Assembly (NCBI GenBank): GCA_017610005.1
Contig: JAFCCU010000003.1
Span: 25,858-89,857, forward strand
From: Candidatus Woesearchaeota archaeon
GTDB lineage: Archaea; Nanobdellota; Nanobdellia; Woesearchaeales; B29-G15
DNA length: 64,000 bases
Direction of reading: 5' to 3'
A program made the position numbers and the translations under genes. Below the pieces are notes generated by a model that was not told the origin of the DNA, did not search any database, and saw only the letters and a program-made list of their open reading frames with translations. The stretch's first letter is position 1; the number at the start of each line of letters is the position of its first letter. Of the stretch, positions 1 through 64,000 are shown piece after piece.

Positions 1-2951
1 CCTAATTCTTGAGCTATTTTTCTAGGAACTCCAGCCATTCTTAAAATAGTTGCTTCTTTATTTGAAACACCATAGTATAACATTGCAGGAATATGTCCAA
101 CTGTTTCTATATCTTCCGTTTTCTTACCAAATAAAGATACTTTTTGAAGAGCACTCATCCCCCAAGACAATTGACCAACTAATGTAGAATGAATGTATTG
201 ACTTGCATTAAGTATTCTCTCATTAGGATCTTCTACATGAGAGAAATATTTAGAAGAAATTTCTTCAACATTTTTACCTAAAACCCAATCTTTTATTAAT
301 TCTGCAATAGCAGCAGTGTCAAGGTCACCTGGTCTATTTGTTCTTGTTAAATCTAACTCGGGGATTCCTGATAATAAATCAATCATATTTTTCAACGTAT
401 CTGATTTTGGATCAAATAAATTACCTTTATTCCATTTTGAAATTTCATTAAATAACTCTCTTCTTGCAAAAAGCAGATCTACACTCATAGAACTAAAACC
501 AGTTCCATCAATAAGTTCAACAATTTTCTTTGTTTTTGTTTTACTTTTGATTTGATTTAAGTAAATATTTGCAATTTGTAATAATTTACGACCTGCTTCT
601 AAATCTGTTTGATTTATTTGATAATATGCAAGACTAGATAGTAAAACATCTTCTATATCTGATTCAGTATTATTATAACCTGATACTGAGACTGTATGAA
701 AAATATATTGTAGAAACTTGGATAATGCTGGATAATTATGAACAAATTTTAATCCAAATTTTTCATCAAGCTCATTAATAGTATTCAATTCTTTTGATAT
801 AGAACTAATTAAATGATTAGCTTCTTTTTGTAGATAATTTTCATATTTTTTAACTTGCTCATTTGTTGAATAACTGAATAATATTAGTCCGAGATTATCC
901 ATTAATGCCCTTCCCGCTCTTCCGGCAATATTCCAAAATTCACTATAATCAAGATCTTCTTGTCTATTTGTTTTCATATTGTAGCGAGTAACTTTTTCTA
1001 CAACTACTGTTCTGATAGGAAAATTAACACCTTGAGCTAAAGTAGTTGTTGCAAATACTAATTTGATATCTCCATCTGAAACTAATTTTTCAATTAAAAA
1101 TCTAACTTCTTGAGATAATCCTGCGTGATGAAATGCAACTCCTTTTTTCAATGATTTTGTAAGAACATGATTTTCTCCTAATTCATCGGCAACATAATCA
1201 ATTGTCAATTTATGCAAATCTGTTAGTGAAGGTTTATCATCAAGTATATTCAGTATTTCCATTGAATATTTAAGACATTTTTTTCTACTTGGACATAAAT
1301 GAATCGCTCTTCCTTTTTCCATAAATGATAGTGCTGCAGAAAGTGCCACGTTGGATTTACTTTTAGTTTTAAAAATATATTTTGATTTAACTTTAAAATC
1401 GTGCTTATCCTTCACATCAGAACAGTGCGCGCTTGGTAGGGTTGTTAATTTTAAACCTCTGTTTGTTGTCCTTCCTTCATAAGTTACTACTGCAGTTATC
1501 CTTTCACTTGGTTTCCAATCAACTTTTATTGCATTACTATTATCTTTTCCTAACCAGTTTCCGATTTCTTCAGCATTACTTAGAAATGGTGTTAATAACA
1601 TAAATTTAGTCTCGGTTTTTTCTCGTGAAATTGATGCGAGGAATAATTCAAGAGTGCTCCCTCTGTTCTTATTACCTATATTATGTGCTTCATCGGCAAC
1701 AACTAAAGAAATTTTTTCTACGCTCGGATGTTTTGTCCTGATTAACAAGTCTAATTTTTCAGGAGTTGAAATTAAAACATCAAAGTCTTCTCTAAGATAA
1801 ATATCTTCAGTTGGGCTAATTTCAAAAACAGGTACTGCACACTCCACATTATATCCTAATGGCACTAAATCTTGTCTTAGTTGCAGTGTTGTTTGATTAA
1901 CAAGTGCTCTTGTAGGAACCACATAAACAACTTTATGTTCGGGGTTTAGTGCAAGTGCTTGAATTATGCTGAATTCCGCAAGGAGTGTTTTTCCTGCACT
2001 CGTAGGCATTTCCAGAACAACACATTTTTTACCAACATCAAATAAGTTTTGTCTTATGGCATCTCTTTGCGAAGGCCATAATTCCATTATAGGTTTATTT
2101 TCCTTTGAAGTTAATTGTTTAACAAACTCTCGAATTTTCTGACCTACTGAACTTGTAGTATACCAAATACAGTTTTCTATGTGTTTTATACAACCAAGAT
2201 ATAACATATCTGCTAAATGTTCTATGTGGGTATCTCTTGTTACTCTTAATGCTGTAATTGCTCGATTATAAAATTTTTTAACTTGAATAATTGGATCTTT
2301 AGATCCTCCTTCAATAATATATGAAGATGAAATTTCGATTATTTTTGCTAAATTATAATATGCAATTAACGAACCAATTAAACTCATAGAGGTTGTGGAT
2401 TTTTCATCATTTGATTTAAGATATTTTCCTTCCAATTCTTTTTGTAATTCTCTTAAGTCATGGATGATGTTGGTCGCATTTTCAATATCTGTCCAGCCAT
2501 TACTTTTTCTAGTTAATAATATAAACGCTGTAAGTATTGATTGATAAACTTTCTTTGACCAGTCAAGTTCATCGATTTTTATTTCAAAATCTCGAAGTAA
2601 AAGTCTTATTTCTGAATTTCTCTCTGCAAGAATTCCTGAAACTGATAAATAAAAATAATTCTCTAAAGATTTATTTTTATTGACTTTTAACTCATCTCTT
2701 CTAAGAATAAAAGATCTTTGAAAATAATTTTTATAAGAAGATATATTATTTAACAAGAATTCAGAACCTATACTTTCAATAGTCTTTGAAATTAAATGTT
2801 TATCTTCCTTAGTAACGAATTTTTTTGTTTCATCTACATCAACAAGTTCATTTTCTATGAATTCTAAATGAGAAACATCAATTGTTTTATTTATACCTAA
2901 ATCTGTTATTAGAGCTTCAACATACTCGTCATATTCATTCAAATTTGTCAT
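1..2951 (-). CDS. hamB: HamB-like Ski2-family DEAH helicase, partial (C-terminus off window)
   Basis: About 983 codons are visible; the stop lies beyond base 1. The ATG at 2951 overlaps the end of the upstream hamA-like gene by 17 nt. Translation shows superfamily 2 motifs: Walker A PTSAGKT (about residue 315), VVADEAH (about 420), FHHAGLSQEVR, motif V TTTLAQGVNFP and motif VI AGRAGR (about 675), followed near the window edge by a helix-hairpin-helix-like segment (RMAGVPRKIAQEL). This layout is that of Ski2/Hel308-like translocases. HamB of Hachiman is such a helicase and sits directly downstream of hamA, as here. It would act with HamA, sensing DNA and releasing nuclease activity. The Ski2-like identity is firm; the Hachiman assignment rests on the partner gene. 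Confidence 0.85.
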   Translation of the reverse strand, partial: MTNLNEYDEYVEALITDLGINKTIDVSHLEFIENELVDVDETKKFVTKEDKHLISKTIESIGSEFLLNNISSYKNYFQRSFILRRDELKVNKNKSLENYFYLSVSGILAERNSEIRLLLRDFEIKIDELDWSKKVYQSILTAFILLTRKSNGWTDIENATNIIHDLRELQKELEGKYLKSNDEKSTTSMSLIGSLIAYYNLAKIIEISSSYIIEGGSKDPIIQVKKFYNRAITALRVTRDTHIEHLADMLYLGCIKHIENCIWYTTSSVGQKIREFVKQLTSKENKPIMELWPSQRDAIRQNLFDVGKKCVVLEMPTSAGKTLLAEFSIIQALALNPEHKVVYVVPTRALVNQTTLQLRQDLVPLGYNVECAVPVFEISPTEDIYLREDFDVLISTPEKLDLLIRTKHPSVEKISLVVADEAHNIGNKNRGSTLELFLASISREKTETKFMLLTPFLSNAEEIGNWLGKDNSNAIKVDWKPSERITAVVTYEGRTTNRGLKLTTLPSAHCSDVKDKHDFKVKSKYIFKTKSKSNVALSAALSFMEKGRAIHLCPSRKKCLKYSMEILNILDDKPSLTDLHKLTIDYVADELGENHVLTKSLKKGVAFHHAGLSQEVRFLIEKLVSDGDIKLVFATTTLAQGVNFPIRTVVVEKVTRYNMKTNRQEDLDYSEFWNIAGRAGRALMDNLGLILFSYSTNEQVKKYENYLQKEANHLISSISKELNTINELDEKFGLKFVHNYPALSKFLQYIFHTVSVSGYNNTESDIEDVLLSSLAYYQINQTDLEAGRKLLQIANIYLNQIKSKTKTKKIVELIDGTGFSSMSVDLLFARRELFNEISKWNKGNLFDPKSDTLKNMIDLLSGIPELDLTRTNRPGDLDTAAIAELIKDWVLGKNVEEISSKYFSHVEDPNERILNASQYIHSTLVGQLSWGMSALQKVSLFGKKTEDIETVGHIPAMLYYGVSNKEATILRMAGVPRKIAQEL

Positions 2952-3810
2952 GTTTTGATGCCTCTTCATAACATTTTTGACTTAATTTATTAATACTTCC
3001 GTGTAAACACAGAATTAGATATCTTATTTTGCCAGGATTAAAATCAGATGGTTTTTGTCTAAAGCTCCCAAAGTCTTTAACATCGTATTTATCTTTCTCT
3101 CTTATTAAAACAGGACATAAAACAACGTTTAATTGACTATGATCTTGTTTACCCCATAACATAGATATTTTAGTCATAATCTTTTTATTTTCTAAATCCA
3201 TGCATTTTTTTCTTAAAGTATTTATTCGATCCAATGTTTTATTTTTATCAGAAATATATGTTATTAGTTGATTTCTCAAACAGTCTTTTCCTGAATCGAC
3301 AACTCCAGGAGGATTATTTTTATCGCTACTTGCTTTTACTTCACATATTATTAAGGAAAGATTGCTACCATCAGTTTCATATCCTAAGATATCTATTCCT
3401 CTTGAAGATCTATCAGACAATTCTTTATATTTTATATTAGAAACAGGCATTGTAGTTTTGAATAATTCTTCAAGACAAATACTTGCCAAGATTTCTGCAA
3501 ATTCGGATCTTTGAACTGAGAAATTATTAACATCAGAAACATTGTTTTCAACAGGAATACTAACTTTTAGAAGATTTTTAATATGCTTCTCAATATCTTT
3601 TTCACTAAAACCTGTTTCATCTAATTGTTTTTTTAAATTTGAATAATCTAAGTATAATTCTCTAATTACAGGTTTAAGGAGATTTATTAGTTTTTCTTCC
3701 CAACCATCTTTATTAGCCCATTCAAATGCTTGATATAAATGATCTAGTTTAGTTTGATTGTGTAATTCTTTTAACTCATCTTTTATATTTACATTTATCA
3801 CACAAGACAC
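2935..3810 (-). CDS. hamA: HamA-like (DUF1837) nuclease of a Hachiman-type pair
   Basis: 291 aa. The start is GTG at 3810, immediately after the TAG stop of the upstream gene; a second in-frame GTG lies at 3801. The mid-region reads SSRGIDILGYE, then LSLIICEVKASS, giving a PD-(D/E)XK-type core with D140, E157 and K159. This arrangement is typical of DUF1837 proteins (HamA of Hachiman, AbpA of AbpAB), which are DNA nucleases kept in check by a neighbouring helicase. Gene order (nuclease then helicase, overlapping by 17 nt) also fits. The N-terminal 130 residues are helical without recognised motifs. I recognised the family from motif and context only; a profile search against DUF1837 would settle it. 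Confidence 0.72.
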   Translation of the reverse strand: MSCVINVNIKDELKELHNQTKLDHLYQAFEWANKDGWEEKLINLLKPVIRELYLDYSNLKKQLDETGFSEKDIEKHIKNLLKVSIPVENNVSDVNNFSVQRSEFAEILASICLEELFKTTMPVSNIKYKELSDRSSRGIDILGYETDGSNLSLIICEVKASSDKNNPPGVVDSGKDCLRNQLITYISDKNKTLDRINTLRKKCMDLENKKIMTKISMLWGKQDHSQLNVVLCPVLIREKDKYDVKDFGSFRQKPSDFNPGKIRYLILCLHGSINKLSQKCYEEASKHDKFE

Positions 3811-5322
3811 CTACACATTATTTTTCTCACAATTATTATTTAAATCCTTTGGCTGAGAATGACCAGTGACTAACTGATTTAATTTCCTTAATATCTCTAC
3901 TTCTGCGAATGTATCAAGTTCGCAGTAAATTTCTAAGTCTTTTCTTATTTTGGCAACTTCTTCCGAGGGAACATCTTCTAAGCAAATTTTTTCGTAAGAT
4001 GTTGAAGCGTCTCCTCCATTAGCAATATCTAACTCATCATATGATAAATCTGTTAGTGCTGGTAAAACCTTTTTTAATGATGCTGAGCCATCTTGGATAG
4101 GATCATAATAGTAGAAGCTTCTGAATGGGATTATTAGGTCGTTAAATCGTCCTAATATTACTAACCCCCATTTTTGATATTCTGGGCAGTATTCAATGAG
4201 TTCTTTTATTACTCCTATTTCAAATCCTTGATTCCAAGCAAGTATAGTTCCTTTATTTCCTAAATGTTCTTTCATAGATTCCAGAATCGGTTTTCTTGGG
4301 TCTGCTTTCTCGTCTGCTAAGAAAGATATGTGCTTTAGCCCTCCATCTGGCTCTTCTTGAATATGGAGGGAATATTGGAAGGCTATTCTCTTGTATGGAG
4401 TCATTCCATCATATATAGGGATGCACGGGTTAATTGTTTCAAAATCAAAGTAGTATATGGGGTAATTTAATGTACCTAAGAACTGTTTTATCGCTTCTGT
4501 ATGGATAAAATTTTTGCCTGATACTTCACAATCTCTTTGTATTTGTTGTTTGTCAGAGAGCTTAGAATCGCTAGGAATGTCCTTGATAGTGAGAATGTTG
4601 TTTTTATACAATTCCCAAGATCTCTTTCCTCCTCTTGTTAGAGAGAAAACACTGTTTTTTGGAAGAAAACCCCAGCAATTACTTATCAAAGCACAATCAT
4701 AAGGTTTCGAACAATTTTCATGAATATCAACTGAAGGTTTCTCACCATCAAGTATTTTCTTCATGTCAGCAATCCTATCTTCAATGCCTACTAAAAACTC
4801 CTCAACTTGAACAGTAATATCTTCTTTCTTGAATAATATATCTGCTTCAATATCACCTTGTTTAACATATTCATTATTAATGAACATTAAAAAACAATTC
4901 TTGATTTTAAGACCTGATTTCTCATAAACCAATTTTTGGAATGAGACATCGTGAATATTAACATCCTTAACTTCTGTAGAAGATTTAACTTCAATTATAT
5001 CCCAAGATCCATCCTTATTTGGAACAAGGATGTCACCACGACTAAACAAACCATCAATCATGAAACCAGGTTCGAATAAAGGTTTGTTTTCTTTGAGTAG
5101 TTTCTTAGTAGCGTTAATGTTTACCATAAACCCCTCTTCAGAAACATTAATACCCTCAGGAAACAAAGAAGTCGCTAAAACACCAATCGCTGTTCCAGTA
5201 TCAAAAATCTTCTGCTGAGAAGCATCAACTTCAGGAATCTTACTCTTATCATTGACCAAAGTCCAAAGAAGTTTAGAACATTGAAGACCTGCAAGATATT
5301 TGGATTTGGTTAAGAGTACCAT
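3811..5322 (-). CDS. Cas4/RecB-like nuclease fused to DnaQ-like exonuclease (DUF2779-type)
   Basis: 503 aa with two nuclease modules. The first (residues 1-220) has the Cas4/AddB plan: an early Cys (LQCSKLLW, C15), D97 and ExK (IIEVKSS, E111/K113), and a trailing Cys trio C204, C210, C216 that would complete a 4Fe-4S cluster. The second (about 285-490) begins YYFDFETI (D293, E295), continues with ILAWNQGFE, and ends in YCELDTF, resembling a DEDD 3'-5' exonuclease of the DUF2779 type. The ATG overlaps the preceding stop (TAATG) and its stop touches the GTG of the hamA-like gene, so the three are probably translated together. The substrate is unknown. DNA end processing in defence is inferred from the context. 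Confidence 0.75.
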   Translation of the reverse strand: MVLLTKSKYLAGLQCSKLLWTLVNDKSKIPEVDASQQKIFDTGTAIGVLATSLFPEGINVSEEGFMVNINATKKLLKENKPLFEPGFMIDGLFSRGDILVPNKDGSWDIIEVKSSTEVKDVNIHDVSFQKLVYEKSGLKIKNCFLMFINNEYVKQGDIEADILFKKEDITVQVEEFLVGIEDRIADMKKILDGEKPSVDIHENCSKPYDCALISNCWGFLPKNSVFSLTRGGKRSWELYKNNILTIKDIPSDSKLSDKQQIQRDCEVSGKNFIHTEAIKQFLGTLNYPIYYFDFETINPCIPIYDGMTPYKRIAFQYSLHIQEEPDGGLKHISFLADEKADPRKPILESMKEHLGNKGTILAWNQGFEIGVIKELIEYCPEYQKWGLVILGRFNDLIIPFRSFYYYDPIQDGSASLKKVLPALTDLSYDELDIANGGDASTSYEKICLEDVPSEEVAKIRKDLEIYCELDTFAEVEILRKLNQLVTGHSQPKDLNNNCEKNNV

Positions 5323-5999
5323 TATTGAACCTTCCTCACAATTTCTTTAAAATCTGTAATAACATTTTCTTGATAGAAACTAAATATTTCTTTATCAGAA
5401 TAGTTAATCTTATTGCTAGCATCTTCTTTTTTATGAATAAAGAAAGGTGACGCATTTTTTTCAAATAAAGGCAGTATGAATTTAGTAATTTCTGATTTCC
5501 CCCCTTCTTTAAAATAAGAAGCAAATTCTTTGTTAACATTTCTGGAAGATTCAAAGATATAAAATATTCTTTTGAGAGGCACATCAAACTCTGAACTAAG
5601 ATTTTTCAATCGTTCTTTATAATTATCATTTTTAACTAAATCCCTATTCCAACCAATAGTTGTCTTGACTTCTATAATCGCCCAATTCACATTATTCTTT
5701 TTTACTAAGATATCAGGTCTTAATTTATTTTGTTTATATTCCAATAAGATTTTATAGTTTGAAGAAAGAGACGCTCTCAAATATCTAGCAATTAAATCTT
5801 GAAATATATCTGATAATGCGTAATCAATGTTTCTGTTTGCATTCTTCTTATATTCAAATTGAGCAACCCGGATTTTAAATAAGTCATAAAATATTTGATA
5901 TGTTAAATCAGAATTACAAGAACTTAATTGACCCTCTCCTAATGCTTTAAGAAAATTACCAAAATGTTTTGATACGGTTAAATCGCATTTTTTTTTCAT
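5322..5999 (-). CDS. Small PD-(D/E)XK nuclease-like protein
   Basis: 225 aa. The segment NKLRPDILVKKNNVNWAII followed by EVKTT places D96, E110 and K112 in the order of a PD-(D/E)XK nuclease core. The 90-residue N-terminal part is helical (QFEYKKNANRNIDYALSDIF) and has no motif I know. The gene overlaps the ATPase fragment upstream by 4 nt (ATGA) and the downstream double nuclease by a TAATG junction, so it belongs to the operon. It may be a restriction-like nuclease or the effector partner of the ATPase fragment. No specific family is recognised. Confidence 0.6.
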   Translation of the reverse strand: MKKKCDLTVSKHFGNFLKALGEGQLSSCNSDLTYQIFYDLFKIRVAQFEYKKNANRNIDYALSDIFQDLIARYLRASLSSNYKILLEYKQNKLRPDILVKKNNVNWAIIEVKTTIGWNRDLVKNDNYKERLKNLSSEFDVPLKRIFYIFESSRNVNKEFASYFKEGGKSEITKFILPLFEKNASPFFIHKKEDASNKINYSDKEIFSFYQENVITDFKEIVRKVQ

Positions 6000-6298
6000 T
6001 CCCTGTTCCTCAGTTGTTTTGAAAAAGGATCCAATCCATCAAGAAAATATAAAATTTCTTCAAAAATATTATGTGTTGATTTATCAATAGATTCTTGAAT
6101 TTTATCAAACTTGCTTAGTTGTCCTCTTAAAAATTTCCCAAATATGAAATGTCCTTTGACATATATTTTTAAAGCATCTAAAAATGCACTTTTACCACTA
6201 TTATTCTTCCCAATTAAAACTAATGCGTTCTGATTGTTTTCAACTGTTTCATTCTTAATTGCTCGAAAATTTCCAATAGTGACTTTCTCAATTCTCAT
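5996..6298 (-). CDS. Truncated OLD/RecF-like ATPase (N-terminal Walker A fragment)
   Basis: 100 aa. It starts MRIEKVTIGNFRAIKN and carries a Walker A of the type LIGKNNSGKSAF at about residues 27-38, the standard N-terminus of OLD-family and related ABC-type ATPases. Everything after it is missing: no Q-loop partner, signature, Walker B or TOPRIM domain follows, and the protein ends at SKQLRNRE. Overlaps of 4 nt on both sides show that the frame is kept within the operon. It could be a deletion remnant, or a small protein that now works with the following 225-aa nuclease. On its own it cannot form a complete ATPase site. Confidence 0.6.
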   Translation of the reverse strand: MRIEKVTIGNFRAIKNETVENNQNALVLIGKNNSGKSAFLDALKIYVKGHFIFGKFLRGQLSKFDKIQESIDKSTHNIFEEILYFLDGLDPFSKQLRNRE

Positions 6299-7134
6299 TT
6301 TTCTTTCTTCCTGATAACTTCATCAATAGTTTTTTTATCTTTATTTTTCCACTCTATCCAACCATTTGCTCTTCTTCCAAGAATGACTGCAGCAGCTGCA
6401 CTTGGAGAGTTAAATAAATGGTCTTCAGTAAATTCTAAAATATTCTCTTTTGGAACTAATATTTTTTCCCCTTTTAGTTCTTGACGCATACCAATAACCC
6501 AACTTCTTGCAGAAGCTGATTCTTTAATATTGCAAGTTGAGCCTTTATGAACTAGTAATCCATCTTCGATCATAACACCTTTAGCAGATGCATCCTTACC
6601 CTTACAAAATATTAAATCTTTTTGAGTTGTTTTTAATTCATCAAATATTGGAAAGCCAAGAGTTGCAATTATTATTTTTAAATCATCAAAAAAAGTAAGC
6701 GTCAAATCTTTATCTGAATTAGATAAGGTAGGAGAAGAAGTTCCTTTTTCATTATATATTATACATCTATTTATTTTCAACGCTAAAGTATAAGAATAAT
6801 CTTCTAAAAATCTAGCATGAACTTTATTTAGTTCCTTATCAATAGCAGAACAAAAACAGATTGCTAATTTCCAATCTTTTTTCTGATGTTGTTTTATTCT
6901 TGTTCGCAAGTCTTCTGTTTCACCAATATAAATCTCCGGTTTTGTTACAAAATCTTGTTCAGAGTTAATAAGAAAGTATATGCCAGGTCTTTTTAATTCA
7001 TCTATATCCTTCAACCTATCCATCTTATTTCTTGGAATAACATAAGCTTTTGTCATAGAACTGTTAATAGTACACTCCTTAATCCCTTTGGGATCTCCAT
7101 CAGTCAAATAAATTTTAATTGTTCTTCCTCTCAT
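6295..7134 (-). CDS. GIY-YIG nuclease with C-terminal DUF4357
   Basis: 279 aa. The GIY-YIG core is clear: PGIYFLIN at residues 50-57, EIYIGETEDLRTRIKQHQ at 67-84 with the catalytic Arg region, and a Glu in ARFLEDYS near 110. The C-terminus (FNSPSAAAAVILGRRANGW) matches DUF4357, a module often fused to GIY-YIG domains in restriction-associated proteins. The stop overlaps the next start by 4 nt, and it lies 21 nt after the methyltransferase gene. It probably cuts DNA within the restriction operon; its target is not visible. Confidence 0.82.
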   Translation of the reverse strand: MRGRTIKIYLTDGDPKGIKECTINSSMTKAYVIPRNKMDRLKDIDELKRPGIYFLINSEQDFVTKPEIYIGETEDLRTRIKQHQKKDWKLAICFCSAIDKELNKVHARFLEDYSYTLALKINRCIIYNEKGTSSPTLSNSDKDLTLTFFDDLKIIIATLGFPIFDELKTTQKDLIFCKGKDASAKGVMIEDGLLVHKGSTCNIKESASARSWVIGMRQELKGEKILVPKENILEFTEDHLFNSPSAAAAVILGRRANGWIEWKNKDKKTIDEVIRKKEK

Positions 7135-7155
7135 CTTAGCACCTAATCAACCATT

Positions 7156-8757
7156 TCATTTTCTCCGATTAATTCTTCTATTTTTTAATTTATTCCAAAT
7201 TTTACGAATTTCTTTAACCTCTTTATTGCTAAGTTCTAAATTATCTTCTAAAAGAATTTTGTCATTAATATCCAAAACCATTTCTATCTCTTTTGATCGG
7301 ATGTGTTTATCAATTCTTTTTGGATCTAATAAATCCATTCCTTTAGTGGGCAAAGGTAACATCTCGCATTCTGATGGTTCAAATGTGAGTACACCACCAC
7401 CATAACTCCTACCCATCAACTCAGCATACACCAATGTGAGGCTGTTTAGAAAAGCAGCTATTACTTTGTCTTTATTAGGATGTAATATTTTAACCCGATG
7501 TATTGTATCAGTGGAAGTTGCTCCATTTAAATTTTGAATCAGTTTAGGGTATTCATGAACTTGTCGAAGCATAAATGCATCGGGTACATGAACGCTTGGA
7601 ACTATAAACCATTTTTTTCTGATTCTACATTTATATCCTTTATGAGCTAAGTTTTTCTCTCCATAATCAATATAACTTCTTTCATTCACATTTAATTTTT
7701 CATATTCTTTATCTTCAGGATAGAACATATATGAAGGCAAATTGTCATTTATATTTATTTCCCAATCATTTTTACTAAATAATATTCCTTTAAGATGATT
7801 GCTTCTGGTAACAATATTTAGTGTAGACTTTGATAATTTCCTATCAAAAATTTCGTTTGGTTTTAAAATAAAAAAATTATTTCTTCCAGTAACTACACCT
7901 ACATCAACATCAATGTATTTACTAGCCAAATCACATTTAGTTTTCTCTCGAATACCATGCAAGAAATTTATTTCATTTTTTTCTAAAAAATAATAAGTCC
8001 ACTTATCTTTTGAATGAAGTAAGTCTTTTGCTTCAAGATTGGCCAATTTTTTTGAAGTCACTGATTCTAGTTCAGTTTCATCTGTTAACTCTAAAGTCCT
8101 TATCTGTGATGTTTTTTTACCATCTTTTTCCGCTAAAATAAGAACTACTTCCTGTTGAACTTTAGAAAATAATAATTTTTGGAATGTAATAATAGTTATC
8201 TCACAAAACTCATCAGACAAGAATTTTCTAGTGTCTGCAGCATAATTCACTTGAAATAATTCAGCAGGAATTACCATGCCTAAACGACCATCTTTTTTGA
8301 GTAATTTAGAGCATATAACTAAAAATGGCACCCATATATTTGTCAATCTATTAGGATATAAACCAAATGAATTCATTAGTTTAAATGCAGTTTCTCTATA
8401 TTCTTCAACAAAATTTTGATATCTTATGAATGGAGGATTTCCTAAAACCCCATCAAACATAATTCCATTTTCTATAAATTTTTTTGCTTGAGTAAAAAAG
8501 TCACCATCAATATGCGTTCCAGTGAAATTATTTTGCTTATATATCTTTTTGATTTTATTCCCTTCTTTAGGATCCAATTCAATCGAAGTAACATTTACAT
8601 TTTTTCCCAATTCAACAATTGACTTTACAAATGATCCATCACCAGCACTAGGCTCAAGAACATCATTTGAAACTTCTAATACCCATTTTGATAAGAATTG
8701 TGAAACTAGTTCAGGAGTATAATAACCACCTCTTAATTTGTCGTAATTAACTTTCAT
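7156..8757 (-). CDS. N6-adenine DNA methyltransferase (Eco57I/TaqI-like)
   Basis: 533 aa. SAM-binding motif I is VLEPSAGDGSF (33-43) and the catalytic motif IV is GNPPFIRYQ (106-114), the NPPF type of gamma N6-adenine methyltransferases. The C-terminal half (YGGGVLTFEPSECEMLPLP) resembles the target-recognition part of Eco57I/TaqI-like enzymes. It overlaps the preceding 1015-aa restriction-modification gene by 11 nt. A second methylase beside a fused R-M protein could modify the other strand of an asymmetric site, or provide self-marking for the rest of the operon. No nuclease motif is seen in this protein. Confidence 0.85.
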   Translation of the reverse strand: MKVNYDKLRGGYYTPELVSQFLSKWVLEVSNDVLEPSAGDGSFVKSIVELGKNVNVTSIELDPKEGNKIKKIYKQNNFTGTHIDGDFFTQAKKFIENGIMFDGVLGNPPFIRYQNFVEEYRETAFKLMNSFGLYPNRLTNIWVPFLVICSKLLKKDGRLGMVIPAELFQVNYAADTRKFLSDEFCEITIITFQKLLFSKVQQEVVLILAEKDGKKTSQIRTLELTDETELESVTSKKLANLEAKDLLHSKDKWTYYFLEKNEINFLHGIREKTKCDLASKYIDVDVGVVTGRNNFFILKPNEIFDRKLSKSTLNIVTRSNHLKGILFSKNDWEININDNLPSYMFYPEDKEYEKLNVNERSYIDYGEKNLAHKGYKCRIRKKWFIVPSVHVPDAFMLRQVHEYPKLIQNLNGATSTDTIHRVKILHPNKDKVIAAFLNSLTLVYAELMGRSYGGGVLTFEPSECEMLPLPTKGMDLLDPKRIDKHIRSKEIEMVLDINDKILLEDNLELSNKEVKEIRKIWNKLKNRRINRRK

Positions 8758-11700
8758 TATTCGATACCATTTCTAGTTCTGTATATTCTTCAAAGTGTTT
8801 TTTCTCTTCTTTTGTGAAGTAGTAAATTTTATCAATTTCAGAAAATAACTTATTATTTAATGCATTATATTTACGCAATAACAGAGTTTTATCTTTACCA
8901 GACTTACATTTCTGAATTTTGAGTCTTAATTCTATTATCTCTTTTGTTGTTTTAGGAATAGATTCATACTTAGATTCAAATTTAGGGAAAGGTATTTTTG
9001 AAATAAATTGTTTACCATGAGAACCGTAACCCCCTCTAAATATACTAGCTCTACTCCGAACAAATGTTTCTATTATTGGATGAGATAAGATTCCAAAAAT
9101 AAATAATAAGGGAGTATCTAAAGATTTGGATCTTAATGCATAATATGGTCCATTACCTCCTCCGGTTATTGTAATATTATTACTATCTATATTATATCGT
9201 GGTTCTAAAGACAATACTGGCCAAATCATTTTTGGAGTATCATTAAATTTTATTAAACTTTGAGATCTTCCAAATTGATACCAAGTTGTTTTATTTTGTA
9301 TGCTCCTCTTCTCAAGATCCTTTTTAAAACTTAGAAGATATTCATATGCAAGAGGATATTTTTTTTCCATAACTTTTTCTTCGATTAATTCGGCAGTTTT
9401 CTTATTTACATTATAAGGGAAAATCATATAACTATTTGCCTTTGGTATGCCAAACGGCTCCAAGATTACGTCATATAAACAAGGTCTGAGAATTAATTTT
9501 TCAATTTTGTGTTCTTTTCCATTTTTATCATCAAAAATAACATAATCTTTTGATTCTTTCTTTGGTTTAATTATGTAAATTTTATCAGCACTTGTTTGCA
9601 AACCTACAAATATATCTGCGTAAGTATCTAATGTTGATAGATTCTCATCAGCATTCATTCTATCAAAAACATGTGATATTTCTTTAGGAACAAATACCCA
9701 TGGATCTTCAGTTAGCTTATCTGCAGATAATTCACTTAGCACTTGATCTTCTTTCAATGCCCATTCATTAATCTTATTTACGAATTCGTAATTAATTTTA
9801 CCTTTAGATTTATCTTTGTTCAAAATAAGAATACAAGTATATGTGGCAGTTTTTGATTTGAATACTTGGGTGATCCCAAAATGAGTAAGTAAATCAATGT
9901 TTGACTTATCAATAATTAATTTTCTCAAAGATTTACCTGCTTTAATAACAAAAAATTTGTGCGGAACTATATATCCCAAGATTCCTTGTGAATTTAAAAA
10001 ACTTAATGACCGTTCTATAAAAAGGAAATACTTGTCATAATTATTACTTTTTGAAGTTAAGTAGTTTGATTTATCGCTTTGATAGAACTCTACTTCCTTT
10101 GGAGAGTATTTCACCATGTTTTGTATCCTGATATAAGGTGGATTGCCAACAATTATGTCAAATCCTCCCTCGTAAAAGATATCTTTAAATGACGTTTTTA
10201 AATCAAATGGATTAATAGATATTAGTTGTTTATCATCAATAACATCATCAGAAAAATCAAAGAAGGTTTCATCAATCAAACTATTTCCCCAATGAATATT
10301 TGAATCAAGTTTGGGTAATACTGGTTTTTTGAAAGTTGAAATATAATGTTCTATCTCATCTTCAGTAACATCTTCTAAAAGTTTTACTAATAAACTGAAT
10401 TTAGCTACTTGAACTGCTTGGTAATCAATGTCAACACCAAATAGGTTGTTTTCTAAAATGTCTCTTTTTTCTTTAAGAGTTAATTTCCATTCACCATCAC
10501 TTGTTTTAAACACTGATGATTTATGTTTAGTAGGATTATTTTCTACATAATATTTTAATTTTCGGCTCATTAAGGCTTTAAATGCAGATAATAAGAATAC
10601 ACCTGATCCACAAGCAATATCTGCCAATTTAATTTTGATTAGTTTATCAATATCATTAGATTCATTAAATGAAGATATTGATCTATCAACAATTTTATCA
10701 ACAATATAATCAGGAGTTGTAATCGCACCTTGTTGGTGAACAATTTCCTCTTTAACACAAACTTCAATTTTTTTATTAATAAGCCTAATTTCTTTAGATA
10801 AGAATAGCTCATAAATATCACCAAGCATTGAAGGTTCAACAATGGAGAATGCAAATGGGCTCAGCGGATAATATAAACTTTTAAAAATATCAATTAAGAT
10901 TTTATCATCAAGTTTCATTTCAAAAGAAAGCTTATCTTCTATGAAATCAAACAAACCAGAATCGTATTTTTTATCAGCTTCAACAAATATTTTTTTCAAT
11001 TCCCCATAATTTTTTACTTCTTTAAGCTTTTCATAATTTTCAAATTCACGATCTTCACATATTCTTAGAAAAATGATTCTATTTATTGTTTGTTGAACTA
11101 AAAAATTAATTTGATCAATTGGTAATTTAGTATTATTTTTAACTATATTTTTAGCAATATTTACTCTCCATTCTTCAATCTGATTCAAAAAATATTGATC
11201 AAATAATTCAATTCCTTTTACAGGTTTATTTTTAGGAAAAAGATTCAGCAGAGATCCATTGATAATTTCTTCTTTCGAAATTAGAGATTTTATTTCATCA
11301 AATTTATCCACATATTCATCATATGAATATATTACATAACGAGCATTTTTTTCGGAATCATCTGCTTTTGGTCTAAATCTAGTATCATACACAACTAAAT
11401 TTTCAAAATTAAAGAGGATAGATATAGATAAATTAGCGTTCCAACCATAACGTCTTACTTGAAAAGCTGATGGTTTTGATGTAGTAATATTAACAAATGG
11501 TTTTTTAGCTTCTACAAAAAGTACTCTAGAAGCGTTCAGTCTTAAAGTATAATCTGGTTTCTTCTTGTGTTTTTCTTCATCTATCTCTATGGATTCTTCT
11601 TGTACCACATCACGGAAAAAATGAAGCTGCCTTTCTTTATTTGAAACATCCCAACCCATTATTTCCAAGAATGAATTAATAAAATCAGTTCTAACTTGTG

Positions 11701-11794
11701 TTTCATTATATGTTTTTTTAAGATATTCTTCCCTATTTGATTCATAGAGATCCACAAGCTTTTTCATACCTTCTTTATCATGAGTTATCTCCAT
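8747..11794 (-). CDS. Fused restriction-modification enzyme (type IIG-like)
   Basis: 1015 aa. The N-terminus has a nuclease core KKKPDYTLRL then VLFVEAKKP (D81, E95, K97). A long helical linker leads to the methyltransferase with motif I LADIACGSGVFLL (about 395) and motif IV GNPPYIRIQ (about 555). The last third (GGYGSHGKQFISKIPFP) resembles a target-recognition domain. Nuclease, N6-adenine methylase and specificity on one chain is the plan of type IIG/IIL enzymes. The ATG at 11794 overlaps the TAA of the ribbon-helix-helix gene by one base. All motifs look intact, so the enzyme is probably active. Confidence 0.88.
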   Translation of the reverse strand: MEITHDKEGMKKLVDLYESNREEYLKKTYNETQVRTDFINSFLEIMGWDVSNKERQLHFFRDVVQEESIEIDEEKHKKKPDYTLRLNASRVLFVEAKKPFVNITTSKPSAFQVRRYGWNANLSISILFNFENLVVYDTRFRPKADDSEKNARYVIYSYDEYVDKFDEIKSLISKEEIINGSLLNLFPKNKPVKGIELFDQYFLNQIEEWRVNIAKNIVKNNTKLPIDQINFLVQQTINRIIFLRICEDREFENYEKLKEVKNYGELKKIFVEADKKYDSGLFDFIEDKLSFEMKLDDKILIDIFKSLYYPLSPFAFSIVEPSMLGDIYELFLSKEIRLINKKIEVCVKEEIVHQQGAITTPDYIVDKIVDRSISSFNESNDIDKLIKIKLADIACGSGVFLLSAFKALMSRKLKYYVENNPTKHKSSVFKTSDGEWKLTLKEKRDILENNLFGVDIDYQAVQVAKFSLLVKLLEDVTEDEIEHYISTFKKPVLPKLDSNIHWGNSLIDETFFDFSDDVIDDKQLISINPFDLKTSFKDIFYEGGFDIIVGNPPYIRIQNMVKYSPKEVEFYQSDKSNYLTSKSNNYDKYFLFIERSLSFLNSQGILGYIVPHKFFVIKAGKSLRKLIIDKSNIDLLTHFGITQVFKSKTATYTCILILNKDKSKGKINYEFVNKINEWALKEDQVLSELSADKLTEDPWVFVPKEISHVFDRMNADENLSTLDTYADIFVGLQTSADKIYIIKPKKESKDYVIFDDKNGKEHKIEKLILRPCLYDVILEPFGIPKANSYMIFPYNVNKKTAELIEEKVMEKKYPLAYEYLLSFKKDLEKRSIQNKTTWYQFGRSQSLIKFNDTPKMIWPVLSLEPRYNIDSNNITITGGGNGPYYALRSKSLDTPLLFIFGILSHPIIETFVRSRASIFRGGYGSHGKQFISKIPFPKFESKYESIPKTTKEIIELRLKIQKCKSGKDKTLLLRKYNALNNKLFSEIDKIYYFTKEEKKHFEEYTELEMVSNNES

Positions 11795-11940
11795 TATTGG
11801 TCTCCCCCATCTTCCGATATTTGTTTTTCCATTAGAATTTCAAATTGTCGTGACACAATCCAACCTTTATTTTTACAGAATTCTTTGTATTTATCATAAA
11901 GTTCTTCATTAACTCGAAGAGTCACGTTTTTTGTTGCCAT
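11794..11940 (-). CDS. Ribbon-helix-helix regulator, first gene of the defence operon
   Basis: 48 aa, starting MATKNVTLRVNEELYDKY. A short beta strand (VTLRV) followed by two helices is the ribbon-helix-helix fold of CopG/MetJ-type repressors. A strong ribosome binding site (GAGGGGG) lies about 6 nt before the ATG, and a TATA-like element about 55 nt upstream. The stop codon overlaps the ATG of the restriction-modification gene by 1 nt (TAATG). As the first gene of a nine-gene defence operon it probably represses the operon promoter. DNA binding is inferred from the fold. Confidence 0.7.
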   Translation of the reverse strand: MATKNVTLRVNEELYDKYKEFCKNKGWIVSRQFEILMEKQISEDGGDQ

Positions 11941-11964
11941 TTTTAGCCCCCTCTGGATGTGTTG

Positions 11965-12010
11965 ATTAGTATAGTTATTACAATTGATTACATTTGTATA
12001 TAAATGTTGT
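11965..12010 (-). promoter_or_regulatory. Promoter of the defence operon
   Basis: On the minus strand an archaeal box A, ATTTATATA, lies at about 12005-11997. A start site about 25 bases downstream would fall near 11973, giving a leader of about 33 nt that contains the GAGGGGG ribosome binding site. It lies between the cas1 stop and the ribbon-helix-helix gene, so the operon appears to have its own promoter. Confidence 0.5.
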
Positions 12011-12094
12011 GATGTGAGTGATATTTAAGAGAAATCAGGAACGTTTTTACTGACAAGTCAATTTGATTTAATCCTTAATCCCATTCTTTAATCC

Positions 12095-13285
12095 CTAAAA
12101 AGTGCTTATTAATCTCTCAAGAACATGTTTATTTAGGCTAAATGGCTTATTATTGCGTGCATTTTTCTTCATGTAATGCAGTGTTCCTCTAGAAAACCCT
12201 AGTTTCCCCCATTGTGTATAACTTACGTCAAGGATTTTTTTACGAATTTCTGCGGTATCAATACGAATTAAAGGTTCATGAGGTGTTGTAAAGTCAAGTT
12301 TCTTGCGTTTTCCAATCAGATAATAAGCTAATTCTCTTGCTTTAATCAATATCATATAACTCCAAGTTCTATTTCCCCCTGTATACTTAATCTTTGTATT
12401 AATCTGATTATTAATCTCTTCAACAAGCTTTTTAGCACCGTTTGGTCTTAATCTTAAATTGTAGTTTTCTGTTCGAACAAAATCACTTTTTTGCATTTCA
12501 TTTCTTTCTATAAGCGATATTACGGCAAGATCTACTAAAAATCTAAATGGCTCTTGTAAATCATATGCTAAGCTATGTTTTCCTATGGTCATTTGATGTA
12601 AAAATCCTACATGGACATCTAATCCAGCACTATTGATGGCTTTTCTGCATTCAGCTTCAAGTAATGCAAATCCATAATTGAGCATTGTATTAATTTGGTC
12701 GCTTGCTCCTTTTGGATGTTCTATTGTTTTTCTTCCTTGAAATTCATATTTGTCAGGCATTATTTTTTTGAATTCTTTCCAGTAATGAGATGCGATTCTA
12801 CCTTCGACCATCATTAATTCATTGATTGTCTTTGCTTTCTTGAATAGTTTAAGTTCTTTTGAGAAGTCAGTATTGACTGATTCGTATCGTTCATTTAACC
12901 AGTCTAGGACTGCTTGTGTTCGTAAGAATTTTGCATCAAGTAATTTCCTTGCAATAATAATTCGTTTATTCATATCTCTATAAGACTCGTATTGTGCAAA
13001 TTTTGTCTTTACTTGTACACTTTCTGGAGGGAGCATTGTAGTAAGTAATTTGCCATTCCAGTTAAGAATACTAACTTGTACACTATGTTTAATCAACCAT
13101 CGAATAGAATCAATACTAATATTTCCATTCTGACCATAAATAATTATATGGTCATATTCAATTCTTTTTGGTGCGAACACATATTCTTCTGGCTTTTCAT
13201 CATTGAATTTTCCATCCTTTACATGAAGCTTGGCACTGTCTACTCGAAGATTTATGCCATGACCATTTAATAGAAGCATTTTCAT
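12095..13285 (-). CDS. cas1: Casposase-like Cas1 integrase with C-terminal HTH
   Basis: 396 aa from the ATG at 13285, which overlaps the TGA of the upstream gene; a longer start at 13300 is possible. Cas1 catalytic features are present: E161 in MMVEGRIASHYW, H230 in VGFLHQM, and D242/E245 in YDLQEPFRFLVD. After residue 330 there is an extension with a helix-turn-helix (GFSRGTLHYMKKNARN) and RL near the end, as in casposases and unlike most CRISPR Cas1. No cas2, other cas gene or CRISPR array is nearby, while PolB, HNH and small DNA-binding proteins are. I therefore call it the integrase of a casposon-like element. It would integrate linear DNA ends using terminal inverted repeats. Confidence 0.88.
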   Translation of the reverse strand: MKMLLLNGHGINLRVDSAKLHVKDGKFNDEKPEEYVFAPKRIEYDHIIIYGQNGNISIDSIRWLIKHSVQVSILNWNGKLLTTMLPPESVQVKTKFAQYESYRDMNKRIIIARKLLDAKFLRTQAVLDWLNERYESVNTDFSKELKLFKKAKTINELMMVEGRIASHYWKEFKKIMPDKYEFQGRKTIEHPKGASDQINTMLNYGFALLEAECRKAINSAGLDVHVGFLHQMTIGKHSLAYDLQEPFRFLVDLAVISLIERNEMQKSDFVRTENYNLRLRPNGAKKLVEEINNQINTKIKYTGGNRTWSYMILIKARELAYYLIGKRKKLDFTTPHEPLIRIDTAEIRKKILDVSYTQWGKLGFSRGTLHYMKKNARNNKPFSLNKHVLERLISTF

Positions 13286-13962
13286 TCTAATTCCCCCCAT
13301 TTGAGATAATTATCAATTACTGATGAAAACGAAATTTTAGTGTTTGGATATATCAAATACAAATAATAATTTAGAAAGTTTTCAAATTTCAAATCTAAAA
13401 AAAGATATTCTACTATTTCCATTTGCTTATTTGTTCTTTTTTTAATCTGTTCAATTGTTTTATTTCTATATATGCGAATGTCTTTTTCTCTTACCCAAAT
13501 ATTCATTTTATTTTTCTCTCGATATGTACTGATTTTCAGGAAGTCAGTCAGGTTTTCGAGTATAGCTATTTCATCTTTTTGAGCTTTTTCTAATTTTTGT
13601 AAGATATACTTTTTTGATATAATCGCTAGTTTTGTTTTCTTAAGTTCATATATTTTTTTTCTATGTTCCCATTTTGACTTAACTAGCTTGAGGATTTCTA
13701 ATTGTTGAAGATTCTTTGATATTTGTTGTTCTGTTTTATCTATATATTCAGTGTAATTTTTACCATATGTTGTAATACTACACATTATGATTAATAACTC
13801 TCCCAGAGATTTACTTGAAAATATCATTAAGTTATTTACTTTTACAGTGCCTTTTTTTATGTTGTAATTTGACCAATTCTTACATCTACAACTAGGGCAA
13901 GAACTTGGTGTATTAGTTCTTGGTTTCCATTTATGTCCGCATTTTTTACAAGTATATTCCAT
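13282..13962 (-). CDS. Zinc-ribbon protein with predicted winged-helix, upstream of cas1
   Basis: 226 aa. The N-terminus is a four-Cys zinc ribbon (YTCKKCGHKW, then SSCPSCRCKNW). Residues 50-115 look like a winged helix (LGELLIIMCSITTYGKNYT, ISKNLQQLEILKLVKS), as in ArsR/MarR-type regulators, followed by a basic helical region. The stop overlaps the cas1 start, so the two are cotranscribed. It is divergently oriented to the ribbon-helix-helix gene at 14026 and may regulate the shared intergenic region or assist end recognition. The family is not recognised. Confidence 0.6.
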   Translation of the reverse strand: MEYTCKKCGHKWKPRTNTPSSCPSCRCKNWSNYNIKKGTVKVNNLMIFSSKSLGELLIIMCSITTYGKNYTEYIDKTEQQISKNLQQLEILKLVKSKWEHRKKIYELKKTKLAIISKKYILQKLEKAQKDEIAILENLTDFLKISTYREKNKMNIWVREKDIRIYRNKTIEQIKKRTNKQMEIVEYLFLDLKFENFLNYYLYLIYPNTKISFSSVIDNYLKWGELE

Positions 13963-13989
13963 CTGCTACAATCAATTTATGTAATGTGT

Positions 13990-14025
13990 ATTTCTTTATA
14001 TGCTTTTCGCTTACATAATAGTACA
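13990..14025 (+). promoter_or_regulatory. Promoter for the PolB operon (leaderless)
   Basis: A TATA box CTTTATATG at about 13994-14002 sits about 25 bases before the ATG at 14026, which fits a leaderless archaeal transcript. The 63-bp space is shared with the divergent zinc-ribbon gene starting at 13962. Confidence 0.5.
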
Positions 14026-14163
14026 ATGGAAACAATAACAATTAGAATTGATAAAAAGTTGAAAAAGCAACTCTTAGCCTATTGCAAAAAGAATGAACGA
14101 ACAGCATCAAACACTATCAGATATGCACTAATTCAGTTTATGAGATCAGAAAAAGGTAATTGA
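14026..14163 (+). CDS. Ribbon-helix-helix DNA-binding protein
   Basis: 45 aa from the ATG at 14026 (METITIRIDKKLKKQLLAY); an in-frame extension back to 13933 runs through the promoter and is unlikely. The strand-helix-helix pattern ITIRIDKKLKKQLLAYC... TASNTIRYALIQFM is typical of ribbon-helix-helix proteins. It lies 1 base before the 209-aa gene, at the head of the PolB operon of the casposon-like module. It is probably an autoregulator. It differs clearly from the 48-aa ribbon-helix-helix protein of the defence operon. Confidence 0.65.
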   Translation: METITIRIDKKLKKQLLAYCKKNERTASNTIRYALIQFMRSEKGN

Positions 14164-14164
14164 T

Positions 14165-14794
14165 ATGAGATTCTCACGTACTTTTTCTTCATTTGCAGAA
14201 TGGTTAAACCAAGATCAGCGTACTTCAAGATATGCTAAAGAAATCATAAAAAAGCATATTCTCTATCCAAGACTTACACTTAATGAGCTTCGCAACATAA
14301 GAATATCAAGTTATGATCTCTCAAGAAAGCCGTTTATATTATTATCAAACAGAGAAATAACACTCAGACAAAAGGCATTACAAATTATTAATAGAATGAG
14401 GAATGGTGAATCTTTCAAAAATAGTATGAATGGAGTTGATATTTCTATAAGGGATGTAAAAAGACATCTTGGCAAAGCATTATTCAAAAAAAGAGGAAGA
14501 GTTCTAGCCAGACTATCTGATAATATTCAAAGACCATTACATTTCTATGAAAAAGGAGAACTTACAGAAATAATTACGAGAAACTTTCGAGATGCTTCAA
14601 AAGTTGCTCGATATATGAATGCTGTAAAAAATGCATTAACTGGAAATGAATCTAATCTGCAAGAATTCAAAGGGAAATTCATTATTGATGCCAAAGGTAA
14701 AAAAAGATATTTTGAGACTGATTTGAATAAGCTTCAAAAAATATCTGAACAAATTGAAGATCCTGAATACTTCGAATTGTATTCATGGGAATGA
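14165..14794 (+). CDS. Unknown protein of the casposon-like module
   Basis: 209 aa, basic and mostly helical, beginning MRFSRTFSSFAEWLNQ. A central segment (IRDVKRHLGKALFKKRGRV) is strongly basic. I recognise no domain. The gene is one base downstream of the ribbon-helix-helix gene and precedes the HNH and PolB genes, so it is probably part of the same transcript. A role in DNA binding or replication initiation of the element is plausible but only inferred. Confidence 0.5.
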   Translation: MRFSRTFSSFAEWLNQDQRTSRYAKEIIKKHILYPRLTLNELRNIRISSYDLSRKPFILLSNREITLRQKALQIINRMRNGESFKNSMNGVDISIRDVKRHLGKALFKKRGRVLARLSDNIQRPLHFYEKGELTEIITRNFRDASKVARYMNAVKNALTGNESNLQEFKGKFIIDAKGKKRYFETDLNKLQKISEQIEDPEYFELYSWE

Positions 14795-14855
14795 CTGATT
14801 AAAACTGAACAAAATGAAATAATAACATAGCGATAGCTATGAGAGGAAAATAAAA

Positions 14856-15167
14856 ATGAACAAAATAAATACAAAAAAACAGGGTAATTGCTTCTATTGT
14901 AATTATCCAGCTTCAAGAAAAGTTCCACTAGAAGGACATCATGTATTCGGTAATGGTAATTCAGAATTCATGATCTGGATATGTAATAACTGCCATCGAA
15001 ACATAACAATAGGACAACAAAAAGGACTTCCTAAAGTTTGTAGAGAAAAACAAAAAGGTGTAAACACAGAGTTTGCATCACTTTCTCTAGTTCTTCATTT
15101 GGAAACATTAGGTAAAGAATATTCCAGAATACTCAAAGAAAAAATGATTGAAGAGAATAAAAAATGA
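14856..15167 (+). CDS. HNH endonuclease-like protein
   Basis: 103 aa. The order CFYCNYPA, LEGHHVFG and ICNNCHRN gives two CxxC pairs around a His-His, the treble-clef HNH nuclease pattern. The stop codon overlaps the PolB start by 4 nt. HNH nucleases next to cas1 and polB are a known feature of several casposon families, where they may help excision or replication. A promoter was not obvious, so it is probably read from the upstream genes. Confidence 0.75.
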   Translation: MNKINTKKQGNCFYCNYPASRKVPLEGHHVFGNGNSEFMIWICNNCHRNITIGQQKGLPKVCREKQKGVNTEFASLSLVLHLETLGKEYSRILKEKMIEENKK

Positions 15168-17821
15168 ATGCTGCTTATGTAAGAGGGTATTTTAAAAAAG
15201 TTAAAGAACCAATACAGAGAAAATATAACTTTGCAAAGAGAATTAAAAAAGACTCATCATTAATTTTTGTATTTGATACAGAAACTACAATTGACACATT
15301 GCAAAATCTCAAAGTTGGATATTATACTGTACTGGATAAAACCAATAACACAATCATAGAAGTAGGATTTTTTTATGATGAAAATTATTGTTCAAAAACA
15401 GAAATTGAACACATTTTCAATTATTGTAAAAATAAAAGAGTAAATATTTTTGAAAAATCTAAGTTTATGTTAGAAGTATTCTATAATTATATTTTGAGAA
15501 AAGGTGCTTTATGTGTGGGTTTTAATTTGCCATTTGATTTTAGCAGAATTTCCATTGATGCAACAACAACAAAAGGAAAGAAGTTTCATAATGGATTCTC
15601 ATTCAAACTCACAGAAAATAAAGCATTTCCTCGACTAAAAATAAAATCTAATGGAAATGCATTTTCATTAATTCAATTTGGTAGTTCAATAATAAACAAA
15701 GGAAGGTACTATTATGGCGGAAGGTTTCTTGATCTACACACATTAACAAAAGTCCTGACTGGAAAACATTTATCGCTAAAAAATGCCTGTGAAAAATTAA
15801 ATGTTGATGGTTTTAAACAAGAAACAGAACATGGAAATATAACTCAAAAATATCTTAAATATCTTGAAAATGATGTTCTTATAACATTAAAACTCTATCA
15901 AGCACTCGTTAAAGAATATGAATTATACTGTTGTCCAAAACCACCCGAACAATTATTCACCCAAGCAACAATGGGTAAATCGGTTCTTGATCAAATGAAC
16001 ATAAAAAAATTCAGTAAACTAAATCCTGAATTTCCTGAAGAAATACTTGGACTTCTAATGAATGCATATTATGGTGGAAGAAGTGAAGTAAAATGCAGAG
16101 AAGATCCTATAAAAATATCTCTTCTAGATTTTACCAGTATGTATCCTACAGTCAACATTTTATGTGATATGCAAAAATACCTCTTAGCAAAGAAAATCAA
16201 AGTAATTGAATGCACAGAAGAAATAAAGAATATGTTATCATCAATCACTATTCAAGACTTACAAAAACCCGCTATTTGGAAACAAATGAACGCTATATGC
16301 ATACTAAAACCTCAAGATGATATTTTCCCATTAAGAACAACTTTTAACAAAGACGAACAAGGGAAAAACATAGGGATATGCTCTATAGATTCTCAAAAAA
16401 GAATGTCATACTCACTTGCCGATGTGATTGGCTCAAAAATATTATCTGGAAAAATTCCCCAAATAATAAAAGCATACAAATTCATTCCTGAAGGAAAACA
16501 AGTAAATTTGAAAGCAGTAAATCTACTAGGATCACTCATAAATCCAAAAAAAGACGATATTTTCAAAACAATAGTTCTTGAAAGACAACGAGCAAAAAAA
16601 GAAATGGCTAATCTAGAAAGGAACACAGACCAATTTAGATTATTAAATAGTAAACAACTAGTCTTAAAATTTATTAGCAACAGTACTTGTTACGGTATAT
16701 TTGTTGAATCACACCCTGAATTTGAAAGATCAAATGTTGAAGTATATGGACTTGACGAGTTTATTGCAGACGGAGTTTTTGAAGATCAAGGAATTTATTT
16801 TAATCCAATAATGGCTGTAACCATTACAAGTACATCAAGATTATTATTATCAATTATTGAAGTCCTACTAAGAGAACAAAATGAACAATATGCCTTTTGT
16901 GATACAGATAGCATGGCAGTCCCTATAGACACAGTCAATATGCTACAAGAATACTTTAAACCACTAAACCCTTACGGAGAAGAAATAGAACTATTAAAAG
17001 AAGAAAGGCACAATGTCTGGTTCTATGGAATAAGTGCGAAAAGATATTGTTTATTTGAAAAAGAAGGAAACAACATCAAAATATTAAAACCCTCATTGCA
17101 TGGACTAGGGCATTTACTAAATCCATTTAGTGAAAAAACCCAATCATGGCACAAAACAATATGGGAAACAATTCTCAAACTACATTACAATATAATGAGT
17201 AAAGAATCATTCACACAAAGCTACGGATCACTCTTCGCAGTTACACAAATGAAAATAAGCAATCAAGAAATAATGAAACGAGTAAAAACAATAAACAAAG
17301 GAAAACCATACGACCAAAGAATAAAACCATACGGTTTCGTATCAGTAGGAACAGGAACAAAAAAAGAAAACGGAAAACACATAAAACCAATAACGCCATT
17401 TAACAGAAATACACAAATAACAGCAAGAGAAGAATTCATGGACTCACAAACAGGAAAGAAACTGAAAGGAACACAATACTGGAAAACACTCAACAGAGTA
17501 ATTGAAGATTACATAGAACACCCAGAATCAAAACTAGAAGGAGAAAAAGGATATCTAAAAAGAAGACACATAAAAATAGATTCAATAACAATAATAGGAA
17601 AAGAAGCAAAGAAAGTATACATGGAACCACTAGGAATAACACCTGCAACAGAATTCCATAATAAAGAAGAGCTTTTCAAAAAAATACTAGAAATAACAAA
17701 TAAAGAAGCAAAAAAGAAAGGAGTAACAAGACCAACACTCTGGAAAATAAAAGAAAAAATCAGAACAGGAAAAAATATTAATCTAAAAACAAGTGCAGTA
17801 AGAAAACTACTTGGATCTTAA
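15164..17821 (+). CDS. polB: Family B DNA polymerase of the casposon-like module
   Basis: 885 aa. All key motifs are present. Exonuclease: Exo I FVFDTET (D38, E40), Exo II VGFNLPFDFSR, Exo III YLENDVLI. Polymerase: motif A LLDFTSMYPTV (about 322), motif B SNSTCYGIF (about 505), motif C FCDTDSMAV (about 578) and the KRY motif SAKRYCLFEK. An active polymerase with proofreading is expected. The C-terminus (GVTRPTLWKIKEKIRTGKN) is a helix-turn-helix that aligns with the end of Cas1 in this module. Whether priming is by protein or nucleic acid cannot be told by eye. Together with Cas1 it makes a self-synthesising element likely. Confidence 0.9.
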   Translation: MNAAYVRGYFKKVKEPIQRKYNFAKRIKKDSSLIFVFDTETTIDTLQNLKVGYYTVLDKTNNTIIEVGFFYDENYCSKTEIEHIFNYCKNKRVNIFEKSKFMLEVFYNYILRKGALCVGFNLPFDFSRISIDATTTKGKKFHNGFSFKLTENKAFPRLKIKSNGNAFSLIQFGSSIINKGRYYYGGRFLDLHTLTKVLTGKHLSLKNACEKLNVDGFKQETEHGNITQKYLKYLENDVLITLKLYQALVKEYELYCCPKPPEQLFTQATMGKSVLDQMNIKKFSKLNPEFPEEILGLLMNAYYGGRSEVKCREDPIKISLLDFTSMYPTVNILCDMQKYLLAKKIKVIECTEEIKNMLSSITIQDLQKPAIWKQMNAICILKPQDDIFPLRTTFNKDEQGKNIGICSIDSQKRMSYSLADVIGSKILSGKIPQIIKAYKFIPEGKQVNLKAVNLLGSLINPKKDDIFKTIVLERQRAKKEMANLERNTDQFRLLNSKQLVLKFISNSTCYGIFVESHPEFERSNVEVYGLDEFIADGVFEDQGIYFNPIMAVTITSTSRLLLSIIEVLLREQNEQYAFCDTDSMAVPIDTVNMLQEYFKPLNPYGEEIELLKEERHNVWFYGISAKRYCLFEKEGNNIKILKPSLHGLGHLLNPFSEKTQSWHKTIWETILKLHYNIMSKESFTQSYGSLFAVTQMKISNQEIMKRVKTINKGKPYDQRIKPYGFVSVGTGTKKENGKHIKPITPFNRNTQITAREEFMDSQTGKKLKGTQYWKTLNRVIEDYIEHPESKLEGEKGYLKRRHIKIDSITIIGKEAKKVYMEPLGITPATEFHNKEELFKKILEITNKEAKKKGVTRPTLWKIKEKIRTGKNINLKTSAVRKLLGS

Positions 17822-18861
17822 CTATTATTATTGAGAGTATCTGCTGGATGAAATAAATTCTTTTGAAATAAGGGATAAGCTAATGAAAATGTATTAGTTT
17901 CTGCTAAAACATCATTAATTAACTCTTCATGAAATGTATTCATCCCTTGGAATTTAGCAATTAAATATGATTCAATATCGACTGAAAAATATTCTAACAC
18001 ATTTAACATTAATCCCATGATACGATCAGATTTTTCATAATGATTAAATTCCATGCCTTGACTGATACCATATAATGAAAACAAGGAATCACGATAATTT
18101 ACTTTTCCTCTTAATCTATATAAACAATGCAAAAAGTTTGATTCTTTTAACTGTTGATAGTGATTTTCTCGAATAGCTTTAGATGCAGTTGTTCTAAAAT
18201 TATCTTTATCCAAGTCTCGTTTAACTTCCTTAATTGCATTTTGTAACTGAACTGAATTTTCCCAATACCATCTATTAGTTCCCTTCAAATAAGAAAAAAT
18301 AGCACTTTTAGAATCAATTTCTGTAAGCGAGGGGATAATTAATGGACGAGAAAGAGGTGTTACATCAGTATATTCATCAGCACCTTTAATAATTTGAAAC
18401 TCACTATCATTTGAACTATCAGTATATTTTCCTGTTAAATTAAATGGGAATGCTAATTCTTCACAATAAAGAGTGTAGTTATGACAGGTTTTAGAATGTG
18501 TTTTCAAAATATTTTTATTATGAGCATAAGTAAAACAGTTAGCTAAAGAGTAGATCGCATAATAAAAAGATATTCCAGCAACTTGAATAAGAGGTATTCG
18601 TTCAGTAGAAGGTAAATTAGACATCCTTTTTAAATTATTCATTAGCTTATAAGAAAAAAATAGCTGTTCAAATATGAATTGTTTATTCTCATTTGTTAAG
18701 GGAGTGGTACGAGAGATATTTCCTCGATATTCAGCGAGTCTTGTCTCTTTAAATTCTTCAATGCTTTGTTCACGTAATGCAGAAAGTACACCATATAAGT
18801 AATTATACATACTTGGTAAAGCAAATGATTTGTAATCCCCACCAATTTCTGTATATAACAT
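17818..18861 (-). CDS. Unknown 347-aa protein at the right side of the island
   Basis: 347 aa, convergent with polB and overlapping its stop by 4 nt. Start ATG at 18861, with a TATA-like GTTTATAAATAG about 40 nt upstream. The protein is mostly helical, with a tract LIQVAGISFYYAIYSLANCF around 90-110. It has some resemblance in character to YaaC-like or HEPN-like helical proteins, but no motif confirms this. It is the last gene before the dispersed repeats begin and may be cargo of the mobile element. Confidence 0.5.
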   Translation of the reverse strand: MLYTEIGGDYKSFALPSMYNYLYGVLSALREQSIEEFKETRLAEYRGNISRTTPLTNENKQFIFEQLFFSYKLMNNLKRMSNLPSTERIPLIQVAGISFYYAIYSLANCFTYAHNKNILKTHSKTCHNYTLYCEELAFPFNLTGKYTDSSNDSEFQIIKGADEYTDVTPLSRPLIIPSLTEIDSKSAIFSYLKGTNRWYWENSVQLQNAIKEVKRDLDKDNFRTTASKAIRENHYQQLKESNFLHCLYRLRGKVNYRDSLFSLYGISQGMEFNHYEKSDRIMGLMLNVLEYFSVDIESYLIAKFQGMNTFHEELINDVLAETNTFSLAYPLFQKNLFHPADTLNNNS

Positions 18862-18997
18862 AATATATAGATATGTTCAACAATTCATAAAATTATCTAT
18901 TTATAAACCAAGTTTCTCAAAAACCACTTATAAAGGCGTTTCCTTTTTCAGAGATGTATATATCCCGCTATTTCTTTTTTAAATTAAATGGAATTAT

Positions 18998-19077
18998 TTT
19001 CCCACAGGGAAAGGGTGCCACGCACCCACCTTTTTACTAGATTTTTTGGAAAAATCTAGTTTGTTAATCCGGGTGGG
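18998..19077. repeat. Nested hairpin cluster
   Basis: Four inverted repeats lie within 80 bases: TTTCCC/GGGAAA (18998-19012), GGGTG/CACCC (19013-19027), a perfect 11-bp stem ACTAGATTTTT with a 3-base loop (19036-19060), and CCCACC/GGTGGG (19025-19030 with 19072-19077) enclosing the 11-bp stem. It may be a structured RNA, a terminator, or a recombination end next to the island. Confidence 0.6.
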
Positions 19078-19086
19078 GCTATTTTT

Positions 19087-19180
19087 TAGTCTGGAGAGCT
19101 CAAAACAGTCTGAAGTGAAAAACACATTCTACCAAACCACTATACCCTCTACCTCAAAGCTCACAAAGTGTGGTGTATAA
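19087..19180 (-). repeat. Composite dispersed repeat, copy 1
   Basis: Contains GTCTGAAGTGAAAAACAC followed by an A/C-rich block (CTATACCCTCTACCTCAAAG). Read on the minus strand it matches the copies at 24,420, 31,026, 38,888, 51,517, 52,825 and 63,702. Confidence 0.6.
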
Positions 19181-19218
19181 TCGAAACATTTAAATAAGTG
19201 TAGTGTATAACCTTCTTT

Positions 19219-20115
19219 ATGGTCTTTATCAGAAAGATAAATAATTACTATGTTTTAGCCCATTCTATTAGAGATAACTCCAAAGTTATTCAAAAAACCA
19301 AGTATCTTGGAAAAACTCTCCCCCCTAAGGCAAGATTAGAGCAAATAAAAAAAGAATTCTTAGAAGAACTCTCTAAAAAACGTTATCAATATTTATCTGA
19401 AAAAGATGTTAAAAATATTATCAAAAAACGAAAGGAGTATAATTCTGAGCTGGCAAAATTAAGTACGCTTGAAAAAAAGAAGCAATTCCAAGAGTTTATG
19501 ATCCGCTATACTTATGACAGCAGCAAATTATCTGGAGTAGATGTGACCCTAAGACAAACTTATCTAATCTTAAAAGATGGGATTATACCAAAAGATTTTA
19601 AGAATCTAAAAACCATTAAAGAAATTGAGAATCACGAGAAAGGAGTTGTTGCCATAACCACCCATTCAGGAAAATTGGATTTGAATTTTTTAAAAAAAAT
19701 TCATAAAACATTATTTTCTGGTGTTGATGACTCCATTGTAGGTAAACTCCGAAGTGAATTAAAACGAAATGTTCGAATTGGTGGCACAACTTTCGTACCT
19801 CCAAAATGGGATCAAGTAGACAAAGAACTAAATTTATTTTTCAATTGGTATTCTTCAGTAAACAGAAAACTTCATGTTATTGAATTAGCTGCATTAATTC
19901 ATTTAAAAATAATCTCAATACAACCTTTTTCAGATGGCAATAGTCGTTTATCAAGACTAATTATGAATTGGGTATTGTGGAAAAGGAAATATCCATTAAT
20001 AGATATAAAAATAGAAGACTTAGAAACTTACTATAATGTACTAGATAAATATCAAATTGAACACAATGAAAAGCCTTTTGTGGCGTATATTAAAGAAAAG
20101 TTTATTGAAACATAA
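19219..20115 (+). CDS. Fic-fold protein with Gln replacing the catalytic His
   Basis: 298 aa. The C-terminal half carries the Fic signature in altered form: IQPFSDGNSRLSRLI, where the usual HPFxxGNGR has Gln (Q235) in place of the catalytic His and Ser in place of the second Gly. The segment before it (HVIELAALIHLKIISI) fits the Fic helix. An inhibitory-helix-like stretch TYDSSKLSGVDVTL near residue 95-110 lacks the usual Glu. The N-terminus (YYVLAHSIRDNSKVIQ) is a short beta unit. Fic enzymes transfer AMP or related groups to target proteins; this one is probably inactive or catalytically altered. A TATA-like element about 25-30 nt upstream suggests a leaderless transcript. Confidence 0.75.
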   Translation: MVFIRKINNYYVLAHSIRDNSKVIQKTKYLGKTLPPKARLEQIKKEFLEELSKKRYQYLSEKDVKNIIKKRKEYNSELAKLSTLEKKKQFQEFMIRYTYDSSKLSGVDVTLRQTYLILKDGIIPKDFKNLKTIKEIENHEKGVVAITTHSGKLDLNFLKKIHKTLFSGVDDSIVGKLRSELKRNVRIGGTTFVPPKWDQVDKELNLFFNWYSSVNRKLHVIELAALIHLKIISIQPFSDGNSRLSRLIMNWVLWKRKYPLIDIKIEDLETYYNVLDKYQIEHNEKPFVAYIKEKFIET

Positions 20116-20149
20116 TTCTGTTTTTTGCTACTCTGCTAAAGCGCAATGC

Positions 20150-20236
20150 TATTTTTTAGTTTAGAGAACTAATCCTTATACCATAAACTTTACACCTTAA
20201 AACTCACGAAGTGTAGTGTATAATTCCAAAAAATTA
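20150..20236 (-). repeat. Composite dispersed repeat, degenerate copy 2
   Basis: TTTAGTTTAGAGAACT, CCTTATACCATAAACTTTA and GAAGTGTAGTGTATAA resemble parts of copy 1 at 19,087, including the GTGTAGTGTATAA tail. Confidence 0.4.
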
Positions 20237-20255
20237 CTGAAACTTAACTGTAAAT

Positions 20256-20984
20256 TTAAAACTCTAATGCTATTTGCAACTTCTTGTCTATCCTTGGGCC
20301 CCTATAAGAATCAAATTTTTCCCGTAGCGAATCAATTGTTCCGCGTAGCACTATTTTAACTTCTTCAATCTCTGACGCTTCAAGATCATTCATAAACGGA
20401 GAATACCCGCGTGCATCAAATAACATTTGATCTGTCCGCATATAAATGCGCTGGTTAGTGTTTTTTATTGGAGTTTGAACAGCTATCCCCCCATAATCAT
20501 CAGATTCTCTTCCGCTTTTCCTTGCCTGAATTAAGGCCCTCTTTAAATTAATAAACAAAAGATCTGGATCTGGGTTTTCTTCAATTCTTGAAATTTCTAC
20601 ATTTACAAGAAAAGTTGCATCAATGGAACCCCCTTCATAAGTATGATCTCTCCATCCTGGTTGAGGCAATTTCTCAACCAGTCTAAATTCAGATTCAATA
20701 TAATCAATAGATTTTCTAAAACCTTCTTTATTCTCTCTTAAAAAAGCCATTGTTTCAGGAGCCCCCCAAACCATCCTATATAAAAACCCTTCCTTAAGCA
20801 AAAACACAAGCCCTGGTAACACTTGAAAATTCCTAAAAATTTGAACCCTGCCTGCTTTAAGTTGAAATTCAGAATATTTTACCTTATGCCCAAACTTTGT
20901 TGCTGCTTCAAAAAACCCCTTCTTATCAGAAGCAATTTCTTCAAGCCCCCCAAGAGGTATACAGAGTAAATTTTCAGCAACCAT
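20256..20984 (-). CDS. Conserved-looking protein of unknown function
   Basis: 242 aa from the ATG at 20984 (MVAENLLCIPLGGLEEI). An open frame continues upstream to 21110, but that part is translated repeat DNA and overlaps the toxin-like gene, so the shorter start is preferred. The protein has alternating strands and helices and an acidic C-terminus; a segment GGIAVQTPIKNTNQRIYMRT is the most structured-looking part. No domain is recognised. It lies downstream of the toxin-antitoxin-like pair on the same strand, with a repeat copy between them. Confidence 0.5.
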   Translation of the reverse strand: MVAENLLCIPLGGLEEIASDKKGFFEAATKFGHKVKYSEFQLKAGRVQIFRNFQVLPGLVFLLKEGFLYRMVWGAPETMAFLRENKEGFRKSIDYIESEFRLVEKLPQPGWRDHTYEGGSIDATFLVNVEISRIEENPDPDLLFINLKRALIQARKSGRESDDYGGIAVQTPIKNTNQRIYMRTDQMLFDARGYSPFMNDLEASEIEEVKIVLRGTIDSLREKFDSYRGPRIDKKLQIALEF

Positions 20985-21007
20985 AAAAATAGAGAATACA
21001 ATTGGGT

Positions 21008-21104
21008 TTTTATAGTTTACAGTGCTCAAAGAACCTTGTAGCAACAGTCTGGAGTGAAAAGTATTTTCTATCAAACCCCATACCTTATACCCCAAAACCT
21101 TCCT
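21008..21104 (-). repeat. Composite dispersed repeat, copy 3
   Basis: ACAGTCTGGAGTGAAAAGTA then CAAACCCCATACCTTATACC. Its right end overlaps the 3' end of the toxin-like gene at 21085. Confidence 0.55.
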
Positions 21105-21429
21105 CACCAAGAGACTTCAATAATATTTTGATTTCATTTATTGTTTTCTGCTGGTCTTTTTTTCCTGACATCTTTACAAACTTAATAATTAATTCATCAA
21201 TTTCTTTTGTGAAAAAAAGTTTTAACTTAACTCCATCAGTAATAAAAAAGAATCTAAACTTTTTATACTTAATCTCACCAATAGCAAGCTTTCCCACACT
21301 TGAAAGGATTTTTCCTTTTTTGGGATTTTCTTCTAATGAGTACATTAAAGAAAATATTGAAACAGATTCACCTTTAAATTTATTATTAACCTTAGATTCA
21401 AGTGATTTAGATATTATTACTACGACCAT
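21085..21429 (-). CDS. Toxin-like partner of a small toxin-antitoxin pair
   Basis: 114 aa. The sequence begins with a hydrophobic strand (VVVIISKSLESKVNNKF) and contains SIFSLMYSLEENPKKGK and a beta region (KYKKFRFFFITDGVKLKL), which is the overall pattern of RelE/ParE-like toxins with helices first and strands after. The start overlaps the upstream antitoxin-like gene by 10 nt. The last residues (LGEEGFGV) are encoded by repeat DNA. The RelE-like label is inference from size, order and fold pattern; no catalytic residue is certain. Confidence 0.5.
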   Translation of the reverse strand: MVVVIISKSLESKVNNKFKGESVSIFSLMYSLEENPKKGKILSSVGKLAIGEIKYKKFRFFFITDGVKLKLFFTKEIDELIIKFVKMSGKKDQQKTINEIKILLKSLGEEGFGV

Positions 21430-21620
21430 CTAATTTTTGCTCTCTTTAAGGCATCTTTAACTGGGACACAATCTGTATCATCATATAAGAAATCATGCAA
21501 CATTCGCTCTTTTGCACTTTTTAAGAGTCTCCTAATTATATCGCCGTAAGTATCGCCTTTATTACCAAACTCTTTAAGATTATCTCGAAGTTCATTTGGA
21601 ATTGAAATTGTGGTGTTCAT
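21420..21620 (-). CDS. RHH/VapB-like antitoxin
   Basis: 66 aa. It begins MNTTISIPNELRDNLKEFG, a strand followed by helices as in ribbon-helix-helix or VapB/AbrB-type antitoxins, and ends in a charged tail (PVKDALKRAKIRWS) that would wrap a toxin. The toxin-like gene starts inside its last codons. An inverted repeat next to its start may be the operator for autoregulation. Confidence 0.6.
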   Translation of the reverse strand: MNTTISIPNELRDNLKEFGNKGDTYGDIIRRLLKSAKERMLHDFLYDDTDCVPVKDALKRAKIRWS

Positions 21621-21643
21621 TATAATTACCTATAACAATTATA
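21621..21643 (-). promoter_or_regulatory. Candidate operator of the toxin-antitoxin-like pair
   Basis: TATAATT and AATTATA form a 7-bp inverted repeat with a 9-base spacer directly before the antitoxin ATG at 21620. It is AT-rich and may also overlap promoter sequence, so the operator role is tentative. Confidence 0.35.
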
Positions 21644-21714
21644 ATTATACATAATATTTAAAGGTTTTCATAATAAACAACCTAAGGATGTTTTTCCATC
21701 CACAATCTAATTAT

Positions 21715-22356
21715 TTATGGAAATCTCTTTGATCTATTTCTATATCTCCACAAAGGATGATAAACTAGTAACCCCAAGGGACGGCCCATCATATCAAGCC
21801 AAAAACCACCTTCTGTTTTTTCCCCTGGATTAACAACTGCTGTTTTTATCTCTCCTTGATGATTCATTACTTCATAAAATATGGGGGTTTTCTGACTGCC
21901 CTCATCATCTGGAGTGCCGCTTCTCCAACCTTCAGGAGAAGGAAAGTCTCTCCTTATTTTCTCAAGTTTCTTCCTTGGACTTCTTAACTGAATGATATTG
22001 TATTGTTTTATTGTATTATAAATTTTATTAAAAGGAGTTCTCTTTTCCCAATCCAGAAATAAAGGAGTTTCTGATTGTTGCCTATCTCCTTTCTTAACAA
22101 GAGATAAAACTGATTCAGCTATGGCAAGCCCCACGGCATATTGTAAAAGATATCTTTCAAGTTTATGGCCCCTCTCTTCCTTTAAAGGATCAAATCCTAA
22201 GGCTTCTTCTAACTTCTTATATGCTGAAATTGACTCTTCTGCTATTCTTGTTGTACTCCTTATAGCATGTTCATCTCTTGGATATTCTGAAAAAGAAAAT
22301 CTATCTAATTGGGCAAAAGCATATGATGCCAAATGCTCAAGAGTCTCATGTTGCAT
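21715..22356 (-). CDS. Unknown protein, 213 aa
   Basis: The N-terminal 95 residues are helical (LASYAFAQLDRFSF, AIRSTTRIAEESISAYKKL, YLLQYAVGLAIAESVLSLV). The C-terminal part is short and basic (LLVYHPLWRYRNRSKRF). No catalytic motif is seen and I do not recognise the family. It stands alone, with 94 bp to the antitoxin gene's promoter and 32 bp after the permuted GTPase gene. Confidence 0.5.
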   Translation of the reverse strand: MQHETLEHLASYAFAQLDRFSFSEYPRDEHAIRSTTRIAEESISAYKKLEEALGFDPLKEERGHKLERYLLQYAVGLAIAESVLSLVKKGDRQQSETPLFLDWEKRTPFNKIYNTIKQYNIIQLRSPRKKLEKIRRDFPSPEGWRSGTPDDEGSQKTPIFYEVMNHQGEIKTAVVNPGEKTEGGFWLDMMGRPLGLLVYHPLWRYRNRSKRFP

Positions 22357-22387
22357 AACTTTTAAGAATTAGTTTAAATTTATAAAC

Positions 22388-23125
22388 CTAAGGTAAAATA
22401 ACTCCTTTCTGCCAATCTTTCAAAATCGCTTTTGCCATTCTTTGAATATCTGGAACACCACCCTTTCTTAACATGTGGTGGTTTAATGCAATTTTTTCTA
22501 AAGTTTCTTCGTGATCTTTTTGTGGTTCGACACAATAATGTTTCTCAAGCATTCCAGGATACTCATCCATGATATCATAAACTGGATATTCTGGCTCTTT
22601 AACATCCTTAAAGGTAATTGATCCAATTAAAATATGTTTAAATGTTTTTTTTTCGAGGTAAGGGAGCACACCTGGTGTATCTAAAAAAGAAATTTTCTTT
22701 CCAGATTTAACTCTTTGAATACTTTTTGTGCAACCGCTTTGAACACTAGTTTTAGCTACTTTTGCACCACGCATTGCATTAATTAAAGAAGATTTGCCCA
22801 CATTAGGATAACCTAATACTCCCACTTTTATTGGTATTTTATCAATGTTTGCCCTTTTTGATTCAATGATTATCCTTTGCCTTAAGGTTCTTAGGCCAAA
22901 ATGCTGTGTTGCAGAAACAAATACAATTGGTTTTAAATTTTTAACTTTATCTCGCATATCTGCTAAATCACTTTTTGTAACAACATAAATTAATGGTTTT
23001 CCCTTAGCTTTATCCTCTATTTCCTGATTTCTTGTTTCATCTACAAGCCTTGCATCTAAAACTAATAGAAGTATATCTGCTTTCTCAATAACTTCATTAA
23101 CTGACTCCCAAAAGCGCTTCTTCAT
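22388..23125 (-). CDS. Circularly permuted GTPase (YlqF/RbgA/NOG-type)
   Basis: 245 aa from the ATG at 23125 (MKKRFWESV); a frame to 23170 exists but adds an unlikely N-terminus. GTPase motifs come in permuted order: G4 TKSD, G5 SATQHF, then G1 GYPNVGKSSLIN and G3 FLDTPG. This is the YlqF/YawG family, which assists ribosome subunit assembly. It has a C-terminal helical region (IALNHHMLRKGGVPDIQRMA). It is divergent from the YchF-like GTPase gene 80 bp away. Confidence 0.88.
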   Translation of the reverse strand: MKKRFWESVNEVIEKADILLLVLDARLVDETRNQEIEDKAKGKPLIYVVTKSDLADMRDKVKNLKPIVFVSATQHFGLRTLRQRIIIESKRANIDKIPIKVGVLGYPNVGKSSLINAMRGAKVAKTSVQSGCTKSIQRVKSGKKISFLDTPGVLPYLEKKTFKHILIGSITFKDVKEPEYPVYDIMDEYPGMLEKHYCVEPQKDHEETLEKIALNHHMLRKGGVPDIQRMAKAILKDWQKGVILP

Positions 23126-23204
23126 AAGAATATTATTTTCCTTGCATATTAAATGCTTTTGGGTAATCACAAGAAATTTAAATGAGCCTTCTTAACTTTT
23201 CTAA

Positions 23205-24404
23205 ATGCAAATCGGAGTTGTTGGAAAACCTAATGTTGGAAAGTCTACTTTATTTAAGGCTTTAACACTAGCCGAAGTTGATATTGCTAATTACCCGTTT
23301 GTTACAATTAAACCTAATTCTGGAGTGGGATTTGTGCAAGTTGAGTGCGCTGAAGTCCATTTTAATGTAAAATGCAATCCTCGAGTTGGCTTTTGTAAAA
23401 ATGGGAAGAGATTTGTACCAATAGAGCTTATTGATGTTGCAGGGCTTGTTCCAGGAGCGCATGAAGGCAAAGGCATGGGCAACCAGTTCTTAGATGACTT
23501 AAATCAAGCTGACGCTTTAATCCATGTGATTGATGGTTCTGGAGGCACTAATGAAGAAGGGAAACCAGTTGACAAAGGCACTTACGATCCTGCAAATGAC
23601 ATTAAATTCTTAGAAAAAGAACTTGACTTTTGGTACTTACGAATCTTAAAAAAAGGATGGGATAAATTTTCACATGAAGTCCAACATTCACATATAAAGA
23701 TTCAAGTAGCACTTTCCAAACAACTTTCAGGATTAGGAGTAAAAGGAACTCAAGTTGATGAAGCTGTTAAAAAGCTTGGCTTAGACCCAGAAAATGTTAC
23801 TGCCTGGACACCTGAAGAACTTTATAATCTTGCAGCAGAACTCCGAAAATTAACAAAACCCATGGTAATTGCATTTAATAAAATTGATGTTCCTGGAGCT
23901 ATTGAAAATTTAGAAAGACTACAAAAAGAATTTCCAGATTATGCAATTGTTGGCTGTTCAGCTGAAGCAGAACTTGCACTAAAAGAAGCAGATAAACATG
24001 AACTTATTGAATATATCCCAGGAGAAGGTGATTTCACAATAACCAATGATGAAAAACTATCTGATGGGCAAAAAAAAGCACTTGGTTTTCTAAAAGAAAA
24101 TGTATTAGTTAAATTTGGTTCAACTGGTGCACAAAAAGTAATTGATGCAGCTGTCTTTGACATTCTAAAACTAATGCCTATTTTTCCAGGCGGAATTAAC
24201 AAGCTAGCTGATCAAGATGGAAACATATTACCTGATTGTTTCTTATTAAAAGAAGGCTCAACTGCTCTTGACTTTGCATATAAAATCCATTCTGATCTCG
24301 GAGATAACTTTATTCGCGCAATTGATGCAAAATCTAAAAGAACTATTGGAAAAGAACATGTCTTACAACCAGGAGATGTGTTAGAGATAATTGCTGATAA
24401 ATAA
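23205..24404 (+). CDS. YchF/Ygr210-like GTPase with TGS domain
   Basis: 399 aa. G1 GKPNVGKSTLFKAL, switch region with DIANYPFVTIKPN, G3 DVAGLVPGAHEGKGMGNQFL and G4 FNKID are typical of the Obg-related YchF/Ygr210 subfamily. The C-terminus (TALDFAYKIHSDLGDNFIRA) is a TGS domain, ending in LQPGDVLEIIADK. Archaeal members act on ribosomes or translation; the exact role is not established. Length and motifs are complete. Confidence 0.9.
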   Translation: MQIGVVGKPNVGKSTLFKALTLAEVDIANYPFVTIKPNSGVGFVQVECAEVHFNVKCNPRVGFCKNGKRFVPIELIDVAGLVPGAHEGKGMGNQFLDDLNQADALIHVIDGSGGTNEEGKPVDKGTYDPANDIKFLEKELDFWYLRILKKGWDKFSHEVQHSHIKIQVALSKQLSGLGVKGTQVDEAVKKLGLDPENVTAWTPEELYNLAAELRKLTKPMVIAFNKIDVPGAIENLERLQKEFPDYAIVGCSAEAELALKEADKHELIEYIPGEGDFTITNDEKLSDGQKKALGFLKENVLVKFGSTGAQKVIDAAVFDILKLMPIFPGGINKLADQDGNILPDCFLLKEGSTALDFAYKIHSDLGDNFIRAIDAKSKRTIGKEHVLQPGDVLEIIADK

Positions 24405-24419
24405 GTTTAAAGAATGTAT

Positions 24420-24518
24420 CCACTCCAGACTGTTAAAGGTTTGAGGTGTGAGTTTTGGGGTTTGAAGCCATATTTTTCACTTCAGACTGCAGACTCCGTA
24501 CTTCAGACTATAAATCCT
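24420..24518 (+). repeat. Composite dispersed repeat, copy 4
   Basis: CACTCCAGACTGTTAAAGG, TTTGAGGTGTGAGTTTTGGG, then TTTTTCACTTCAGACTGCAG. It separates the two co-oriented genes at 23,205 and 24,570. Confidence 0.65.
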
Positions 24519-24569
24519 CCTGTTTTGCAACAACAATCTTAATAAAAGAAATTAAATCCAATCTTCTTT

Positions 24570-26624
24570 ATGGAAGAGACAGATTACTTGCAGGTTTTAA
24601 AAGCCTTAACAGAGATTCCATTTGGGATTGGTAAAAAACTTCTCACTGACTTTATGCAAGGAAATGAACTTAATCCTTCTGTAGTTAAAAATAAACTTTT
24701 TAATAAACCCTCATTTGGCACTCTCGCTTATGATGATGACGAACTTGCTGATTTAATTGAGAGTTTAATTCTAAACAATTTAATAAGAACAACAAGTGTT
24801 CCCGGTAATAAATTCTGGAAGGTGCTTGAATTAACTGAAAAAGGAATTGCAGAATTAAAAAATCCTGAATTTTACAAAAGAAAAGTAGCTCATGGTTTTA
24901 GTGAAGTAAAAACAAGAATTACTGAAGAAGATAAACTTGAATTTGAAAAACATCATGACTTTCTAGAAAAGTATAACGAAGAACAAAAAAAAGCAATAAT
25001 TTGTAACAAGAAAAACATCCTTTGCATTGCTGGAGCAGGATCAGGTAAAACAACTGTTCTAACAAAAAGGATTGAATTTCTAGTAAAAAAAGGAGTTAAT
25101 CCAAAAGATATACTAGCAATTACTTTTACTAGAAAAGCTAGAACAGAGATGCAATCTAGGATCAATATTCCAGTAATGATTGAGACATTCAACTCCTTTT
25201 GTGAAAAGGTGTTAAGGTTAAATAACTCCTTAATATATGATAAGACTTACAGAGTTTTAACCTACAGGGATAAACTAATTGCAATTTCAAGAGCATTAAG
25301 CTCAATGAATATGGATATGAAAAGGGCAATTGACATTTATTTTACATTTGCTCAAAAAAAATCAAAACCTCAAGAACAATTAGCTGCAATATTTCTAAAT
25401 GATTGTTTCTTTGTAAGAGATTATTTTAAATTTAAAAATCGAACTGTTAATAGGGAAGAAATAACAAACCTTGAACATAAAGATGCCGCTGACTTAATCT
25501 TTGGAATTGTTAACTACCTTGAAGCTTATATGAAAAAGAATGGGTTAAGAGATTTTGCAGATCAATTAATTGATACAATTAGGTTATATGAAGCAAATCC
25601 TGAACTGATTCCAACTTTTTCCCATGTGCTTATAGATGAATACCAAGATGTAAACTCAACCCAAATAAAATTTATTGATCTCTTAAGACCAGAAAACCTA
25701 TTCTGCGTTGGAGACCCAAGGCAAAGTATCTTTGGCTGGCGTGGGTCAGATATAAAATACATTTTAAATTTTCAAGAAAAATATGAAGGAAGTGAAATAA
25801 TTACTTTAACAAATAACTACAGATCCACAGGACCAATTGTAGAACTCATTAATGCAGCAATTGCAAAAATGCAACTCCCTGATTTAGAATCAAAGAAAGC
25901 AGGCGATCAGGATATTAGATTACTTTCATTTGATACTGAAGAAGCAGAACATGAGTTTATTATTCAAACAATTCTAGCAAGTCAAATCAAAAGAGAAGAA
26001 ATATTTGTATTGGCAAGAACTAACAAACAATTAAATGAATTAAGTGGAAGACTTAACAGCAGAGAGATTTCTCACGTTATGCGTAATGATGAAAAGAAAG
26101 TTGTTGCAGGGCAAGGTCAAGTAACACTTGCAACAGTTCATGCAATTAAAGGAATGGAAGCAACGTTAGTTTTCTTAATCGGAGCAACAAGTCAAAACTT
26201 TCCCTGCAAAGGTTCAGAGCATCCTGTTGTTGAAATGATTAAAGTTGATGAATATGATAAAGAAGAGGAAGAGCGAAGACTGTTTTACGTTGCATTAAGT
26301 CGAGCAAAAGACTCCTTATACATTTCTTACACGAGTAAAAAACCATCTTATTATATGACTAAAAAGATGATTGAATTAATTGAAGGGAAACAAGAGAAGT
26401 TCTCATTGCATAAAGCAAACAGTGTTGTAACAAGACTCAAAGAATGGCGAACTAACAAAGCAAAAGAGTTAGGAATGCCAGCTTATATTGTATTTAATGA
26501 TACTACCTTAACAGACCTTGCAGTTAAAATGCCAATGACTTTGGCTGAGCTTGAAACAGTGCATGGATTTGGGCCTGTGAAGGTGATGAAGTATGGAGAG
26601 CAATTACTAAACCTAATTCACTAA
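24570..26624 (+). CDS. UvrD/Rep-type helicase flanked by RQC-like and HRDC-like domains
   Basis: 684 aa. The centre is a superfamily 1A helicase: Walker A AGAGSGKTTVLTKR (about 154), ITFTRKAR, Walker B LIDEYQDVNSTQ, GDPRQSIFGWRGS, NNYRSTGPIV, TVHAIKGMEA and RRLFYVALSRAKD. Residues 1-90 resemble the RQC winged helix of RecQ (IPFGIGKKLLTDFMQG, ADLIESLILNNLIR). The last 70 residues look like an HRDC domain (MTLAELETVHGFGPVKVMK). Having RecQ accessory domains at both ends of a UvrD motor is unusual. A DNA repair or fork-processing role is likely. Confidence 0.88.
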   Translation: MEETDYLQVLKALTEIPFGIGKKLLTDFMQGNELNPSVVKNKLFNKPSFGTLAYDDDELADLIESLILNNLIRTTSVPGNKFWKVLELTEKGIAELKNPEFYKRKVAHGFSEVKTRITEEDKLEFEKHHDFLEKYNEEQKKAIICNKKNILCIAGAGSGKTTVLTKRIEFLVKKGVNPKDILAITFTRKARTEMQSRINIPVMIETFNSFCEKVLRLNNSLIYDKTYRVLTYRDKLIAISRALSSMNMDMKRAIDIYFTFAQKKSKPQEQLAAIFLNDCFFVRDYFKFKNRTVNREEITNLEHKDAADLIFGIVNYLEAYMKKNGLRDFADQLIDTIRLYEANPELIPTFSHVLIDEYQDVNSTQIKFIDLLRPENLFCVGDPRQSIFGWRGSDIKYILNFQEKYEGSEIITLTNNYRSTGPIVELINAAIAKMQLPDLESKKAGDQDIRLLSFDTEEAEHEFIIQTILASQIKREEIFVLARTNKQLNELSGRLNSREISHVMRNDEKKVVAGQGQVTLATVHAIKGMEATLVFLIGATSQNFPCKGSEHPVVEMIKVDEYDKEEEERRLFYVALSRAKDSLYISYTSKKPSYYMTKKMIELIEGKQEKFSLHKANSVVTRLKEWRTNKAKELGMPAYIVFNDTTLTDLAVKMPMTLAELETVHGFGPVKVMKYGEQLLNLIH

Positions 26625-27037
26625 AGATCTAAGTTCTCTAATCCCTCTGCCTTTCTTAGCTCTTCAATCTGCATTAAATAATCAGTAAATTGCGCTTGAG
26701 CTTTTTCTACAATTGGATCTCCTACTGGATCATTTGGCCTATATCTTTGAGTTACTCCATCTACAGTGATCTCAACATATTCAATTTTTAAATCATCTCT
26801 TACACTATCCACATACTTAATCTGTGTCCCATCAGGCTTCTCTACAACCAAAATGTTATCATCTGCGAACATGGCAAAGTTTTCTTCAGTAAAACTGACA
26901 TCCTCCTCTCCAATCTTCCCATCGTACTGCAAATATGAATGGCCAACTGAACAGCCTGCAATGGCTGCCAAAGTTCCTGCAACAAGAACTATCTTTCCAA
27001 ACTGTTTGATTCTCTCCACTAAAGTCATTTTAATCAC
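26621..27037 (-). CDS. Predicted lipoprotein
   Basis: 138 aa. The N-terminus is a hydrophobic stretch ending in a lipobox (LAAIAGCS), so the mature protein would be anchored at the outer face of the membrane by a lipid. The rest is acidic and strand-rich (EDVSFTEENFAMFADDNIL). No domain is recognised. It overlaps the helicase gene end by 4 nt on the opposite strand. Confidence 0.6.
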   Translation of the reverse strand: MIKMTLVERIKQFGKIVLVAGTLAAIAGCSVGHSYLQYDGKIGEEDVSFTEENFAMFADDNILVVEKPDGTQIKYVDSVRDDLKIEYVEITVDGVTQRYRPNDPVGDPIVEKAQAQFTDYLMQIEELRKAEGLENLDL

Positions 27038-27258
27038 CCTAAGAAATAATCATGAAATTGCTCTTAATAATGTAATCAAGGAAAAATTAGCTTTCAGCCT
27101 ATAAACAATTAAAAATATAGGCATACGCTAAACTCTCAGACTAGACGAAGGGAATAAAACAGCCTATGGAAAAAATAGAGCAAAAGCTGCTAAAGAATTT
27201 GTCTTTAATTAGTAGCCCCATATCTTTATAAGTTTCTTCCAAGTAATTTCTCAAGTTA

Positions 27259-28845
27259 ATGGAAATTTTTGCAACAGGTAGATCTGGAGATTTCTTTAAA
27301 GAAGGAAATAAGGTATTCAGAGTTTTTAGGGGAGGAAAAGGCCTTGCTAGACTAATTAACACTATTTTTTATGGTGCACCAGATCTCTATTCTAATAATG
27401 AACATGCAGGAAAAATTGCCGAAGCCAGAAATGAAATTGCTGCCACTATTGTTGATCTAAACTTCAGGGATGAACTTAGAGTTGCCCGATCAAATTTTAT
27501 CGGATGGAATAGTGATTTAGAAGGAATGGTTATGAAGCGCGAATATGTTGACGGGCACCATATAAAACTCCAAAGCCCTTGGAATGGGCATGAAGAATAT
27601 ACTGGATTACTTGCTCTATTCAAAAGACTAAGACCTGAACTTAAAAAAGCTGGAATGCCTGAATTAATCTGGCATACAAGACACAATAAAGGAATAACTG
27701 ATTTTTTAGTTGAAAATGGCAAGTATGTTTGGCTTGATACTGAAGCAGGAAGACCTTCAGTATTTGGAAAAACTAAAGTTAGGAAGTTACTTGCCTATAT
27801 TAAAGCGCATGAAACAGAAATTGACGCAAAATTAGGTAATGGAAAAACAAATAAACTAGAAGATCGTGTTGCTGAAATTGTTTACCACCAAAGGGAACTT
27901 TGGAAAACCTCTAGGACTAAAAGAGGAATTGAACATTTCAGGCTTCATAGAGAACTTACAGATGAACAAGCAGGATATTATCAAGATCACCCTATTGAAT
28001 GGTATAGACAATTTGCTGGGCAGGCTATTAAAAATGGAATTAAAAGAGTAAAGACGAGACTCCCAGCATACCTTGGTAGCAAAGTTGGAAAGACTGTAGG
28101 AGATATTAGAAATAGAATAAAAAATGAAGAAAAAAGAAAACTTGTTGCAAGATATTCAGATGCGTTAATTAATAAAAGAGAGCATAGGCTCCAAATTTCT
28201 GAAGAACAAGCAAACTCCCTTAGAGAAGAAGTAACCCTTTTAGGGTCTAGCAAATACACTAGAGACTTTGCATTGCAGCTTTCTTTAAACATAGCTGAAA
28301 AATTACTCTTGCAACCTTTCCTTATAGGCCTAAAAGCAGCAAATCAAATTGATTGGACAGCATGGTTTATGCTTACAAATTTCGGAGGAGTAATTGTTAG
28401 AACTAGTTTTACACTTGCAATGATGATACCACAAATGTTAAATCTTAAAAAAATAGCCAAAGCACCAAAGCAATTTGCAAACGTTGTTTTAGATGTCTAC
28501 CAAGAAGCAAGAACCTATGGGCCAGAGTATGCTACTTTTATGGCCCTCGGTAAATTTGCAAACATTAATAGGGGTATTGCTCTGCCAATAGGTATGTTAC
28601 CTCACTTGGGTCCAATTGCATACCCTTCTCAAGCAACTTACGATTTTGCTGCTGAAGAACGTCGTTCCGGAGAATTTATAGTAGACTCAACAATTACAAG
28701 GATTGGAAGAACATTAGGAGGAGAAAATTCTAGAATCGAACATCTCTTTAACAAAGGGGCTTATGCATTAATTGATACCTTAAAAGAATTACATGCAGCT
28801 GGACAGACAAAGTATAAAAGGAAGTATTCATTCATGAATACTTAA
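27259..28845 (+). CDS. Unknown 528-aa protein with C-terminal membrane region
   Basis: The first 190 residues show alternating strands and helices with features faintly like an atypical kinase fold (a glycine-rich start FATGRSGDFFKEGNKVFRVF and a YVWLDTEAGRPSVFG segment that could hold metal ligands). A basic helical middle follows. Around 360-410 there are hydrophobic stretches (WFMLTNFGGVIVRTSFTLAM) that may be membrane helices. The kinase-like idea is speculative and I do not recognise the family. The gene stands alone between a lipoprotein and a convergent gene. Confidence 0.55.
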   Translation: MEIFATGRSGDFFKEGNKVFRVFRGGKGLARLINTIFYGAPDLYSNNEHAGKIAEARNEIAATIVDLNFRDELRVARSNFIGWNSDLEGMVMKREYVDGHHIKLQSPWNGHEEYTGLLALFKRLRPELKKAGMPELIWHTRHNKGITDFLVENGKYVWLDTEAGRPSVFGKTKVRKLLAYIKAHETEIDAKLGNGKTNKLEDRVAEIVYHQRELWKTSRTKRGIEHFRLHRELTDEQAGYYQDHPIEWYRQFAGQAIKNGIKRVKTRLPAYLGSKVGKTVGDIRNRIKNEEKRKLVARYSDALINKREHRLQISEEQANSLREEVTLLGSSKYTRDFALQLSLNIAEKLLLQPFLIGLKAANQIDWTAWFMLTNFGGVIVRTSFTLAMMIPQMLNLKKIAKAPKQFANVVLDVYQEARTYGPEYATFMALGKFANINRGIALPIGMLPHLGPIAYPSQATYDFAAEERRSGEFIVDSTITRIGRTLGGENSRIEHLFNKGAYALIDTLKELHAAGQTKYKRKYSFMNT

Positions 28846-28934
28846 AACTCTCATATTTATAGTAATTATTAAATTTCTTTTTTCATGCGGATAGTGTTTA
28901 CAGCAGACCAATGAAAAATCCCTGTTGCAAGGTT

Positions 28935-30377
28935 CTAAATCTTATCAGTGAAGCAAAGCCCGCATCGATTATCACTTGCTTTTGATTCAGAATCATAAAA
29001 CATCCTGACAATTCCATCATCTCCTCTTTCTAATGAAACTCCTGGAATTGCTTTTGTAACACAAAATCTCTGATTTCCCCGGTTATTGCCTACAGCTTCT
29101 CTAAAATCAGGGTGTACAGCCATAGCAGCAAGCCGGTTATTAGCTGTTAATCTCCACCGTCCACCAGGAACTTCGATTCTACCATCATCCTCACTAAACT
29201 TCCTCTTCTGTTTTAATTCATCCCAAGATCTCCCGGTGATTTCATCTGCCAACCACTTCTTCTCAATTCTATAATCAAGCCACATTAAGTGTAAGATATC
29301 TTGATGTTCCTGCCAAAATTCATATGCAATTTGCGCATCTGCGTGTAAACCAGGAAATCCTTCTGTGAGATTAGTTGCTACAAATAAATGGGTTGGAATT
29401 CCTTGTTCTGCAATTTTAAGTCCTAATTCAAGTCTTCTTTGAAGACCATATCCCCATTCTTCTGCTCCTCTTTCATGTTCTTTATTTAATGTTGAAATTT
29501 GAAGTACTACATTTGCAGCCTTCATTAACTCAATCATTTCACCATCAAAATCAGGGAATTTTGTTGGTAAGACCACCCTAATATCTCGTTCTTCTGCAAG
29601 TTCTACAAGAAACTCCAAGGCAGTCTTAAGCCCATAGGGGGCCCCATATAATTCTCTAAATTCCCTAGGAATATTGGCCTCTGATCTCTGCCCGAGCCTG
29701 ATAATTAGGGGCCCATTAGCTGGAACAGTCATTTCTTCTAATTGACCCAAGAATTTCTCTCTTAATGATTCTTTTGTGAACTTATATATTGTATCTGCGC
29801 AAGGTTTAGCTGATTCTCCAGAATAACAATCCGGACAGCACCATTCAGGATGATAAAAGCCATCTCTTGAAGCATTTGTCACACATCCTGTTGCTACATC
29901 AATACCTGCAACTAATCTGCAAATTAGATATTTCTGTCCTTTACCAAGCAACCCCACTTGGAATCCTGCTGGTTCACATAAATTTACTTTTCTTGTAGGG
30001 GCAAGAGATTCCACAATTGTAGCTTCAACATTTAATTCTCCTTCTCCATTCTCCATTAAAAACATTAATGTTTCTGGATCATTGAATCCCCAAAAGTAAA
30101 TTTTTTTGCTTTTTGTACAGTGCGCAACAATATCTCTTATATTTTCTTCAACAAGTCTTCTTAAAGGACCATCATAATCAAGTATATCAATTGAAATGTT
30201 AATATCATGTCTAAATCCACTAATTCTATACTCTGCTCTTGTATCAATAAAAACTCCGTCAAAATGTTCTTGTTCGCAAATTGCTTCTAATTCTTCTCTT
30301 GAACCTAAAACCGCATAAGAAGTTATCCAATTTTTAAGATTCCCTCCTCCATTAAAGTATGTTCTTGCAACAGGCAT
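28935..30377 (-). CDS. Atypical radical-SAM-like protein; probable N-terminal extension to about 30545
   Basis: 480 aa from the ATG at 30377. The C-terminal half looks like a radical SAM barrel: VVLQISTLNKEHERGAEEW, then RRLELGLKIAEQGIPTHLF and FVATNLTEGFPG. The candidate cluster region is GCVTNASRDGFYHPEWCCPD with Cys at 165, 180, 181 and 184, not the usual CX3CX2C, so cluster binding is uncertain. More Cys lie at the C-terminus (NRCGLCF). Upstream of the ATG the frame stays open and protein-like for another 56 codons, starting at an ATT at 30545 after GGTGGGGG; no ATG, GTG or TTG is available there. The true start may be non-canonical. Function unknown. Confidence 0.6.
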   Translation of the reverse strand: MPVARTYFNGGGNLKNWITSYAVLGSREELEAICEQEHFDGVFIDTRAEYRISGFRHDINISIDILDYDGPLRRLVEENIRDIVAHCTKSKKIYFWGFNDPETLMFLMENGEGELNVEATIVESLAPTRKVNLCEPAGFQVGLLGKGQKYLICRLVAGIDVATGCVTNASRDGFYHPEWCCPDCYSGESAKPCADTIYKFTKESLREKFLGQLEEMTVPANGPLIIRLGQRSEANIPREFRELYGAPYGLKTALEFLVELAEERDIRVVLPTKFPDFDGEMIELMKAANVVLQISTLNKEHERGAEEWGYGLQRRLELGLKIAEQGIPTHLFVATNLTEGFPGLHADAQIAYEFWQEHQDILHLMWLDYRIEKKWLADEITGRSWDELKQKRKFSEDDGRIEVPGGRWRLTANNRLAAMAVHPDFREAVGNNRGNQRFCVTKAIPGVSLERGDDGIVRMFYDSESKASDNRCGLCFTDKI

Positions 30378-30587
30378 AGAAACTCCATTTTCATATGTTA
30401 ATGCAGAAGTAAAAGGCGTCGGAAGGCCCCTAAAAGTTTCAGACTGATTATAACCTTGAAATAACCAAGAAAAATCATCTAACTTGAAAAATTTCCAGGC
30501 CCTATGATCACTTGTTGCCTTTTTTGCGTGAACAGTATAACTAATTCTCCCCCACCTAAAACAAATAATCTTAGAATACTTAAAAAC

Positions 30588-30986
30588 CTAAGTATTGTAG
30601 TGTTTGTTAAATCTTGGAATTTGAAGAATAATTAAGATGAATAATGCTGCAATCACTCCAAGCAGAATTTCTCCAACCCCTATTGTTAACCCAATTATGG
30701 CAACAGCCCAAATACTTGTTGCTGTTGTGAGCCCAGATACATCCTTTCCAGTTGAAATAATTGATCCTGCTCCTAAAAACCCAATACCAGTTATTACTCC
30801 TGCAAGCATTCGTGCTGCCTGATCTCCAAAATTCTTCGTAGCTACAACTGCTGCAAGGCACGCACCAATTGCAACAAGAGCCATTGTCCTTTGCCCCACT
30901 GGTTTAGCTGCCTTATGACGCTCCCATCCAACCAAAAGGCCAACTATCATAGCTACAATAATTCTTAAAATTTCATTTGCAAGCAT
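30588..30986 (-). CDS. MgtC/SapB family membrane protein
   Basis: 132 aa. Conserved MgtC features are present: LVGWERHKAAKPVGQRTMAL near the N-terminus, GVITGIGFLGAGSI and LTTATSIWAVAIIGLTIG. About four membrane helices are predicted. MgtC proteins are linked to magnesium homeostasis and control of membrane ATP synthase; the archaeal role is unproven. The protein lacks the C-terminal soluble domain of longer relatives. Confidence 0.88.
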   Translation of the reverse strand: MLANEILRIIVAMIVGLLVGWERHKAAKPVGQRTMALVAIGACLAAVVATKNFGDQAARMLAGVITGIGFLGAGSIISTGKDVSGLTTATSIWAVAIIGLTIGVGEILLGVIAALFILIILQIPRFNKHYNT

Positions 30987-31025
30987 GTAATGGAAATTTT
31001 TTATCTACTATAAAAAATTTGCCAT

Positions 31026-31127
31026 TTCAGTCTGAAGTACGAAGTGAAAAACACTATCCCTACAGCTCAAACCCCAAACCTCACAGCTCAAACCCCTATA
31101 CCCTACTCCCTAAATCTTAATATAATA
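31026..31127 (-). repeat. Composite dispersed repeat, copy 5
   Basis: CAGTCTGAAGTACGAAGTG, AAAAACACTATCC, then CTCAAACCCCAAACCTCACAG and CCCCTATACCCTACTCCCTA. Same orientation as copies 1 and 3. Confidence 0.6.
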
Positions 31128-31146
31128 TAATCCATTCTTTTTCCCA

Positions 31147-32751
31147 ATGGGGCAGGTTGAGGATTTTATGAAGGCTGCAGTTCCCGGCCAAATTGAACGT
31201 TTTCTAATTCCATGGTTAAAAGTTCAATCTGTTACAGAAAATGAAGAAGCCTGCCGGCAAGCTGCTGAAATGTTAAAAGTTGAACTTCAAGGTATTGAAT
31301 TTGAATCAAGGTTAATTGAGCTTGATTCAAAAAATCCTCTTGTCTACGCTGATATGGATGCTGGAGCAGACATTACAGTTTTATTATATGGCCATTATGA
31401 TGTTGGGCCCATTACTCATCCTGAACAGTGGGTTATTGATGATGTAATGATCGATGGTTTTGACCCAAGAATCCATAATGATGCAATTGTCGGAAGAGGA
31501 AATAGCAAAGCTCAAGCATTTATGCACATTATGGCTTTTCGCTATTTCCAACAGTTTGGATGGCCTGCTAATGTGAAGTTATTAATCGAAGGAAATGGAG
31601 AAGGAGAGGACCCCAATATTGATGACTGGGTAAAAGAAAATCGAGATTTGCTTAATGCTGATCTTGTCATGATCTCTGATTCTGGTCTTTTAAGGCCAGG
31701 AGTTCCTGCAATTATTGAAAGATCTAGAGGGTTTTATGCTGCAACTTTAACAACAAAAATCCCGCATGATCTAGTGAAAATAATTCACCAATCTCATAGT
31801 TTAAAAGATTCAAAAACTACTATTGATGGATTTGATAAAGATGCAAAGATTGTAAAAGCAACAAAAGCAGTAATTGCAACTCCACCTGAACCAAGAATGG
31901 GAATAATCAGGCCCGAAAAAGGATGTTCCCAATTAGCGGCGCGCTGGTATAGACCATCAAATGATCCCTTAGGGATTATCTATGCAAATTTAAATATTAC
32001 AAATGGAGGCTACACTGTCAAGATAACTTCCTGCGGCCCAAAAGAAGGACTGGATTCTGGCTCTTATGGCGGCCCTACTCAAAATGCTGGGATGAATTTA
32101 ATGCACCTATTAGGATTTCTTTCAACAACCCTGGGAGATTATGAAATTGATTATATTAAATATGGAGATGGCACAACAAAACTAGCAAAAGAAGCTTATG
32201 CCCAAGTAACTTTCAAAGGGGATGTTAAAGGTATGCTTACTGCATTTATGATGAGGCAACAATCTGCTTATCCTTTCTTAAAATTTGATATGGTTGCTGT
32301 TGAAAATAGAACTGCTTTTGTGGCCGAGTGGAATCCAGATGCAACAGAGCCTACTGCATTATTAAGCTATAGGCTTGCGCTTGGGCAAAATCCAAAAGCA
32401 ATAGGAGACTTATTATCTTCATTTGCCCATAATATCGCCCCTTCTGCTGTTATTAGAGACAATCGCTCAAATATGCCTTATGTACTTGATCCCGGCAATC
32501 CATTCTTAAAAGCTGTTCAAGAAGGACTTATGCAAGGATATAATACTAGAGAAGTGGATATGGTTGGGAAAGGGGGAAGCATCCCCAATGCAATTTTATT
32601 ATCAAAAATTTTAAATGCTCCTTGTATCTTGTGGGGAATTTCATATCCTGATGACAATTTGGAGAAGGTTGAAATTGATGGAGGAATAATGCCTGGCGCA
32701 AGATCATCAGTCTATATTTATACTAATGCAAGTTTAGTCAACTTATCTTGA
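31147..32751 (+). CDS. M20-family peptidase homologue with altered metal ligands
   Basis: 534 aa with the M20 dipeptidase plan. The first ligand motif is intact (LLYGHYDVGP). The usual GRGxxDxKG, which supplies the bridging Asp, reads GRGNSKAQAF. The Glu pair region reads EGNGEGEDPNID, the next Asp is kept (MISDSGLL, followed by ERSRGFYA). The final His position appears to be lost (WGISYPDDNLEKV). The fold and length match M20 peptidases, but a normal two-zinc site looks unlikely. It could bind peptides or work with another metal arrangement. Confidence 0.75.
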   Translation: MGQVEDFMKAAVPGQIERFLIPWLKVQSVTENEEACRQAAEMLKVELQGIEFESRLIELDSKNPLVYADMDAGADITVLLYGHYDVGPITHPEQWVIDDVMIDGFDPRIHNDAIVGRGNSKAQAFMHIMAFRYFQQFGWPANVKLLIEGNGEGEDPNIDDWVKENRDLLNADLVMISDSGLLRPGVPAIIERSRGFYAATLTTKIPHDLVKIIHQSHSLKDSKTTIDGFDKDAKIVKATKAVIATPPEPRMGIIRPEKGCSQLAARWYRPSNDPLGIIYANLNITNGGYTVKITSCGPKEGLDSGSYGGPTQNAGMNLMHLLGFLSTTLGDYEIDYIKYGDGTTKLAKEAYAQVTFKGDVKGMLTAFMMRQQSAYPFLKFDMVAVENRTAFVAEWNPDATEPTALLSYRLALGQNPKAIGDLLSSFAHNIAPSAVIRDNRSNMPYVLDPGNPFLKAVQEGLMQGYNTREVDMVGKGGSIPNAILLSKILNAPCILWGISYPDDNLEKVEIDGGIMPGARSSVYIYTNASLVNLS

Positions 32752-32788
32752 GGAATTCTTTTTAAAGGATAAATTATTTCTTTTTACC

Positions 32789-33493
32789 ATGAATGAAACT
32801 CAACGTGAAATCATATTAAAACTAATTCACACTCTAAAAGCCACATTTACAGAGCTTTCACAAGGCGCAAAAGATTCTAACAGATTTGCATATCATATTA
32901 AAACACTTGTTGATCAAGGATTAATTAATCATGAAGGAGAGTATTACAATTTATCTCTTAAGGGGCATCAATTATCTTCATTTATTGAAGGTGCAACTGG
33001 AGATATAGCAAAATTCCCTACTTTTTCAAATGGATTAATTGTTGAAAAAGATGGAAAATTTTTATTTCAAAAAAGACTCAAGAAGCCATTTTATGGTATC
33101 TGGGGATTAATCTCAGGTAAAATAAACTTTGGTTGGAATGTAGTTGAATGTGCCCTTCGTGATCTTGAAGAAGAAACTGGGCTTATTGCTAAAACAGGAA
33201 AAGAGATCGGTTTTTACCAAGCCAAAACTTTTGAAAATGGAAAACTTGCATTTCACCATATGTTCTTCTTAATCCGGTTAAGTGGAATTTCTGGTGAACT
33301 GATTGAGAAAACTCATAAAGCAGAAAATGCCTGGCTAACTCTTGAAGAATTTTTTTCAAAAGACACATTCCCCTGTGAGTGGCTCCGTGATGTTGTAAAT
33401 GTCAAAGATAGGTTTATTTTTTTAGAAGCAGAAAGGTTCTCTGTTAATGATAAATTTACTGAGTTTAAATTAACTAGGAATGAACTAATTTAA
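32789..33493 (+). CDS. Winged-helix plus Nudix-domain protein
   Basis: 234 aa. The N-terminal 70 residues are a winged helix (REIILKLIHTLKATFTELS, LVDQGLINHEGEYYNLS). The Nudix fold follows (FSNGLIVEKDGKFLFQKR). The Nudix box is imperfect: ISGKINFGWNVVEC then ALRDLEEETGL, with Trp where the first Glu is expected and RD instead of RE. It may be a nucleotide-sensing regulator, as in NrtR-type proteins, or a hydrolase of reduced activity. It starts 37 bp after the M20-like gene on the same strand. Confidence 0.75.
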   Translation: MNETQREIILKLIHTLKATFTELSQGAKDSNRFAYHIKTLVDQGLINHEGEYYNLSLKGHQLSSFIEGATGDIAKFPTFSNGLIVEKDGKFLFQKRLKKPFYGIWGLISGKINFGWNVVECALRDLEEETGLIAKTGKEIGFYQAKTFENGKLAFHHMFFLIRLSGISGELIEKTHKAENAWLTLEEFFSKDTFPCEWLRDVVNVKDRFIFLEAERFSVNDKFTEFKLTRNELI

Positions 33494-35137
33494 TTCCTGA
33501 TATCTCCTATTAAAACCATCAATTGCACAACCAACTAAATCAGTTACACCTGTTGCTTCATTTATTCGCTGAGCCATTGGCTTCTCATTTCCAACTATTA
33601 TCTTTCCTATCATCATCTCTCCTAAATGATGAGAATAAAGATCTTCACCCAAGGCCCCCTGAAGGGCCCGCACATAAAGGTTTCCAAGTAAGTATCCAAG
33701 CATTATTCCTTGTGTTGTATAAAATTGTGAAGATTCGAGAAATCCTGAGGGGTGCAGTTGTACTGGATCTTCCCCCACATTCTTAGTTAATTCGGCCATC
33801 CTTAAGAAAGTTTCACCTGCTACATCTGGCCCTTGTGAATGCAAAGAATATTCGACTAGCGCCCCAGAAATATCCTTACAAAAATATAAAATATCTTCAA
33901 ATAATCCGATTTTATCTGTAAGTTTGTTGCCAACACCATACTTCATTTTTAAGAAATGAGAACTTGTTGCAAGTTGTTCTTGCATTTTACTTACTACCTC
34001 TGATGCCGAATAAGGGGAATCAAAAAACTCAATGTTTTCTCCTACTGCTTCCCTTTTTAGATATGCATCTGCAACATGCCCAGCCTCATGGGCAATTCCC
34101 TTTCTTAAAGGTTGTGCCCTAAAGCCTCCTGGATTTGCAAATAACATAGTTAAATCATGAGCTAAAGCTGAGAGTTGGAATGTAGCAATACCTGCTTTCT
34201 TTCCTTTCCTTGCTTCAATGTCAATAAATACTCCTGGCCTTTTTGTATCTAACATATGAACAAGTAATTTTCTATCATACCCAAGCCAAGAAAAAAGATC
34301 AATTGTATCCTCAAGAATCACCCATGGGTCCTCAGAAAGGTTAAAGCTTGAGAATGGATTACAATCATCCACAATTGCATAATAATCAACTGCTTTGAAT
34401 TTTCTTCTTCCGGTAATTTCCAAAAAGAGGGCATCCCTCATAGGTATTAAAACTGCCAGTAATCTATCAGCAACCTGTTCAAGATCAAGGCCTTCTGGGG
34501 CTTCATTGTAAACCCAACTTAAGTGATTGAAATCTTTAAAACCCGCTTTTCTTGATAATCCCTTCAAATTTTCAGTCTGAGGTTCTATTGCTTTTCTTAT
34601 TTCTTCACATTGACAAGAAGCCTTCAAAATTCGAGTTCTTTCCCCAGAATCCCTTGAAGAATTAAAAGTATCTTTTGCCTCAATATAAGTTGGCCTTCCT
34701 GGAAGATCTAACCTCCTATTTTTATAAATATCCCCAGTAACATTTCTTAACCGTCTTTGTTCAGGATCGGCTTTAACCCCATTCATTACAAGATCTAAAA
34801 ATTGCACTTCTGCAAGCCTTAAGTCTCTTTTACTTGAAGCTCTTACATGAAACTCTTTAATAAGTTGGTTTAATATGCTATCTGGCTCAGAAAGTTCTGC
34901 TCTTCTTTTTTCTGCCCTTTTTGCTTGTTCTGACCTTGGAGATTCAAGTCCACAATACCCTTCCAAATACCAAGGCAAATCTAATTCATCCTCAATTAAA
35001 GAACTTTCAATAAAAAGGCTTCTTAAACTTCCTCTTATTTCTGATACAGAAAGCTGGTCAATTGGCTTTGGTAAAACTTCTAATGATTCAATAACATTAT
35101 CAGTACCCCACCTAATACCTTCAAGTGAATATCTCAA
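33485..35137 (-). CDS. M3-like zinc metallopeptidase
   Basis: 550 aa. The zinc site is GIAHEAGHVADAY (HExxH near residue 353) with a following Glu in SASEVVSKMQEQL about 26 residues on, the gluzincin pattern of M3/oligoendopeptidase F and M2-type enzymes. The long helical N-terminal part fits the family. No signal peptide is seen, so it is probably an intracellular peptide-degrading enzyme. Its 3' end overlaps the convergent Nudix gene by 9 nt. Confidence 0.78.
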   Translation of the reverse strand: MRYSLEGIRWGTDNVIESLEVLPKPIDQLSVSEIRGSLRSLFIESSLIEDELDLPWYLEGYCGLESPRSEQAKRAEKRRAELSEPDSILNQLIKEFHVRASSKRDLRLAEVQFLDLVMNGVKADPEQRRLRNVTGDIYKNRRLDLPGRPTYIEAKDTFNSSRDSGERTRILKASCQCEEIRKAIEPQTENLKGLSRKAGFKDFNHLSWVYNEAPEGLDLEQVADRLLAVLIPMRDALFLEITGRRKFKAVDYYAIVDDCNPFSSFNLSEDPWVILEDTIDLFSWLGYDRKLLVHMLDTKRPGVFIDIEARKGKKAGIATFQLSALAHDLTMLFANPGGFRAQPLRKGIAHEAGHVADAYLKREAVGENIEFFDSPYSASEVVSKMQEQLATSSHFLKMKYGVGNKLTDKIGLFEDILYFCKDISGALVEYSLHSQGPDVAGETFLRMAELTKNVGEDPVQLHPSGFLESSQFYTTQGIMLGYLLGNLYVRALQGALGEDLYSHHLGEMMIGKIIVGNEKPMAQRINEATGVTDLVGCAIDGFNRRYQELN

Positions 35138-35178
35138 CCTAAAAATTAGAATTTATTCTGGATTAAAAACCTTTGCCC

Positions 35179-35514
35179 TCACAGGAAAAACTCAACATCC
35201 TTATCAGTTACTGTTACTTCTCTTGGCTTATTATCAAGGGGTCTTGATTCTGCTCTTTTTTCAAGCTTGCCCTGGTTTATTTCCATCCCTTTACTCCAAG
35301 AAACATTACCACAACGCATACAATGAAAATAAGGGCCCCATTTGCCAAATTTTACATCAAGCCACTCACCACAAATACATTTAAAACCATCTAAAGATTC
35401 GTTTTTATGTTCAAGACAAGTTGGAATTCCCTGTTCATTTTGAGTTATTGACTGCTTACCACAAAAAGGACAGTCTTGATTTCTTGATTCACCGTAACGT
35501 TTTGGGATGTGCAT
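35179..35514 (-). CDS. Multi zinc-ribbon protein
   Basis: 111 aa with three Cys/His pairs: DCPFCGKQS, PTCLEH, KCICGEWLDV and HCMRCGNVSW. The last part (DVKFGKWGPYFHCMRC) resembles the zinc-binding repeats of topoisomerase I C-termini. Such proteins bind single-stranded DNA or RNA, but here the role is not known. It lies between the peptidase and the VRR-NUC-like gene on the same strand. Confidence 0.6.
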   Translation of the reverse strand: MHIPKRYGESRNQDCPFCGKQSITQNEQGIPTCLEHKNESLDGFKCICGEWLDVKFGKWGPYFHCMRCGNVSWSKGMEINQGKLEKRAESRPLDNKPREVTVTDKDVEFFL

Positions 35515-35560
35515 ACTTTTCAGATTTACTGGTTGCTTATATGCTTTTTGGAGTTTTTAA

Positions 35561-36076
35561 TTACCAATGAATCTTCATTTTCTCTTGCTTTTCGAGGATT
35601 AGTCTATTTTGTAGTTGCAAATTTTCACCCATATTCCCCTCTAAAGATACAACTGCCTTTAATCTATATGGTTTACTTTTTACTCTTAAAACCCTTACCT
35701 TGAAACCATACTCTTCTAGAAGTTTTAAACATTTGAATTGATGCGCTTTTACTTGTTCATGTTCAAGTTTTATCTCAGCAAAAAAGGAGTCTTTGAGTTT
35801 GTAAACAAAAAAATCAGGGATCCCCCCTTTAAGTTCAGCCCTTAAATCATAAAGCTTCATTTTTAATTTTTTAAATAAAATTGCCTCTAGCCGATCATAC
35901 TTCTTTTTTACATTTTCATAAAGGCCATAATTAACGCTCCATTCTTTGCCAAGAATCATTGTACCGCGAAAAACTTCAAAGCCTCTTTTTTGAAAATGAT
36001 TTTTAGCTATTGTTTCAGATAATCCTTTTCTTGATTTGTAAGGATAATTTCTTAATTTCAATTCTTCAATAATCAT
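35561..36076 (-). CDS. PD-(D/E)XK (VRR-NUC/Hjc-like) nuclease
   Basis: 171 aa. The core reads GGIPDFFVYKLKDSFFAEIK, giving D...ExK, followed by VKAHQFKCLKLLEEYGFKV where the Gln and helix fit VRR-NUC or Holliday-junction-resolvase-like nucleases. It overlaps the divergent PolB gene by 4 nt, so it belongs to the four-gene operon running from 38823. It would cut DNA structures handled by that complex; the substrate is inferred only. Confidence 0.72.
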   Translation of the reverse strand: MIIEELKLRNYPYKSRKGLSETIAKNHFQKRGFEVFRGTMILGKEWSVNYGLYENVKKKYDRLEAILFKKLKMKLYDLRAELKGGIPDFFVYKLKDSFFAEIKLEHEQVKAHQFKCLKLLEEYGFKVRVLRVKSKPYRLKAVVSLEGNMGENLQLQNRLILEKQEKMKIHW

Positions 36077-38199
36077 GACATTACCTCAATTGCCTGTTTT
36101 GATTTTCTAATAGCTTCATAAATTGTTAATTGCGCTTTACTTGGCACAAACATATTTTTGTAAAGTTTTCTTGCAAGAATAGCGTATTCTAATTTATCAT
36201 AAGAGAAATTTGCTTGACCTTTTAATTTATACCTATTGCCAGGAATTTCACTTGCCTTATTGGTAATGATATATCTTGCATAGTCTCCTGGCTTAGGATT
36301 AAAACCGGCGCTCTTTAACTTTTTCATTACAACTGCTTGTGGACTTTGAGATTTATATTCAATCTTTGTAAGCCCTCTTGTAATAATTAAATCATCCTCA
36401 ACAACATTGCCTGAACTAATTCTTTGAATAACATCTTTTACAAAAGAATTACTCTTTAAAACATTAATTTCAAATTCATCTTTATCTTTTGACTTTGAAA
36501 GTTCATTTACAATTCTCAGTTGTAATTTTTTTAAAATTTCAGGTGTATCGTGTTTTCTTATATCAATCCCCCTACATTTTAATTCTCCATTTTCAAAAAC
36601 CCCATAGTATCTAGTTGGCACAGGTACATCTTTATGATTAACAGATGGCCAGAACATAATCCATTTGTAAACTCCTTCTAATTTTGCTTCATAACCAAGC
36701 TCTTCTTTAATTGTTTTAATTAACTGCATAACACTTTCTTTTGTAATTCCTTTTTTCTTAACCCACAAAGAATCAACCACCCCATGCAAAACCTCAAACC
36801 CTGCGTCTTCTGCAATTTTAATTGTCTTTAGAAGTATTTCTCTAGCATATGCTTGGATTGCTTGGTGCGCTTCAATTCTTGCGAATTTACTTTTCCTAAA
36901 CCCCATATAACCAAATGAAGTTACAAGTAATCCCTTAAGCGCCTGTTCTCTTTCTCTTAATCCTTGCCTTTTGTAATACTGCCTCTGTTTGATTATTGGA
37001 GCTAACACATCTGCCATAATCCCTCTTTCTTTAGTGCAAGTATTCATATTTAACCCAGGGACTTTATTGTGATTGCAACACTTGCAATAAAGGGTCTCAG
37101 TAGAAATATTTTCATTAACCATAATACTTGGAAATAAGGATATAAAATCAATTTCAGCGCAATTATCATGATAACCAATTACTGGCTCTAAAATTAATGA
37201 ACCACGATCTGCATTAAATAGCTCAAGCCCTGATTTCCAGCGTTCAACACATCCAGAGTTTCTTGGAATTAAAAAACCATGCTTATGTGCGATGTAAAGT
37301 TGGCGGTTACTGCAGCAATAACCAATTGATCTTGCATTCGCCCCTTGGAGAGTTACAGAGCATATTCTTGCAAGTTCAAATGGATAATTAATTGTCCAAG
37401 AACCATAAAGAGTTCCCTTATGCCTAAAATGCAATCTGCCTTTTAATTTAACAGCATTGTGTTTGTAAATTGTTCTCCCATAAGTAAAATAAGATTGCCC
37501 TCTTGTTTGCAATTTATCATAGCCAAATCTTGAAAAAGAAAATTGAGAGTTATATTTTCTTATTCTTTCAAGTAAAAAAGGCAGTTCTACCTCTCCATCT
37601 TCAGTAATGATTATGTCTGGATCTTCTTCTAAGAAATATTTCACAAACTTCCTCAAGATTACTTCTTCAGGCAAGTTTTCAAAAATTAGATTATTATATT
37701 GAAGTTTTTTAATTCTACCAAGTGTAGATCTCCTCAAGGGCACACTAGTTTCTAGCTTCAAATAACACTTCTTTAATTTTGGAATATTATAAGCTTCAAA
37801 AGGATCTTCTTTAGTTGAGATTTTTCCTTCTTTTATTTTCACCTTTGCTGTAGGAAACAAGTCATTCTCAAACATGAAAAGTTCAGGTAATGGAACATCT
37901 GAATTAAATATCTCACATGAATAACCACACCACCTAATTATCTGTCCAATTAAATAACGTGTTTTAATATCTAATTTTACTTCTAAAACCCTCCTTCTTC
38001 CATTTAATGTTTTTTTAATTACAATCTTAGAACTAATTCCTTTTTCATACAAACAGTCTTTAACATATAACAATAGTTCAGCTTTTGCAAGTACATATAC
38101 ATTAAAACTAAATTCCATAGCAACAAACTTATTCTTGCCTTTGCCCTTGAGCCAAGCATAAATTTTATTCCTGTTCACAAATAAGTCTATTAATCTCAT
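36073..38199 (-). CDS. Divergent family B DNA polymerase with degenerate exonuclease
   Basis: 708 aa. Motif A is recognisable (AEIDFISLFPSI). Motif B is altered and one residue short (ALKGLLVTSFGYMGF instead of KxxxNSxYG). Motif C reads LHGVVDSLWV, keeping only the second Asp of DTDS. The exonuclease domain is degenerate: Exo I LKLETS has lost its Asp and no clear Exo II or III is present. RYYGVFENGELKCRG matches the KKRY region. Synthesis is therefore weak, specialised or lost. It overlaps neighbours on both sides. Archaea have several inactivated PolB lineages; a repair or structural role beside a RadA-like fragment and a nuclease is inferred. Confidence 0.82.
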   Translation of the reverse strand: MRLIDLFVNRNKIYAWLKGKGKNKFVAMEFSFNVYVLAKAELLLYVKDCLYEKGISSKIVIKKTLNGRRRVLEVKLDIKTRYLIGQIIRWCGYSCEIFNSDVPLPELFMFENDLFPTAKVKIKEGKISTKEDPFEAYNIPKLKKCYLKLETSVPLRRSTLGRIKKLQYNNLIFENLPEEVILRKFVKYFLEEDPDIIITEDGEVELPFLLERIRKYNSQFSFSRFGYDKLQTRGQSYFTYGRTIYKHNAVKLKGRLHFRHKGTLYGSWTINYPFELARICSVTLQGANARSIGYCCSNRQLYIAHKHGFLIPRNSGCVERWKSGLELFNADRGSLILEPVIGYHDNCAEIDFISLFPSIMVNENISTETLYCKCCNHNKVPGLNMNTCTKERGIMADVLAPIIKQRQYYKRQGLREREQALKGLLVTSFGYMGFRKSKFARIEAHQAIQAYAREILLKTIKIAEDAGFEVLHGVVDSLWVKKKGITKESVMQLIKTIKEELGYEAKLEGVYKWIMFWPSVNHKDVPVPTRYYGVFENGELKCRGIDIRKHDTPEILKKLQLRIVNELSKSKDKDEFEINVLKSNSFVKDVIQRISSGNVVEDDLIITRGLTKIEYKSQSPQAVVMKKLKSAGFNPKPGDYARYIITNKASEIPGNRYKLKGQANFSYDKLEYAILARKLYKNMFVPSKAQLTIYEAIRKSKQAIEVMS

Positions 38200-38428
38200 T
38201 TTTTATTTTCCTAATATCTTTTCTAATTTCTAAAATAGCAGACCATTGCATAAGTTCAACTGGGTTTAAGGGATTGGCGTAAGACATTGATGAAATATGC
38301 TTCTTAACATCAGAATATAATATTTCAAAATGCATTCTATCTTCCTTTCGAAGCGATTTGATGTATCCCTTAAGCTCTTGTAATTGCGCCTCAATTTCCC
38401 ATCTTACAGGCATTACTGTTCTTCCCAA
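38165..38428 (-). CDS. Small helical protein of the divergent PolB operon
   Basis: 87 aa, mostly helical and possibly coiled-coil (EIEAQLQELKGYIKSLRKED, then EIRKDIRKIKNEINRL). It overlaps the polymerase gene by 35 nt and the RadA-like gene by 16 nt. No domain is recognised. Its position suggests an adaptor between the RadA-like protein and the polymerase. Confidence 0.6.
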   Translation of the reverse strand: MGRTVMPVRWEIEAQLQELKGYIKSLRKEDRMHFEILYSDVKKHISSMSYANPLNPVELMQWSAILEIRKDIRKIKNEINRLICEQE

Positions 38429-38823
38429 ATTGCACCCTTAAAAATTTCATTTTTTTCCTTAAATCCCAAAATAACCTTACAATTCAAATTTTGTAGCACT
38501 TGATTCATCATCTTAAAAATTGCCTTATTCTCATTAACATTTTTAACTTCATATGCATCCATGCAAGAAACAATAACAGTCGAATCTTGCAAATCAATTA
38601 AACTAAACACCTTATCTTTAAGTTGGTAAAAAGTAAATGGCCGGGCAATTCTAATTTTTAACAGAAGTTGCCTGGCCACAGCTACATTTACCCTTGAAAC
38701 AGAATAGGGGTCAAAAAGAGGTAGGGAATCGATAATCCACAATTTTTCAGTTTCAAAGTGTGTTATGCAGTAATCCCACAATACACTCTTCAAAAACTGT
38801 CTTCCCCCAATTACTAATTTCAT
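38413..38823 (-). CDS. Short RadA/RecA-like protein lacking a Walker A
   Basis: 136 aa. LWIIDSLPLFDPYSVSRV, ARQLLLKIRIARPFTFYQLK and DSTVIVSCMDAYEV resemble the middle of RadA/RadB ATPases (the part with a sensor strand and the Walker B-like strand). The expected Walker A is missing; the N-terminus reads LVIGGRQFLKSVL. It may be a RecA-fold protein without ATPase, as ImuA-like proteins are in bacterial mutasomes. First gene of the four-gene operon. The fold assignment is by eye. Confidence 0.55.
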   Translation of the reverse strand: MKLVIGGRQFLKSVLWDYCITHFETEKLWIIDSLPLFDPYSVSRVNVAVARQLLLKIRIARPFTFYQLKDKVFSLIDLQDSTVIVSCMDAYEVKNVNENKAIFKMMNQVLQNLNCKVILGFKEKNEIFKGAIWEEQ

Positions 38824-38887
38824 CTATTCTTGATGTAAACTCCCTTTAAAAACCCCTTTCGAGCATGTCTAGTGTCCTGTGGTAATA

Positions 38888-38988
38888 GTCTGGAGTACGG
38901 AGTCTGCAGTTTGGAGTGAAAAACAATATCCAACTATACCTTAAACCTTATACCCTATACCTTAACAGTCTGGAGTGAATATATCTCC
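38888..38988 (-). repeat. Composite dispersed repeat, copy 6
   Basis: AGTCTGGAGTACGGAGTCTG, TTTGGAGTGAAAAACAATAT, then ACTATACCTTAAACCTTATA and a second AACAGTCTGGAGTGAA. Confidence 0.65.
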
Positions 38989-39020
38989 GACTTCTTACTA
39001 TTAAATTCGTTTAACCAAAA

Positions 39021-39056
39021 CATTTAAAAATAATAAGTTATATCAACTGATATAAC
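39021..39056 (+). promoter_or_regulatory. Promoter and palindromic operator of a toxin-antitoxin-like pair
   Basis: A perfect inverted repeat GTTATATCA-AC-TGATATAAC (39037-39056) ends directly at the ATG at 39057. A TATA-like CATTTAAAAAT lies about 25 bases before the ATG. Binding of the antitoxin here would block a leaderless start. Confidence 0.6.
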
Positions 39057-39332
39057 ATGAAAACCAAACAGATTTTACGTTATCCAAGACTTGATACTGT
39101 GCTTATGGTAGAGAGATCTATAAAAAATTTTGATGGAGAATTTAAAAAGAAGGCCCTTTGGGAACACCTTCCAAAGAAAATGATGTATCAAACATACTGT
39201 GTAATCCTTGACTACCTTCTCTATTCAAGAAAAATATCAATAGATTCAGAAGGCAAAGTGGGATGGATTCATTACCCCAAAAAAAGAGATAATCATATCC
39301 TAAACAAGGAACTATTTTGGAGCGAAATTTGA
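39057..39332 (+). CDS. Antitoxin-like small wHTH protein
   Basis: 91 aa. It begins MKTKQILRYPRLDTVLMVE and has helices that suit a winged helix (KKALWEHLPKKMMYQTYCVI, LDYLLYSRKISID) followed by a wing (EGKVGWIHYP). It precedes and overlaps a RelE-like gene by 16 nt and stands right behind a perfect palindrome, which supports autoregulation as an antitoxin. Confidence 0.55.
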   Translation: MKTKQILRYPRLDTVLMVERSIKNFDGEFKKKALWEHLPKKMMYQTYCVILDYLLYSRKISIDSEGKVGWIHYPKKRDNHILNKELFWSEI

Positions 39333-39658
39333 GACTTTCTTCAAAAGTAAAATTCAGTGATCGCAAAGTTAAAGAAGCCTTCCTCCATCTAAATACCTCA
39401 AATGAAAAGAATATTTACAATTGGTTAATTCGAGCTTTCAAAGATATTGAAGATAATGCTTTTTGTGGAATACAAATACCTAAGAGGCTTATCCCTCAGG
39501 AGTACAAAAAGAAATATAACATCCACAATCTTTGGAAATATAACCTTCCAAATGCTTGGAGATTGCTCTATTCAATAGAAAATCAAGAGATAATCGTAGT
39601 TTCTATAATATTAGAATGGATGGATCATAAAACATATGAAAAAAGATTCAAATATTGA
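39317..39658 (+). CDS. RelE/ParE-like toxin
   Basis: 113 aa with a TTG start at 39317 inside the preceding gene. The C-terminus LWKYNLPNAWRLLYSIEN, followed by EIIVVSIILEWMDHKTYEKR, closely fits the RelE core (YRVLY...VVVV..i..H...Y). The N-terminal half (FSDRKVKEAFLHL) is helical. RelE toxins cut mRNA on the ribosome. Together with the upstream gene this makes a type II toxin-antitoxin pair. Confidence 0.68.
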   Translation: MERNLRLSSKVKFSDRKVKEAFLHLNTSNEKNIYNWLIRAFKDIEDNAFCGIQIPKRLIPQEYKKKYNIHNLWKYNLPNAWRLLYSIENQEIIVVSIILEWMDHKTYEKRFKY

Positions 39659-39740
39659 ATTATTTTAATTTGTTCTACTGTAAAAATTTCTCTAGTAATC
39701 TAATGTCTTAAAATAGACTAAAGCCACTACATACTATCTT

Positions 39741-39783
39741 CTCTCCTGACTCCTGACTCTTGACTCCAGACTGATACACCCGT
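39741..39783 (+). repeat. Short heptanucleotide repeat run (copy 7)
   Basis: CTCCTGACTCCTGACTCTTG followed by ACTCCAGACTG. It is a short variant of the CTTCTGA heptad runs seen at 43,094 and 51,620. Confidence 0.45.
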
Positions 39784-39844
39784 TAACTTTATAAATGATG
39801 AGTTAGTAGTTACTACTAAATAGTTATAATAAACTGGTGATAAA

Positions 39845-41653
39845 ATGAAAATTAAAACTCTTGGAGGCTCAATCATTCTTTTAATTATTGCAATGATCTT
39901 TATTGCAAATGTAGAAGGAGGGATGATTTTAAACTTCAGTGTAAAAACATCTGAAGGAACAAAAGAAGTTCAAATTGAAGAGTACCAAAGAATAATTATT
40001 CGAGGAAATAGTATTTCTTCAGTATCACAACTTGACACTGCTGGCTGTACAATAAGGCATAAATTAAAAGATTCAACATCTTATGAATGCCCTGAAGGAA
40101 TCTCAGAAGAATTGATTCAAAATTCTGGAGCCAAAATTGCTAAACTTTACCATATTTCAGATATTCAAGCAAATTCTCAAATTAACGCTAATACTGTAGT
40201 AAATCAAGGTTATGATGGGTCTGGGGTCACAATAATTATCCTAGATACAGGAATTGATTATGATAACCAAGAGCTTAGAGGAAAAGTAGTTTACCAAAAA
40301 GATTATGTTAATGGAGATAACATTGCAGAAGATGATCAAGGCCATGGAACTAAAGTTGCAGTAATAGCAGTAGGTCTTGGAAAAAATTCTAATGCAAAAG
40401 GAGTTGCTCCTGGCGCAAAGATTATGATGCTAAAGGTTTGTGATTCTAAAGGTGGATGCTGGGAAGATGACATTGTAGCGGCCCTTGAAGATGCAAAAAA
40501 ATTAAATGGGGATATTGTAAGTCTATCCCTTGGTTCAGATGAACAATATAAGGGTACTTGCGATTCTGACCCAATGGCAAAAAAAGCAAATGAATTAGTT
40601 CGGATCGGGAAGATAGTAGTTACTGCTGCAGGAAATAGTGGGCTAAGTGGAGCTGACGCTCCATCATGCGCCTCACAAGTAATTTCTGTTGGTACAGTTA
40701 ATTCTGCAAATGTTGTAACCTCATTTTCAGCAAGAGCAGTAACAGTAGATATTCTTGCACCAGGTTACCAAATTTACTCTTCAACTAACGGCGGGAGCTA
40801 TGAGAGAATGACAGGAACCTCGGCTTCTGTACCAGTTGTAGCAGGAGCAATTGCACTTTTGCTTGATGCAAAACCTGGTTCATCAGTAAGTGCGATAAAA
40901 AACGCAATATATAATACTGCAATAAAACCAACTAAATGTGATTCTTATTCAGGCATTTATGATTGTGGAGATTATGAAAAAACAAATGGAGTTATTAATG
41001 TTGGCGCCGCGCTAATAAAATTGATTGGAAGTAACCATGGAAGAGACACTGATGGTGACGGCACCCCAGATTCAGAGGATTTATGTCCAAATTATTATGG
41101 GAAAGACTGCAACGGGTGTAAGCTCTCTTGTACTGGATGTGCACAATTAAGGTGTCTTGCTGGGCAAATGCCTCGATGTGTTGTTGGAAGCTGTGCAAGT
41201 ACCAATTGTCCAAGTGATGGCTGTGGTAAAGGTGATTGTAAAAATTATGAATGGGCAAATTTTCCAACAAGTGTTGCAAATACTTGCAGATTAAGTGGAA
41301 CTTCAGGAACCTGCACAGTAAATAGTTGTGAAGCAAGCTGTTCAACAAGAACCTCTTGTAGAGGAACAACTCCAGACCCAGAACCAGCAGATACACTTTG
41401 TTGGGAAGGAAATAATAAATACCTAAAAAGAAGCGGAACAACTGCCCACATGAAACAGTTTTGTCAATGCGCTGCAGGAATCAGAGAAGTTAAATCCTAC
41501 AAATACTCACTTGGATTTAAGATTGGCTATAAATACCAATCAGCATATGGAAATAATTATGATACAAAAAGAATTTTCACATTTAGGCCAGTTTATTCAG
41601 TTATGTGTGGAGATGGAGCCTGGTATAGTACAAGAACTGACCATTATAACTAA
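39845..41653 (+). CDS. Secreted subtilisin-like serine protease (S8)
   Basis: 602 aa. A signal peptide or anchor (GGSIILLIIAMIFIANVEG) comes first. The catalytic triad is in place: D134 (IIILDTGIDYD), H167 (DDQGHGTKVAVIAV) and S326 (TGTSASVPVVAGAIALL), with the oxyanion Asn in VVTAAGNSG. A calcium-binding thrombospondin type 3-like unit follows (DTDGDGTPDSEDLCPNYYG), then a Cys-rich C-terminus of about 180 residues. The enzyme should act outside the cell, perhaps on surface proteins such as those of the 53-63 kb operon. Confidence 0.9.
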   Translation: MKIKTLGGSIILLIIAMIFIANVEGGMILNFSVKTSEGTKEVQIEEYQRIIIRGNSISSVSQLDTAGCTIRHKLKDSTSYECPEGISEELIQNSGAKIAKLYHISDIQANSQINANTVVNQGYDGSGVTIIILDTGIDYDNQELRGKVVYQKDYVNGDNIAEDDQGHGTKVAVIAVGLGKNSNAKGVAPGAKIMMLKVCDSKGGCWEDDIVAALEDAKKLNGDIVSLSLGSDEQYKGTCDSDPMAKKANELVRIGKIVVTAAGNSGLSGADAPSCASQVISVGTVNSANVVTSFSARAVTVDILAPGYQIYSSTNGGSYERMTGTSASVPVVAGAIALLLDAKPGSSVSAIKNAIYNTAIKPTKCDSYSGIYDCGDYEKTNGVINVGAALIKLIGSNHGRDTDGDGTPDSEDLCPNYYGKDCNGCKLSCTGCAQLRCLAGQMPRCVVGSCASTNCPSDGCGKGDCKNYEWANFPTSVANTCRLSGTSGTCTVNSCEASCSTRTSCRGTTPDPEPADTLCWEGNNKYLKRSGTTAHMKQFCQCAAGIREVKSYKYSLGFKIGYKYQSAYGNNYDTKRIFTFRPVYSVMCGDGAWYSTRTDHYN

Positions 41654-43011
41654 TTTTTTTTAACTAACTTTTTTGTTATTTTTTTTGGCAAAGTTATTAC
41701 TCTTAACATTTCTCCGGCAATAGGCCTAATAGTTAAAACATCAAAAAACAGTTTATTATAGCTAATGTGTTCAACTTTTCTTATTTCTCTTAATTTAGGA
41801 ACAAAAACAATTGTTGTTAAAAATCTCAATATTCCACTTACAAGAAAAACAAATACATAACTTGACCAAAAGATATTATTTCTAGCCAATAGTGTTCCTA
41901 AAAGAGAACCAATAATAATCCCTATCCCTTGCAAAAAATTATGATACATCACACAAGTTGCTCTTTTTTCTGCCCCCGTAGCATCAAGCAAGTAATTAAA
42001 AGCAGCTAAGTCAAACCCTCCCCAAACAAATCCTGCAAAAGCATTTGCAATTAACAAAAAAATAAAATTGGTATGTAACATTAAAACTATTGGAACAAGA
42101 GGCATAATGTAACCTGCCAATGCTAAAATTTTTCTTGTACCATATTTATCACTCGCATGGCCCCACAAAGGGAGTGTTAAAAATCTTATCACAACTGAAG
42201 CACCAATAAGTAATGTATACTGTCCATAACTAAGCCCCACATCATTTAGCATATAGGCTGCAAAGAAAGGAGCTGCAAAGAAAACTGCCCCAAGCATCAC
42301 CATATAATACATAACAAAATTTCCAAAATTAGTTTTTTTTGCAACTTTTAAGAATTGGAATAATGTAAAGTGGGCTTTTTTTGATGCCATATGTTTTGGC
42401 TCGTACATCTTAATTAAATAAGCAAGAGAAATTACCCTGGCAACAAATGCCAAAGAAAAAATAGCAATAAAACCAAGACCTTTTAATTTTGGATTAAGTT
42501 CAAAAAGAGATAAAATACCTCCACCTGCAGTAACCCCAATAAAAGAAGCTATTTGAACAACCCTGCTCCTATTCCCAAAATATTTTCCCCTTTTACTTTC
42601 AGATACTAAATCTCCCATCAAAGAGTTCCAAGCAGGCGCACCCAATTTATCAAAACTCCAATAAAGAATAATAAAAAAAATCATCCAAGGCATGGTTAAA
42701 AATCCAAATACATAAAATAAAATTAATGCAAGTAAAGACAATCCATGCCCCCAACCCATAGTATAAATAAGTTTCACTCGTGACTGAAATTTGTGCATAA
42801 GAGTTGTTGAAAGTAATTGAAAGGCAGATGAAATCGCTAAAGGAAGTGATCCAAGCAACCCCAATTCTAATTTTGTTGCATTTAAAAATACTGCAAAAGC
42901 AGAGAAAAATGAATCAGCAAAACCGGTTTTAATTGAGTAAAAAGCACCATCGAGAACTGAATTATGTAAACTACTTTTTACCTTCTCTTCTTTTGTTAAC
43001 TCAGCTTTCAT
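41650..43011 (-). CDS. MFS transporter
   Basis: 453 aa with about 12 membrane helices. The loop after helices 2-3 and a central loop before helix 7 (MYEPKHMASKKAHFTLFQFL) fit the 6+6 plan. WGHASDKYGTRKILALAGY between helices 8 and 9 is the MFS motif A-like loop. The substrate is unknown. The gene is convergent with the protease and overlaps its stop by 4 nt. Confidence 0.8.
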   Translation of the reverse strand: MKAELTKEEKVKSSLHNSVLDGAFYSIKTGFADSFFSAFAVFLNATKLELGLLGSLPLAISSAFQLLSTTLMHKFQSRVKLIYTMGWGHGLSLLALILFYVFGFLTMPWMIFFIILYWSFDKLGAPAWNSLMGDLVSESKRGKYFGNRSRVVQIASFIGVTAGGGILSLFELNPKLKGLGFIAIFSLAFVARVISLAYLIKMYEPKHMASKKAHFTLFQFLKVAKKTNFGNFVMYYMVMLGAVFFAAPFFAAYMLNDVGLSYGQYTLLIGASVVIRFLTLPLWGHASDKYGTRKILALAGYIMPLVPIVLMLHTNFIFLLIANAFAGFVWGGFDLAAFNYLLDATGAEKRATCVMYHNFLQGIGIIIGSLLGTLLARNNIFWSSYVFVFLVSGILRFLTTIVFVPKLREIRKVEHISYNKLFFDVLTIRPIAGEMLRVITLPKKITKKLVKKN

Positions 43012-43052
43012 GAAAAACCAGTTTTTCTGTAGTTACTTAAAAAGCTTGCGAT

Positions 43053-43139
43053 AACAGTCTGGAGTTTGCAGTCTGCAGTTTGGAGAAATATATGCTTCTG
43101 ACTTCTGACTTCTGACTTCTGACTTCTGACTTCTGACTA
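43053..43139 (+). repeat. Composite dispersed repeat with heptad run, copy 8
   Basis: ACAGTCTGGAGTTTGCAGTC, GTTTGGAGAAATATATG, then six CTTCTGA units in a row (about 43094-43138). It ends just before the TATA box of the uS15 gene. Confidence 0.7.
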
Positions 43140-43146
43140 TGAAAAC

Positions 43147-43177
43147 CTTTATAAAGAACCACCAAATAATACCAATT
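43147..43177 (+). promoter_or_regulatory. Promoter of the uS15 leader ORF and gene
   Basis: CTTTATAAAG at about 43147-43156 lies 25-30 bases before ATG 43178. That places the transcript start at or near this ATG rather than at the uS15 ATG at 43237. Confidence 0.55.
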
Positions 43178-43246
43178 ATGGGTGCAACGGTTACGGCTGG
43201 TGCATACCGGGAGAAGAATTCTTCCAAGGAGAAAAAATGGCTATAA
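43178..43246 (+). CDS. Leader peptide ORF overlapping the uS15 start
   Basis: 22 codons (MGATVTAGAYREKNSSKEKK plus W, L), stop at 43244-43246. The uS15 ATG at 43237 lies inside its end, in another frame. The TATA spacing suggests that this ATG starts a leaderless message. It could couple translation to uS15, or, if a base is missing in the A-run before 43237, be the true N-terminus of uS15. Both are inference. Confidence 0.35.
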   Translation: MGATVTAGAYREKNSSKEKKWL

Positions 43247-43641
43247 AAAACGATAAATGGGTTAAAGTTTCCCCAAAAGAAGTTGAAAAATTAGTTGAAA
43301 AGTTTGCAAAGCAAGGTAAACAACCAAGTGTTATTGGTATGATTCTAAGAGATGAATATGGTGTTCCTGATGTTAAGAATGTCACTGGAAAAAGTATAAC
43401 AAAAATCTTAGAAGATTCTAAAGTTAAATATGAGCTTCCTGAAGAACTAAGGGCATTAATCCAAAAAAGCCTATTATTACGAAAGCATCTTGAATTAAAT
43501 ATTCATGATATGCCTTGTAAAAGATCCTTATCAAAAACTGAAGCAAATATTAGATCTAAGGCCAAATATTTCCAGAAGAATAATAAATTAGCAGCTGATT
43601 GGAAATATGATCCAAGTAAGATCAAATTAATACTACACTAA
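43237..43641 (+). CDS. rps15: Small ribosomal subunit protein uS15
   Basis: 134 aa. WVKVSPKEVEKLVEKFAKQG, SVIGMILRDEYGVPDVKNVT and the C-terminal KRSLSKTEANIRSKAKYFQK match archaeal/eukaryotic uS15, which binds 16S rRNA in the small subunit platform. The usual basic archaeal N-terminus (about 15 residues before this region) is absent from this start. The ATG lies inside a leader ORF from 43178. The identity is secure. Confidence 0.95.
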   Translation: MAIKNDKWVKVSPKEVEKLVEKFAKQGKQPSVIGMILRDEYGVPDVKNVTGKSITKILEDSKVKYELPEELRALIQKSLLLRKHLELNIHDMPCKRSLSKTEANIRSKAKYFQKNNKLAADWKYDPSKIKLILH

Positions 43642-43681
43642 CTTTTTTAAATTATTTTTTTTATCTTAAGCAACAAGCATC

Positions 43682-44809
43682 TTAATCAGTCTTAGAAATT
43701 AGATCAAGCCATTCTTGTTTTTTTAATTTCTTTTGGCGAGCAAATTTTGTCATTGCACGATCAAAGTTACTCCCATATTGGGCGGCTCTTTTTGGTCTTT
43801 CTGCATAAACCTTAGGAATCCCAAACTCTTTTGCAACTTCTCTTATAATATGCTTTAATTGTCTTCCCTTAATTTTAAATTTGCCTGGAATCTTCAAAGA
43901 GTAATCAACTAACCTTCTATCACAAAAAGGAACAACCATTTGTATTTTTAATTTACTAGCAATAGTATAATCTCTATAAGTATCCCTCTCTCTCATAATA
44001 TGAAGGCCCTTGATACATTCCTTATTAACATCCGATACATCTCTATGGCGGTTGTACCCTGCAAAAATTTCTTCACTGCCAAGCCCAGAGAAAATTCTTT
44101 TAAACCCTGCTTCTTTTGCAGCTTTTGCAGCCACATAATTTGTTAGCCCCACTCCAACCTTAACAACATTATTAGTTTCAATTATTGGGATAATCTCCCT
44201 TATTAAATCTGGAACTTCTCTCTTCTTAATCTTAACAATCGTTAAAGGGAATTTTAATTTCTTGGCAATTTTTTTTGCAAAAATTACATCTTCAGGATCT
44301 TTCTCTCCTGCATCCATGACTCCTGTGCAAAAACAATGTACCTCCCTACCTAATTCCTTTAAAATTTGAGCAATTAATACTGAATCAATCCCTCCTGAAA
44401 ACAATACTGCATTTGTTGGCTTACTTCTATCTCTAACTGCCCTCATCATTAAATCCATTAAATTTTCAATAATATCTTCTTTACTTTTTTCATTAGTGGG
44501 AGTTAATTTAAAAAATGGTCTTTTCAAAAATGAGAACTCTTTTTTCTTATAAATAAGCACACTTCGAGGGCATAATTCTCTAATCTCTTTACTACCAATT
44601 AATTTTTTCTTTTCATCTCCAAAGTTAAAAGAGGGGTCTTTAGTAAAAACCAATGGAACAATACCTAAAATATCTCGGACTAAGACATATTTAGTAGTGT
44701 CGGCATAAACAGCAGCATAACCCCCATTTAGTTTATCCAAGACTTCTACTTTTTTTATTGTCTTTGGGATACTTTCAAATTCTGATCTGAAAAAAACTCT
44801 TTTGAGCAT
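43682..44809 (-). CDS. Asparagine synthetase-like ATP pyrophosphatase protein
   Basis: 375 aa. The PP-loop SGGIDSVLIAQILKEL (about residues 139-154) and the GLGSEEIFAGYNRH segment are those of the AsnB synthase domain. The N-terminus (LNGGYAAVYADTTKYVLVRD) is a shortened glutaminase-like domain without the N-terminal catalytic Cys, so ammonia from glutamine is not expected. It probably activates a carboxyl group with ATP; true asparagine synthesis is uncertain. Confidence 0.8.
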   Translation of the reverse strand: MLKRVFFRSEFESIPKTIKKVEVLDKLNGGYAAVYADTTKYVLVRDILGIVPLVFTKDPSFNFGDEKKKLIGSKEIRELCPRSVLIYKKKEFSFLKRPFFKLTPTNEKSKEDIIENLMDLMMRAVRDRSKPTNAVLFSGGIDSVLIAQILKELGREVHCFCTGVMDAGEKDPEDVIFAKKIAKKLKFPLTIVKIKKREVPDLIREIIPIIETNNVVKVGVGLTNYVAAKAAKEAGFKRIFSGLGSEEIFAGYNRHRDVSDVNKECIKGLHIMRERDTYRDYTIASKLKIQMVVPFCDRRLVDYSLKIPGKFKIKGRQLKHIIREVAKEFGIPKVYAERPKRAAQYGSNFDRAMTKFARQKKLKKQEWLDLISKTD

Positions 44810-44865
44810 AAAATAAAAAAATAGTAAAAACCTTTTTAAAGGTTCTTATTTTTTATCTATTAAAA

Positions 44866-45273
44866 ATGGGTGTTCCAGAAGGTGCAATAATAATCATTGG
44901 CTGCTTTTGCAGTTATGTGCTTGCCCAAGGAATAAAAAATCTAATTGATCTAATTAATGGAAAATTCTCATTTAAAGAAATCTTTGATAACGGTGGAATG
45001 CCTAGCTCCCATACTGCAACAGTTTCAGCATTAGTTTTTGGAATATTCTTTGCTCAAGGAGTTACAACAGGACTTGCAATAGCTGCAGTTTTAGCTGCAG
45101 TAGTTGTAGCCGACGCATTAGGAATTAGAAGGAACATTGGAAAAATTGCATTAACTGTTAACAGATTTCATCATTCAAAACATAGTATCACTCAAGGCCA
45201 TACTTTTCCACAAGTAATTGTAGGTGGAATCCTCGGTGCAGTAGTGTCGATTCTTACCTGGTTAATATTTTAA
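44866..45273 (+). CDS. Divergent PAP2 family membrane protein (DUF212)
   Basis: 135 aa. GGMPSSHTATVSALVFGIFF and NRFHHSKHSITQGHTFPQVI carry the PAP2-like phosphatase motifs (PSSH and a distal His), and GAVVSILTWLIF is the last membrane helix. DUF212 proteins may dephosphorylate membrane lipids. The start lies right after AT-rich promoter sequence. It ends 4 nt into the convergent membrane protein gene. Confidence 0.85.
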   Translation: MGVPEGAIIIIGCFCSYVLAQGIKNLIDLINGKFSFKEIFDNGGMPSSHTATVSALVFGIFFAQGVTTGLAIAAVLAAVVVADALGIRRNIGKIALTVNRFHHSKHSITQGHTFPQVIVGGILGAVVSILTWLIF

Positions 45274-45704
45274 GCAAAAAACCAGGTTGAATAAACAAGG
45301 ATAGTACTTAAGAAAAATAATGTACTTGAGATGATTGGATTTCTCAATGACTTTTCTATTGATCCGTGAAGTAAAAAGTAAATAAAAATTAATATGTAAA
45401 TCAACATATTCACTTCTGGATTAAACGAAATTAAGAAAAATAGAACTCCAAAAGCAAGATAGATCATAGGATTTTTCAAAAAGTAAAATACAATTATTGC
45501 TAAAATAAATACAATTTCTGAATAAGAACCAATTTGAGAGATGATTATAATCATTGCAATTGCAAATAATATGGCCTTTAAAGCAAACTCAATTAGGTTT
45601 CTCCCTTTCTTAATCTCATCGCCAGCATACATTGAAACAACATATCCAAAAATAGGCCCAAAAGAAGCAAGAAGAGTCATTAGGAAATATTGTACGAACT
45701 GCAT
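45270..45704 (-). CDS. Unknown multi-pass membrane protein
   Basis: 144 aa with about five hydrophobic helices (for example LKAILFAIAMIIIISQIG and MLIYILIFIYFLLHG). No conserved motif is recognised. It is convergent with the PAP2-like gene and lies next to an insertion sequence. Confidence 0.6.
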   Translation of the reverse strand: MQFVQYFLMTLLASFGPIFGYVVSMYAGDEIKKGRNLIEFALKAILFAIAMIIIISQIGSYSEIVFILAIIVFYFLKNPMIYLAFGVLFFLISFNPEVNMLIYILIFIYFLLHGSIEKSLRNPIISSTLFFLSTILVYSTWFFA

Positions 45705-45742
45705 AGTGTCAAATAATATACTTAAAGTATAAAAATGTTTTT

Positions 45743-46727
45743 ATTTACTAAGAAGATTGTGCTATCACGTTTTTAGTTAACATGTGTTTAGCTATCGTTG
45801 GTGGTTAATCATGTATGAACTTAATTTTAGCAAGAGAGTATGGATTGTCAAACAAATTCTTAAAGGAGTTTCAGTTAATAAAGTGGCTTTGTCTCAAAAG
45901 GTTAGTCGCATTTCTGTTTTCAAAATCATGCAGAAATACAAAACTGACGGTTGGGATGCTCTCAAAGACCACAAAACAGGCAGACCAGAAGTGTCTTTAA
46001 ACAAAAATGCTGCAATAATTGTCCTCGATTTACGCAAAAGATTTGGCTATGGTGCATGTAGAATAGAACATTTACTCAAGAAAAAAGGATTCAACATTTC
46101 TCATCGCCAAATAGAAAAACTCCTTTTAAGAGAGGGTTTGGTGAAACCAAACATTAAGAAACAAAAACTTAGAAAATGGGTTCGTTACGAACTTCCAAAC
46201 CCAAATGATTTGTGGCATACAAACTGGAGTTATGACCCTTATACAGGGCTACAATTAAGTGTTTACATTGACGACAAAACAAGATTAATAACAAGTTATG
46301 GAATTTTCAAAAGAGCTACAGCAGAAAATACCATTGCTCTGCTTAAAGCAGGCATAGCCTGCTTTGGCAAACCAAAGTCGATAATGACTGATCATGGCTC
46401 TCAATACTATGCTAACCGGTCGGAAGCAAAACAAGAGAATACGCAATTTAGAATAGCCTTAGATGTTTTAGGAATAAAACACTATTTAGCCAGAGTTAAC
46501 AGACCACAAACCAATGGTAAGGTAGAGAGATTTTTCTTGACTTACAAGACAGAGTATGCAACAAAGTCTTTCCCTAACTTGAAAGCCTTTGTGCGACACT
46601 ACAACAAGTGTAGGCCACACATGAGTTTGAATTATAAAACGCCTCAAGAAGTGTGGGATGAGCTTACAAAAGTGTAGCAGTTTCGTGGTGTGTAGCAGTT
46701 TCGGGACAACACAATTTACTAAGAAGA
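45743..46727 (+). mobile_element. IS481/IS3-like insertion sequence with 14-bp target duplication
   Basis: The element runs from about 45757 to 46713. Its ends TGTGCTATCACG and (reverse complement) TGTGTTGTCCCG match at 9 of 12 positions. ATTTACTAAGAAGA occurs on both sides (45743-45756 and 46714-46727), a 14-bp direct repeat left by insertion. The single gene inside is a DDE transposase. Confidence 0.85.
45784..46677 (+). CDS. IS481-like DDE transposase, first catalytic Asp replaced by Asn
   Basis: 297 aa; start at the TTG-type codon of 45784 or the ATG at 45811 (MYELNFSKRVWIVKQ). The N-terminus has two helix-turn-helix units (VNKVALSQKVSRISVFKIMQ and FNISHRQIEKLLLREG). The rve-type catalytic core follows: LWHTNWSYDPYTG, where Asn replaces the first Asp, IMTDHGSQYYAN with the second Asp, and NGKVERFFLTYK with the Glu. 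The D-to-N change probably inactivates it. The intact frame and the clean target repeats suggest recent arrival. Confidence 0.85.
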   Translation: MFSYRWWLIMYELNFSKRVWIVKQILKGVSVNKVALSQKVSRISVFKIMQKYKTDGWDALKDHKTGRPEVSLNKNAAIIVLDLRKRFGYGACRIEHLLKKKGFNISHRQIEKLLLREGLVKPNIKKQKLRKWVRYELPNPNDLWHTNWSYDPYTGLQLSVYIDDKTRLITSYGIFKRATAENTIALLKAGIACFGKPKSIMTDHGSQYYANRSEAKQENTQFRIALDVLGIKHYLARVNRPQTNGKVERFFLTYKTEYATKSFPNLKAFVRHYNKCRPHMSLNYKTPQEVWDELTKV

Positions 46728-46757
46728 CAAGTTAGCTAAGATTGTTATTAAATTTCT

Positions 46758-47048
46758 TTAAGGCGCCTCTTCAATTACTCCTACGCATCTCCAATTAACT
46801 TCAGCGGTTCTTGTGTCTAAACCAACAACACATGCTGGGGCGCAATTGGGTTTATCCTCTTGTAAAATATCGATCCAATAAGTTTTTGTGCGCTCATTTA
46901 ATGCCGGACTATTTGTTAACATTCCAACATCAGTACATTCTTTAGTTCTTTTAGCAATCTTAACAGCTTCTTCTGGGCTTAAAAATTCACTTTTTGCACA
47001 GCTGATTACAATAACTGTTAGAAAGATTAAAAGAATTATTTTCTTCAT
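46758..47048 (-). CDS. Small predicted lipoprotein
   Basis: 96 aa. The N-terminus is hydrophobic and ends in a lipobox-like VISCAKS. The rest contains four Cys (KECTDVGM, PNCAPACVV, WRCVGV). No family is recognised. It may be an exported small protein anchored to the membrane. Confidence 0.6.
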   Translation of the reverse strand: MKKIILLIFLTVIVISCAKSEFLSPEEAVKIAKRTKECTDVGMLTNSPALNERTKTYWIDILQEDKPNCAPACVVGLDTRTAEVNWRCVGVIEEAP

Positions 47049-47151
47049 AACTTATACTTAAGAATTATGATTATTTATATTTTTGGAATTTTTTAACTAA
47101 CTCAGAGGGATCAATAAAGTTTAAAAAGGACCTCAAAATATTTTATTATAA

Positions 47152-47286
47152 ATGCAGAGTTTAAGTACCACACAGAAAGACACGGAAAGCGTGCTCGCAG
47201 GGGCAAAGAAGATTATTTATCTACATTCTTTTGTTGCGATTTTGCTTTTTATTGTGTTTTATCTACTGTTCAAAAAATGGTTTTAA
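47152..47286 (+). CDS. 44-aa single-pass membrane protein
   Basis: MQSLSTTQKDTESVLAGAKK followed by a membrane helix (FVAILLFIVFYLLF) and a positive end (KKWF). A TATTATAAATG stretch precedes it. The soluble N-terminus plus one helix resembles small tail-anchored proteins, but no family can be named. Confidence 0.4.
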   Translation: MQSLSTTQKDTESVLAGAKKIIYLHSFVAILLFIVFYLLFKKWF

Positions 47287-47435
47287 ATTCCATTAAAATC
47301 ATTTTCTAAGGATTTTACTGTTTTTTGAGAGGATTTCTTTAACCCACTATTTGAAAATCTTCCGGAAAAAAGAAGAGAAATTCTTTATTAGATTTTTAAC
47401 CGTTAAACTAATAAACACTTTCAACCTTATTAAAA

Positions 47436-47627
47436 ATGATGGCTACACTCAAGCAATTGGAAACTGAAATAATCAAGCTTAAAAAAGAAGTTGCAAAAAT
47501 TAAATCTATTGTGCTCGATGAAGGAGAGCTAACTGATTGGGCGAAAAAAGCTTTGAAGAAAGCAAGAGAAACTCCCTTATCCGAATACTCTACTCTAAAA
47601 GAGGTTGAAAGGGAGCTTTTTGGATGA
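47436..47627 (+). CDS. Antitoxin-like small protein
   Basis: 63 aa, starting MMATLKQLETEIIKLKKEV, a coiled helix, followed by DWAKKALKKARETPLSEY, the pattern of RelB/PHD-like antitoxins next to RelE toxins. The next gene starts at an ATGA overlap and is a broken RelE-like toxin. Without a working toxin this antitoxin may be an orphan. Confidence 0.55.
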   Translation: MMATLKQLETEIIKLKKEVAKIKSIVLDEGELTDWAKKALKKARETPLSEYSTLKEVERELFG

Positions 47628-47749
47628 GCCACTCATTTATTCTATCTCATCAAGCAGAGAAATTCTTGAAAAAAATTCCCAAGAGACTATCAAAAAGAAA
47701 TAGGTCACAGGAAAAACGTCTACAAAACGGCTATTATGAAATCCTCTGA
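47624..47749 (+). pseudogene. RelE-like toxin fragment cut by an insertion sequence
   Basis: The reading frame MSHSFILSHQAEKFLKKIPK is a typical RelE N-terminus. It runs into the left end of the insertion sequence at 47729 and stops at 47749. The sequence on the far side (48751 onward) does not continue a RelE-like protein, so the gene was shortened before or at insertion. Confidence 0.6.
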
Positions 47750-48759
47750 GAATTTATGATAAGTTTAAGTAGCAGTTCTCGTCTATAAATTAGCATTGAA
47801 AAACAGATCTATCGACGAGGTAACTGCTAATGAACATCATTATGTTAAAGTATAATAAAGTTGCGGATTTTTGCTATGAATTATTTCAGATTGCTGAACT
47901 TCCTTTGTACTCTTCAAAGTTCTCAAAGCGCAAGTTTTCACAGTTTCAGCATTTGTTTTTGCTGATTTACAAGCAATTTCGAAAGTTTACTTATGAAGAA
48001 TTGCTAACTGATCTAGCTAGCAATCTTAATCTTAGAACATATCTTGGCTTGAACAAACTTCCCCACTATACAACCCTCATCAAATTTGCTCAAAGACTGC
48101 CATTAATTGTGCTTGACAAATTGCTACTAGCATTCAAGAAGCTAATCCCTACACCTAAGAAAGTTGCAATTGATGCTACAGGCATCACTTTAGATAATGC
48201 TAGCCAACATTACTGCAAACGCATTGGTTTGAAAACCAAGAAACGGCCATTCATGAAAACTACTTTTATAGTCGACATAGAGACTTATATTATCTTGCTA
48301 TGCAAAACCAGAAAGAAGTCTAGATATGATACAAAAGATGCAAAACCAGCAATAAGAAAACTTGCTAAACATTACAAACCAGAAGTTTTCTATGGCGATA
48401 GGGGGGTATGATGACAACGAAATTTTTGAGCTTTGCTTTGAGAAACTCAAAGCATATCCCTTGATATTGCAAAGGAGATTGGATGTGCCAAAACATCGAA
48501 GAAAAGAAAGGTATAGAAAAGAAACATTTGAAGTATTTGATTATGGTGAATATCTGCAAAGAAACAAGATTGAAACAGTGAACAGCATGCTCAAAAGAAG
48601 GTTCAACAGCAATGTTAAATCAAGAAACTGTAAACTGCAGAAATTCGAAATTTTAACAAGAGTTATAGCATATAATATCGACCGGTTGATAAGAATTGGG
48701 CAAGAAGTTGTTTTGATAATCTTCAAGAGAATAAGGATTTCATATTAGCCCTACAAAAC
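47720..48759 (+). mobile_element. Insertion sequence with 17-bp inverted repeats and 9-bp target duplication
   Basis: The element is 47729-48750 (1022 bp). Ends GGCTATTATGAAATCCT (47729-47745) and the reverse complement of 48734-48750 agree at 16 of 17 bases. CTACAAAAC flanks both sides (47720-47728 and 48751-48759). It contains one DDE transposase gene broken by a frameshift. Confidence 0.88.
47830..48748 (+). pseudogene. DDE transposase (IS4/IS5-like), frameshifted
   Basis: The first part (47830-48411) has a helical N-terminus and the first Asp in KVAIDATGI. At a run of six G near 48402-48407 the frame breaks: VFYGDRG ends there and continues in another frame as YDDNEIFELCFEKLKAYPL to 48748, with the Glu in NKIETVNSMLKRRF. 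With one G fewer the protein is continuous. Either a real mutation or a sequencing error in the G run. Confidence 0.8.
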
Positions 48760-48764
48760 AAAAC

Positions 48765-48801
48765 ATTTATAAGTCAATTAGACTTTATTATTAAAGTCAA
48801 A
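48765..48801 (+). promoter_or_regulatory. Promoter with inverted repeat before the 62-aa ORF
   Basis: CATTTATAAG just right of the insertion sequence, then GACTTTA-TTAT-TAAAGTC (48781-48798), a perfect 7-bp inverted repeat ending 3 bases before ATG 48802. This looks like an operator for an autoregulated small gene pair. Confidence 0.45.
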
Positions 48802-48990
48802 ATGACTAACTACAAACAAACCTACTATAATCAAATAATAATCTTAAAAAGCGCTCATCGAAAAGCCCCAGGAAGGGGTGTCTGGAAGATGGCCACACCA
48901 AAAGATATTCCAAGGGCTGTAAAAAAGTTAAGCCTGAAGAAAAAAACACTAAGTTATGCAACAAAGTTAGGTATCCCTCCGTGCCTATGA
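48802..48990 (+). CDS. Possible small basic protein
   Basis: 62 aa (MTNYKQTYYNQIIILKSAHR, basic, ending YATKLGIPPCL). It overlaps the start of the AbrB-like gene. The support is a TATA box and an operator-like repeat at a suitable distance, not similarity to any family. Confidence 0.35.
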   Translation: MTNYKQTYYNQIIILKSAHRKAPGRGVWKMATPKDIPRAVKKLSLKKKTLSYATKLGIPPCL

Positions 48991-49184
48991 AATGTCCCAA
49001 ATGTAAACAAGAGATATTAGTTTCTCCCTTGAAAATCTCTCAGAAAGTTGTAAAACTTTCAAAAGATAGATTAGGGTTATACTTAAATAGAGATATTGTT
49101 AGAAGTTTAGGATTAAAAGGAGGTCAAGAAATTTTAGTTTCTGTTCCTGAGAAGGGAACTATTGTTTTCCAAGTTAAATCATAG
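48981..49184 (+). CDS. SpoVT/AbrB-type DNA-binding protein with Cys pair
   Basis: 67 aa; the likely start is the second ATG at 48987 (MKCPKCKQEILVSPLK). A CxxC pair starts the protein. The core VVKLSKDRLGLYLNRDIVRS, then LGLKGGQEILVSV, is the swapped-hairpin AbrB fold. It is probably a transcription regulator of its own operon. Confidence 0.65.
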   Translation: MPMKCPKCKQEILVSPLKISQKVVKLSKDRLGLYLNRDIVRSLGLKGGQEILVSVPEKGTIVFQVKS

Positions 49185-49259
49185 CCAAACAAGCCACTCT
49201 GAAATATTCTTGCAAGTTCATTAGAAAGTATTATAAAATTCCTTTTCTTTAGTTTTTTA

Positions 49260-49745
49260 ATGCCTCAGATAACTGCTTCAGATGGAACAACTGTGAAAAG
49301 CAATTGCATTTCTTGTTCTCTTGTAAATGGGGAAGTAAAAGATCCTTATAGTATTATTTATGATGGCAAGCATTTTCAAGTGCGTCAAGACTTTGAAGTG
49401 CCAATAATTGGGCTTTTTGTAATAGCTTCAAAAAGGCATATTGTAGGTTTTGGAGATTTTAATAATGCAGAAAAATCAGAATTTATTGACCTTCTTTGCA
49501 AACTTCGAAAAGGTTTAAAAAAAATTTTAGGAATAGAATTTACAAGAATTTTGCATCGTGAAAGTGTTATTGCTTCTAAAATTAACCCATCTCACTTCCA
49601 TGTAGCATTAATGCCAATTGATGGTTTTGGCGAAGGAAAAGATATTGGAGCAATACTTGTTGCAGGAAAGAAATTAAAATCAAATGAACAAACAATAAAA
49701 GTAAAAGAAGCTTGTGAGAAAATAAAAAAATGGTTGACTTCATAA
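49260..49745 (+). CDS. HIT-like protein
   Basis: 161 aa. The N-terminus has CISCSLVNGE (a CxxC zinc pair) and YSIIYDGKHFQVRQDFEVP like HIT proteins. The HIT motif position reads NPSHFHVALMP, with fewer His than the usual HxHxHxx, so nucleotide hydrolysis may be altered. It overlaps the Nudix gene start by 16 nt, giving a small nucleotide-processing operon. Confidence 0.65.
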   Translation: MPQITASDGTTVKSNCISCSLVNGEVKDPYSIIYDGKHFQVRQDFEVPIIGLFVIASKRHIVGFGDFNNAEKSEFIDLLCKLRKGLKKILGIEFTRILHRESVIASKINPSHFHVALMPIDGFGEGKDIGAILVAGKKLKSNEQTIKVKEACEKIKKWLTS

Positions 49746-50116
49746 AAATAGGAGGGATTGTAATCAAAGACAGAAAATTGCTTGTTGTAAGAGTAAAAAC
49801 CATTTTTATCAATCTCGGGGGCAAAGTTGAGCCCGGAGAAACCCATGAAGAATGTTTAATAAGGGAAGCAAAAGAAGAAATTGGTTGTGAAATTAAAATG
49901 GGAAAGTTCTTTGGAACTTATGAAGCTGAAGCTGTCCTTGATCCAGGCAAGATAGTTAAAATAGAAACCTACTTCTGTGAAGTTTTAGGAGTTCCAAAAC
50001 CAAATTCAGAAGTATCTGAAATAAAATATATAACTTCAGACTTTGCTGGGTCCCTTGGATCAATTTTAAAGGACAATATTTTACCAGAATTAAAAGCATT
50101 AAATTTAATTGATTAA
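49730..50116 (+). CDS. Nudix hydrolase
   Basis: 128 aa. The Nudix box is complete: GGKVEPGETHEE then CLIREAKEEIGCEI, with all the metal-binding Glu residues. MutT-like enzymes hydrolyse nucleoside diphosphates linked to another group. It follows the HIT-like gene with overlap and is convergent with the DHH gene. Confidence 0.88.
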   Translation: MVDFIKIGGIVIKDRKLLVVRVKTIFINLGGKVEPGETHEECLIREAKEEIGCEIKMGKFFGTYEAEAVLDPGKIVKIETYFCEVLGVPKPNSEVSEIKYITSDFAGSLGSILKDNILPELKALNLID

Positions 50117-51241
50117 TTTATTAACAAAGGTTTGTACCTTCTCTTTATCAATTGGTAAGAAATGAATTGTACCGGCAACATCATGACCCCCACCATCAAC
50201 ATTTTGGAATTGTGCTTTTAACTTCTCAATAAGCGTTGTAACAGTTAATCCTTGAGGCAAAATACCCCTAATTGTTAAAAAGTGTGGGCCGTAGCCTAAA
50301 ACTAAAGCTTTTTCATCTTTCTTTTTTAGTTCTTGATATAACAGACCAACTGATCTTCCGGGCGCTGGGTAAAAATTAGTCATTAAAGCCCCAATATCAA
50401 CAATAGCAGTACTCCCCTTAAATTTGGCGTTTTCCCTTAAGACGTTTAACCTATCTTCCCTTAATTTCTCGCCCTCTCCTGCAAATAATTTAATCAATTT
50501 CTCTTGATTATCATGTTCACCAATTAACAAGTCTCTTAAAAGTTGGTATGATTCCATTCTAAAAGAGATCATATAGTCGAGAGCCAGATATAATTCTTGT
50601 AATTTTTTTAAGGTATACCCATTAAGTTCTGCAACTTTCAAATATCCTTCAAGCCATTCACCTGAAACTTTATCAGAAACCCCAGATAATGCAGCTAGAT
50701 GCTTAACATGTGCTCCAGAATTGATCAAATTAGCAAGTTCAACAGCAAGCATTCCCGCGGTATAATCACCATTTCCCCCCACAAGATAAGCATTAATATG
50801 CACTTTTCTCAAGGTTTCATCAATCTTATCAATTGGATGATGATCAACAACTATTGCATCAATCCTATAAAGTTTTAATAGTCGTAACGCAGCCTCATCT
50901 TGAGTGGTACTCCCATTGTCTAAAATAACTACAATTGGCCTCTTATTTCGAAATTTTGGGTTACTACATGTCCGAAGGTCTGCAACAGCGTCGCAAAGCT
51001 CGTATTTAGGTGCCCTTAGAGGATATCTAGTAACAGTAGGCCTTCCATAGTTATTTTCTTGAACTTCAAGTAGGGCCTGTTCTATAGCAATTCCTGCACA
51101 ATAACCATCGCCATCTCCATGGTGTCTAATCACAATTGGAGCAGAAGCATCAATAGCTCCTTTTAAGATACTTGCAGCTTCCTCAAACTTACCTTTTAAT
51201 TTTTTAAAAGCATCAGAGTAAAATACTGGTTTTATTTCCAT
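50105..51241 (-). CDS. RecJ-like DHH phosphoesterase
   Basis: 378 aa. DHH superfamily motifs are all visible: VIRHHGDGDGYCAGIAIEQ, VVILDNGSTT, IVVDHHPID and the C-terminal DHHA1 unit ending in FQNVDGGGHDVAGTIHFLP. Archaeal relatives are single-strand exonucleases or Cdc45-like (GAN) partners of GINS. The ATG sits inside the stop of the upstream Dph2 fragment. Confidence 0.88.
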   Translation of the reverse strand: MEIKPVFYSDAFKKLKGKFEEAASILKGAIDASAPIVIRHHGDGDGYCAGIAIEQALLEVQENNYGRPTVTRYPLRAPKYELCDAVADLRTCSNPKFRNKRPIVVILDNGSTTQDEAALRLLKLYRIDAIVVDHHPIDKIDETLRKVHINAYLVGGNGDYTAGMLAVELANLINSGAHVKHLAALSGVSDKVSGEWLEGYLKVAELNGYTLKKLQELYLALDYMISFRMESYQLLRDLLIGEHDNQEKLIKLFAGEGEKLREDRLNVLRENAKFKGSTAIVDIGALMTNFYPAPGRSVGLLYQELKKKDEKALVLGYGPHFLTIRGILPQGLTVTTLIEKLKAQFQNVDGGGHDVAGTIHFLPIDKEKVQTFVNKLIN

Positions 51242-51483
51242 TTTGAATGACCAAACTGTACCAATAAGTCAATTTTTATATTATTAAGGCCTTGAGGCAG
51301 ATCACATGCACCATAACAACTGCCTCCCCAAATAAAAACCTTCGATCTTGTCTTCTTTTCAACTTCCTCTACAATATCATTTGCTTTTGGCTTTAAACCG
51401 TCTGGAAGCTGTATACAAACTCTCTTAGCACGGTTTTTCTTGACCAATGTTACAACACGGTCAAGTTCTAAATCATAATCCAT
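51232..51483 (-). pseudogene. Truncated Dph2-like diphthamide synthase, first domain only
   Basis: 83 aa from the ATG at 51483 (MDYDLELDRVVTLVKKN). RVCIQLPDGLKPKANDIVEE and WGGSCYGACDLP (the first Fe-S Cys) are clear Dph2 features, but the protein stops at LLVQFGHSKWK, where full Dph2 continues with two more domains holding the other two Cys. The end overlaps the DHH start. It is either a deletion remnant or a retained one-domain protein. A longer frame upstream runs into repeat DNA. Confidence 0.65.
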
Positions 51484-51516
51484 AAGAGAATAAATTAAAC
51501 AAGAAGTATTTAAGTT

Positions 51517-51752
51517 TTGAGGTGTAGGGTATAAGGTAAGGGGTTCGAGGTATAAGGTATAAGGTTTAGAACATATTGGAAGGTGTTTTTCACTGCAGAC
51601 TATCAAGGGGTTTGAGAGATATATATTTCTGACTTTAGACTTCTAAATTTAGACTTCTGACTTCAGACTTCTGACTTCAGACTTCTGACTTCTGACTTCT
51701 AACTTCAGACTTCAGACTTCTAACTTCAGACTTCAGACTTCAGACTTCTCTT
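51517..51752 (+). repeat. Composite dispersed repeat with long heptad run, copy 9
   Basis: GAGGTGTAGGGTATAAGG and AGGTATAAGGTATAAGG, then GTGTTTTTCACTGCAGACTA, GGGGTTTGAGAGATATATAT and about 17 CTTCAGA/CTTCTGA heptads. The 3' end of the Rpr2 gene runs into it. Confidence 0.75.
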
Positions 51753-52019
51753 CCAAACTTTCTTGCAAACCCCACAAGTGTAAATCAATTTGCCTGCATT
51801 TGTTCTTACAGTCACATTCTCTCCTTGTTTAAGAAAAGAATAACAATGCTTGCAGAATTTTCTTTTTAGTTCAGAAGGTAAGCGTAAATTAACTGACATT
51901 GCTTTTTTTCTTGCTTTTTTTACAAGATCATTAGCTTTCTTATCAGGAAATATTAATTCAGCTTCTTTAAAGAGAGCTTCAACTTCCAATAATACTGCTT
52001 TTTTACTCATTAGAATCAT
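51726..52019 (-). CDS. rnp4: RNase P protein component Rpr2/Rpp21 (Rnp4)
   Basis: 97 aa from the ATG at 52019, overlapping the upstream stop (ATGA). LFKEAELIFPDKKANDLVKK, ARKKAMSVNLRLPSELKRKF and the zinc ribbon KFCKHCYSFL ... YTCGVCKKVW are typical of Rpr2, which works with RNase P RNA in 5' tRNA maturation. The last residues (SLKSEV) and the stop come from the heptad repeat region. Confidence 0.85.
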   Translation of the reverse strand: MILMSKKAVLLEVEALFKEAELIFPDKKANDLVKKARKKAMSVNLRLPSELKRKFCKHCYSFLKQGENVTVRTNAGKLIYTCGVCKKVWKRSLKSEV

Positions 52020-52276
52020 TCTAAAACGCCAATACAACAGATCTGATTTGCATTATTACTAGCCTTAGGGCATATTGCTCCAAACTTTGTAACCATTCCA
52101 TCAGGACAAGAAGTTGCAGCATGGCAGCTTCCTCCTTGAGTAGCACAATCATTTGTTTGGCTCTGGAAGATACCTAAATTCCCAGTGAATATCAAAATTA
52201 ATACGATTAGAACAATAACTACTAGTGCTGCAATGACAATCGTATTTAGTGTTAAGCCTTGGCCTCTTTTATTCAT
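52016..52276 (-). CDS. Small pilin-like protein with class III signal
   Basis: 86 aa. MNKRGQGLTLNTIVIAALVV followed by a long hydrophobic run is a class III (prepilin-type) N-terminus common in small archaeal surface proteins. The outer part has Cys pairs (NDCATQGGSC, TSCPDGM, GAICPK, QICCIG). Probably processed by a PibD-like peptidase and anchored to the membrane. Confidence 0.7.
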   Translation of the reverse strand: MNKRGQGLTLNTIVIAALVVIVLIVLILIFTGNLGIFQSQTNDCATQGGSCHAATSCPDGMVTKFGAICPKASNNANQICCIGVLE

Positions 52277-52407
52277 TGAGATTTACCTCTAGCATTAAAT
52301 TTGTGCCATTAATATTTAAAACTTTCGAAAGGTTTGAAGGTAAAATGAATATCTTCGGTCCCAAAAGGATGAAAACAATTATAAATTAAATGATTAATAA
52401 TTGATTA

Positions 52408-52656
52408 ATGCAACTAAAAAAGTACTTAAAATATTATTTTCCAAGAATAAACTTGGTGGATGCAATAATCATTCCAATAGCCATCTTAATTCTTTTTATA
52501 ATCACTTTTTGGAATATGACGACAACAGGGATGCCTGCTCCAAGAAGTCAAGTAATGATCTCTTTTTTTACATATTACATTATTGGCCTTTACCTTATTC
52601 ATTTTGTTTTAAGAGCTATTGCTTACTTTATTATAGATATATTTTTTAGGAAATAA
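52408..52656 (+). CDS. Small membrane protein
   Basis: 82 aa with two or three hydrophobic helices (VDAIIIPIAILILFIITFW and FFTYYIIGLYLIHFVL). No family recognised. Confidence 0.5.
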   Translation: MQLKKYLKYYFPRINLVDAIIIPIAILILFIITFWNMTTTGMPAPRSQVMISFFTYYIIGLYLIHFVLRAIAYFIIDIFFRK

Positions 52657-52678
52657 AAATCCCAACTGTATCAAGCTA

Positions 52679-52822
52679 CAGGGTACAAAGAAACAGGGTT
52701 TCTGGTACCAGAAATGCCCGCATTTCTGAGTATTTTTAATGTTAGTAATCCCCATTTTTATGTAGCTCGTCAGCAAATTCACCCACATCCACTGCAAGGG
52801 TATTACTAACAAATAAAAAGTA
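52679..52822. repeat. Cluster of palindromes
   Basis: TTTCTGGTACCAGAAA (perfect 16-bp palindrome) overlaps CAGAAATGC-CC-GCATTTCTG, followed by a T-rich stretch. Two outer arms GTTAGTAATCCC and AGGGTATTACTAAC face each other about 50 bases apart. No gene lies here. It may be a small structured RNA, a terminator or a nonautonomous element. Confidence 0.5.
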
Positions 52823-52824
52823 TT

Positions 52825-52947
52825 TTTCACTCCAGACTGTTAAGGGGTTTGAGGTACAGGGTGTTGGGCATAATGGAATGTGTTGTTGACTTTAGACTTC
52901 AGACTTCAGACTTCAGACTTTAGACTTCAGACTTCAGACTTCAGACT
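52825..52947 (+). repeat. Composite dispersed repeat with heptad run, copy 10
   Basis: TTTTTCACTCCAGACTGTTA, GGGGTTTGAGGTACAGGGTG, then nine CTTCAGA or CTTTAGA heptads ending at the terminator hairpin of the surface operon. Confidence 0.7.
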
Positions 52948-52971
52948 GAAATCTGTCTACCGACAGATTTC
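52948..52971 (-). terminator. Hairpin at the end of the surface operon
   Basis: GAAATCTGTC-TACC-GACAGATTTC is a perfect 10-bp stem with a 4-base loop. The stop codon of the last gene of the operon (52957-52959) lies at its loop. It may act as a terminator or an RNA-stabilising 3' end. Confidence 0.5.
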
Positions 52972-53451
52972 CAGCTTCATTTCCAACATATTCCTTGTAA
53001 GGTGGCTTTGAAATGGGAAAAGCCCAGGTTTTACTTTTTCATTGCAAATGAAAGGTACTCCATCAGGGAGTGTAAACTTCGCAACAAAACCAGTTGATTC
53101 TTTCGCAGAAAATGTTAACCTATATTTATACTCCATTTTTCCTAAGGTCTCCTGGAGGGCGATCACTAAAATATCCTGCGCTTCTTCGCAAGGGTTAGCA
53201 CATCCCAAGCCCCCCATCGTAGAAAGAGGATCTTCACATGCTGCAATAATATATCCTAAATCTTGATTAGAACAATCTGTAGTAACACGCAATATTGCAT
53301 CAATAAAATTTGTTGCCATTTGAGTTTTTTCATAATCACTCCCGATACTGTTTGGATCTGGATCAATCCCAAGAGTTATATAAATAAAAAAGCCTACAAA
53401 GATTAACAGCACTATAAAAACCATTCCAAAAATTTCCATCTGACCTTTCAC
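52957..53451 (-). CDS. Pilin-like anchored protein (surface operon gene 6)
   Basis: 164 aa. MKGQMEIFGMVFIVLLIFVG is a class III-like N-terminus with one membrane helix. The outer domain has paired Cys (TTDCSNQDL, IAACEDP, GCANPCEEA, FICNEK). It overlaps the preceding gene by 4 nt. Function unknown; part of the six-gene surface operon. Confidence 0.7.
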   Translation of the reverse strand: MKGQMEIFGMVFIVLLIFVGFFIYITLGIDPDPNSIGSDYEKTQMATNFIDAILRVTTDCSNQDLGYIIAACEDPLSTMGGLGCANPCEEAQDILVIALQETLGKMEYKYRLTFSAKESTGFVAKFTLPDGVPFICNEKVKPGLFPFQSHLTRNMLEMKLEICR

Positions 53452-53939
53452 GCATACACCTCAACAGTCAACACACCTAATTTAGTTTTTGAAGCAACCA
53501 CATCTTTTAATCCCACTGGCATTTTAAATGTCTGTTTTGATTTCCAATTTTCTTTTGTTCTATTATACAATACTATTTGAAAAGGAACACCAGTTAAAGG
53601 ATAAACCTCTTTAACAGTTATTGTTGAAAAACCATACTGAAAATAAAAAAACTCATATTCATAATCATTTCCCATCATTCTTACCATTTCAAATGCTTTT
53701 AATTTTTGAATATCAAAACTCGTTGGATCTTTCCATTCTTCAGCTGTGTAAATAAATTCAGGTGCATTTGAAGCGAGTAATGCTATTTTTATTGCATCTA
53801 AAGTGTTATACTTGCTTGTCTCTACTGCTAAATCATCAGTTGCTGCATTAAAATAAAATATTAATCCAATTCCCACAAATACAAAGAAAAATAATAGTAC
53901 CATTGTACTTTCAAACATTTGGATTTGGGCTTTTTTCAT
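53448..53939 (-). CDS. Pilin-like anchored protein (surface operon gene 5)
   Basis: 163 aa from the ATG at 53939, one base after the upstream stop. MKKAQIQMFESTMVLLFFFV is a class III-like N-terminus with a membrane helix, followed by a soluble outer domain of strands (PLTGVPFQIVLYNRTKENW). It shares architecture, not clear sequence, with genes 1, 4 and 6 of the operon. Confidence 0.7.
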   Translation of the reverse strand: MKKAQIQMFESTMVLLFFFVFVGIGLIFYFNAATDDLAVETSKYNTLDAIKIALLASNAPEFIYTAEEWKDPTSFDIQKLKAFEMVRMMGNDYEYEFFYFQYGFSTITVKEVYPLTGVPFQIVLYNRTKENWKSKQTFKMPVGLKDVVASKTKLGVLTVEVYA

Positions 53940-53940
53940 G

Positions 53941-54900
53941 TTAGTAAATCTGTGGAACAATTTCATAAGACAAAATTGTATTCTCCCACGCTAAGTCTTC
54001 AATATCTGAAATTCTTAAGTTCTTGCCAACGGCCGCAGTATGCATCCCTTCTAAAATTCCTTTAGCAGTTGCATATTTATCAGGATCAGCACCTTCTATT
54101 AAATCAATCTTTTTAAGTAAAACTGCACTCATTATTTCAACTCTTTCTAGTGCAGCCTCCTTAACACATTTGTAAATTTGACCGTTTCCAGAGATAATCG
54201 CACCAGCTAGTGCTTCAGTTTTAATCCATTCATCAGCATGTGCAAAAGTCCAAGCAGTTTTGCCTTTTTCTAAGAATCTTAAACCCCCAGAGCGATTATC
54301 CACATTAGCACTAATTTCTATTCCAAATTGTTCTCCTTTCCAGTTCTTTTGGTCTCCTGTTGTGCCTAAATATACAAAAATTGTTACAGGAGAAGTTTCA
54401 TCTTCAAAATTATCATCCGTTCTAAACTCTACATTTAATTTATCTGGAAACAAATCTTCTAATTCTTCTTTTAAATCTAATAAGGATGGATCATAATAAA
54501 TATTATACTTTGTTTGTAAGGTTGTAACATATACTAAGTTACCTGCATAAAAAGGCACAAACCAAGAGCTTGTCCATATTAAAAGATAATTACCTTTTAT
54601 TAAAGATGGAGCAAAAATAAATGTTGCTTTTGTTCCTGAAGCAGCTGCACCATCTAGCCTTAATTCTCCACATTCATAATCAAGAACTAGATTTGGAGAA
54701 GGCACAACCTTACTTTCACCTTCCACAACCCCTGTTGCTGTGATTATTGTTTCAAGAGTTCCAAGTGTCTTAATAATATCTTGTTTATTAGAATTCTCTA
54801 AAAGATTTGAAACAAAACCAATAACCAGGGCTAAAATCAAACCCCCTGCAATTAGAATAAAAATCCAATTAAACTGTATTTCAATTGCCCCTTTTTTCAT
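53941..54900 (-). CDS. Membrane-anchored surface protein (surface operon gene 4)
   Basis: 319 aa. The N-terminus MKKGAIEIQFNWIFILIAGG with a following membrane stretch (LILALVIGFVSNLLE) is pilin-like. The rest is an extracytoplasmic domain with two Cys (VLDYECGELRLDG, IYKCVKEAALE). It starts 4 bp after the 1147-aa gene. No family recognised. Confidence 0.65.
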   Translation of the reverse strand: MKKGAIEIQFNWIFILIAGGLILALVIGFVSNLLENSNKQDIIKTLGTLETIITATGVVEGESKVVPSPNLVLDYECGELRLDGAAASGTKATFIFAPSLIKGNYLLIWTSSWFVPFYAGNLVYVTTLQTKYNIYYDPSLLDLKEELEDLFPDKLNVEFRTDDNFEDETSPVTIFVYLGTTGDQKNWKGEQFGIEISANVDNRSGGLRFLEKGKTAWTFAHADEWIKTEALAGAIISGNGQIYKCVKEAALERVEIMSAVLLKKIDLIEGADPDKYATAKGILEGMHTAAVGKNLRISDIEDLAWENTILSYEIVPQIY

Positions 54901-54904
54901 AATC

Positions 54905-57900
54905 CTACTTCTTTTTCTTTGGTGAGACTGTTACCTTTACTACTACATCCTTACCTTCATGTTTTACAACAACAGTTTTATCTCCAGCAGACTTTTTTAT
55001 TGTAGTTTTTTTCTTTGTAGTAACTGTGGTAGTGGATTTTGGAGTTGTTTTGACTGTTGTGGGTTTCTTTGTAGTTTTTTTGTTTGTAGATTTCTTGGGA
55101 GTTTCTTTCTTTGAAATAACTTCTTTTGGAGCCTGTATAATAATATTTGTCACAGTACTTTTTTCAGTAGTAGTTTTTTTCTTGGCTGTCCTTTTTTTCG
55201 TACTCTTTTTCTTTGTAGTCTTTGGCTTCAACTCTTCTTTTTGATTCTTTACAGCTTCATCAAGAGGTTTAAGCAAGCTTGCAAGTTGCATCTTTAAACT
55301 GGTATCTTCTTTTATCTCAGTATCATCAAGCACTTTCTCAAGGGCATCTCTTTTAGGTTTTAAATCAGGAAGTGGAACATGTTTTTCTTCTTCTTTTTTA
55401 TCGTCATTATCAAATGCCTTAAGTAGCTTCTCTTTTTGCTTTTTCATATCCTCTTTTTCTTCTTTGATAACTTTCTTTAATGTATAATCCTCCTCTTTTT
55501 TCTTAATAACCCTAACAACATTTTTCTTGGGCATATTAATATTAACTGTTGTGGGCCTATCAACCTGTGTATTCTGTGTAACAACTTTCTTGTGGAATTT
55601 TTCTTGATTTTGAATATAATAGAATATTAATCCAATAATTAATAATAAGAATAATATAATTAATAAAATCCACCACCATGAACTTCTTCCAGGATCTTTT
55701 GGATCATCTGGCGCCGTCCCCTTTTCAATTTCGATATTATCATCAATTCCATCGCCATCTGTATCTTTATTAGCAATGTTCATTATATATTGAGAATATG
55801 TTACTAATTCTTCAAAATTTGTTAAAGTGTCCCCATCATAATCCTCTTTGGAATCCCCTGCGAACTTAGGGTTAAGCCCTGCTTCTATTTCAACAGAATC
55901 TTTAATTCCATCATTATCATCGTCTGGATCACAAACATCTCCGAGCCCATCAGAATCAAAATCTTTTTGGTCTTGATTTGAAATTGCCGGGCAATTATCT
56001 AAATGATCTTGTACATTATCTAAATCACTATCTCCAGAGCTAGCACCAGAACAAATACCTGATGGTAAACATTCTCTTGAAGCGCAGTCATTTCCATCTT
56101 CACAATGTTGCCCACCAGTGCACCTAATATTTTCATTGATAGTACATCTTTTACCACAGTCAACATCTGATTCATAAGCAGTATCAAGTTTTCCATTTGA
56201 ACAAATTGCTGCAATAGACACCTCACATTTACCTGCAAAAGAACACTTCAAATCTACTCCACAGTCCAAATCACTTGAACAATCTTTATCAATACCACAC
56301 TTATCACATGGGCCCCCACAATCAATATCAGACTCTAATGGGCCCTTTATCGAATCATTACAAACAGAAACTATGCAAGTTTTTGTGGCTCCGCACATTA
56401 AACCAGAGTCACAATCATCATGATCTTCACATCCCTGGCCAAGTGGGCAAGGAGGACAATCAATTCCACAATCTATCCCAGATTCTTGACCAACATCCCT
56501 TCTATTATTTGCACAAATTTCAGGGATCATTGAAGTATTAATATATACACCATCTGATTTTCCAGTAGTGGTGCTCCAAAGTCCAGCATAATTCATTGCA
56601 AATGCTTTAAAATAATACCATGTCCTATTACTTAGATTTAAGTTTTTAACAGTCACAGAATCCCTATTTGTCTCAATCCACTCAGTAATCCTATAATCTC
56701 TTGCTTTTGAATAAATTGCATAACGATACCTCGAAACTCCAGAGATATTATCTTCTGCATCAAAACTAGCAGACAATTCTTTAAGTGAAAAACTAAAATT
56801 AATCATTGAAGTTGTGTCATCAACAAAAGGTTTACTAGGGGGAGTTGTATCTTGCCCTGCAGTAATCTCAATAATTTTATCATTAACAGGAGATTTACAC
56901 TGTACATAAAACTGGTACTCTCCATCAGGATGGTATCTAAAATAAGAGTAATGTTGATTTGAATCATTTACCATCTCTGTAGTTATACTATCCCTATTTT
57001 GAGAATAATAACAGCTGACATCTTTTCTATTAGTTTCAACAAGAAGAGTGATGTAAGGTAATCCAGACCATCTAGTAGTATGATCTTCAATAGTTAAACT
57101 TAAATTAGTATTAACAGTTACAATCTTTGTTACAGCTTGGCTTTTTTCACCAAGTACATTCTCACACATTACAACTACAGGAAATGAACCAGTTCGATCA
57201 TCAAATTTCAATCTTGAAATGTGGGTTTTTTTATAAGTGCCATTATTAAAACCTGGCAAGGAAGCAAAGTTAATCCCTTCCCAAGTGGTTTGTAAAGAAT
57301 TATTACCAATCTTGCATCTTGTTAGATCATCACTAATAACAATCAAGTCTGTTTCAAGTGGATTTTGGTAAAGGGTTTGGGGAATTAATGTAACATTGAT
57401 TCTTGGGGGGGTAGTATCATATTTAAAAATTAATAATTCGGGTTCAGACATCATCTTACCATATGAATCATTGCATAAAACATACATCTTAGAAATCGCT
57501 TCAGGAGGGATTGTTGGGTAACTTAAGATTTTGTGGTACTGTGAAAAATTACCAGTAGCATTAACTTGTTCAAAAGACTCCATTATAAGCCAAGTGCTAT
57601 TTCTACCAATCTCATATCTACAATCAGCAGGTTTATTTGTATATAATAACACTTCAAAAGAGCCAGTACCAGAAACCCCATAATTAGGTCTGATTATACT
57701 AATTTGGGGAGGACCAAGGTTAGCAGTAAAAACATAACTCCCAGTGAGGGGTGGCCTATGAGCGCAGTGGCCTTCAGCTAAAATTGTATACTCTCCATCC
57801 TCAGTAATTCGAAAATTATTCTTAATATATTTAAAATTATCAACCTTCTGAAGAGTAGATTTTGAAAAATAACCAACAACACTATTTCCCTTCATTATCC

Positions 57901-58348
57901 GTGAATCAATAGAACTTGGGGGGCAAATAAATTCATAAACTATATCTATTATATCTGAATCCAAAACAACAGGGCCTGGTGGCCTAAGTGAAATATCAAT
58001 TTCTTTTGCAGAGGTATCAACAACAAATGAAAAATCTGCGTCGGGATCAAGATAATTGCCTACCCCATCTCTCGCTTTAACAAGAAAGTTATAAGATCCA
58101 TTTTGAAGTTTAGTTGATTGGACTGTAAAGTAATTTAATGAACCTTCAACATAATTTGTTAAATCAATTGAAGTTGAACCATCAGTAATTTTAACTTCTG
58201 TGATAACCACCTTATCAGATTCATTTGTAAAATCAATGTAAAACTTTGGAGTTGAGTTAGTAGTAATCATTGAACCAGATACAGGCATGATAAATACAAC
58301 AAGCAATGCTAGTAAAATTACACTCTTCCAAATTCTATTTTCTTTCAT
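54905..58348 (-). CDS. Giant surface protein with Cys repeats, calcium motifs and Lys/Thr-rich tail (gene 3)
   Basis: 1147 aa. A signal peptide (WKSVILLALLVVFIMPVSGS) is followed by about 600 residues of Ig/fibronectin-like strands. Cys-rich repeats come next (ESDIDCGGPCDKCGIDKDC, YESDVDCGKRCTINENIRC), then thrombospondin type 3-like calcium sites (DFDSDGLGDVCDPDDDNDG, DTDGDGIDDNIEIEKG). One membrane helix (WWWILLIILFLLLIIGLIFY) leads to a cytoplasmic part of about 230 residues, acidic/basic coiled then almost pure Lys/Thr/Val repeats (STKKRTAKKKTTTEKS). The tail resembles histone H1-like tails and could touch nucleic acid or the inner membrane. Confidence 0.8.
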   Translation of the reverse strand: MKENRIWKSVILLALLVVFIMPVSGSMITTNSTPKFYIDFTNESDKVVITEVKITDGSTSIDLTNYVEGSLNYFTVQSTKLQNGSYNFLVKARDGVGNYLDPDADFSFVVDTSAKEIDISLRPPGPVVLDSDIIDIVYEFICPPSSIDSRIMKGNSVVGYFSKSTLQKVDNFKYIKNNFRITEDGEYTILAEGHCAHRPPLTGSYVFTANLGPPQISIIRPNYGVSGTGSFEVLLYTNKPADCRYEIGRNSTWLIMESFEQVNATGNFSQYHKILSYPTIPPEAISKMYVLCNDSYGKMMSEPELLIFKYDTTPPRINVTLIPQTLYQNPLETDLIVISDDLTRCKIGNNSLQTTWEGINFASLPGFNNGTYKKTHISRLKFDDRTGSFPVVVMCENVLGEKSQAVTKIVTVNTNLSLTIEDHTTRWSGLPYITLLVETNRKDVSCYYSQNRDSITTEMVNDSNQHYSYFRYHPDGEYQFYVQCKSPVNDKIIEITAGQDTTPPSKPFVDDTTSMINFSFSLKELSASFDAEDNISGVSRYRYAIYSKARDYRITEWIETNRDSVTVKNLNLSNRTWYYFKAFAMNYAGLWSTTTGKSDGVYINTSMIPEICANNRRDVGQESGIDCGIDCPPCPLGQGCEDHDDCDSGLMCGATKTCIVSVCNDSIKGPLESDIDCGGPCDKCGIDKDCSSDLDCGVDLKCSFAGKCEVSIAAICSNGKLDTAYESDVDCGKRCTINENIRCTGGQHCEDGNDCASRECLPSGICSGASSGDSDLDNVQDHLDNCPAISNQDQKDFDSDGLGDVCDPDDDNDGIKDSVEIEAGLNPKFAGDSKEDYDGDTLTNFEELVTYSQYIMNIANKDTDGDGIDDNIEIEKGTAPDDPKDPGRSSWWWILLIILFLLLIIGLIFYYIQNQEKFHKKVVTQNTQVDRPTTVNINMPKKNVVRVIKKKEEDYTLKKVIKEEKEDMKKQKEKLLKAFDNDDKKEEEKHVPLPDLKPKRDALEKVLDDTEIKEDTSLKMQLASLLKPLDEAVKNQKEELKPKTTKKKSTKKRTAKKKTTTEKSTVTNIIIQAPKEVISKKETPKKSTNKKTTKKPTTVKTTPKSTTTVTTKKKTTIKKSAGDKTVVVKHEGKDVVVKVTVSPKKKK

Positions 58349-61300
58349 ATTAATCCTATTGTGGGGGCAATTGGGGCCAATCTATCTAAAACAATTTCAA
58401 ATGGTTCAACAGCAACTCCTCCAATGTTATTTTTTGCATAAAATATTACACTTTGAAAACCTTCAGAATCTTCAAGCTCAGGCACCCTTGAAAAATCAAA
58501 GTATTGAGGAAAACCCCCTAATACCCTTAATTCAAATCTATCTCCCTCTACAGTATACCAGGCATCATCAATATCTACTCCCCTGCCCCAAACGCTTCCA
58601 GATACCGGAATGGTTCTATGCTTTGTTTTAAAAGAATTTCTTGTCCAGTTAACTGTAATTCTTGGAACAGCTGAGATTTCAAAGCTTGAAATTTTTTTAA
58701 GAGGGGGATTATCGCTAATATCTTGACTTCGAACAATAACTGAATAAGTACCATTAATTAAGGTATTATCTGGTATAAATCTTAATGTAATGGGGTCAAT
58801 CCATCGCAGTATTCCATCTACTTTTTCCCCAGATTTCAACAATGTTAAATTTGAAAGATCGGGATCAAGGGGGAACCTATAACTAACCAATTTATAATAT
58901 ACTGTAACATTTGATACACTTGCCCTAACAGATCCATGAGGAGGTACAACATCAAATGAAGGCGCGCTTGTTGCAAATGAAGTTTCATACACGGGAGTAT
59001 ATCCGCTTGGATTTTCAGCAAGATCGTGTGCGATTGCCTTGAACTTCCAATCGCCCTCTCTAAGATAAATAATTGTTGAGAAATTTTGACACTCTTCATT
59101 AGAATCTGGCACAGTCACTGTTTTTAATTCTTCATAACTCCCCCCATTATTAAAATCGCCTTCAATTGTAATTATTGACCTGGGTTCTCCACATCCACTA
59201 AACTTTAAGTAATTTTGATTTAATACTGAGGGAATAGGGTATATAACTGGAACCATTGGATTAGCCCTATCCAAATAAATGACATAATTACTTCTTCGTT
59301 CTTGAGTATCTCCATATTTAATATACAACACATATCTCTTTTCTCCATCAACAGGTTGCAATTGTAAAAGCCTTGTTTCATCAATATTCCTAGTCCCTCC
59401 CCCACTATAAAACTCAGCAACAGGTTCGCCTGTTGAGCTATAAAGAATCATTTCATAAATATCATCCTTATAAGCTCTTGCAAAAACGTGAAATTTAACA
59501 TTCCTAGTATAATTAATATAAGATCCATTTAAGGGAGGACCAACAAAAATTCCAAGCCCTCCAATTGCATTGACAGTTACATTAACTTTTTGTTCTTTAA
59601 CTTCTTCAACATTACTTGACGGATCAACTGCAAACCATCTAATTTTATTAACAGAAAAATCGAGCACTCCAGAAACTATTAAATCATAAACACTCATTAC
59701 ATTACTAGTCATTACTTGATAAGGATAAGCACCATTTCTCCCGTCATATCCCTGTTGCCCGCAAGTTCTATCTTCTAAATCGGCACACATATAAACTGTA
59801 TAGCCTTCACCAATTGAATACTGCTTTTCTACCCCACTATTTTCTTTTTTATCAAAAATATCAAAAATTAAATCATCCTCTGGAGTTAAAATACCATAAG
59901 AGTTAAGTTCAGTTCTAGGGGGATATCTATCTCGTTGACAACTCACATTAGTGGGTAAACAATCAGCAATTCCATCCCCATTTGCATCTTTAAAACACTT
60001 CTGTTGGGCAGTTGATTTACAAACCTTAATAGATCCATCGCAAATGTCACTGCCTGAATTAATTGTATTGTCCCAGTTTAAGTCAATTACATCAGCACAA
60101 ACTCCTTCATCCTTATTAACTGCTTCACAAATTAAATCCCTGCACTCTGTATTTTCAATGGATCCACAAGGGTATCCTGGCACTTCAAGTGCATTTAACT
60201 TTTCCTGAGTGCATGAATTAAATATATAATTGTGAGCTTCTGAAGAATCTACCCCTTGAGTGCCAGAAGTTGTACAAAACCTACAATTATCCTGGCCAAT
60301 TGCTTTGCAAACACCAACCCCTAATTCAACATTGGTATAATTCCAAATGCATTCCCTTGGACCATTTGCATAACAAGGATTACGTTTACAAGTTTCTTCA
60401 CTTTTATAATCATAGCAACTCATTTCAGCTTCACAATCATAACACTTTCCAACAAGTGTTGCAGAGGAGTCAAAGAAACAATACTTTGCTTCTCCAGGAA
60501 GGGGGATTGTGGATTCACAAGCAGGATATCCCCCTGTAAAAAGTCCAAAAGGGTCTACTCCCCTACACTCATCTTTTACATAACACTGAGTTCCACTCCC
60601 AGTGTAAACACATGCCTTATCTGATTCTGCACAATTTTTAACTTCTTGTAAAGAATTATCCTCTGTACAATTATACCCATTAAATTCATACTCTACAAAA
60701 TTTGTAGATATAAAAGAGTCCATATTAGAATCAGGCACATTTAAATTCTGCCTAAAGTAAGGAATAAATGGAGGGGTTGTTGGAGATTGTAATGTAAAAA
60801 ATTGATCCCCTACACAAAAAGGAGTATCATCATATTTCTTCCAGCAAAGTAAATTTCCTAAGGTAAACCTTCTGGTCCTATTAGAACCTTCTCGTCCAGA
60901 TTTTAACTGATAAACTGCAGTTACCCTATATTCATATTGATTACTCCAATTAAGCATGGGATCTGCATCAGTATAATCAAAACCAGTGTATTCTTCAACC
61001 AAAGTTCTAAATATGGGAGAGTCATAAGATCTTCTAGCAATTTTAAAATGAGTTGGAATAATTTCACAAGTACTTCCAAATCTTAAAGCAACTGATTTTT
61101 CTCCCTTAATTGCATCAAGTGTTAGCCAAGGTTTTGCAACACCAGAACCACATTGCAGGGAAGTGGGTAATTCAGTGCCTGGCCCAATTATTCCAAATTG
61201 AGAACAAAAACTAGCAGTACAATCGCTAGTCATATCAAGATAATCAGTAAATACTCCTTGTTGGCACTCCGGAGCAGTTGACCATTCTGAAGAGCTAGAA

Positions 61301-61560
61301 CTGCAACAGCATCCCCTCGCACATTTTACTGCCACCCCACAATTTACTCCGTCTAAAAAATAATGCTCCCGGCAAGTTCCTTGATCTGGAGCTCCATCAG
61401 GCCCATAAAATAAAGGATTATCAGGACAACACTCTAGTTCTGTTAATTCAGTACTCCTACAAGCTATAACATTTGCATTTAAACAACATCCAGTAGCATT
61501 AACTGATGCTGCAATAGCTAGAAAAACGAGTACAGTTATTGCAATAAATTTTATGGACAT
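58345..61560 (-). CDS. Giant secreted Cys-rich surface protein (gene 2)
   Basis: 1071 aa. Signal peptide (FIAITVLVFLAIAASVNATG) then a Cys-rich first half with many pairs (CCLNANVIACRS, GCCCSSSSSEW, CYDCEAEMSCYDYKS) and a second half of Ig-like domains (VLYIKYGDTQERRSNYVIYL, NPMVPVIYPIPSVLN). No membrane helix at the C-terminus is evident. It overlaps genes 1 and 3 by 10 and 4 nt. Probably held at the surface through the neighbouring anchored proteins. Confidence 0.75.
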   Translation of the reverse strand: MSIKFIAITVLVFLAIAASVNATGCCLNANVIACRSTELTELECCPDNPLFYGPDGAPDQGTCREHYFLDGVNCGVAVKCARGCCCSSSSSEWSTAPECQQGVFTDYLDMTSDCTASFCSQFGIIGPGTELPTSLQCGSGVAKPWLTLDAIKGEKSVALRFGSTCEIIPTHFKIARRSYDSPIFRTLVEEYTGFDYTDADPMLNWSNQYEYRVTAVYQLKSGREGSNRTRRFTLGNLLCWKKYDDTPFCVGDQFFTLQSPTTPPFIPYFRQNLNVPDSNMDSFISTNFVEYEFNGYNCTEDNSLQEVKNCAESDKACVYTGSGTQCYVKDECRGVDPFGLFTGGYPACESTIPLPGEAKYCFFDSSATLVGKCYDCEAEMSCYDYKSEETCKRNPCYANGPRECIWNYTNVELGVGVCKAIGQDNCRFCTTSGTQGVDSSEAHNYIFNSCTQEKLNALEVPGYPCGSIENTECRDLICEAVNKDEGVCADVIDLNWDNTINSGSDICDGSIKVCKSTAQQKCFKDANGDGIADCLPTNVSCQRDRYPPRTELNSYGILTPEDDLIFDIFDKKENSGVEKQYSIGEGYTVYMCADLEDRTCGQQGYDGRNGAYPYQVMTSNVMSVYDLIVSGVLDFSVNKIRWFAVDPSSNVEEVKEQKVNVTVNAIGGLGIFVGPPLNGSYINYTRNVKFHVFARAYKDDIYEMILYSSTGEPVAEFYSGGGTRNIDETRLLQLQPVDGEKRYVLYIKYGDTQERRSNYVIYLDRANPMVPVIYPIPSVLNQNYLKFSGCGEPRSIITIEGDFNNGGSYEELKTVTVPDSNEECQNFSTIIYLREGDWKFKAIAHDLAENPSGYTPVYETSFATSAPSFDVVPPHGSVRASVSNVTVYYKLVSYRFPLDPDLSNLTLLKSGEKVDGILRWIDPITLRFIPDNTLINGTYSVIVRSQDISDNPPLKKISSFEISAVPRITVNWTRNSFKTKHRTIPVSGSVWGRGVDIDDAWYTVEGDRFELRVLGGFPQYFDFSRVPELEDSEGFQSVIFYAKNNIGGVAVEPFEIVLDRLAPIAPTIGLI

Positions 61561-63302
61561 GGTATCTTAATTGGTAATGTTGTTGAATTTGATTCTCCAA
61601 AACTATCTTCTACAGTAAATTTAACATCATAATCTCCCGGAGTGTTTGAAAATCTAACATCCCACCAAACCCACCCAAGGGTTGTATCAACAATTTCATA
61701 ATTTTCAACAGTAACAGCTCCACTAACCTCTGGAGGTAAGAGTATTAATGGATCCATGTTAGGCCCAGTTTCTTCGTTATATGCCCCTACCCTGTATACA
61801 TAGCTACCATAAAATTCTCCAACACATTCAGCTTGTATTCTGCTTGGCGCGTAATTGTATAGTTTTATCGGAATTGTAAGAAGATCTTCATATTCAGGTC
61901 TACTAGATTCAAAAAATCTTAAAGTAAGTTCAGTTGCCATCCCATTATCAAATTCATATTCATTATCATATTGGCAATGCTCATTCCAAGAGCAATTTGA
62001 AGTTTTAAATTCCCAAGTCAAATCATCATCATCTGCATCATAAGCCATTTGATACTTTCCTTGGGCAGCTGTCACATTTGCATAGCCTGAAAAAATACAT
62101 TTTATTATATCTCTATTCATATGAGAAAAAGCTTTTCTTCCAAGTGCATGGGTGCCAGTTGGAGGCACAACAAATCCACAATATCTAACTAAGAAACTAT
62201 CCAAATTTTTCATAGCAGAGATATTCCTATAATGAATATAAGAAATTACGGGAGGGGAGTTAGGAATTGCGCCAGTGAAACGGAAGTTATCAAAGCCATC
62301 ATCAGTTATTACTGATTTTGTATCTACAAAAACCACCATATCCACCTCTTTTTCATATAAATCTCTATCTAAGCTTTCAAGGCTAATCCCATCTAAAGGT
62401 TCTGCTGATTCTAGGTTAAAACTGTAATCATCCGCCTCTTTACTTAAAATATCATTAATGTATTTATATATTTTTCCAAATCTCACTCGAGTATCAACTT
62501 TAAAATTCTTAATAGCTGTGGATCTATTTGTTGAATTATCAATTAATAATAAAGGCATAACAAGCTCAATTTTAGTAAACTCTTCAGAGAATATTGGATT
62601 AACGGTTATTCCTCCTGTTGGTTCAACAATATAACCCTGCCTCCTAAATTCTGAAAAGTCAAGGCATTTAGTTATATTATTTTTAATAAACTCAGCTAGA
62701 TTAGGTTTAATCTTCATATGTGGGGACAATAAAGATGAAAGCCAAGCAACATGATCTTGTGGTCCACCAGATTCATAAAGACCAGGCAAAGATAATCTAT
62801 TTAAGAGCCTCATATTATCTACTTGGTCACCTTGTAAATCATGAGCATATTTTGTTGTGGCTTCAACCCCAAATTCAATCCTATCTGAGTCCTCTCCCCT
62901 AAAGGGGAATGTGTAAGAAGGGCAAGCTGCAAAGTTATAAGTTCCCCCAAGATCATCAGTTGCGCAAGATTTCCCATATGTAACACTATCTGGCCTTATT
63001 GAATACCACACCCGTGTATCAGAATGATTCCAAGTAAACCTATCATCTCCAAAAGAATCAGGAACACTTCCTCCTTGATGTTCAAAGATTATTCCCCCTT
63101 GGGCCCCTAGAAGTTTTAAGCCATTCATTGTAGAATCAAATAAACACTGTTCAACAAAGGTATTTAGATTATCTACTTGAGGAGAAAGGTCATTAGCAGC
63201 AGGTCTAATATTAAAAGATGCTAGAGCAATTAGAATCCCAATTAAAATTAATAGGGCTAGAGCAATAATTATAAATATCGATACTTGGGCTTTCCTCATC
63301 AC
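61551..63302 (-). CDS. Membrane-anchored surface protein (surface operon gene 1)
   Basis: 583 aa. MMRKAQVSIFIIIALALLIL is a class III-like N-terminus with a membrane helix. The outer part has several Cys (EQCLFDSTM, KSCATDD, AACPSY, SNCSWNEHCQY) and ends in two Ig-like beta domains (AVTVENYEIVDTTLGWVWW, PGDYDVKFTVEDSFGES). First gene of the operon, with its promoter in 63303-63388. Confidence 0.7.
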   Translation of the reverse strand: MMRKAQVSIFIIIALALLILIGILIALASFNIRPAANDLSPQVDNLNTFVEQCLFDSTMNGLKLLGAQGGIIFEHQGGSVPDSFGDDRFTWNHSDTRVWYSIRPDSVTYGKSCATDDLGGTYNFAACPSYTFPFRGEDSDRIEFGVEATTKYAHDLQGDQVDNMRLLNRLSLPGLYESGGPQDHVAWLSSLLSPHMKIKPNLAEFIKNNITKCLDFSEFRRQGYIVEPTGGITVNPIFSEEFTKIELVMPLLLIDNSTNRSTAIKNFKVDTRVRFGKIYKYINDILSKEADDYSFNLESAEPLDGISLESLDRDLYEKEVDMVVFVDTKSVITDDGFDNFRFTGAIPNSPPVISYIHYRNISAMKNLDSFLVRYCGFVVPPTGTHALGRKAFSHMNRDIIKCIFSGYANVTAAQGKYQMAYDADDDDLTWEFKTSNCSWNEHCQYDNEYEFDNGMATELTLRFFESSRPEYEDLLTIPIKLYNYAPSRIQAECVGEFYGSYVYRVGAYNEETGPNMDPLILLPPEVSGAVTVENYEIVDTTLGWVWWDVRFSNTPGDYDVKFTVEDSFGESNSTTLPIKIPCP

Positions 63303-63388
63303 ATCCTCTTTTTATTCACGAGAAAAGCAATTTTGCATTATTTAAAGGTTTCGAAAGGTTTTTAATTTTCTTTTGATTAGTTATTAAA

Positions 63389-63673
63389 ATGGATGAAATA
63401 TTATCTTCATTTTCAGATATTAGTAAACTAGTTCTAGAACCTTGTCAATTAAAATTAAGAGATGCATTACCAATTGTTGGGGCTTTTACATTTTCATCAA
63501 GAGCAAGTCAGCTATATGATCCAAGATATCCCTCACCAGAACTTATTAATGCACATAAAGAAATTGAGATTACAAGAAACTTCAAAAAAGCATTAAGGCA
63601 CACGTATGTATTATTTTACCACATTCTTGCCACTGAGATTCTTTGCTATGCAATTGCAGAAAAAATGTTTTGA
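63389..63673 (+). CDS. Unknown small protein
   Basis: 94 aa, mostly helical (ISKLVLEPCQLKLRDALPIV, LRHTYVLFYHILATEILCYA). Divergent from the surface operon. No family recognised. Confidence 0.5.
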   Translation: MDEILSSFSDISKLVLEPCQLKLRDALPIVGAFTFSSRASQLYDPRYPSPELINAHKEIEITRNFKKALRHTYVLFYHILATEILCYAIAEKMF

Positions 63674-63701
63674 TAAAAAAACTTAAGGCACAGTTGAAGG
63701 T

Positions 63702-63904
63702 AATTTTCACTTCAGACTATTATGAGGTTTGAGATGTAAGTTTTGGGGTTTGAAACATATCATATTTTTCACTCCAGACTGTTAGAGGGTTTAAGTTATA
63801 TTATCTTAGACTGTTAAGGTAGGAAATGATGGTTTTGACTTTAGACTTCTTACTTCAGACTTCTGACTCCTAACTTCAGACTTCAGACTTCAGACTTCAG
63901 ACTG
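63702..63904 (+). repeat. Composite dispersed repeat with heptad run, copy 11
   Basis: TTTTCACTTCAGACTATTAT, GAGGTTTGAGATGTAAGTTT, TTTTTCACTCCAGACTGTTA and then about nine CTTCAGA-type heptads. Holds two cores, so it may be two fused copies. Confidence 0.7.
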
Positions 63905-64000
63905 TTAAGGCATTTGCCTAAATTTACTTGTCAAGTCCTGCCATTTACCCATCAAATAACTTGGCTGTTCACGTGAGTCTGCAACAATAAAATCATCCCC
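63905..64000 (-). CDS. C-terminal end of a protein running off the window
   Basis: The last 31 codons of a minus-strand frame are visible (DDFIVADSREQPSYLMGKW ... FRQMP), with the stop at 63905-63907 touching the repeat. Too little remains to name it. Confidence 0.5.
   Translation of the reverse strand, partial: GDDFIVADSREQPSYLMGKWQDLTSKFRQMP

Follow-up and report, generated by a model that had tools for sequence, protein, structure and literature searches.

Does the solo cas1 gene in this archaeal DNA belong to a complete casposon and, if so, how does its casposase choose a target? The locus lies in a window of 64,000 nucleotides (the whole stretch of DNA that was analyzed), which is part of the 89,857-nt contig C47. 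A preliminary description had read positions 12095-17821 as a casposon-like module in a DPANN-type genome. Among the sources proposed for the CRISPR adaptation enzyme, casposons are the foremost; by what route a site-specific transposase was put to work at a single locus, the CRISPR leader, is a puzzle in the field.

Ends, size and insertion site of the element

A search for terminal inverted repeats (TIRs) restricted to the window returned nothing exceeding shuffled sequences, because the left end of the element lies 317 nt outside. The casposon end motif was taken from methanogen elements and afterwards applied to the extended contig C47. Here, both features that the preliminary description had proposed to look for were found in perfect form: a TIR pair identical at 31/31 positions and beginning with GGGATATATA, and a target site duplication (TSD) of 14/14 bp, GCTATTTCTTTTTT. 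The left TIR is located at window positions -317 to -287. The complete element measures 19,284 bp (window -317 to 18966, C47:25540-44823), so that the core at 12095-17821 forms only a part of it.

1..18966, no strand: part of the casposon within the window, delimited by the perfect 31-bp TIRs and 14-bp TSDs
18936..18966, minus strand: right TIR of 31 bp, reading inward GGGATATATACATCTCTGAAAAAGGAAACGC, 31/31 identical to the left TIR
18967..18980, plus strand: right TSD copy, matching the left copy at 14/14 positions

A perfect inverted pair of 31 nt is far above chance, as the longest perfect pairs in 20 shuffles measured 15-18 nt. One other 31-nt inverted pair is present in C47 and is a satellite built of 7-nt units. 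Allowing up to 3 mismatches, the first 22 nt of the TIR occur at just two sites in the assembly, in which the casposon is present as a single copy.

The insertion site is the 3' end of a tRNA-Gln(CTG) gene adjoining the left end of the element. The left TSD copy (C47:25526-25539) covers the final 4 nt of this tRNA, or 5 nt by the ARAGORN boundaries. In a genome of the same genus (G002) the tRNA-Gln carries no insert and lies behind a syntenic left flank (9 proteins, 52-84% identical, not counting one antisense ORF). Synteny with G002 does not extend to the right flank, and the check for an empty site proposed earlier therefore covers the left side alone.

The size of the element falls within the 7-20 kb given for the casposon superfamily in the available part of PMC4104785. 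A methanogen casposon of 19,165 bp was detected as well.

The Cas1 casposase

12095..13300, minus strand: cas1 casposase, 401 aa, with C-terminal helix-turn-helix (HTH) (Cas1 Pfam E 8.7e-64)

The encoded protein matched the Methanosarcina mazei casposase (6OPM) with E 1.6e-163 and 237 identical residues among 392 aligned (60%). The alignment extends to residue 397 and therefore covers the C-terminal HTH, which had been proposed before and is a feature of family 2 casposons. The C-terminus of PolB is similar to it (15/50 aa identical; E 2e-7 when two 75-aa pieces are compared with each other), as is likewise typical of family 2. The residues E166, H235, D247 and E250 are present, confirming the suggested catalytic equipment, and are invariant across 12 aligned casposases. 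Among the inspected residues of catalysis and of the casposon-end contacts, W77, Y206, H232, E247 and R250 (M. mazei numbering) were identical in 120/120 homologs. The window Cas1 also retains D46, K238, Y243, D244, R280 and T309 of the same numbering, and it deviates from M. mazei at the DNA-contacting positions N69S, M194K, E233Q, N239H, R287K and H323Y.

In the Cas1 tree 34 casposase rows including the window separated from 6 CRISPR Cas1 rows with a support of 100/100; its rows were chosen by similarity to the window Cas1, the tool warned of long CRISPR branches, and a Haloferax fragment and L007 were left out. In agreement with the earlier reading of a solo cas1, neither a second Cas1 nor a Cas2 was found in the assembly, and no CRISPR-like array on contig C47, the one of 62 contigs covered by the array scan. 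The locus hence shows a single Cas1 of the casposase clade together with polB and, as far as this contig was scanned, outside a CRISPR locus. That the protein is instead a CRISPR adaptation enzyme stripped of its neighbours would fit its Cas1 family match to CRISPR models, but is contradicted by the tree, the C-terminal HTH, the TIRs and TSD, the absence of Cas2 and of a second Cas1 from the assembly and the lack of an array on C47; we regard it as extremely improbable. The phrase 'ancestor of CRISPR adaptation' describes the casposon class and is not a result for this element.

A protein query against IMG/VR gave one short C-terminal match, an alignment query none.

Other core genes

13282..13962, minus strand: 226-aa protein overlapping cas1, weak N-terminal zinc-ribbon match (Pfam, below cut-off)
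13933..14163, plus strand: small ribbon-helix-helix (RHH)-like protein, matches weak and below cut-off
14165..14794, plus strand: conserved casposon core protein, 209 aa, HTH-like stretch by eye, homologs in casposons L003, L004 and L005
14856..15167, plus strand: HNH nuclease-like protein, 103 aa (Pfam HNH E 0.045; PHROG HNH E 4.6e-5)
15164..17821, plus strand: B-family DNA polymerase with 3'-5' exonuclease motifs and HTH-like C-terminus (Pfam DNA_pol_B E 4.8e-5)
17818..18861, minus strand: 347-aa protein, last gene before the right TIR, without profile match

The frames of cas1, polB and the HNH-like gene are open and follow one another as in methanogen casposons. This core order is common to Methanolobus casposons and three DPANN-type contigs, and the small core genes without known function correspond in order, and in part also in sequence, to those of the methanogen casposons. 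PolB scores 22.8 bits against Pfam DNA_pol_B, marginally short of the cut-off (23); both exonuclease and polymerase motifs were found, as expected for the proofreading polymerase described before, and motif C reads FCDTDS. The profile matches of the HNH-like protein are weak, but it shares the residues C-x2-C / HH / C-x2-CH with the three other aligned casposon HNH proteins (4/4 in total), which supports the HNH nuclease named earlier and corresponds to the HNH endonuclease of family 2.

The 209-aa protein is 38-41% identical to its counterparts in L003, L004 and L005 and 93% to P0241, and an alignment of 8 shows it to be conserved. Its predicted fold is confident (pLDDT 87.3); among the 59 matches of the model in a fold search at E <= 10, no solved structure reached E <= 0.001. 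Compared with L003 and L005, the 226-aa gene occupies the position of the HTH-HEAT-like gene of methanogen casposons, to which it may be equivalent by position only, as no sequence match in 44 loci and no HEAT match were found. Of the two distinct HTH proteins of family 2, one of them with HEAT repeats, the 209-aa protein may represent one, judged from an HTH seen by eye, and the 226-aa protein perhaps the other, judged from its position and without a HEAT match. As regards the small DNA-binding proteins of the preliminary description, a gene is indeed present at 13933-14163, its initial part overlapping the divergent gene, but its RHH assignment is based on weak matches below cut-off. By eye, a short RHH-like ORF was seen in the corresponding position of L005. 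Searches of Pfam, NCBIfam, PADLOC and PHROGs gave no match for the 347-aa protein with the thresholds applied.

Cargo genes

1..2969, minus strand: HamB-like DEAD helicase / PDC-M23B, 1041 aa (PDC-M23B E 4.8e-232; HamB E 2e-92)
2935..3810, minus strand: HamA-like protein (Hachiman) / PADLOC PDC-M23A (Pfam HamA 32.5 bits, cut-off 25; PDC-M23A E 2.3e-18)
3811..5322, minus strand: DUF2779 protein, 503 aa (Pfam E 6.6e-36)
5322..5999, minus strand: possible PD-(D/E)XK nuclease, 225 aa (Pfam PDDEXK_9 E 0.0019, below cut-off)
5996..6298, minus strand: N-terminal piece of an OLD/GajA-like ATPase, 100 aa, probably truncated (profile matches)
6295..7134, minus strand: GIY-YIG and DUF4357 protein, PADLOC candidate PDC-S14 (profile matches)
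7156..8757, minus strand: Eco57I-type adenine methyltransferase (profile matches)
8747..11794, minus strand: Type IIG restriction enzyme-methyltransferase, Eco57I with HsdR-N (PADLOC 1019.8 bits, Pfam Eco57I)

Judged from their profile matches, the cargo genes are predicted to act against foreign DNA. The Type IIG match is full-length, as in Type IIG/Eco57I restriction-modification systems. The HamB-like ORF ends beyond the window (C47:25701-28826). By profile, a HamA (DUF1837) protein with a Pfam score over cut-off stands beside a HamB-like helicase, as in Hachiman (HamAB); in contrast to Hachiman, the pair scores higher as the candidate PDC-M23A/B and is borne by a casposon. The words 'casposon' and 'Hachiman' co-occur in one listed paper.

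It has to be considered that the casposon is intact but an immobile fossil, which is kept for its useful defence genes. Its single copy and the probably truncated 100-aa ATPase would be consistent with this. On the other hand, a recent insertion is indicated, since the identity of TIRs and TSDs is perfect and the core frames are open. Moreover, a 95% relative of Cas1 (P0002) and the 93% relative of the core protein (P0241) each lie on a contig of 34,861 nt and thus probably on one contig of a sister element. Altogether we find a fossil unlikely. The element is very probably a complete casposon of the family 2 kind at the 3' end of tRNA-Gln(CTG) in a likely DPANN host, with a core that likely moves the element by its own Cas1 integrase.

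Comparison with known casposons

The literature used for comparison, available in part, comprised PMC6977970, PMC4046053, PMC7544198, PMC6393860, PMC9966878, PMC5704561, PMC7694759, PMC10354927, PMC4104785, PMC10359463 and PMC9939771. Besides Cas1, the M. mazei casposons (6OPM; MetMaz elements) share the polB and HNH core, the TIR start GGGATATA and a 14-bp TSD that includes 4 bp of the tRNA 3' end. They differ in using tRNA-Leu, CGCA and Arg-Arg instead of tRNA-Gln, GCTA and Glu-His; the window element is also larger, carries defence cargo, has a likely DPANN host and differs at N69, M194, E233, N239, R287 and H323.

We assigned the element to family 2 by its likeness to M. mazei and its gene content (Cas1-HTH, PolB with HTH-like C-terminus, HNH, an HTH protein and a tRNA 3'-end target), the tree being built without labelled references of families 1, 3 and 4 or Aciduliprofundum boonei. 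In the available part of PMC4046053 family 2 casposons are described as 6-16 kb in size and euryarchaeal, whereas the window element exceeds this range with 19.3 kb, lies in a DPANN-type genome and has a 226-aa protein in which no HEAT repeat was found. By partly available descriptions, the A. boonei casposon resembles it in the tRNA 3'-end target (tRNA-Pro) and an N6 methyltransferase gene, and the A. boonei PolB belongs to a group named for the motif C CDTDS that the window PolB also contains.

Target choice and reading residues

According to the available part of PMC6977970, R191 and R192 of the M. mazei casposase are the only base-specific target contacts. There, tRNA-Leu contributes its final 4 bp to the 14-bp TSD, which is completed by 10 further bp, and the casposon end is TATATCCC. 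At the positions of this pair the window Cas1 carries Glu-His, and its target reads GCTA, not CGCA. The targeting of the M. mazei type, with two arginines and CGCA at the TSD start, is therefore not found here; it does not define the family. Since the CGCA-reading arginines are replaced and the target differs, the target choice is most likely distinct from that of the methanogen elements, as far as can be judged from sequence. The pair is not the sole change, because other DNA-contacting positions also differ from M. mazei, and the link between Glu-His and GCTA comes from one element with known ends.

For a survey of ends, 55 casposase rows were reduced to 39: in 14, no ends satisfied the rule used (GGG start, TIR >=12/16, TSD >=11/14), L007 duplicates the locus of G644, and G634_2 is a piece of the element of G634_1. 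It covered 40 methanogen stretches from the 50 listed matches, with L003 (Arg-Arg, CGCA) outside the count. In the tandem arrays G633_1, G657_0 and G634 the assigned end pair may be that of a neighbour, and for rows without tRNA either TSD orientation was accepted. CGCA was present in 24/24 Arg-Arg casposons with known ends and in 7/15 others (Fisher p 1.0e-4, kinship ignored); this value overstates independence, because most of the Arg-Arg rows come from methanogen elements that are related to one another and their tRNA cases are all tRNA-Leu. Among rows with a tRNA, CGCA was read in 14/14 Arg-Arg casposons. One Arg-Gly element still has CGCA. G416 (Ser-His) has C at position 3, its alignment near residues 191-192 being unsure, as is that of G411.

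Alternatively, the target of a true casposon may be set by the tRNA body, whose upstream 15-30 bp are important in vitro, so that Glu-His would represent neutral drift and not re-targeting. In favour of this, the M. mazei TSD by itself is poorly targeted and requires an additional 30 bp of the tRNA, as stated in the available part of PMC6977970; furthermore, the 7 of 15 casposases mentioned above use CGCA without Arg-Arg, and the pair is highly variable across 120 homologs. Against it stand the uniform CGCA of the Arg-Arg casposons, the Glu/Asp-His retained in the five nearest homologs of the window Cas1 (P0002-P0006) and the C at position 3 in 11/11 casposases with R192 but without R191, the latter being a weak test because either orientation was allowed for 9/11. 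We give targeting by the tRNA body somewhat less than an even chance.

Host and distribution

Most named homologs of the UvrD encoded in the right flank (24570-26624) belong to Nanoarchaeota or Woesearchaeota among the 120 listed, with few others, e.g. Thermoplasmatota. The host is thus likely an archaeon of the DPANN group, as had been proposed, with one flanking gene tested. Most named close casposases come from methanogens and the contamination of the bin is 4.22%, which could suggest a methanogen contaminant. We reject this as very improbable, since the left flank is syntenic with the genome of the same genus, UvrD is Nanoarchaeota/Woesearchaeota-like, the named methanogen casposases form a clade that does not include the window Cas1, and 5 other genomes from the same class contain casposase-like matches. 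The position of the window Cas1 outside that clade does not support a recent transfer from there.

Complete casposons were identified in two more DPANN-type genomes, at tRNA-Ser and tRNA-Arg. A single lineage of DPANN casposons was rejected: holding the 5 DPANN-type rows together cost 227 log-likelihood units (p-AU 7e-7; the tool warned of long branches, one of them carrying G411/G416). The window clade and the methanogens as one side were weakly rejected (p-AU 0.036, rows chosen by similarity to the window).

Proposed mechanism and significance

From sequence we infer the following mobility, target readout and defence for the casposon. The casposase would bind the TIR ends at GGGATATA, eight bases identical to those in the 6OPM complex, and join the TIR 3' ends to both strands at the tRNA end, at positions separated by 14 bp. 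Subsequent repair would then duplicate the 14 bp and leave the tRNA whole. PolB and host factors may copy the element, and the HNH and HTH proteins could assist in excision or targeting. The defence genes would protect the host cell, and hence the element, from viruses and rival elements and in this way pay for its stay.

As a reading that we hold for somewhat less likely than not, DPANN archaea may be an overlooked old reservoir of casposons, in which changes of a two-residue reading head would re-target the casposases to tRNA-Gln, -Ser or -Arg (Arg-Arg with CGCA and tRNA-Leu in methanogens, Glu/Asp-His with GCTA and tRNA-Gln here); the elements would act as carriers of defence islands in genomes often free of CRISPR.

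The complete casposons in DPANN-type genomes appear to be new, as none was described in the literature searched, and extend these elements to a large group of small-genome archaea, here with a casposon loaded with likely defence genes. The possible re-targeting would be a second novelty. For the question how a transposase came to serve the CRISPR leader, the M. mazei and window casposases offer a natural pair: they are 60% identical, their targets and reading residues differ, and one structure is solved.

Boundaries and integration site of the casposon

No inverted repeats stood out when the window alone was searched. Methanolobus and Methanosalsum loci (Cas1 55-60% identical) supplied an end motif, GGG..ATA, accompanied by 14-bp duplications. 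In the window this motif reads inward at position 18966; its partner lies on the same contig (C47), 317 nt beyond the left edge of the window. The whole element spans 19,284 bp and is flanked on both sides by the 14-bp duplication GCTATTTCTTTTTT, in identical copies. The casposon-like module of the preliminary description (12095..17821) is enclosed by this target duplication (TSD) and by terminal inverted repeats (TIRs) of 31 identical bp. Shuffling the contig 20 times gave perfect inverted pairs of at most 15-18 nt. Further copies of the first 22 TIR nucleotides (<=3 mismatches) were absent from the assembly. A satellite of 7-nt, CTTCAGA-like units lies left of the window in two inverted copies about 12 kb apart (C47:41-260 and 12441-12660).

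A tRNA-Gln(CTG) gene adjoins the left end. Its last four bases, GCTA (five by the boundaries of ARAGORN), start the duplication and therefore the tRNA stays whole. The same target pattern is known from M. mazei, where PMC6977970 gives a 14-bp TSD with the last 4 bp of tRNA-Leu and the casposon end TATATCCC. The same-genus genome G002 has nine syntenic left-flank proteins (52-84% identity; an antisense ORF was not counted) and, after them, a tRNA-Gln without casposon. Synteny with G002 was absent from the right flank, so another rearrangement occurred there. No casposase was found in either same-genus genome, G001 (77% complete) or G002 (97%).

Additionally, a short repeat of 65-100 nt occurs at four places of the assembly (window 18996-19085; C14:12462-12547, C21:12232-12294 and C25:57934-57997 of G000). 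On C47 and C14 a tRNA gene precedes it, and the last 15-19 nt of the repeat copy a piece of the 3' end of that tRNA. The C14 repeat is in tandem, and its tRNA was judged by eye, not called by ARAGORN. The repeat resembles either a mini-element that targets tRNA 3' ends by itself or the footprint left by earlier insertions. Just outside the casposon, a Fic-domain gene (19219-20115) is flanked by 31-nt direct repeats (87%; 19151-19181 and 20194-20224).

Core genes and cargo

All genes named in the preliminary description, from cas1 through polB, were present at their places.

Gene content of the window casposon
Core genes
12095-13300, minus strand: cas1, casposase match
Overlapping cas1: 226-aa protein
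Ribbon-helix-helix-like protein
209-aa protein
103-aa HNH-like protein
Family B DNA polymerase (PolB)
Cargo, eight genes in window 1-11794, minus strand
HamB-like helicase
HamA-like protein
DUF2779 protein
Possible PD-(D/E)XK nuclease
Short ATPase piece
GIY-YIG + DUF4357 protein
Eco57I-type methyltransferase
Type IIG restriction enzyme-methyltransferase

The window Cas1 matched the M. mazei casposase structure 6OPM across residues 6-397 (E 1.6e-163; 237 of 392 aligned residues identical). It had been described as solo, and it is the single Cas1 of the whole 1.58-Mb assembly, in which no Cas2 was found. PolB keeps the exonuclease motifs (FDTETT, NLPFDF and YLEND, by eye) and the polymerase motifs DFTSMYP, KFISNSTCYG and FCDTDS; the last agrees with CDTDS, for which the group of the A. 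boonei casposon PolB is named in PMC7544198. The 209-aa protein gave a confident predicted model (pLDDT 87.3) with no match among solved structures at E <= 0.001. A 48-aa open frame (11796-11942, minus strand), ribbon-helix-helix-like by eye, lies between the Type IIG gene and cas1 and may regulate the casposon.

One core gene order, determined partly by eye, is common to the window, the Methanolobus loci L003 and L005 and the genomes G489, G411 and G416: a DNA-binding-like gene beside cas1 and, divergent from these two, a 209-aa-like gene followed by an HNH-like gene (if there is one) and polB.

The cargo genes are predicted, from their family names, to defend the cell. Across 44 related loci there were 2 hits to HamB, 1 to Type IIG and 0 to the others. 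For G411, G416 and G489, PADLOC returned no match with six proteins from the cargo or the neighbourhood; in this sample, predicted defence cargo is therefore a property of the window element. The GC content was 29.4% in the element vs 34% in each flank.

Ends, duplication, tRNA site and open core genes are seen directly in the window casposon. By analogy with M. mazei, Cas1 would join the TIR 3' ends at sites 14 bp apart, excision would leave a single site and PolB would copy the element. Excision that leaves a single site is reported in vivo for M. mazei Go1 (PMC10359463).

Putative target readout

In 6OPM, only R191 and R192 make base-specific contacts with the target, touching the guanines that face both C's of CGCA; replacing the two arginines by Ala nearly or completely abolished activity (PMC6977970). 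The R192 position was Arg in 95 of 120 homologs, the window included. At the R191/R192 pair the window casposase carries Glu-His, and the five homologs nearest to it carry Glu/Asp-His.

A search of 237 genomes from the class to which Methanolobus belongs gave 32 with a casposase (E <= 1e-100), and 40 casposase-bearing stretches were retrieved. Reading residues were matched to TSDs for each casposase (n=39 usable pairs). CGCA was found in 24/24 Arg-Arg casposons (14/14 where the tRNA fixes the orientation) vs 7/15 of those without Arg-Arg (Fisher p 1.0e-4, uncorrected for relatedness). R192-only casposases had C at position 3 in 11/11, either orientation being allowed for 9. The window casposon combines Glu-His with a GCTA target. 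These sequence comparisons fit a reading head that would change along with its target. Alternatively, the tRNA body may set the target while the reading residues drift; six further contact positions also differ between the window and M. mazei casposases.

Distribution in DPANN-type archaea

Named homologs of the right-flank UvrD helicase, a single flank protein, were mostly from Nanoarchaeota and Woesearchaeota among the best 120 listed, and would point to a DPANN-type host. Counting the window genome, casposase-like matches occurred in 2 of 371 genomes sampled from the phylum (E <= 1e-40) and in 6 of 378 from the class (E <= 1e-30), two overlapping samples. Among 60 genomes of the order, two had a match to any Cas1: the window genome and G024. 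The G024 gene (L061, G024:C92) lies between cas4- and cas2-like ORFs; the three come after what is probably a Cas12-type gene, and an array-like repeat accompanies them (by eye).

The G411 casposon (L067+L068, G411:C8, 9560-23095) is 13.5 kb long, with perfect 224-bp TIRs, the TSD CCCTATTCTGATTG at tRNA-Ser(CGA) and an open Cas1 of 392 aa. That of G416 measures 10.4 kb, with TIRs of at least 16 bp and, in tRNA orientation, the TSD GGCAGTTTTATCTG at tRNA-Arg(GCG). Both carry pilin-like or surface-protein-like genes, and G411 also glycosyltransferase-like genes (by eye). In G356 a single end, GGGGTATAG, was found beside a tRNA-Gln(CTG) ending GCTA, and its Cas1 is a C-terminal piece. G489 has a full-length Cas1 (62%) with core genes; no casposon ends were found in its 14.5-kb contig. 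The casposase of G142 (L059, G142:C69, 14674-15378), from the same order as the window genome, is cut after about residue 162, followed by unrelated sequence, and is decayed or reused.

Second TIR-like ends directly after the TSD were seen in G416:C7 (L069+L070, left of 11776), L003 (after 14052) and L005 (after 18560); they represent casposons inserted in tandem at a single site, or remnants of such insertions. L003 (Methanolobus vulcani) also holds a second casposase copy near the first on the opposite strand (10001-11194 and 16486-17109), representing a nested, merged or neighbouring casposon. Most of the methanogen loci L021-L042 match just the last 20-80 Cas1 residues (HTH part) and are pieces of casposons, either end fragments or free-standing HTH parts.

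Relationship of the casposases

The available parts of PMC6393860, PMC7544198, PMC5704561, PMC7694759, PMC10354927 and PMC4104785 describe no DPANN casposon (subscription papers and preprints outside this scope). Public protein databases hold a casposase named Woesearchaeota (P0071), and single DPANN casposase genes are therefore already public.

Cas1 phylogeny, on which the casposon assignment was to be checked, set 34 casposases apart from 6 CRISPR Cas1 at 100/100 in a 40-row tree, where the CRISPR rows and G411/G416 carried a long-branch warning. The rows were chosen for their similarity to the window and include neither A. boonei nor members of families 1 and 3. The window Cas1 groups with the metagenomic homologs P0002-P0006, outside the clade of named-methanogen casposases; G489, P0071 and G411/G416 are placed elsewhere. 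A single DPANN casposon clade was rejected (p-AU 7e-7). Casposons may have entered DPANN-type archaea several times, or they may be old there and have been exchanged; both would fit.
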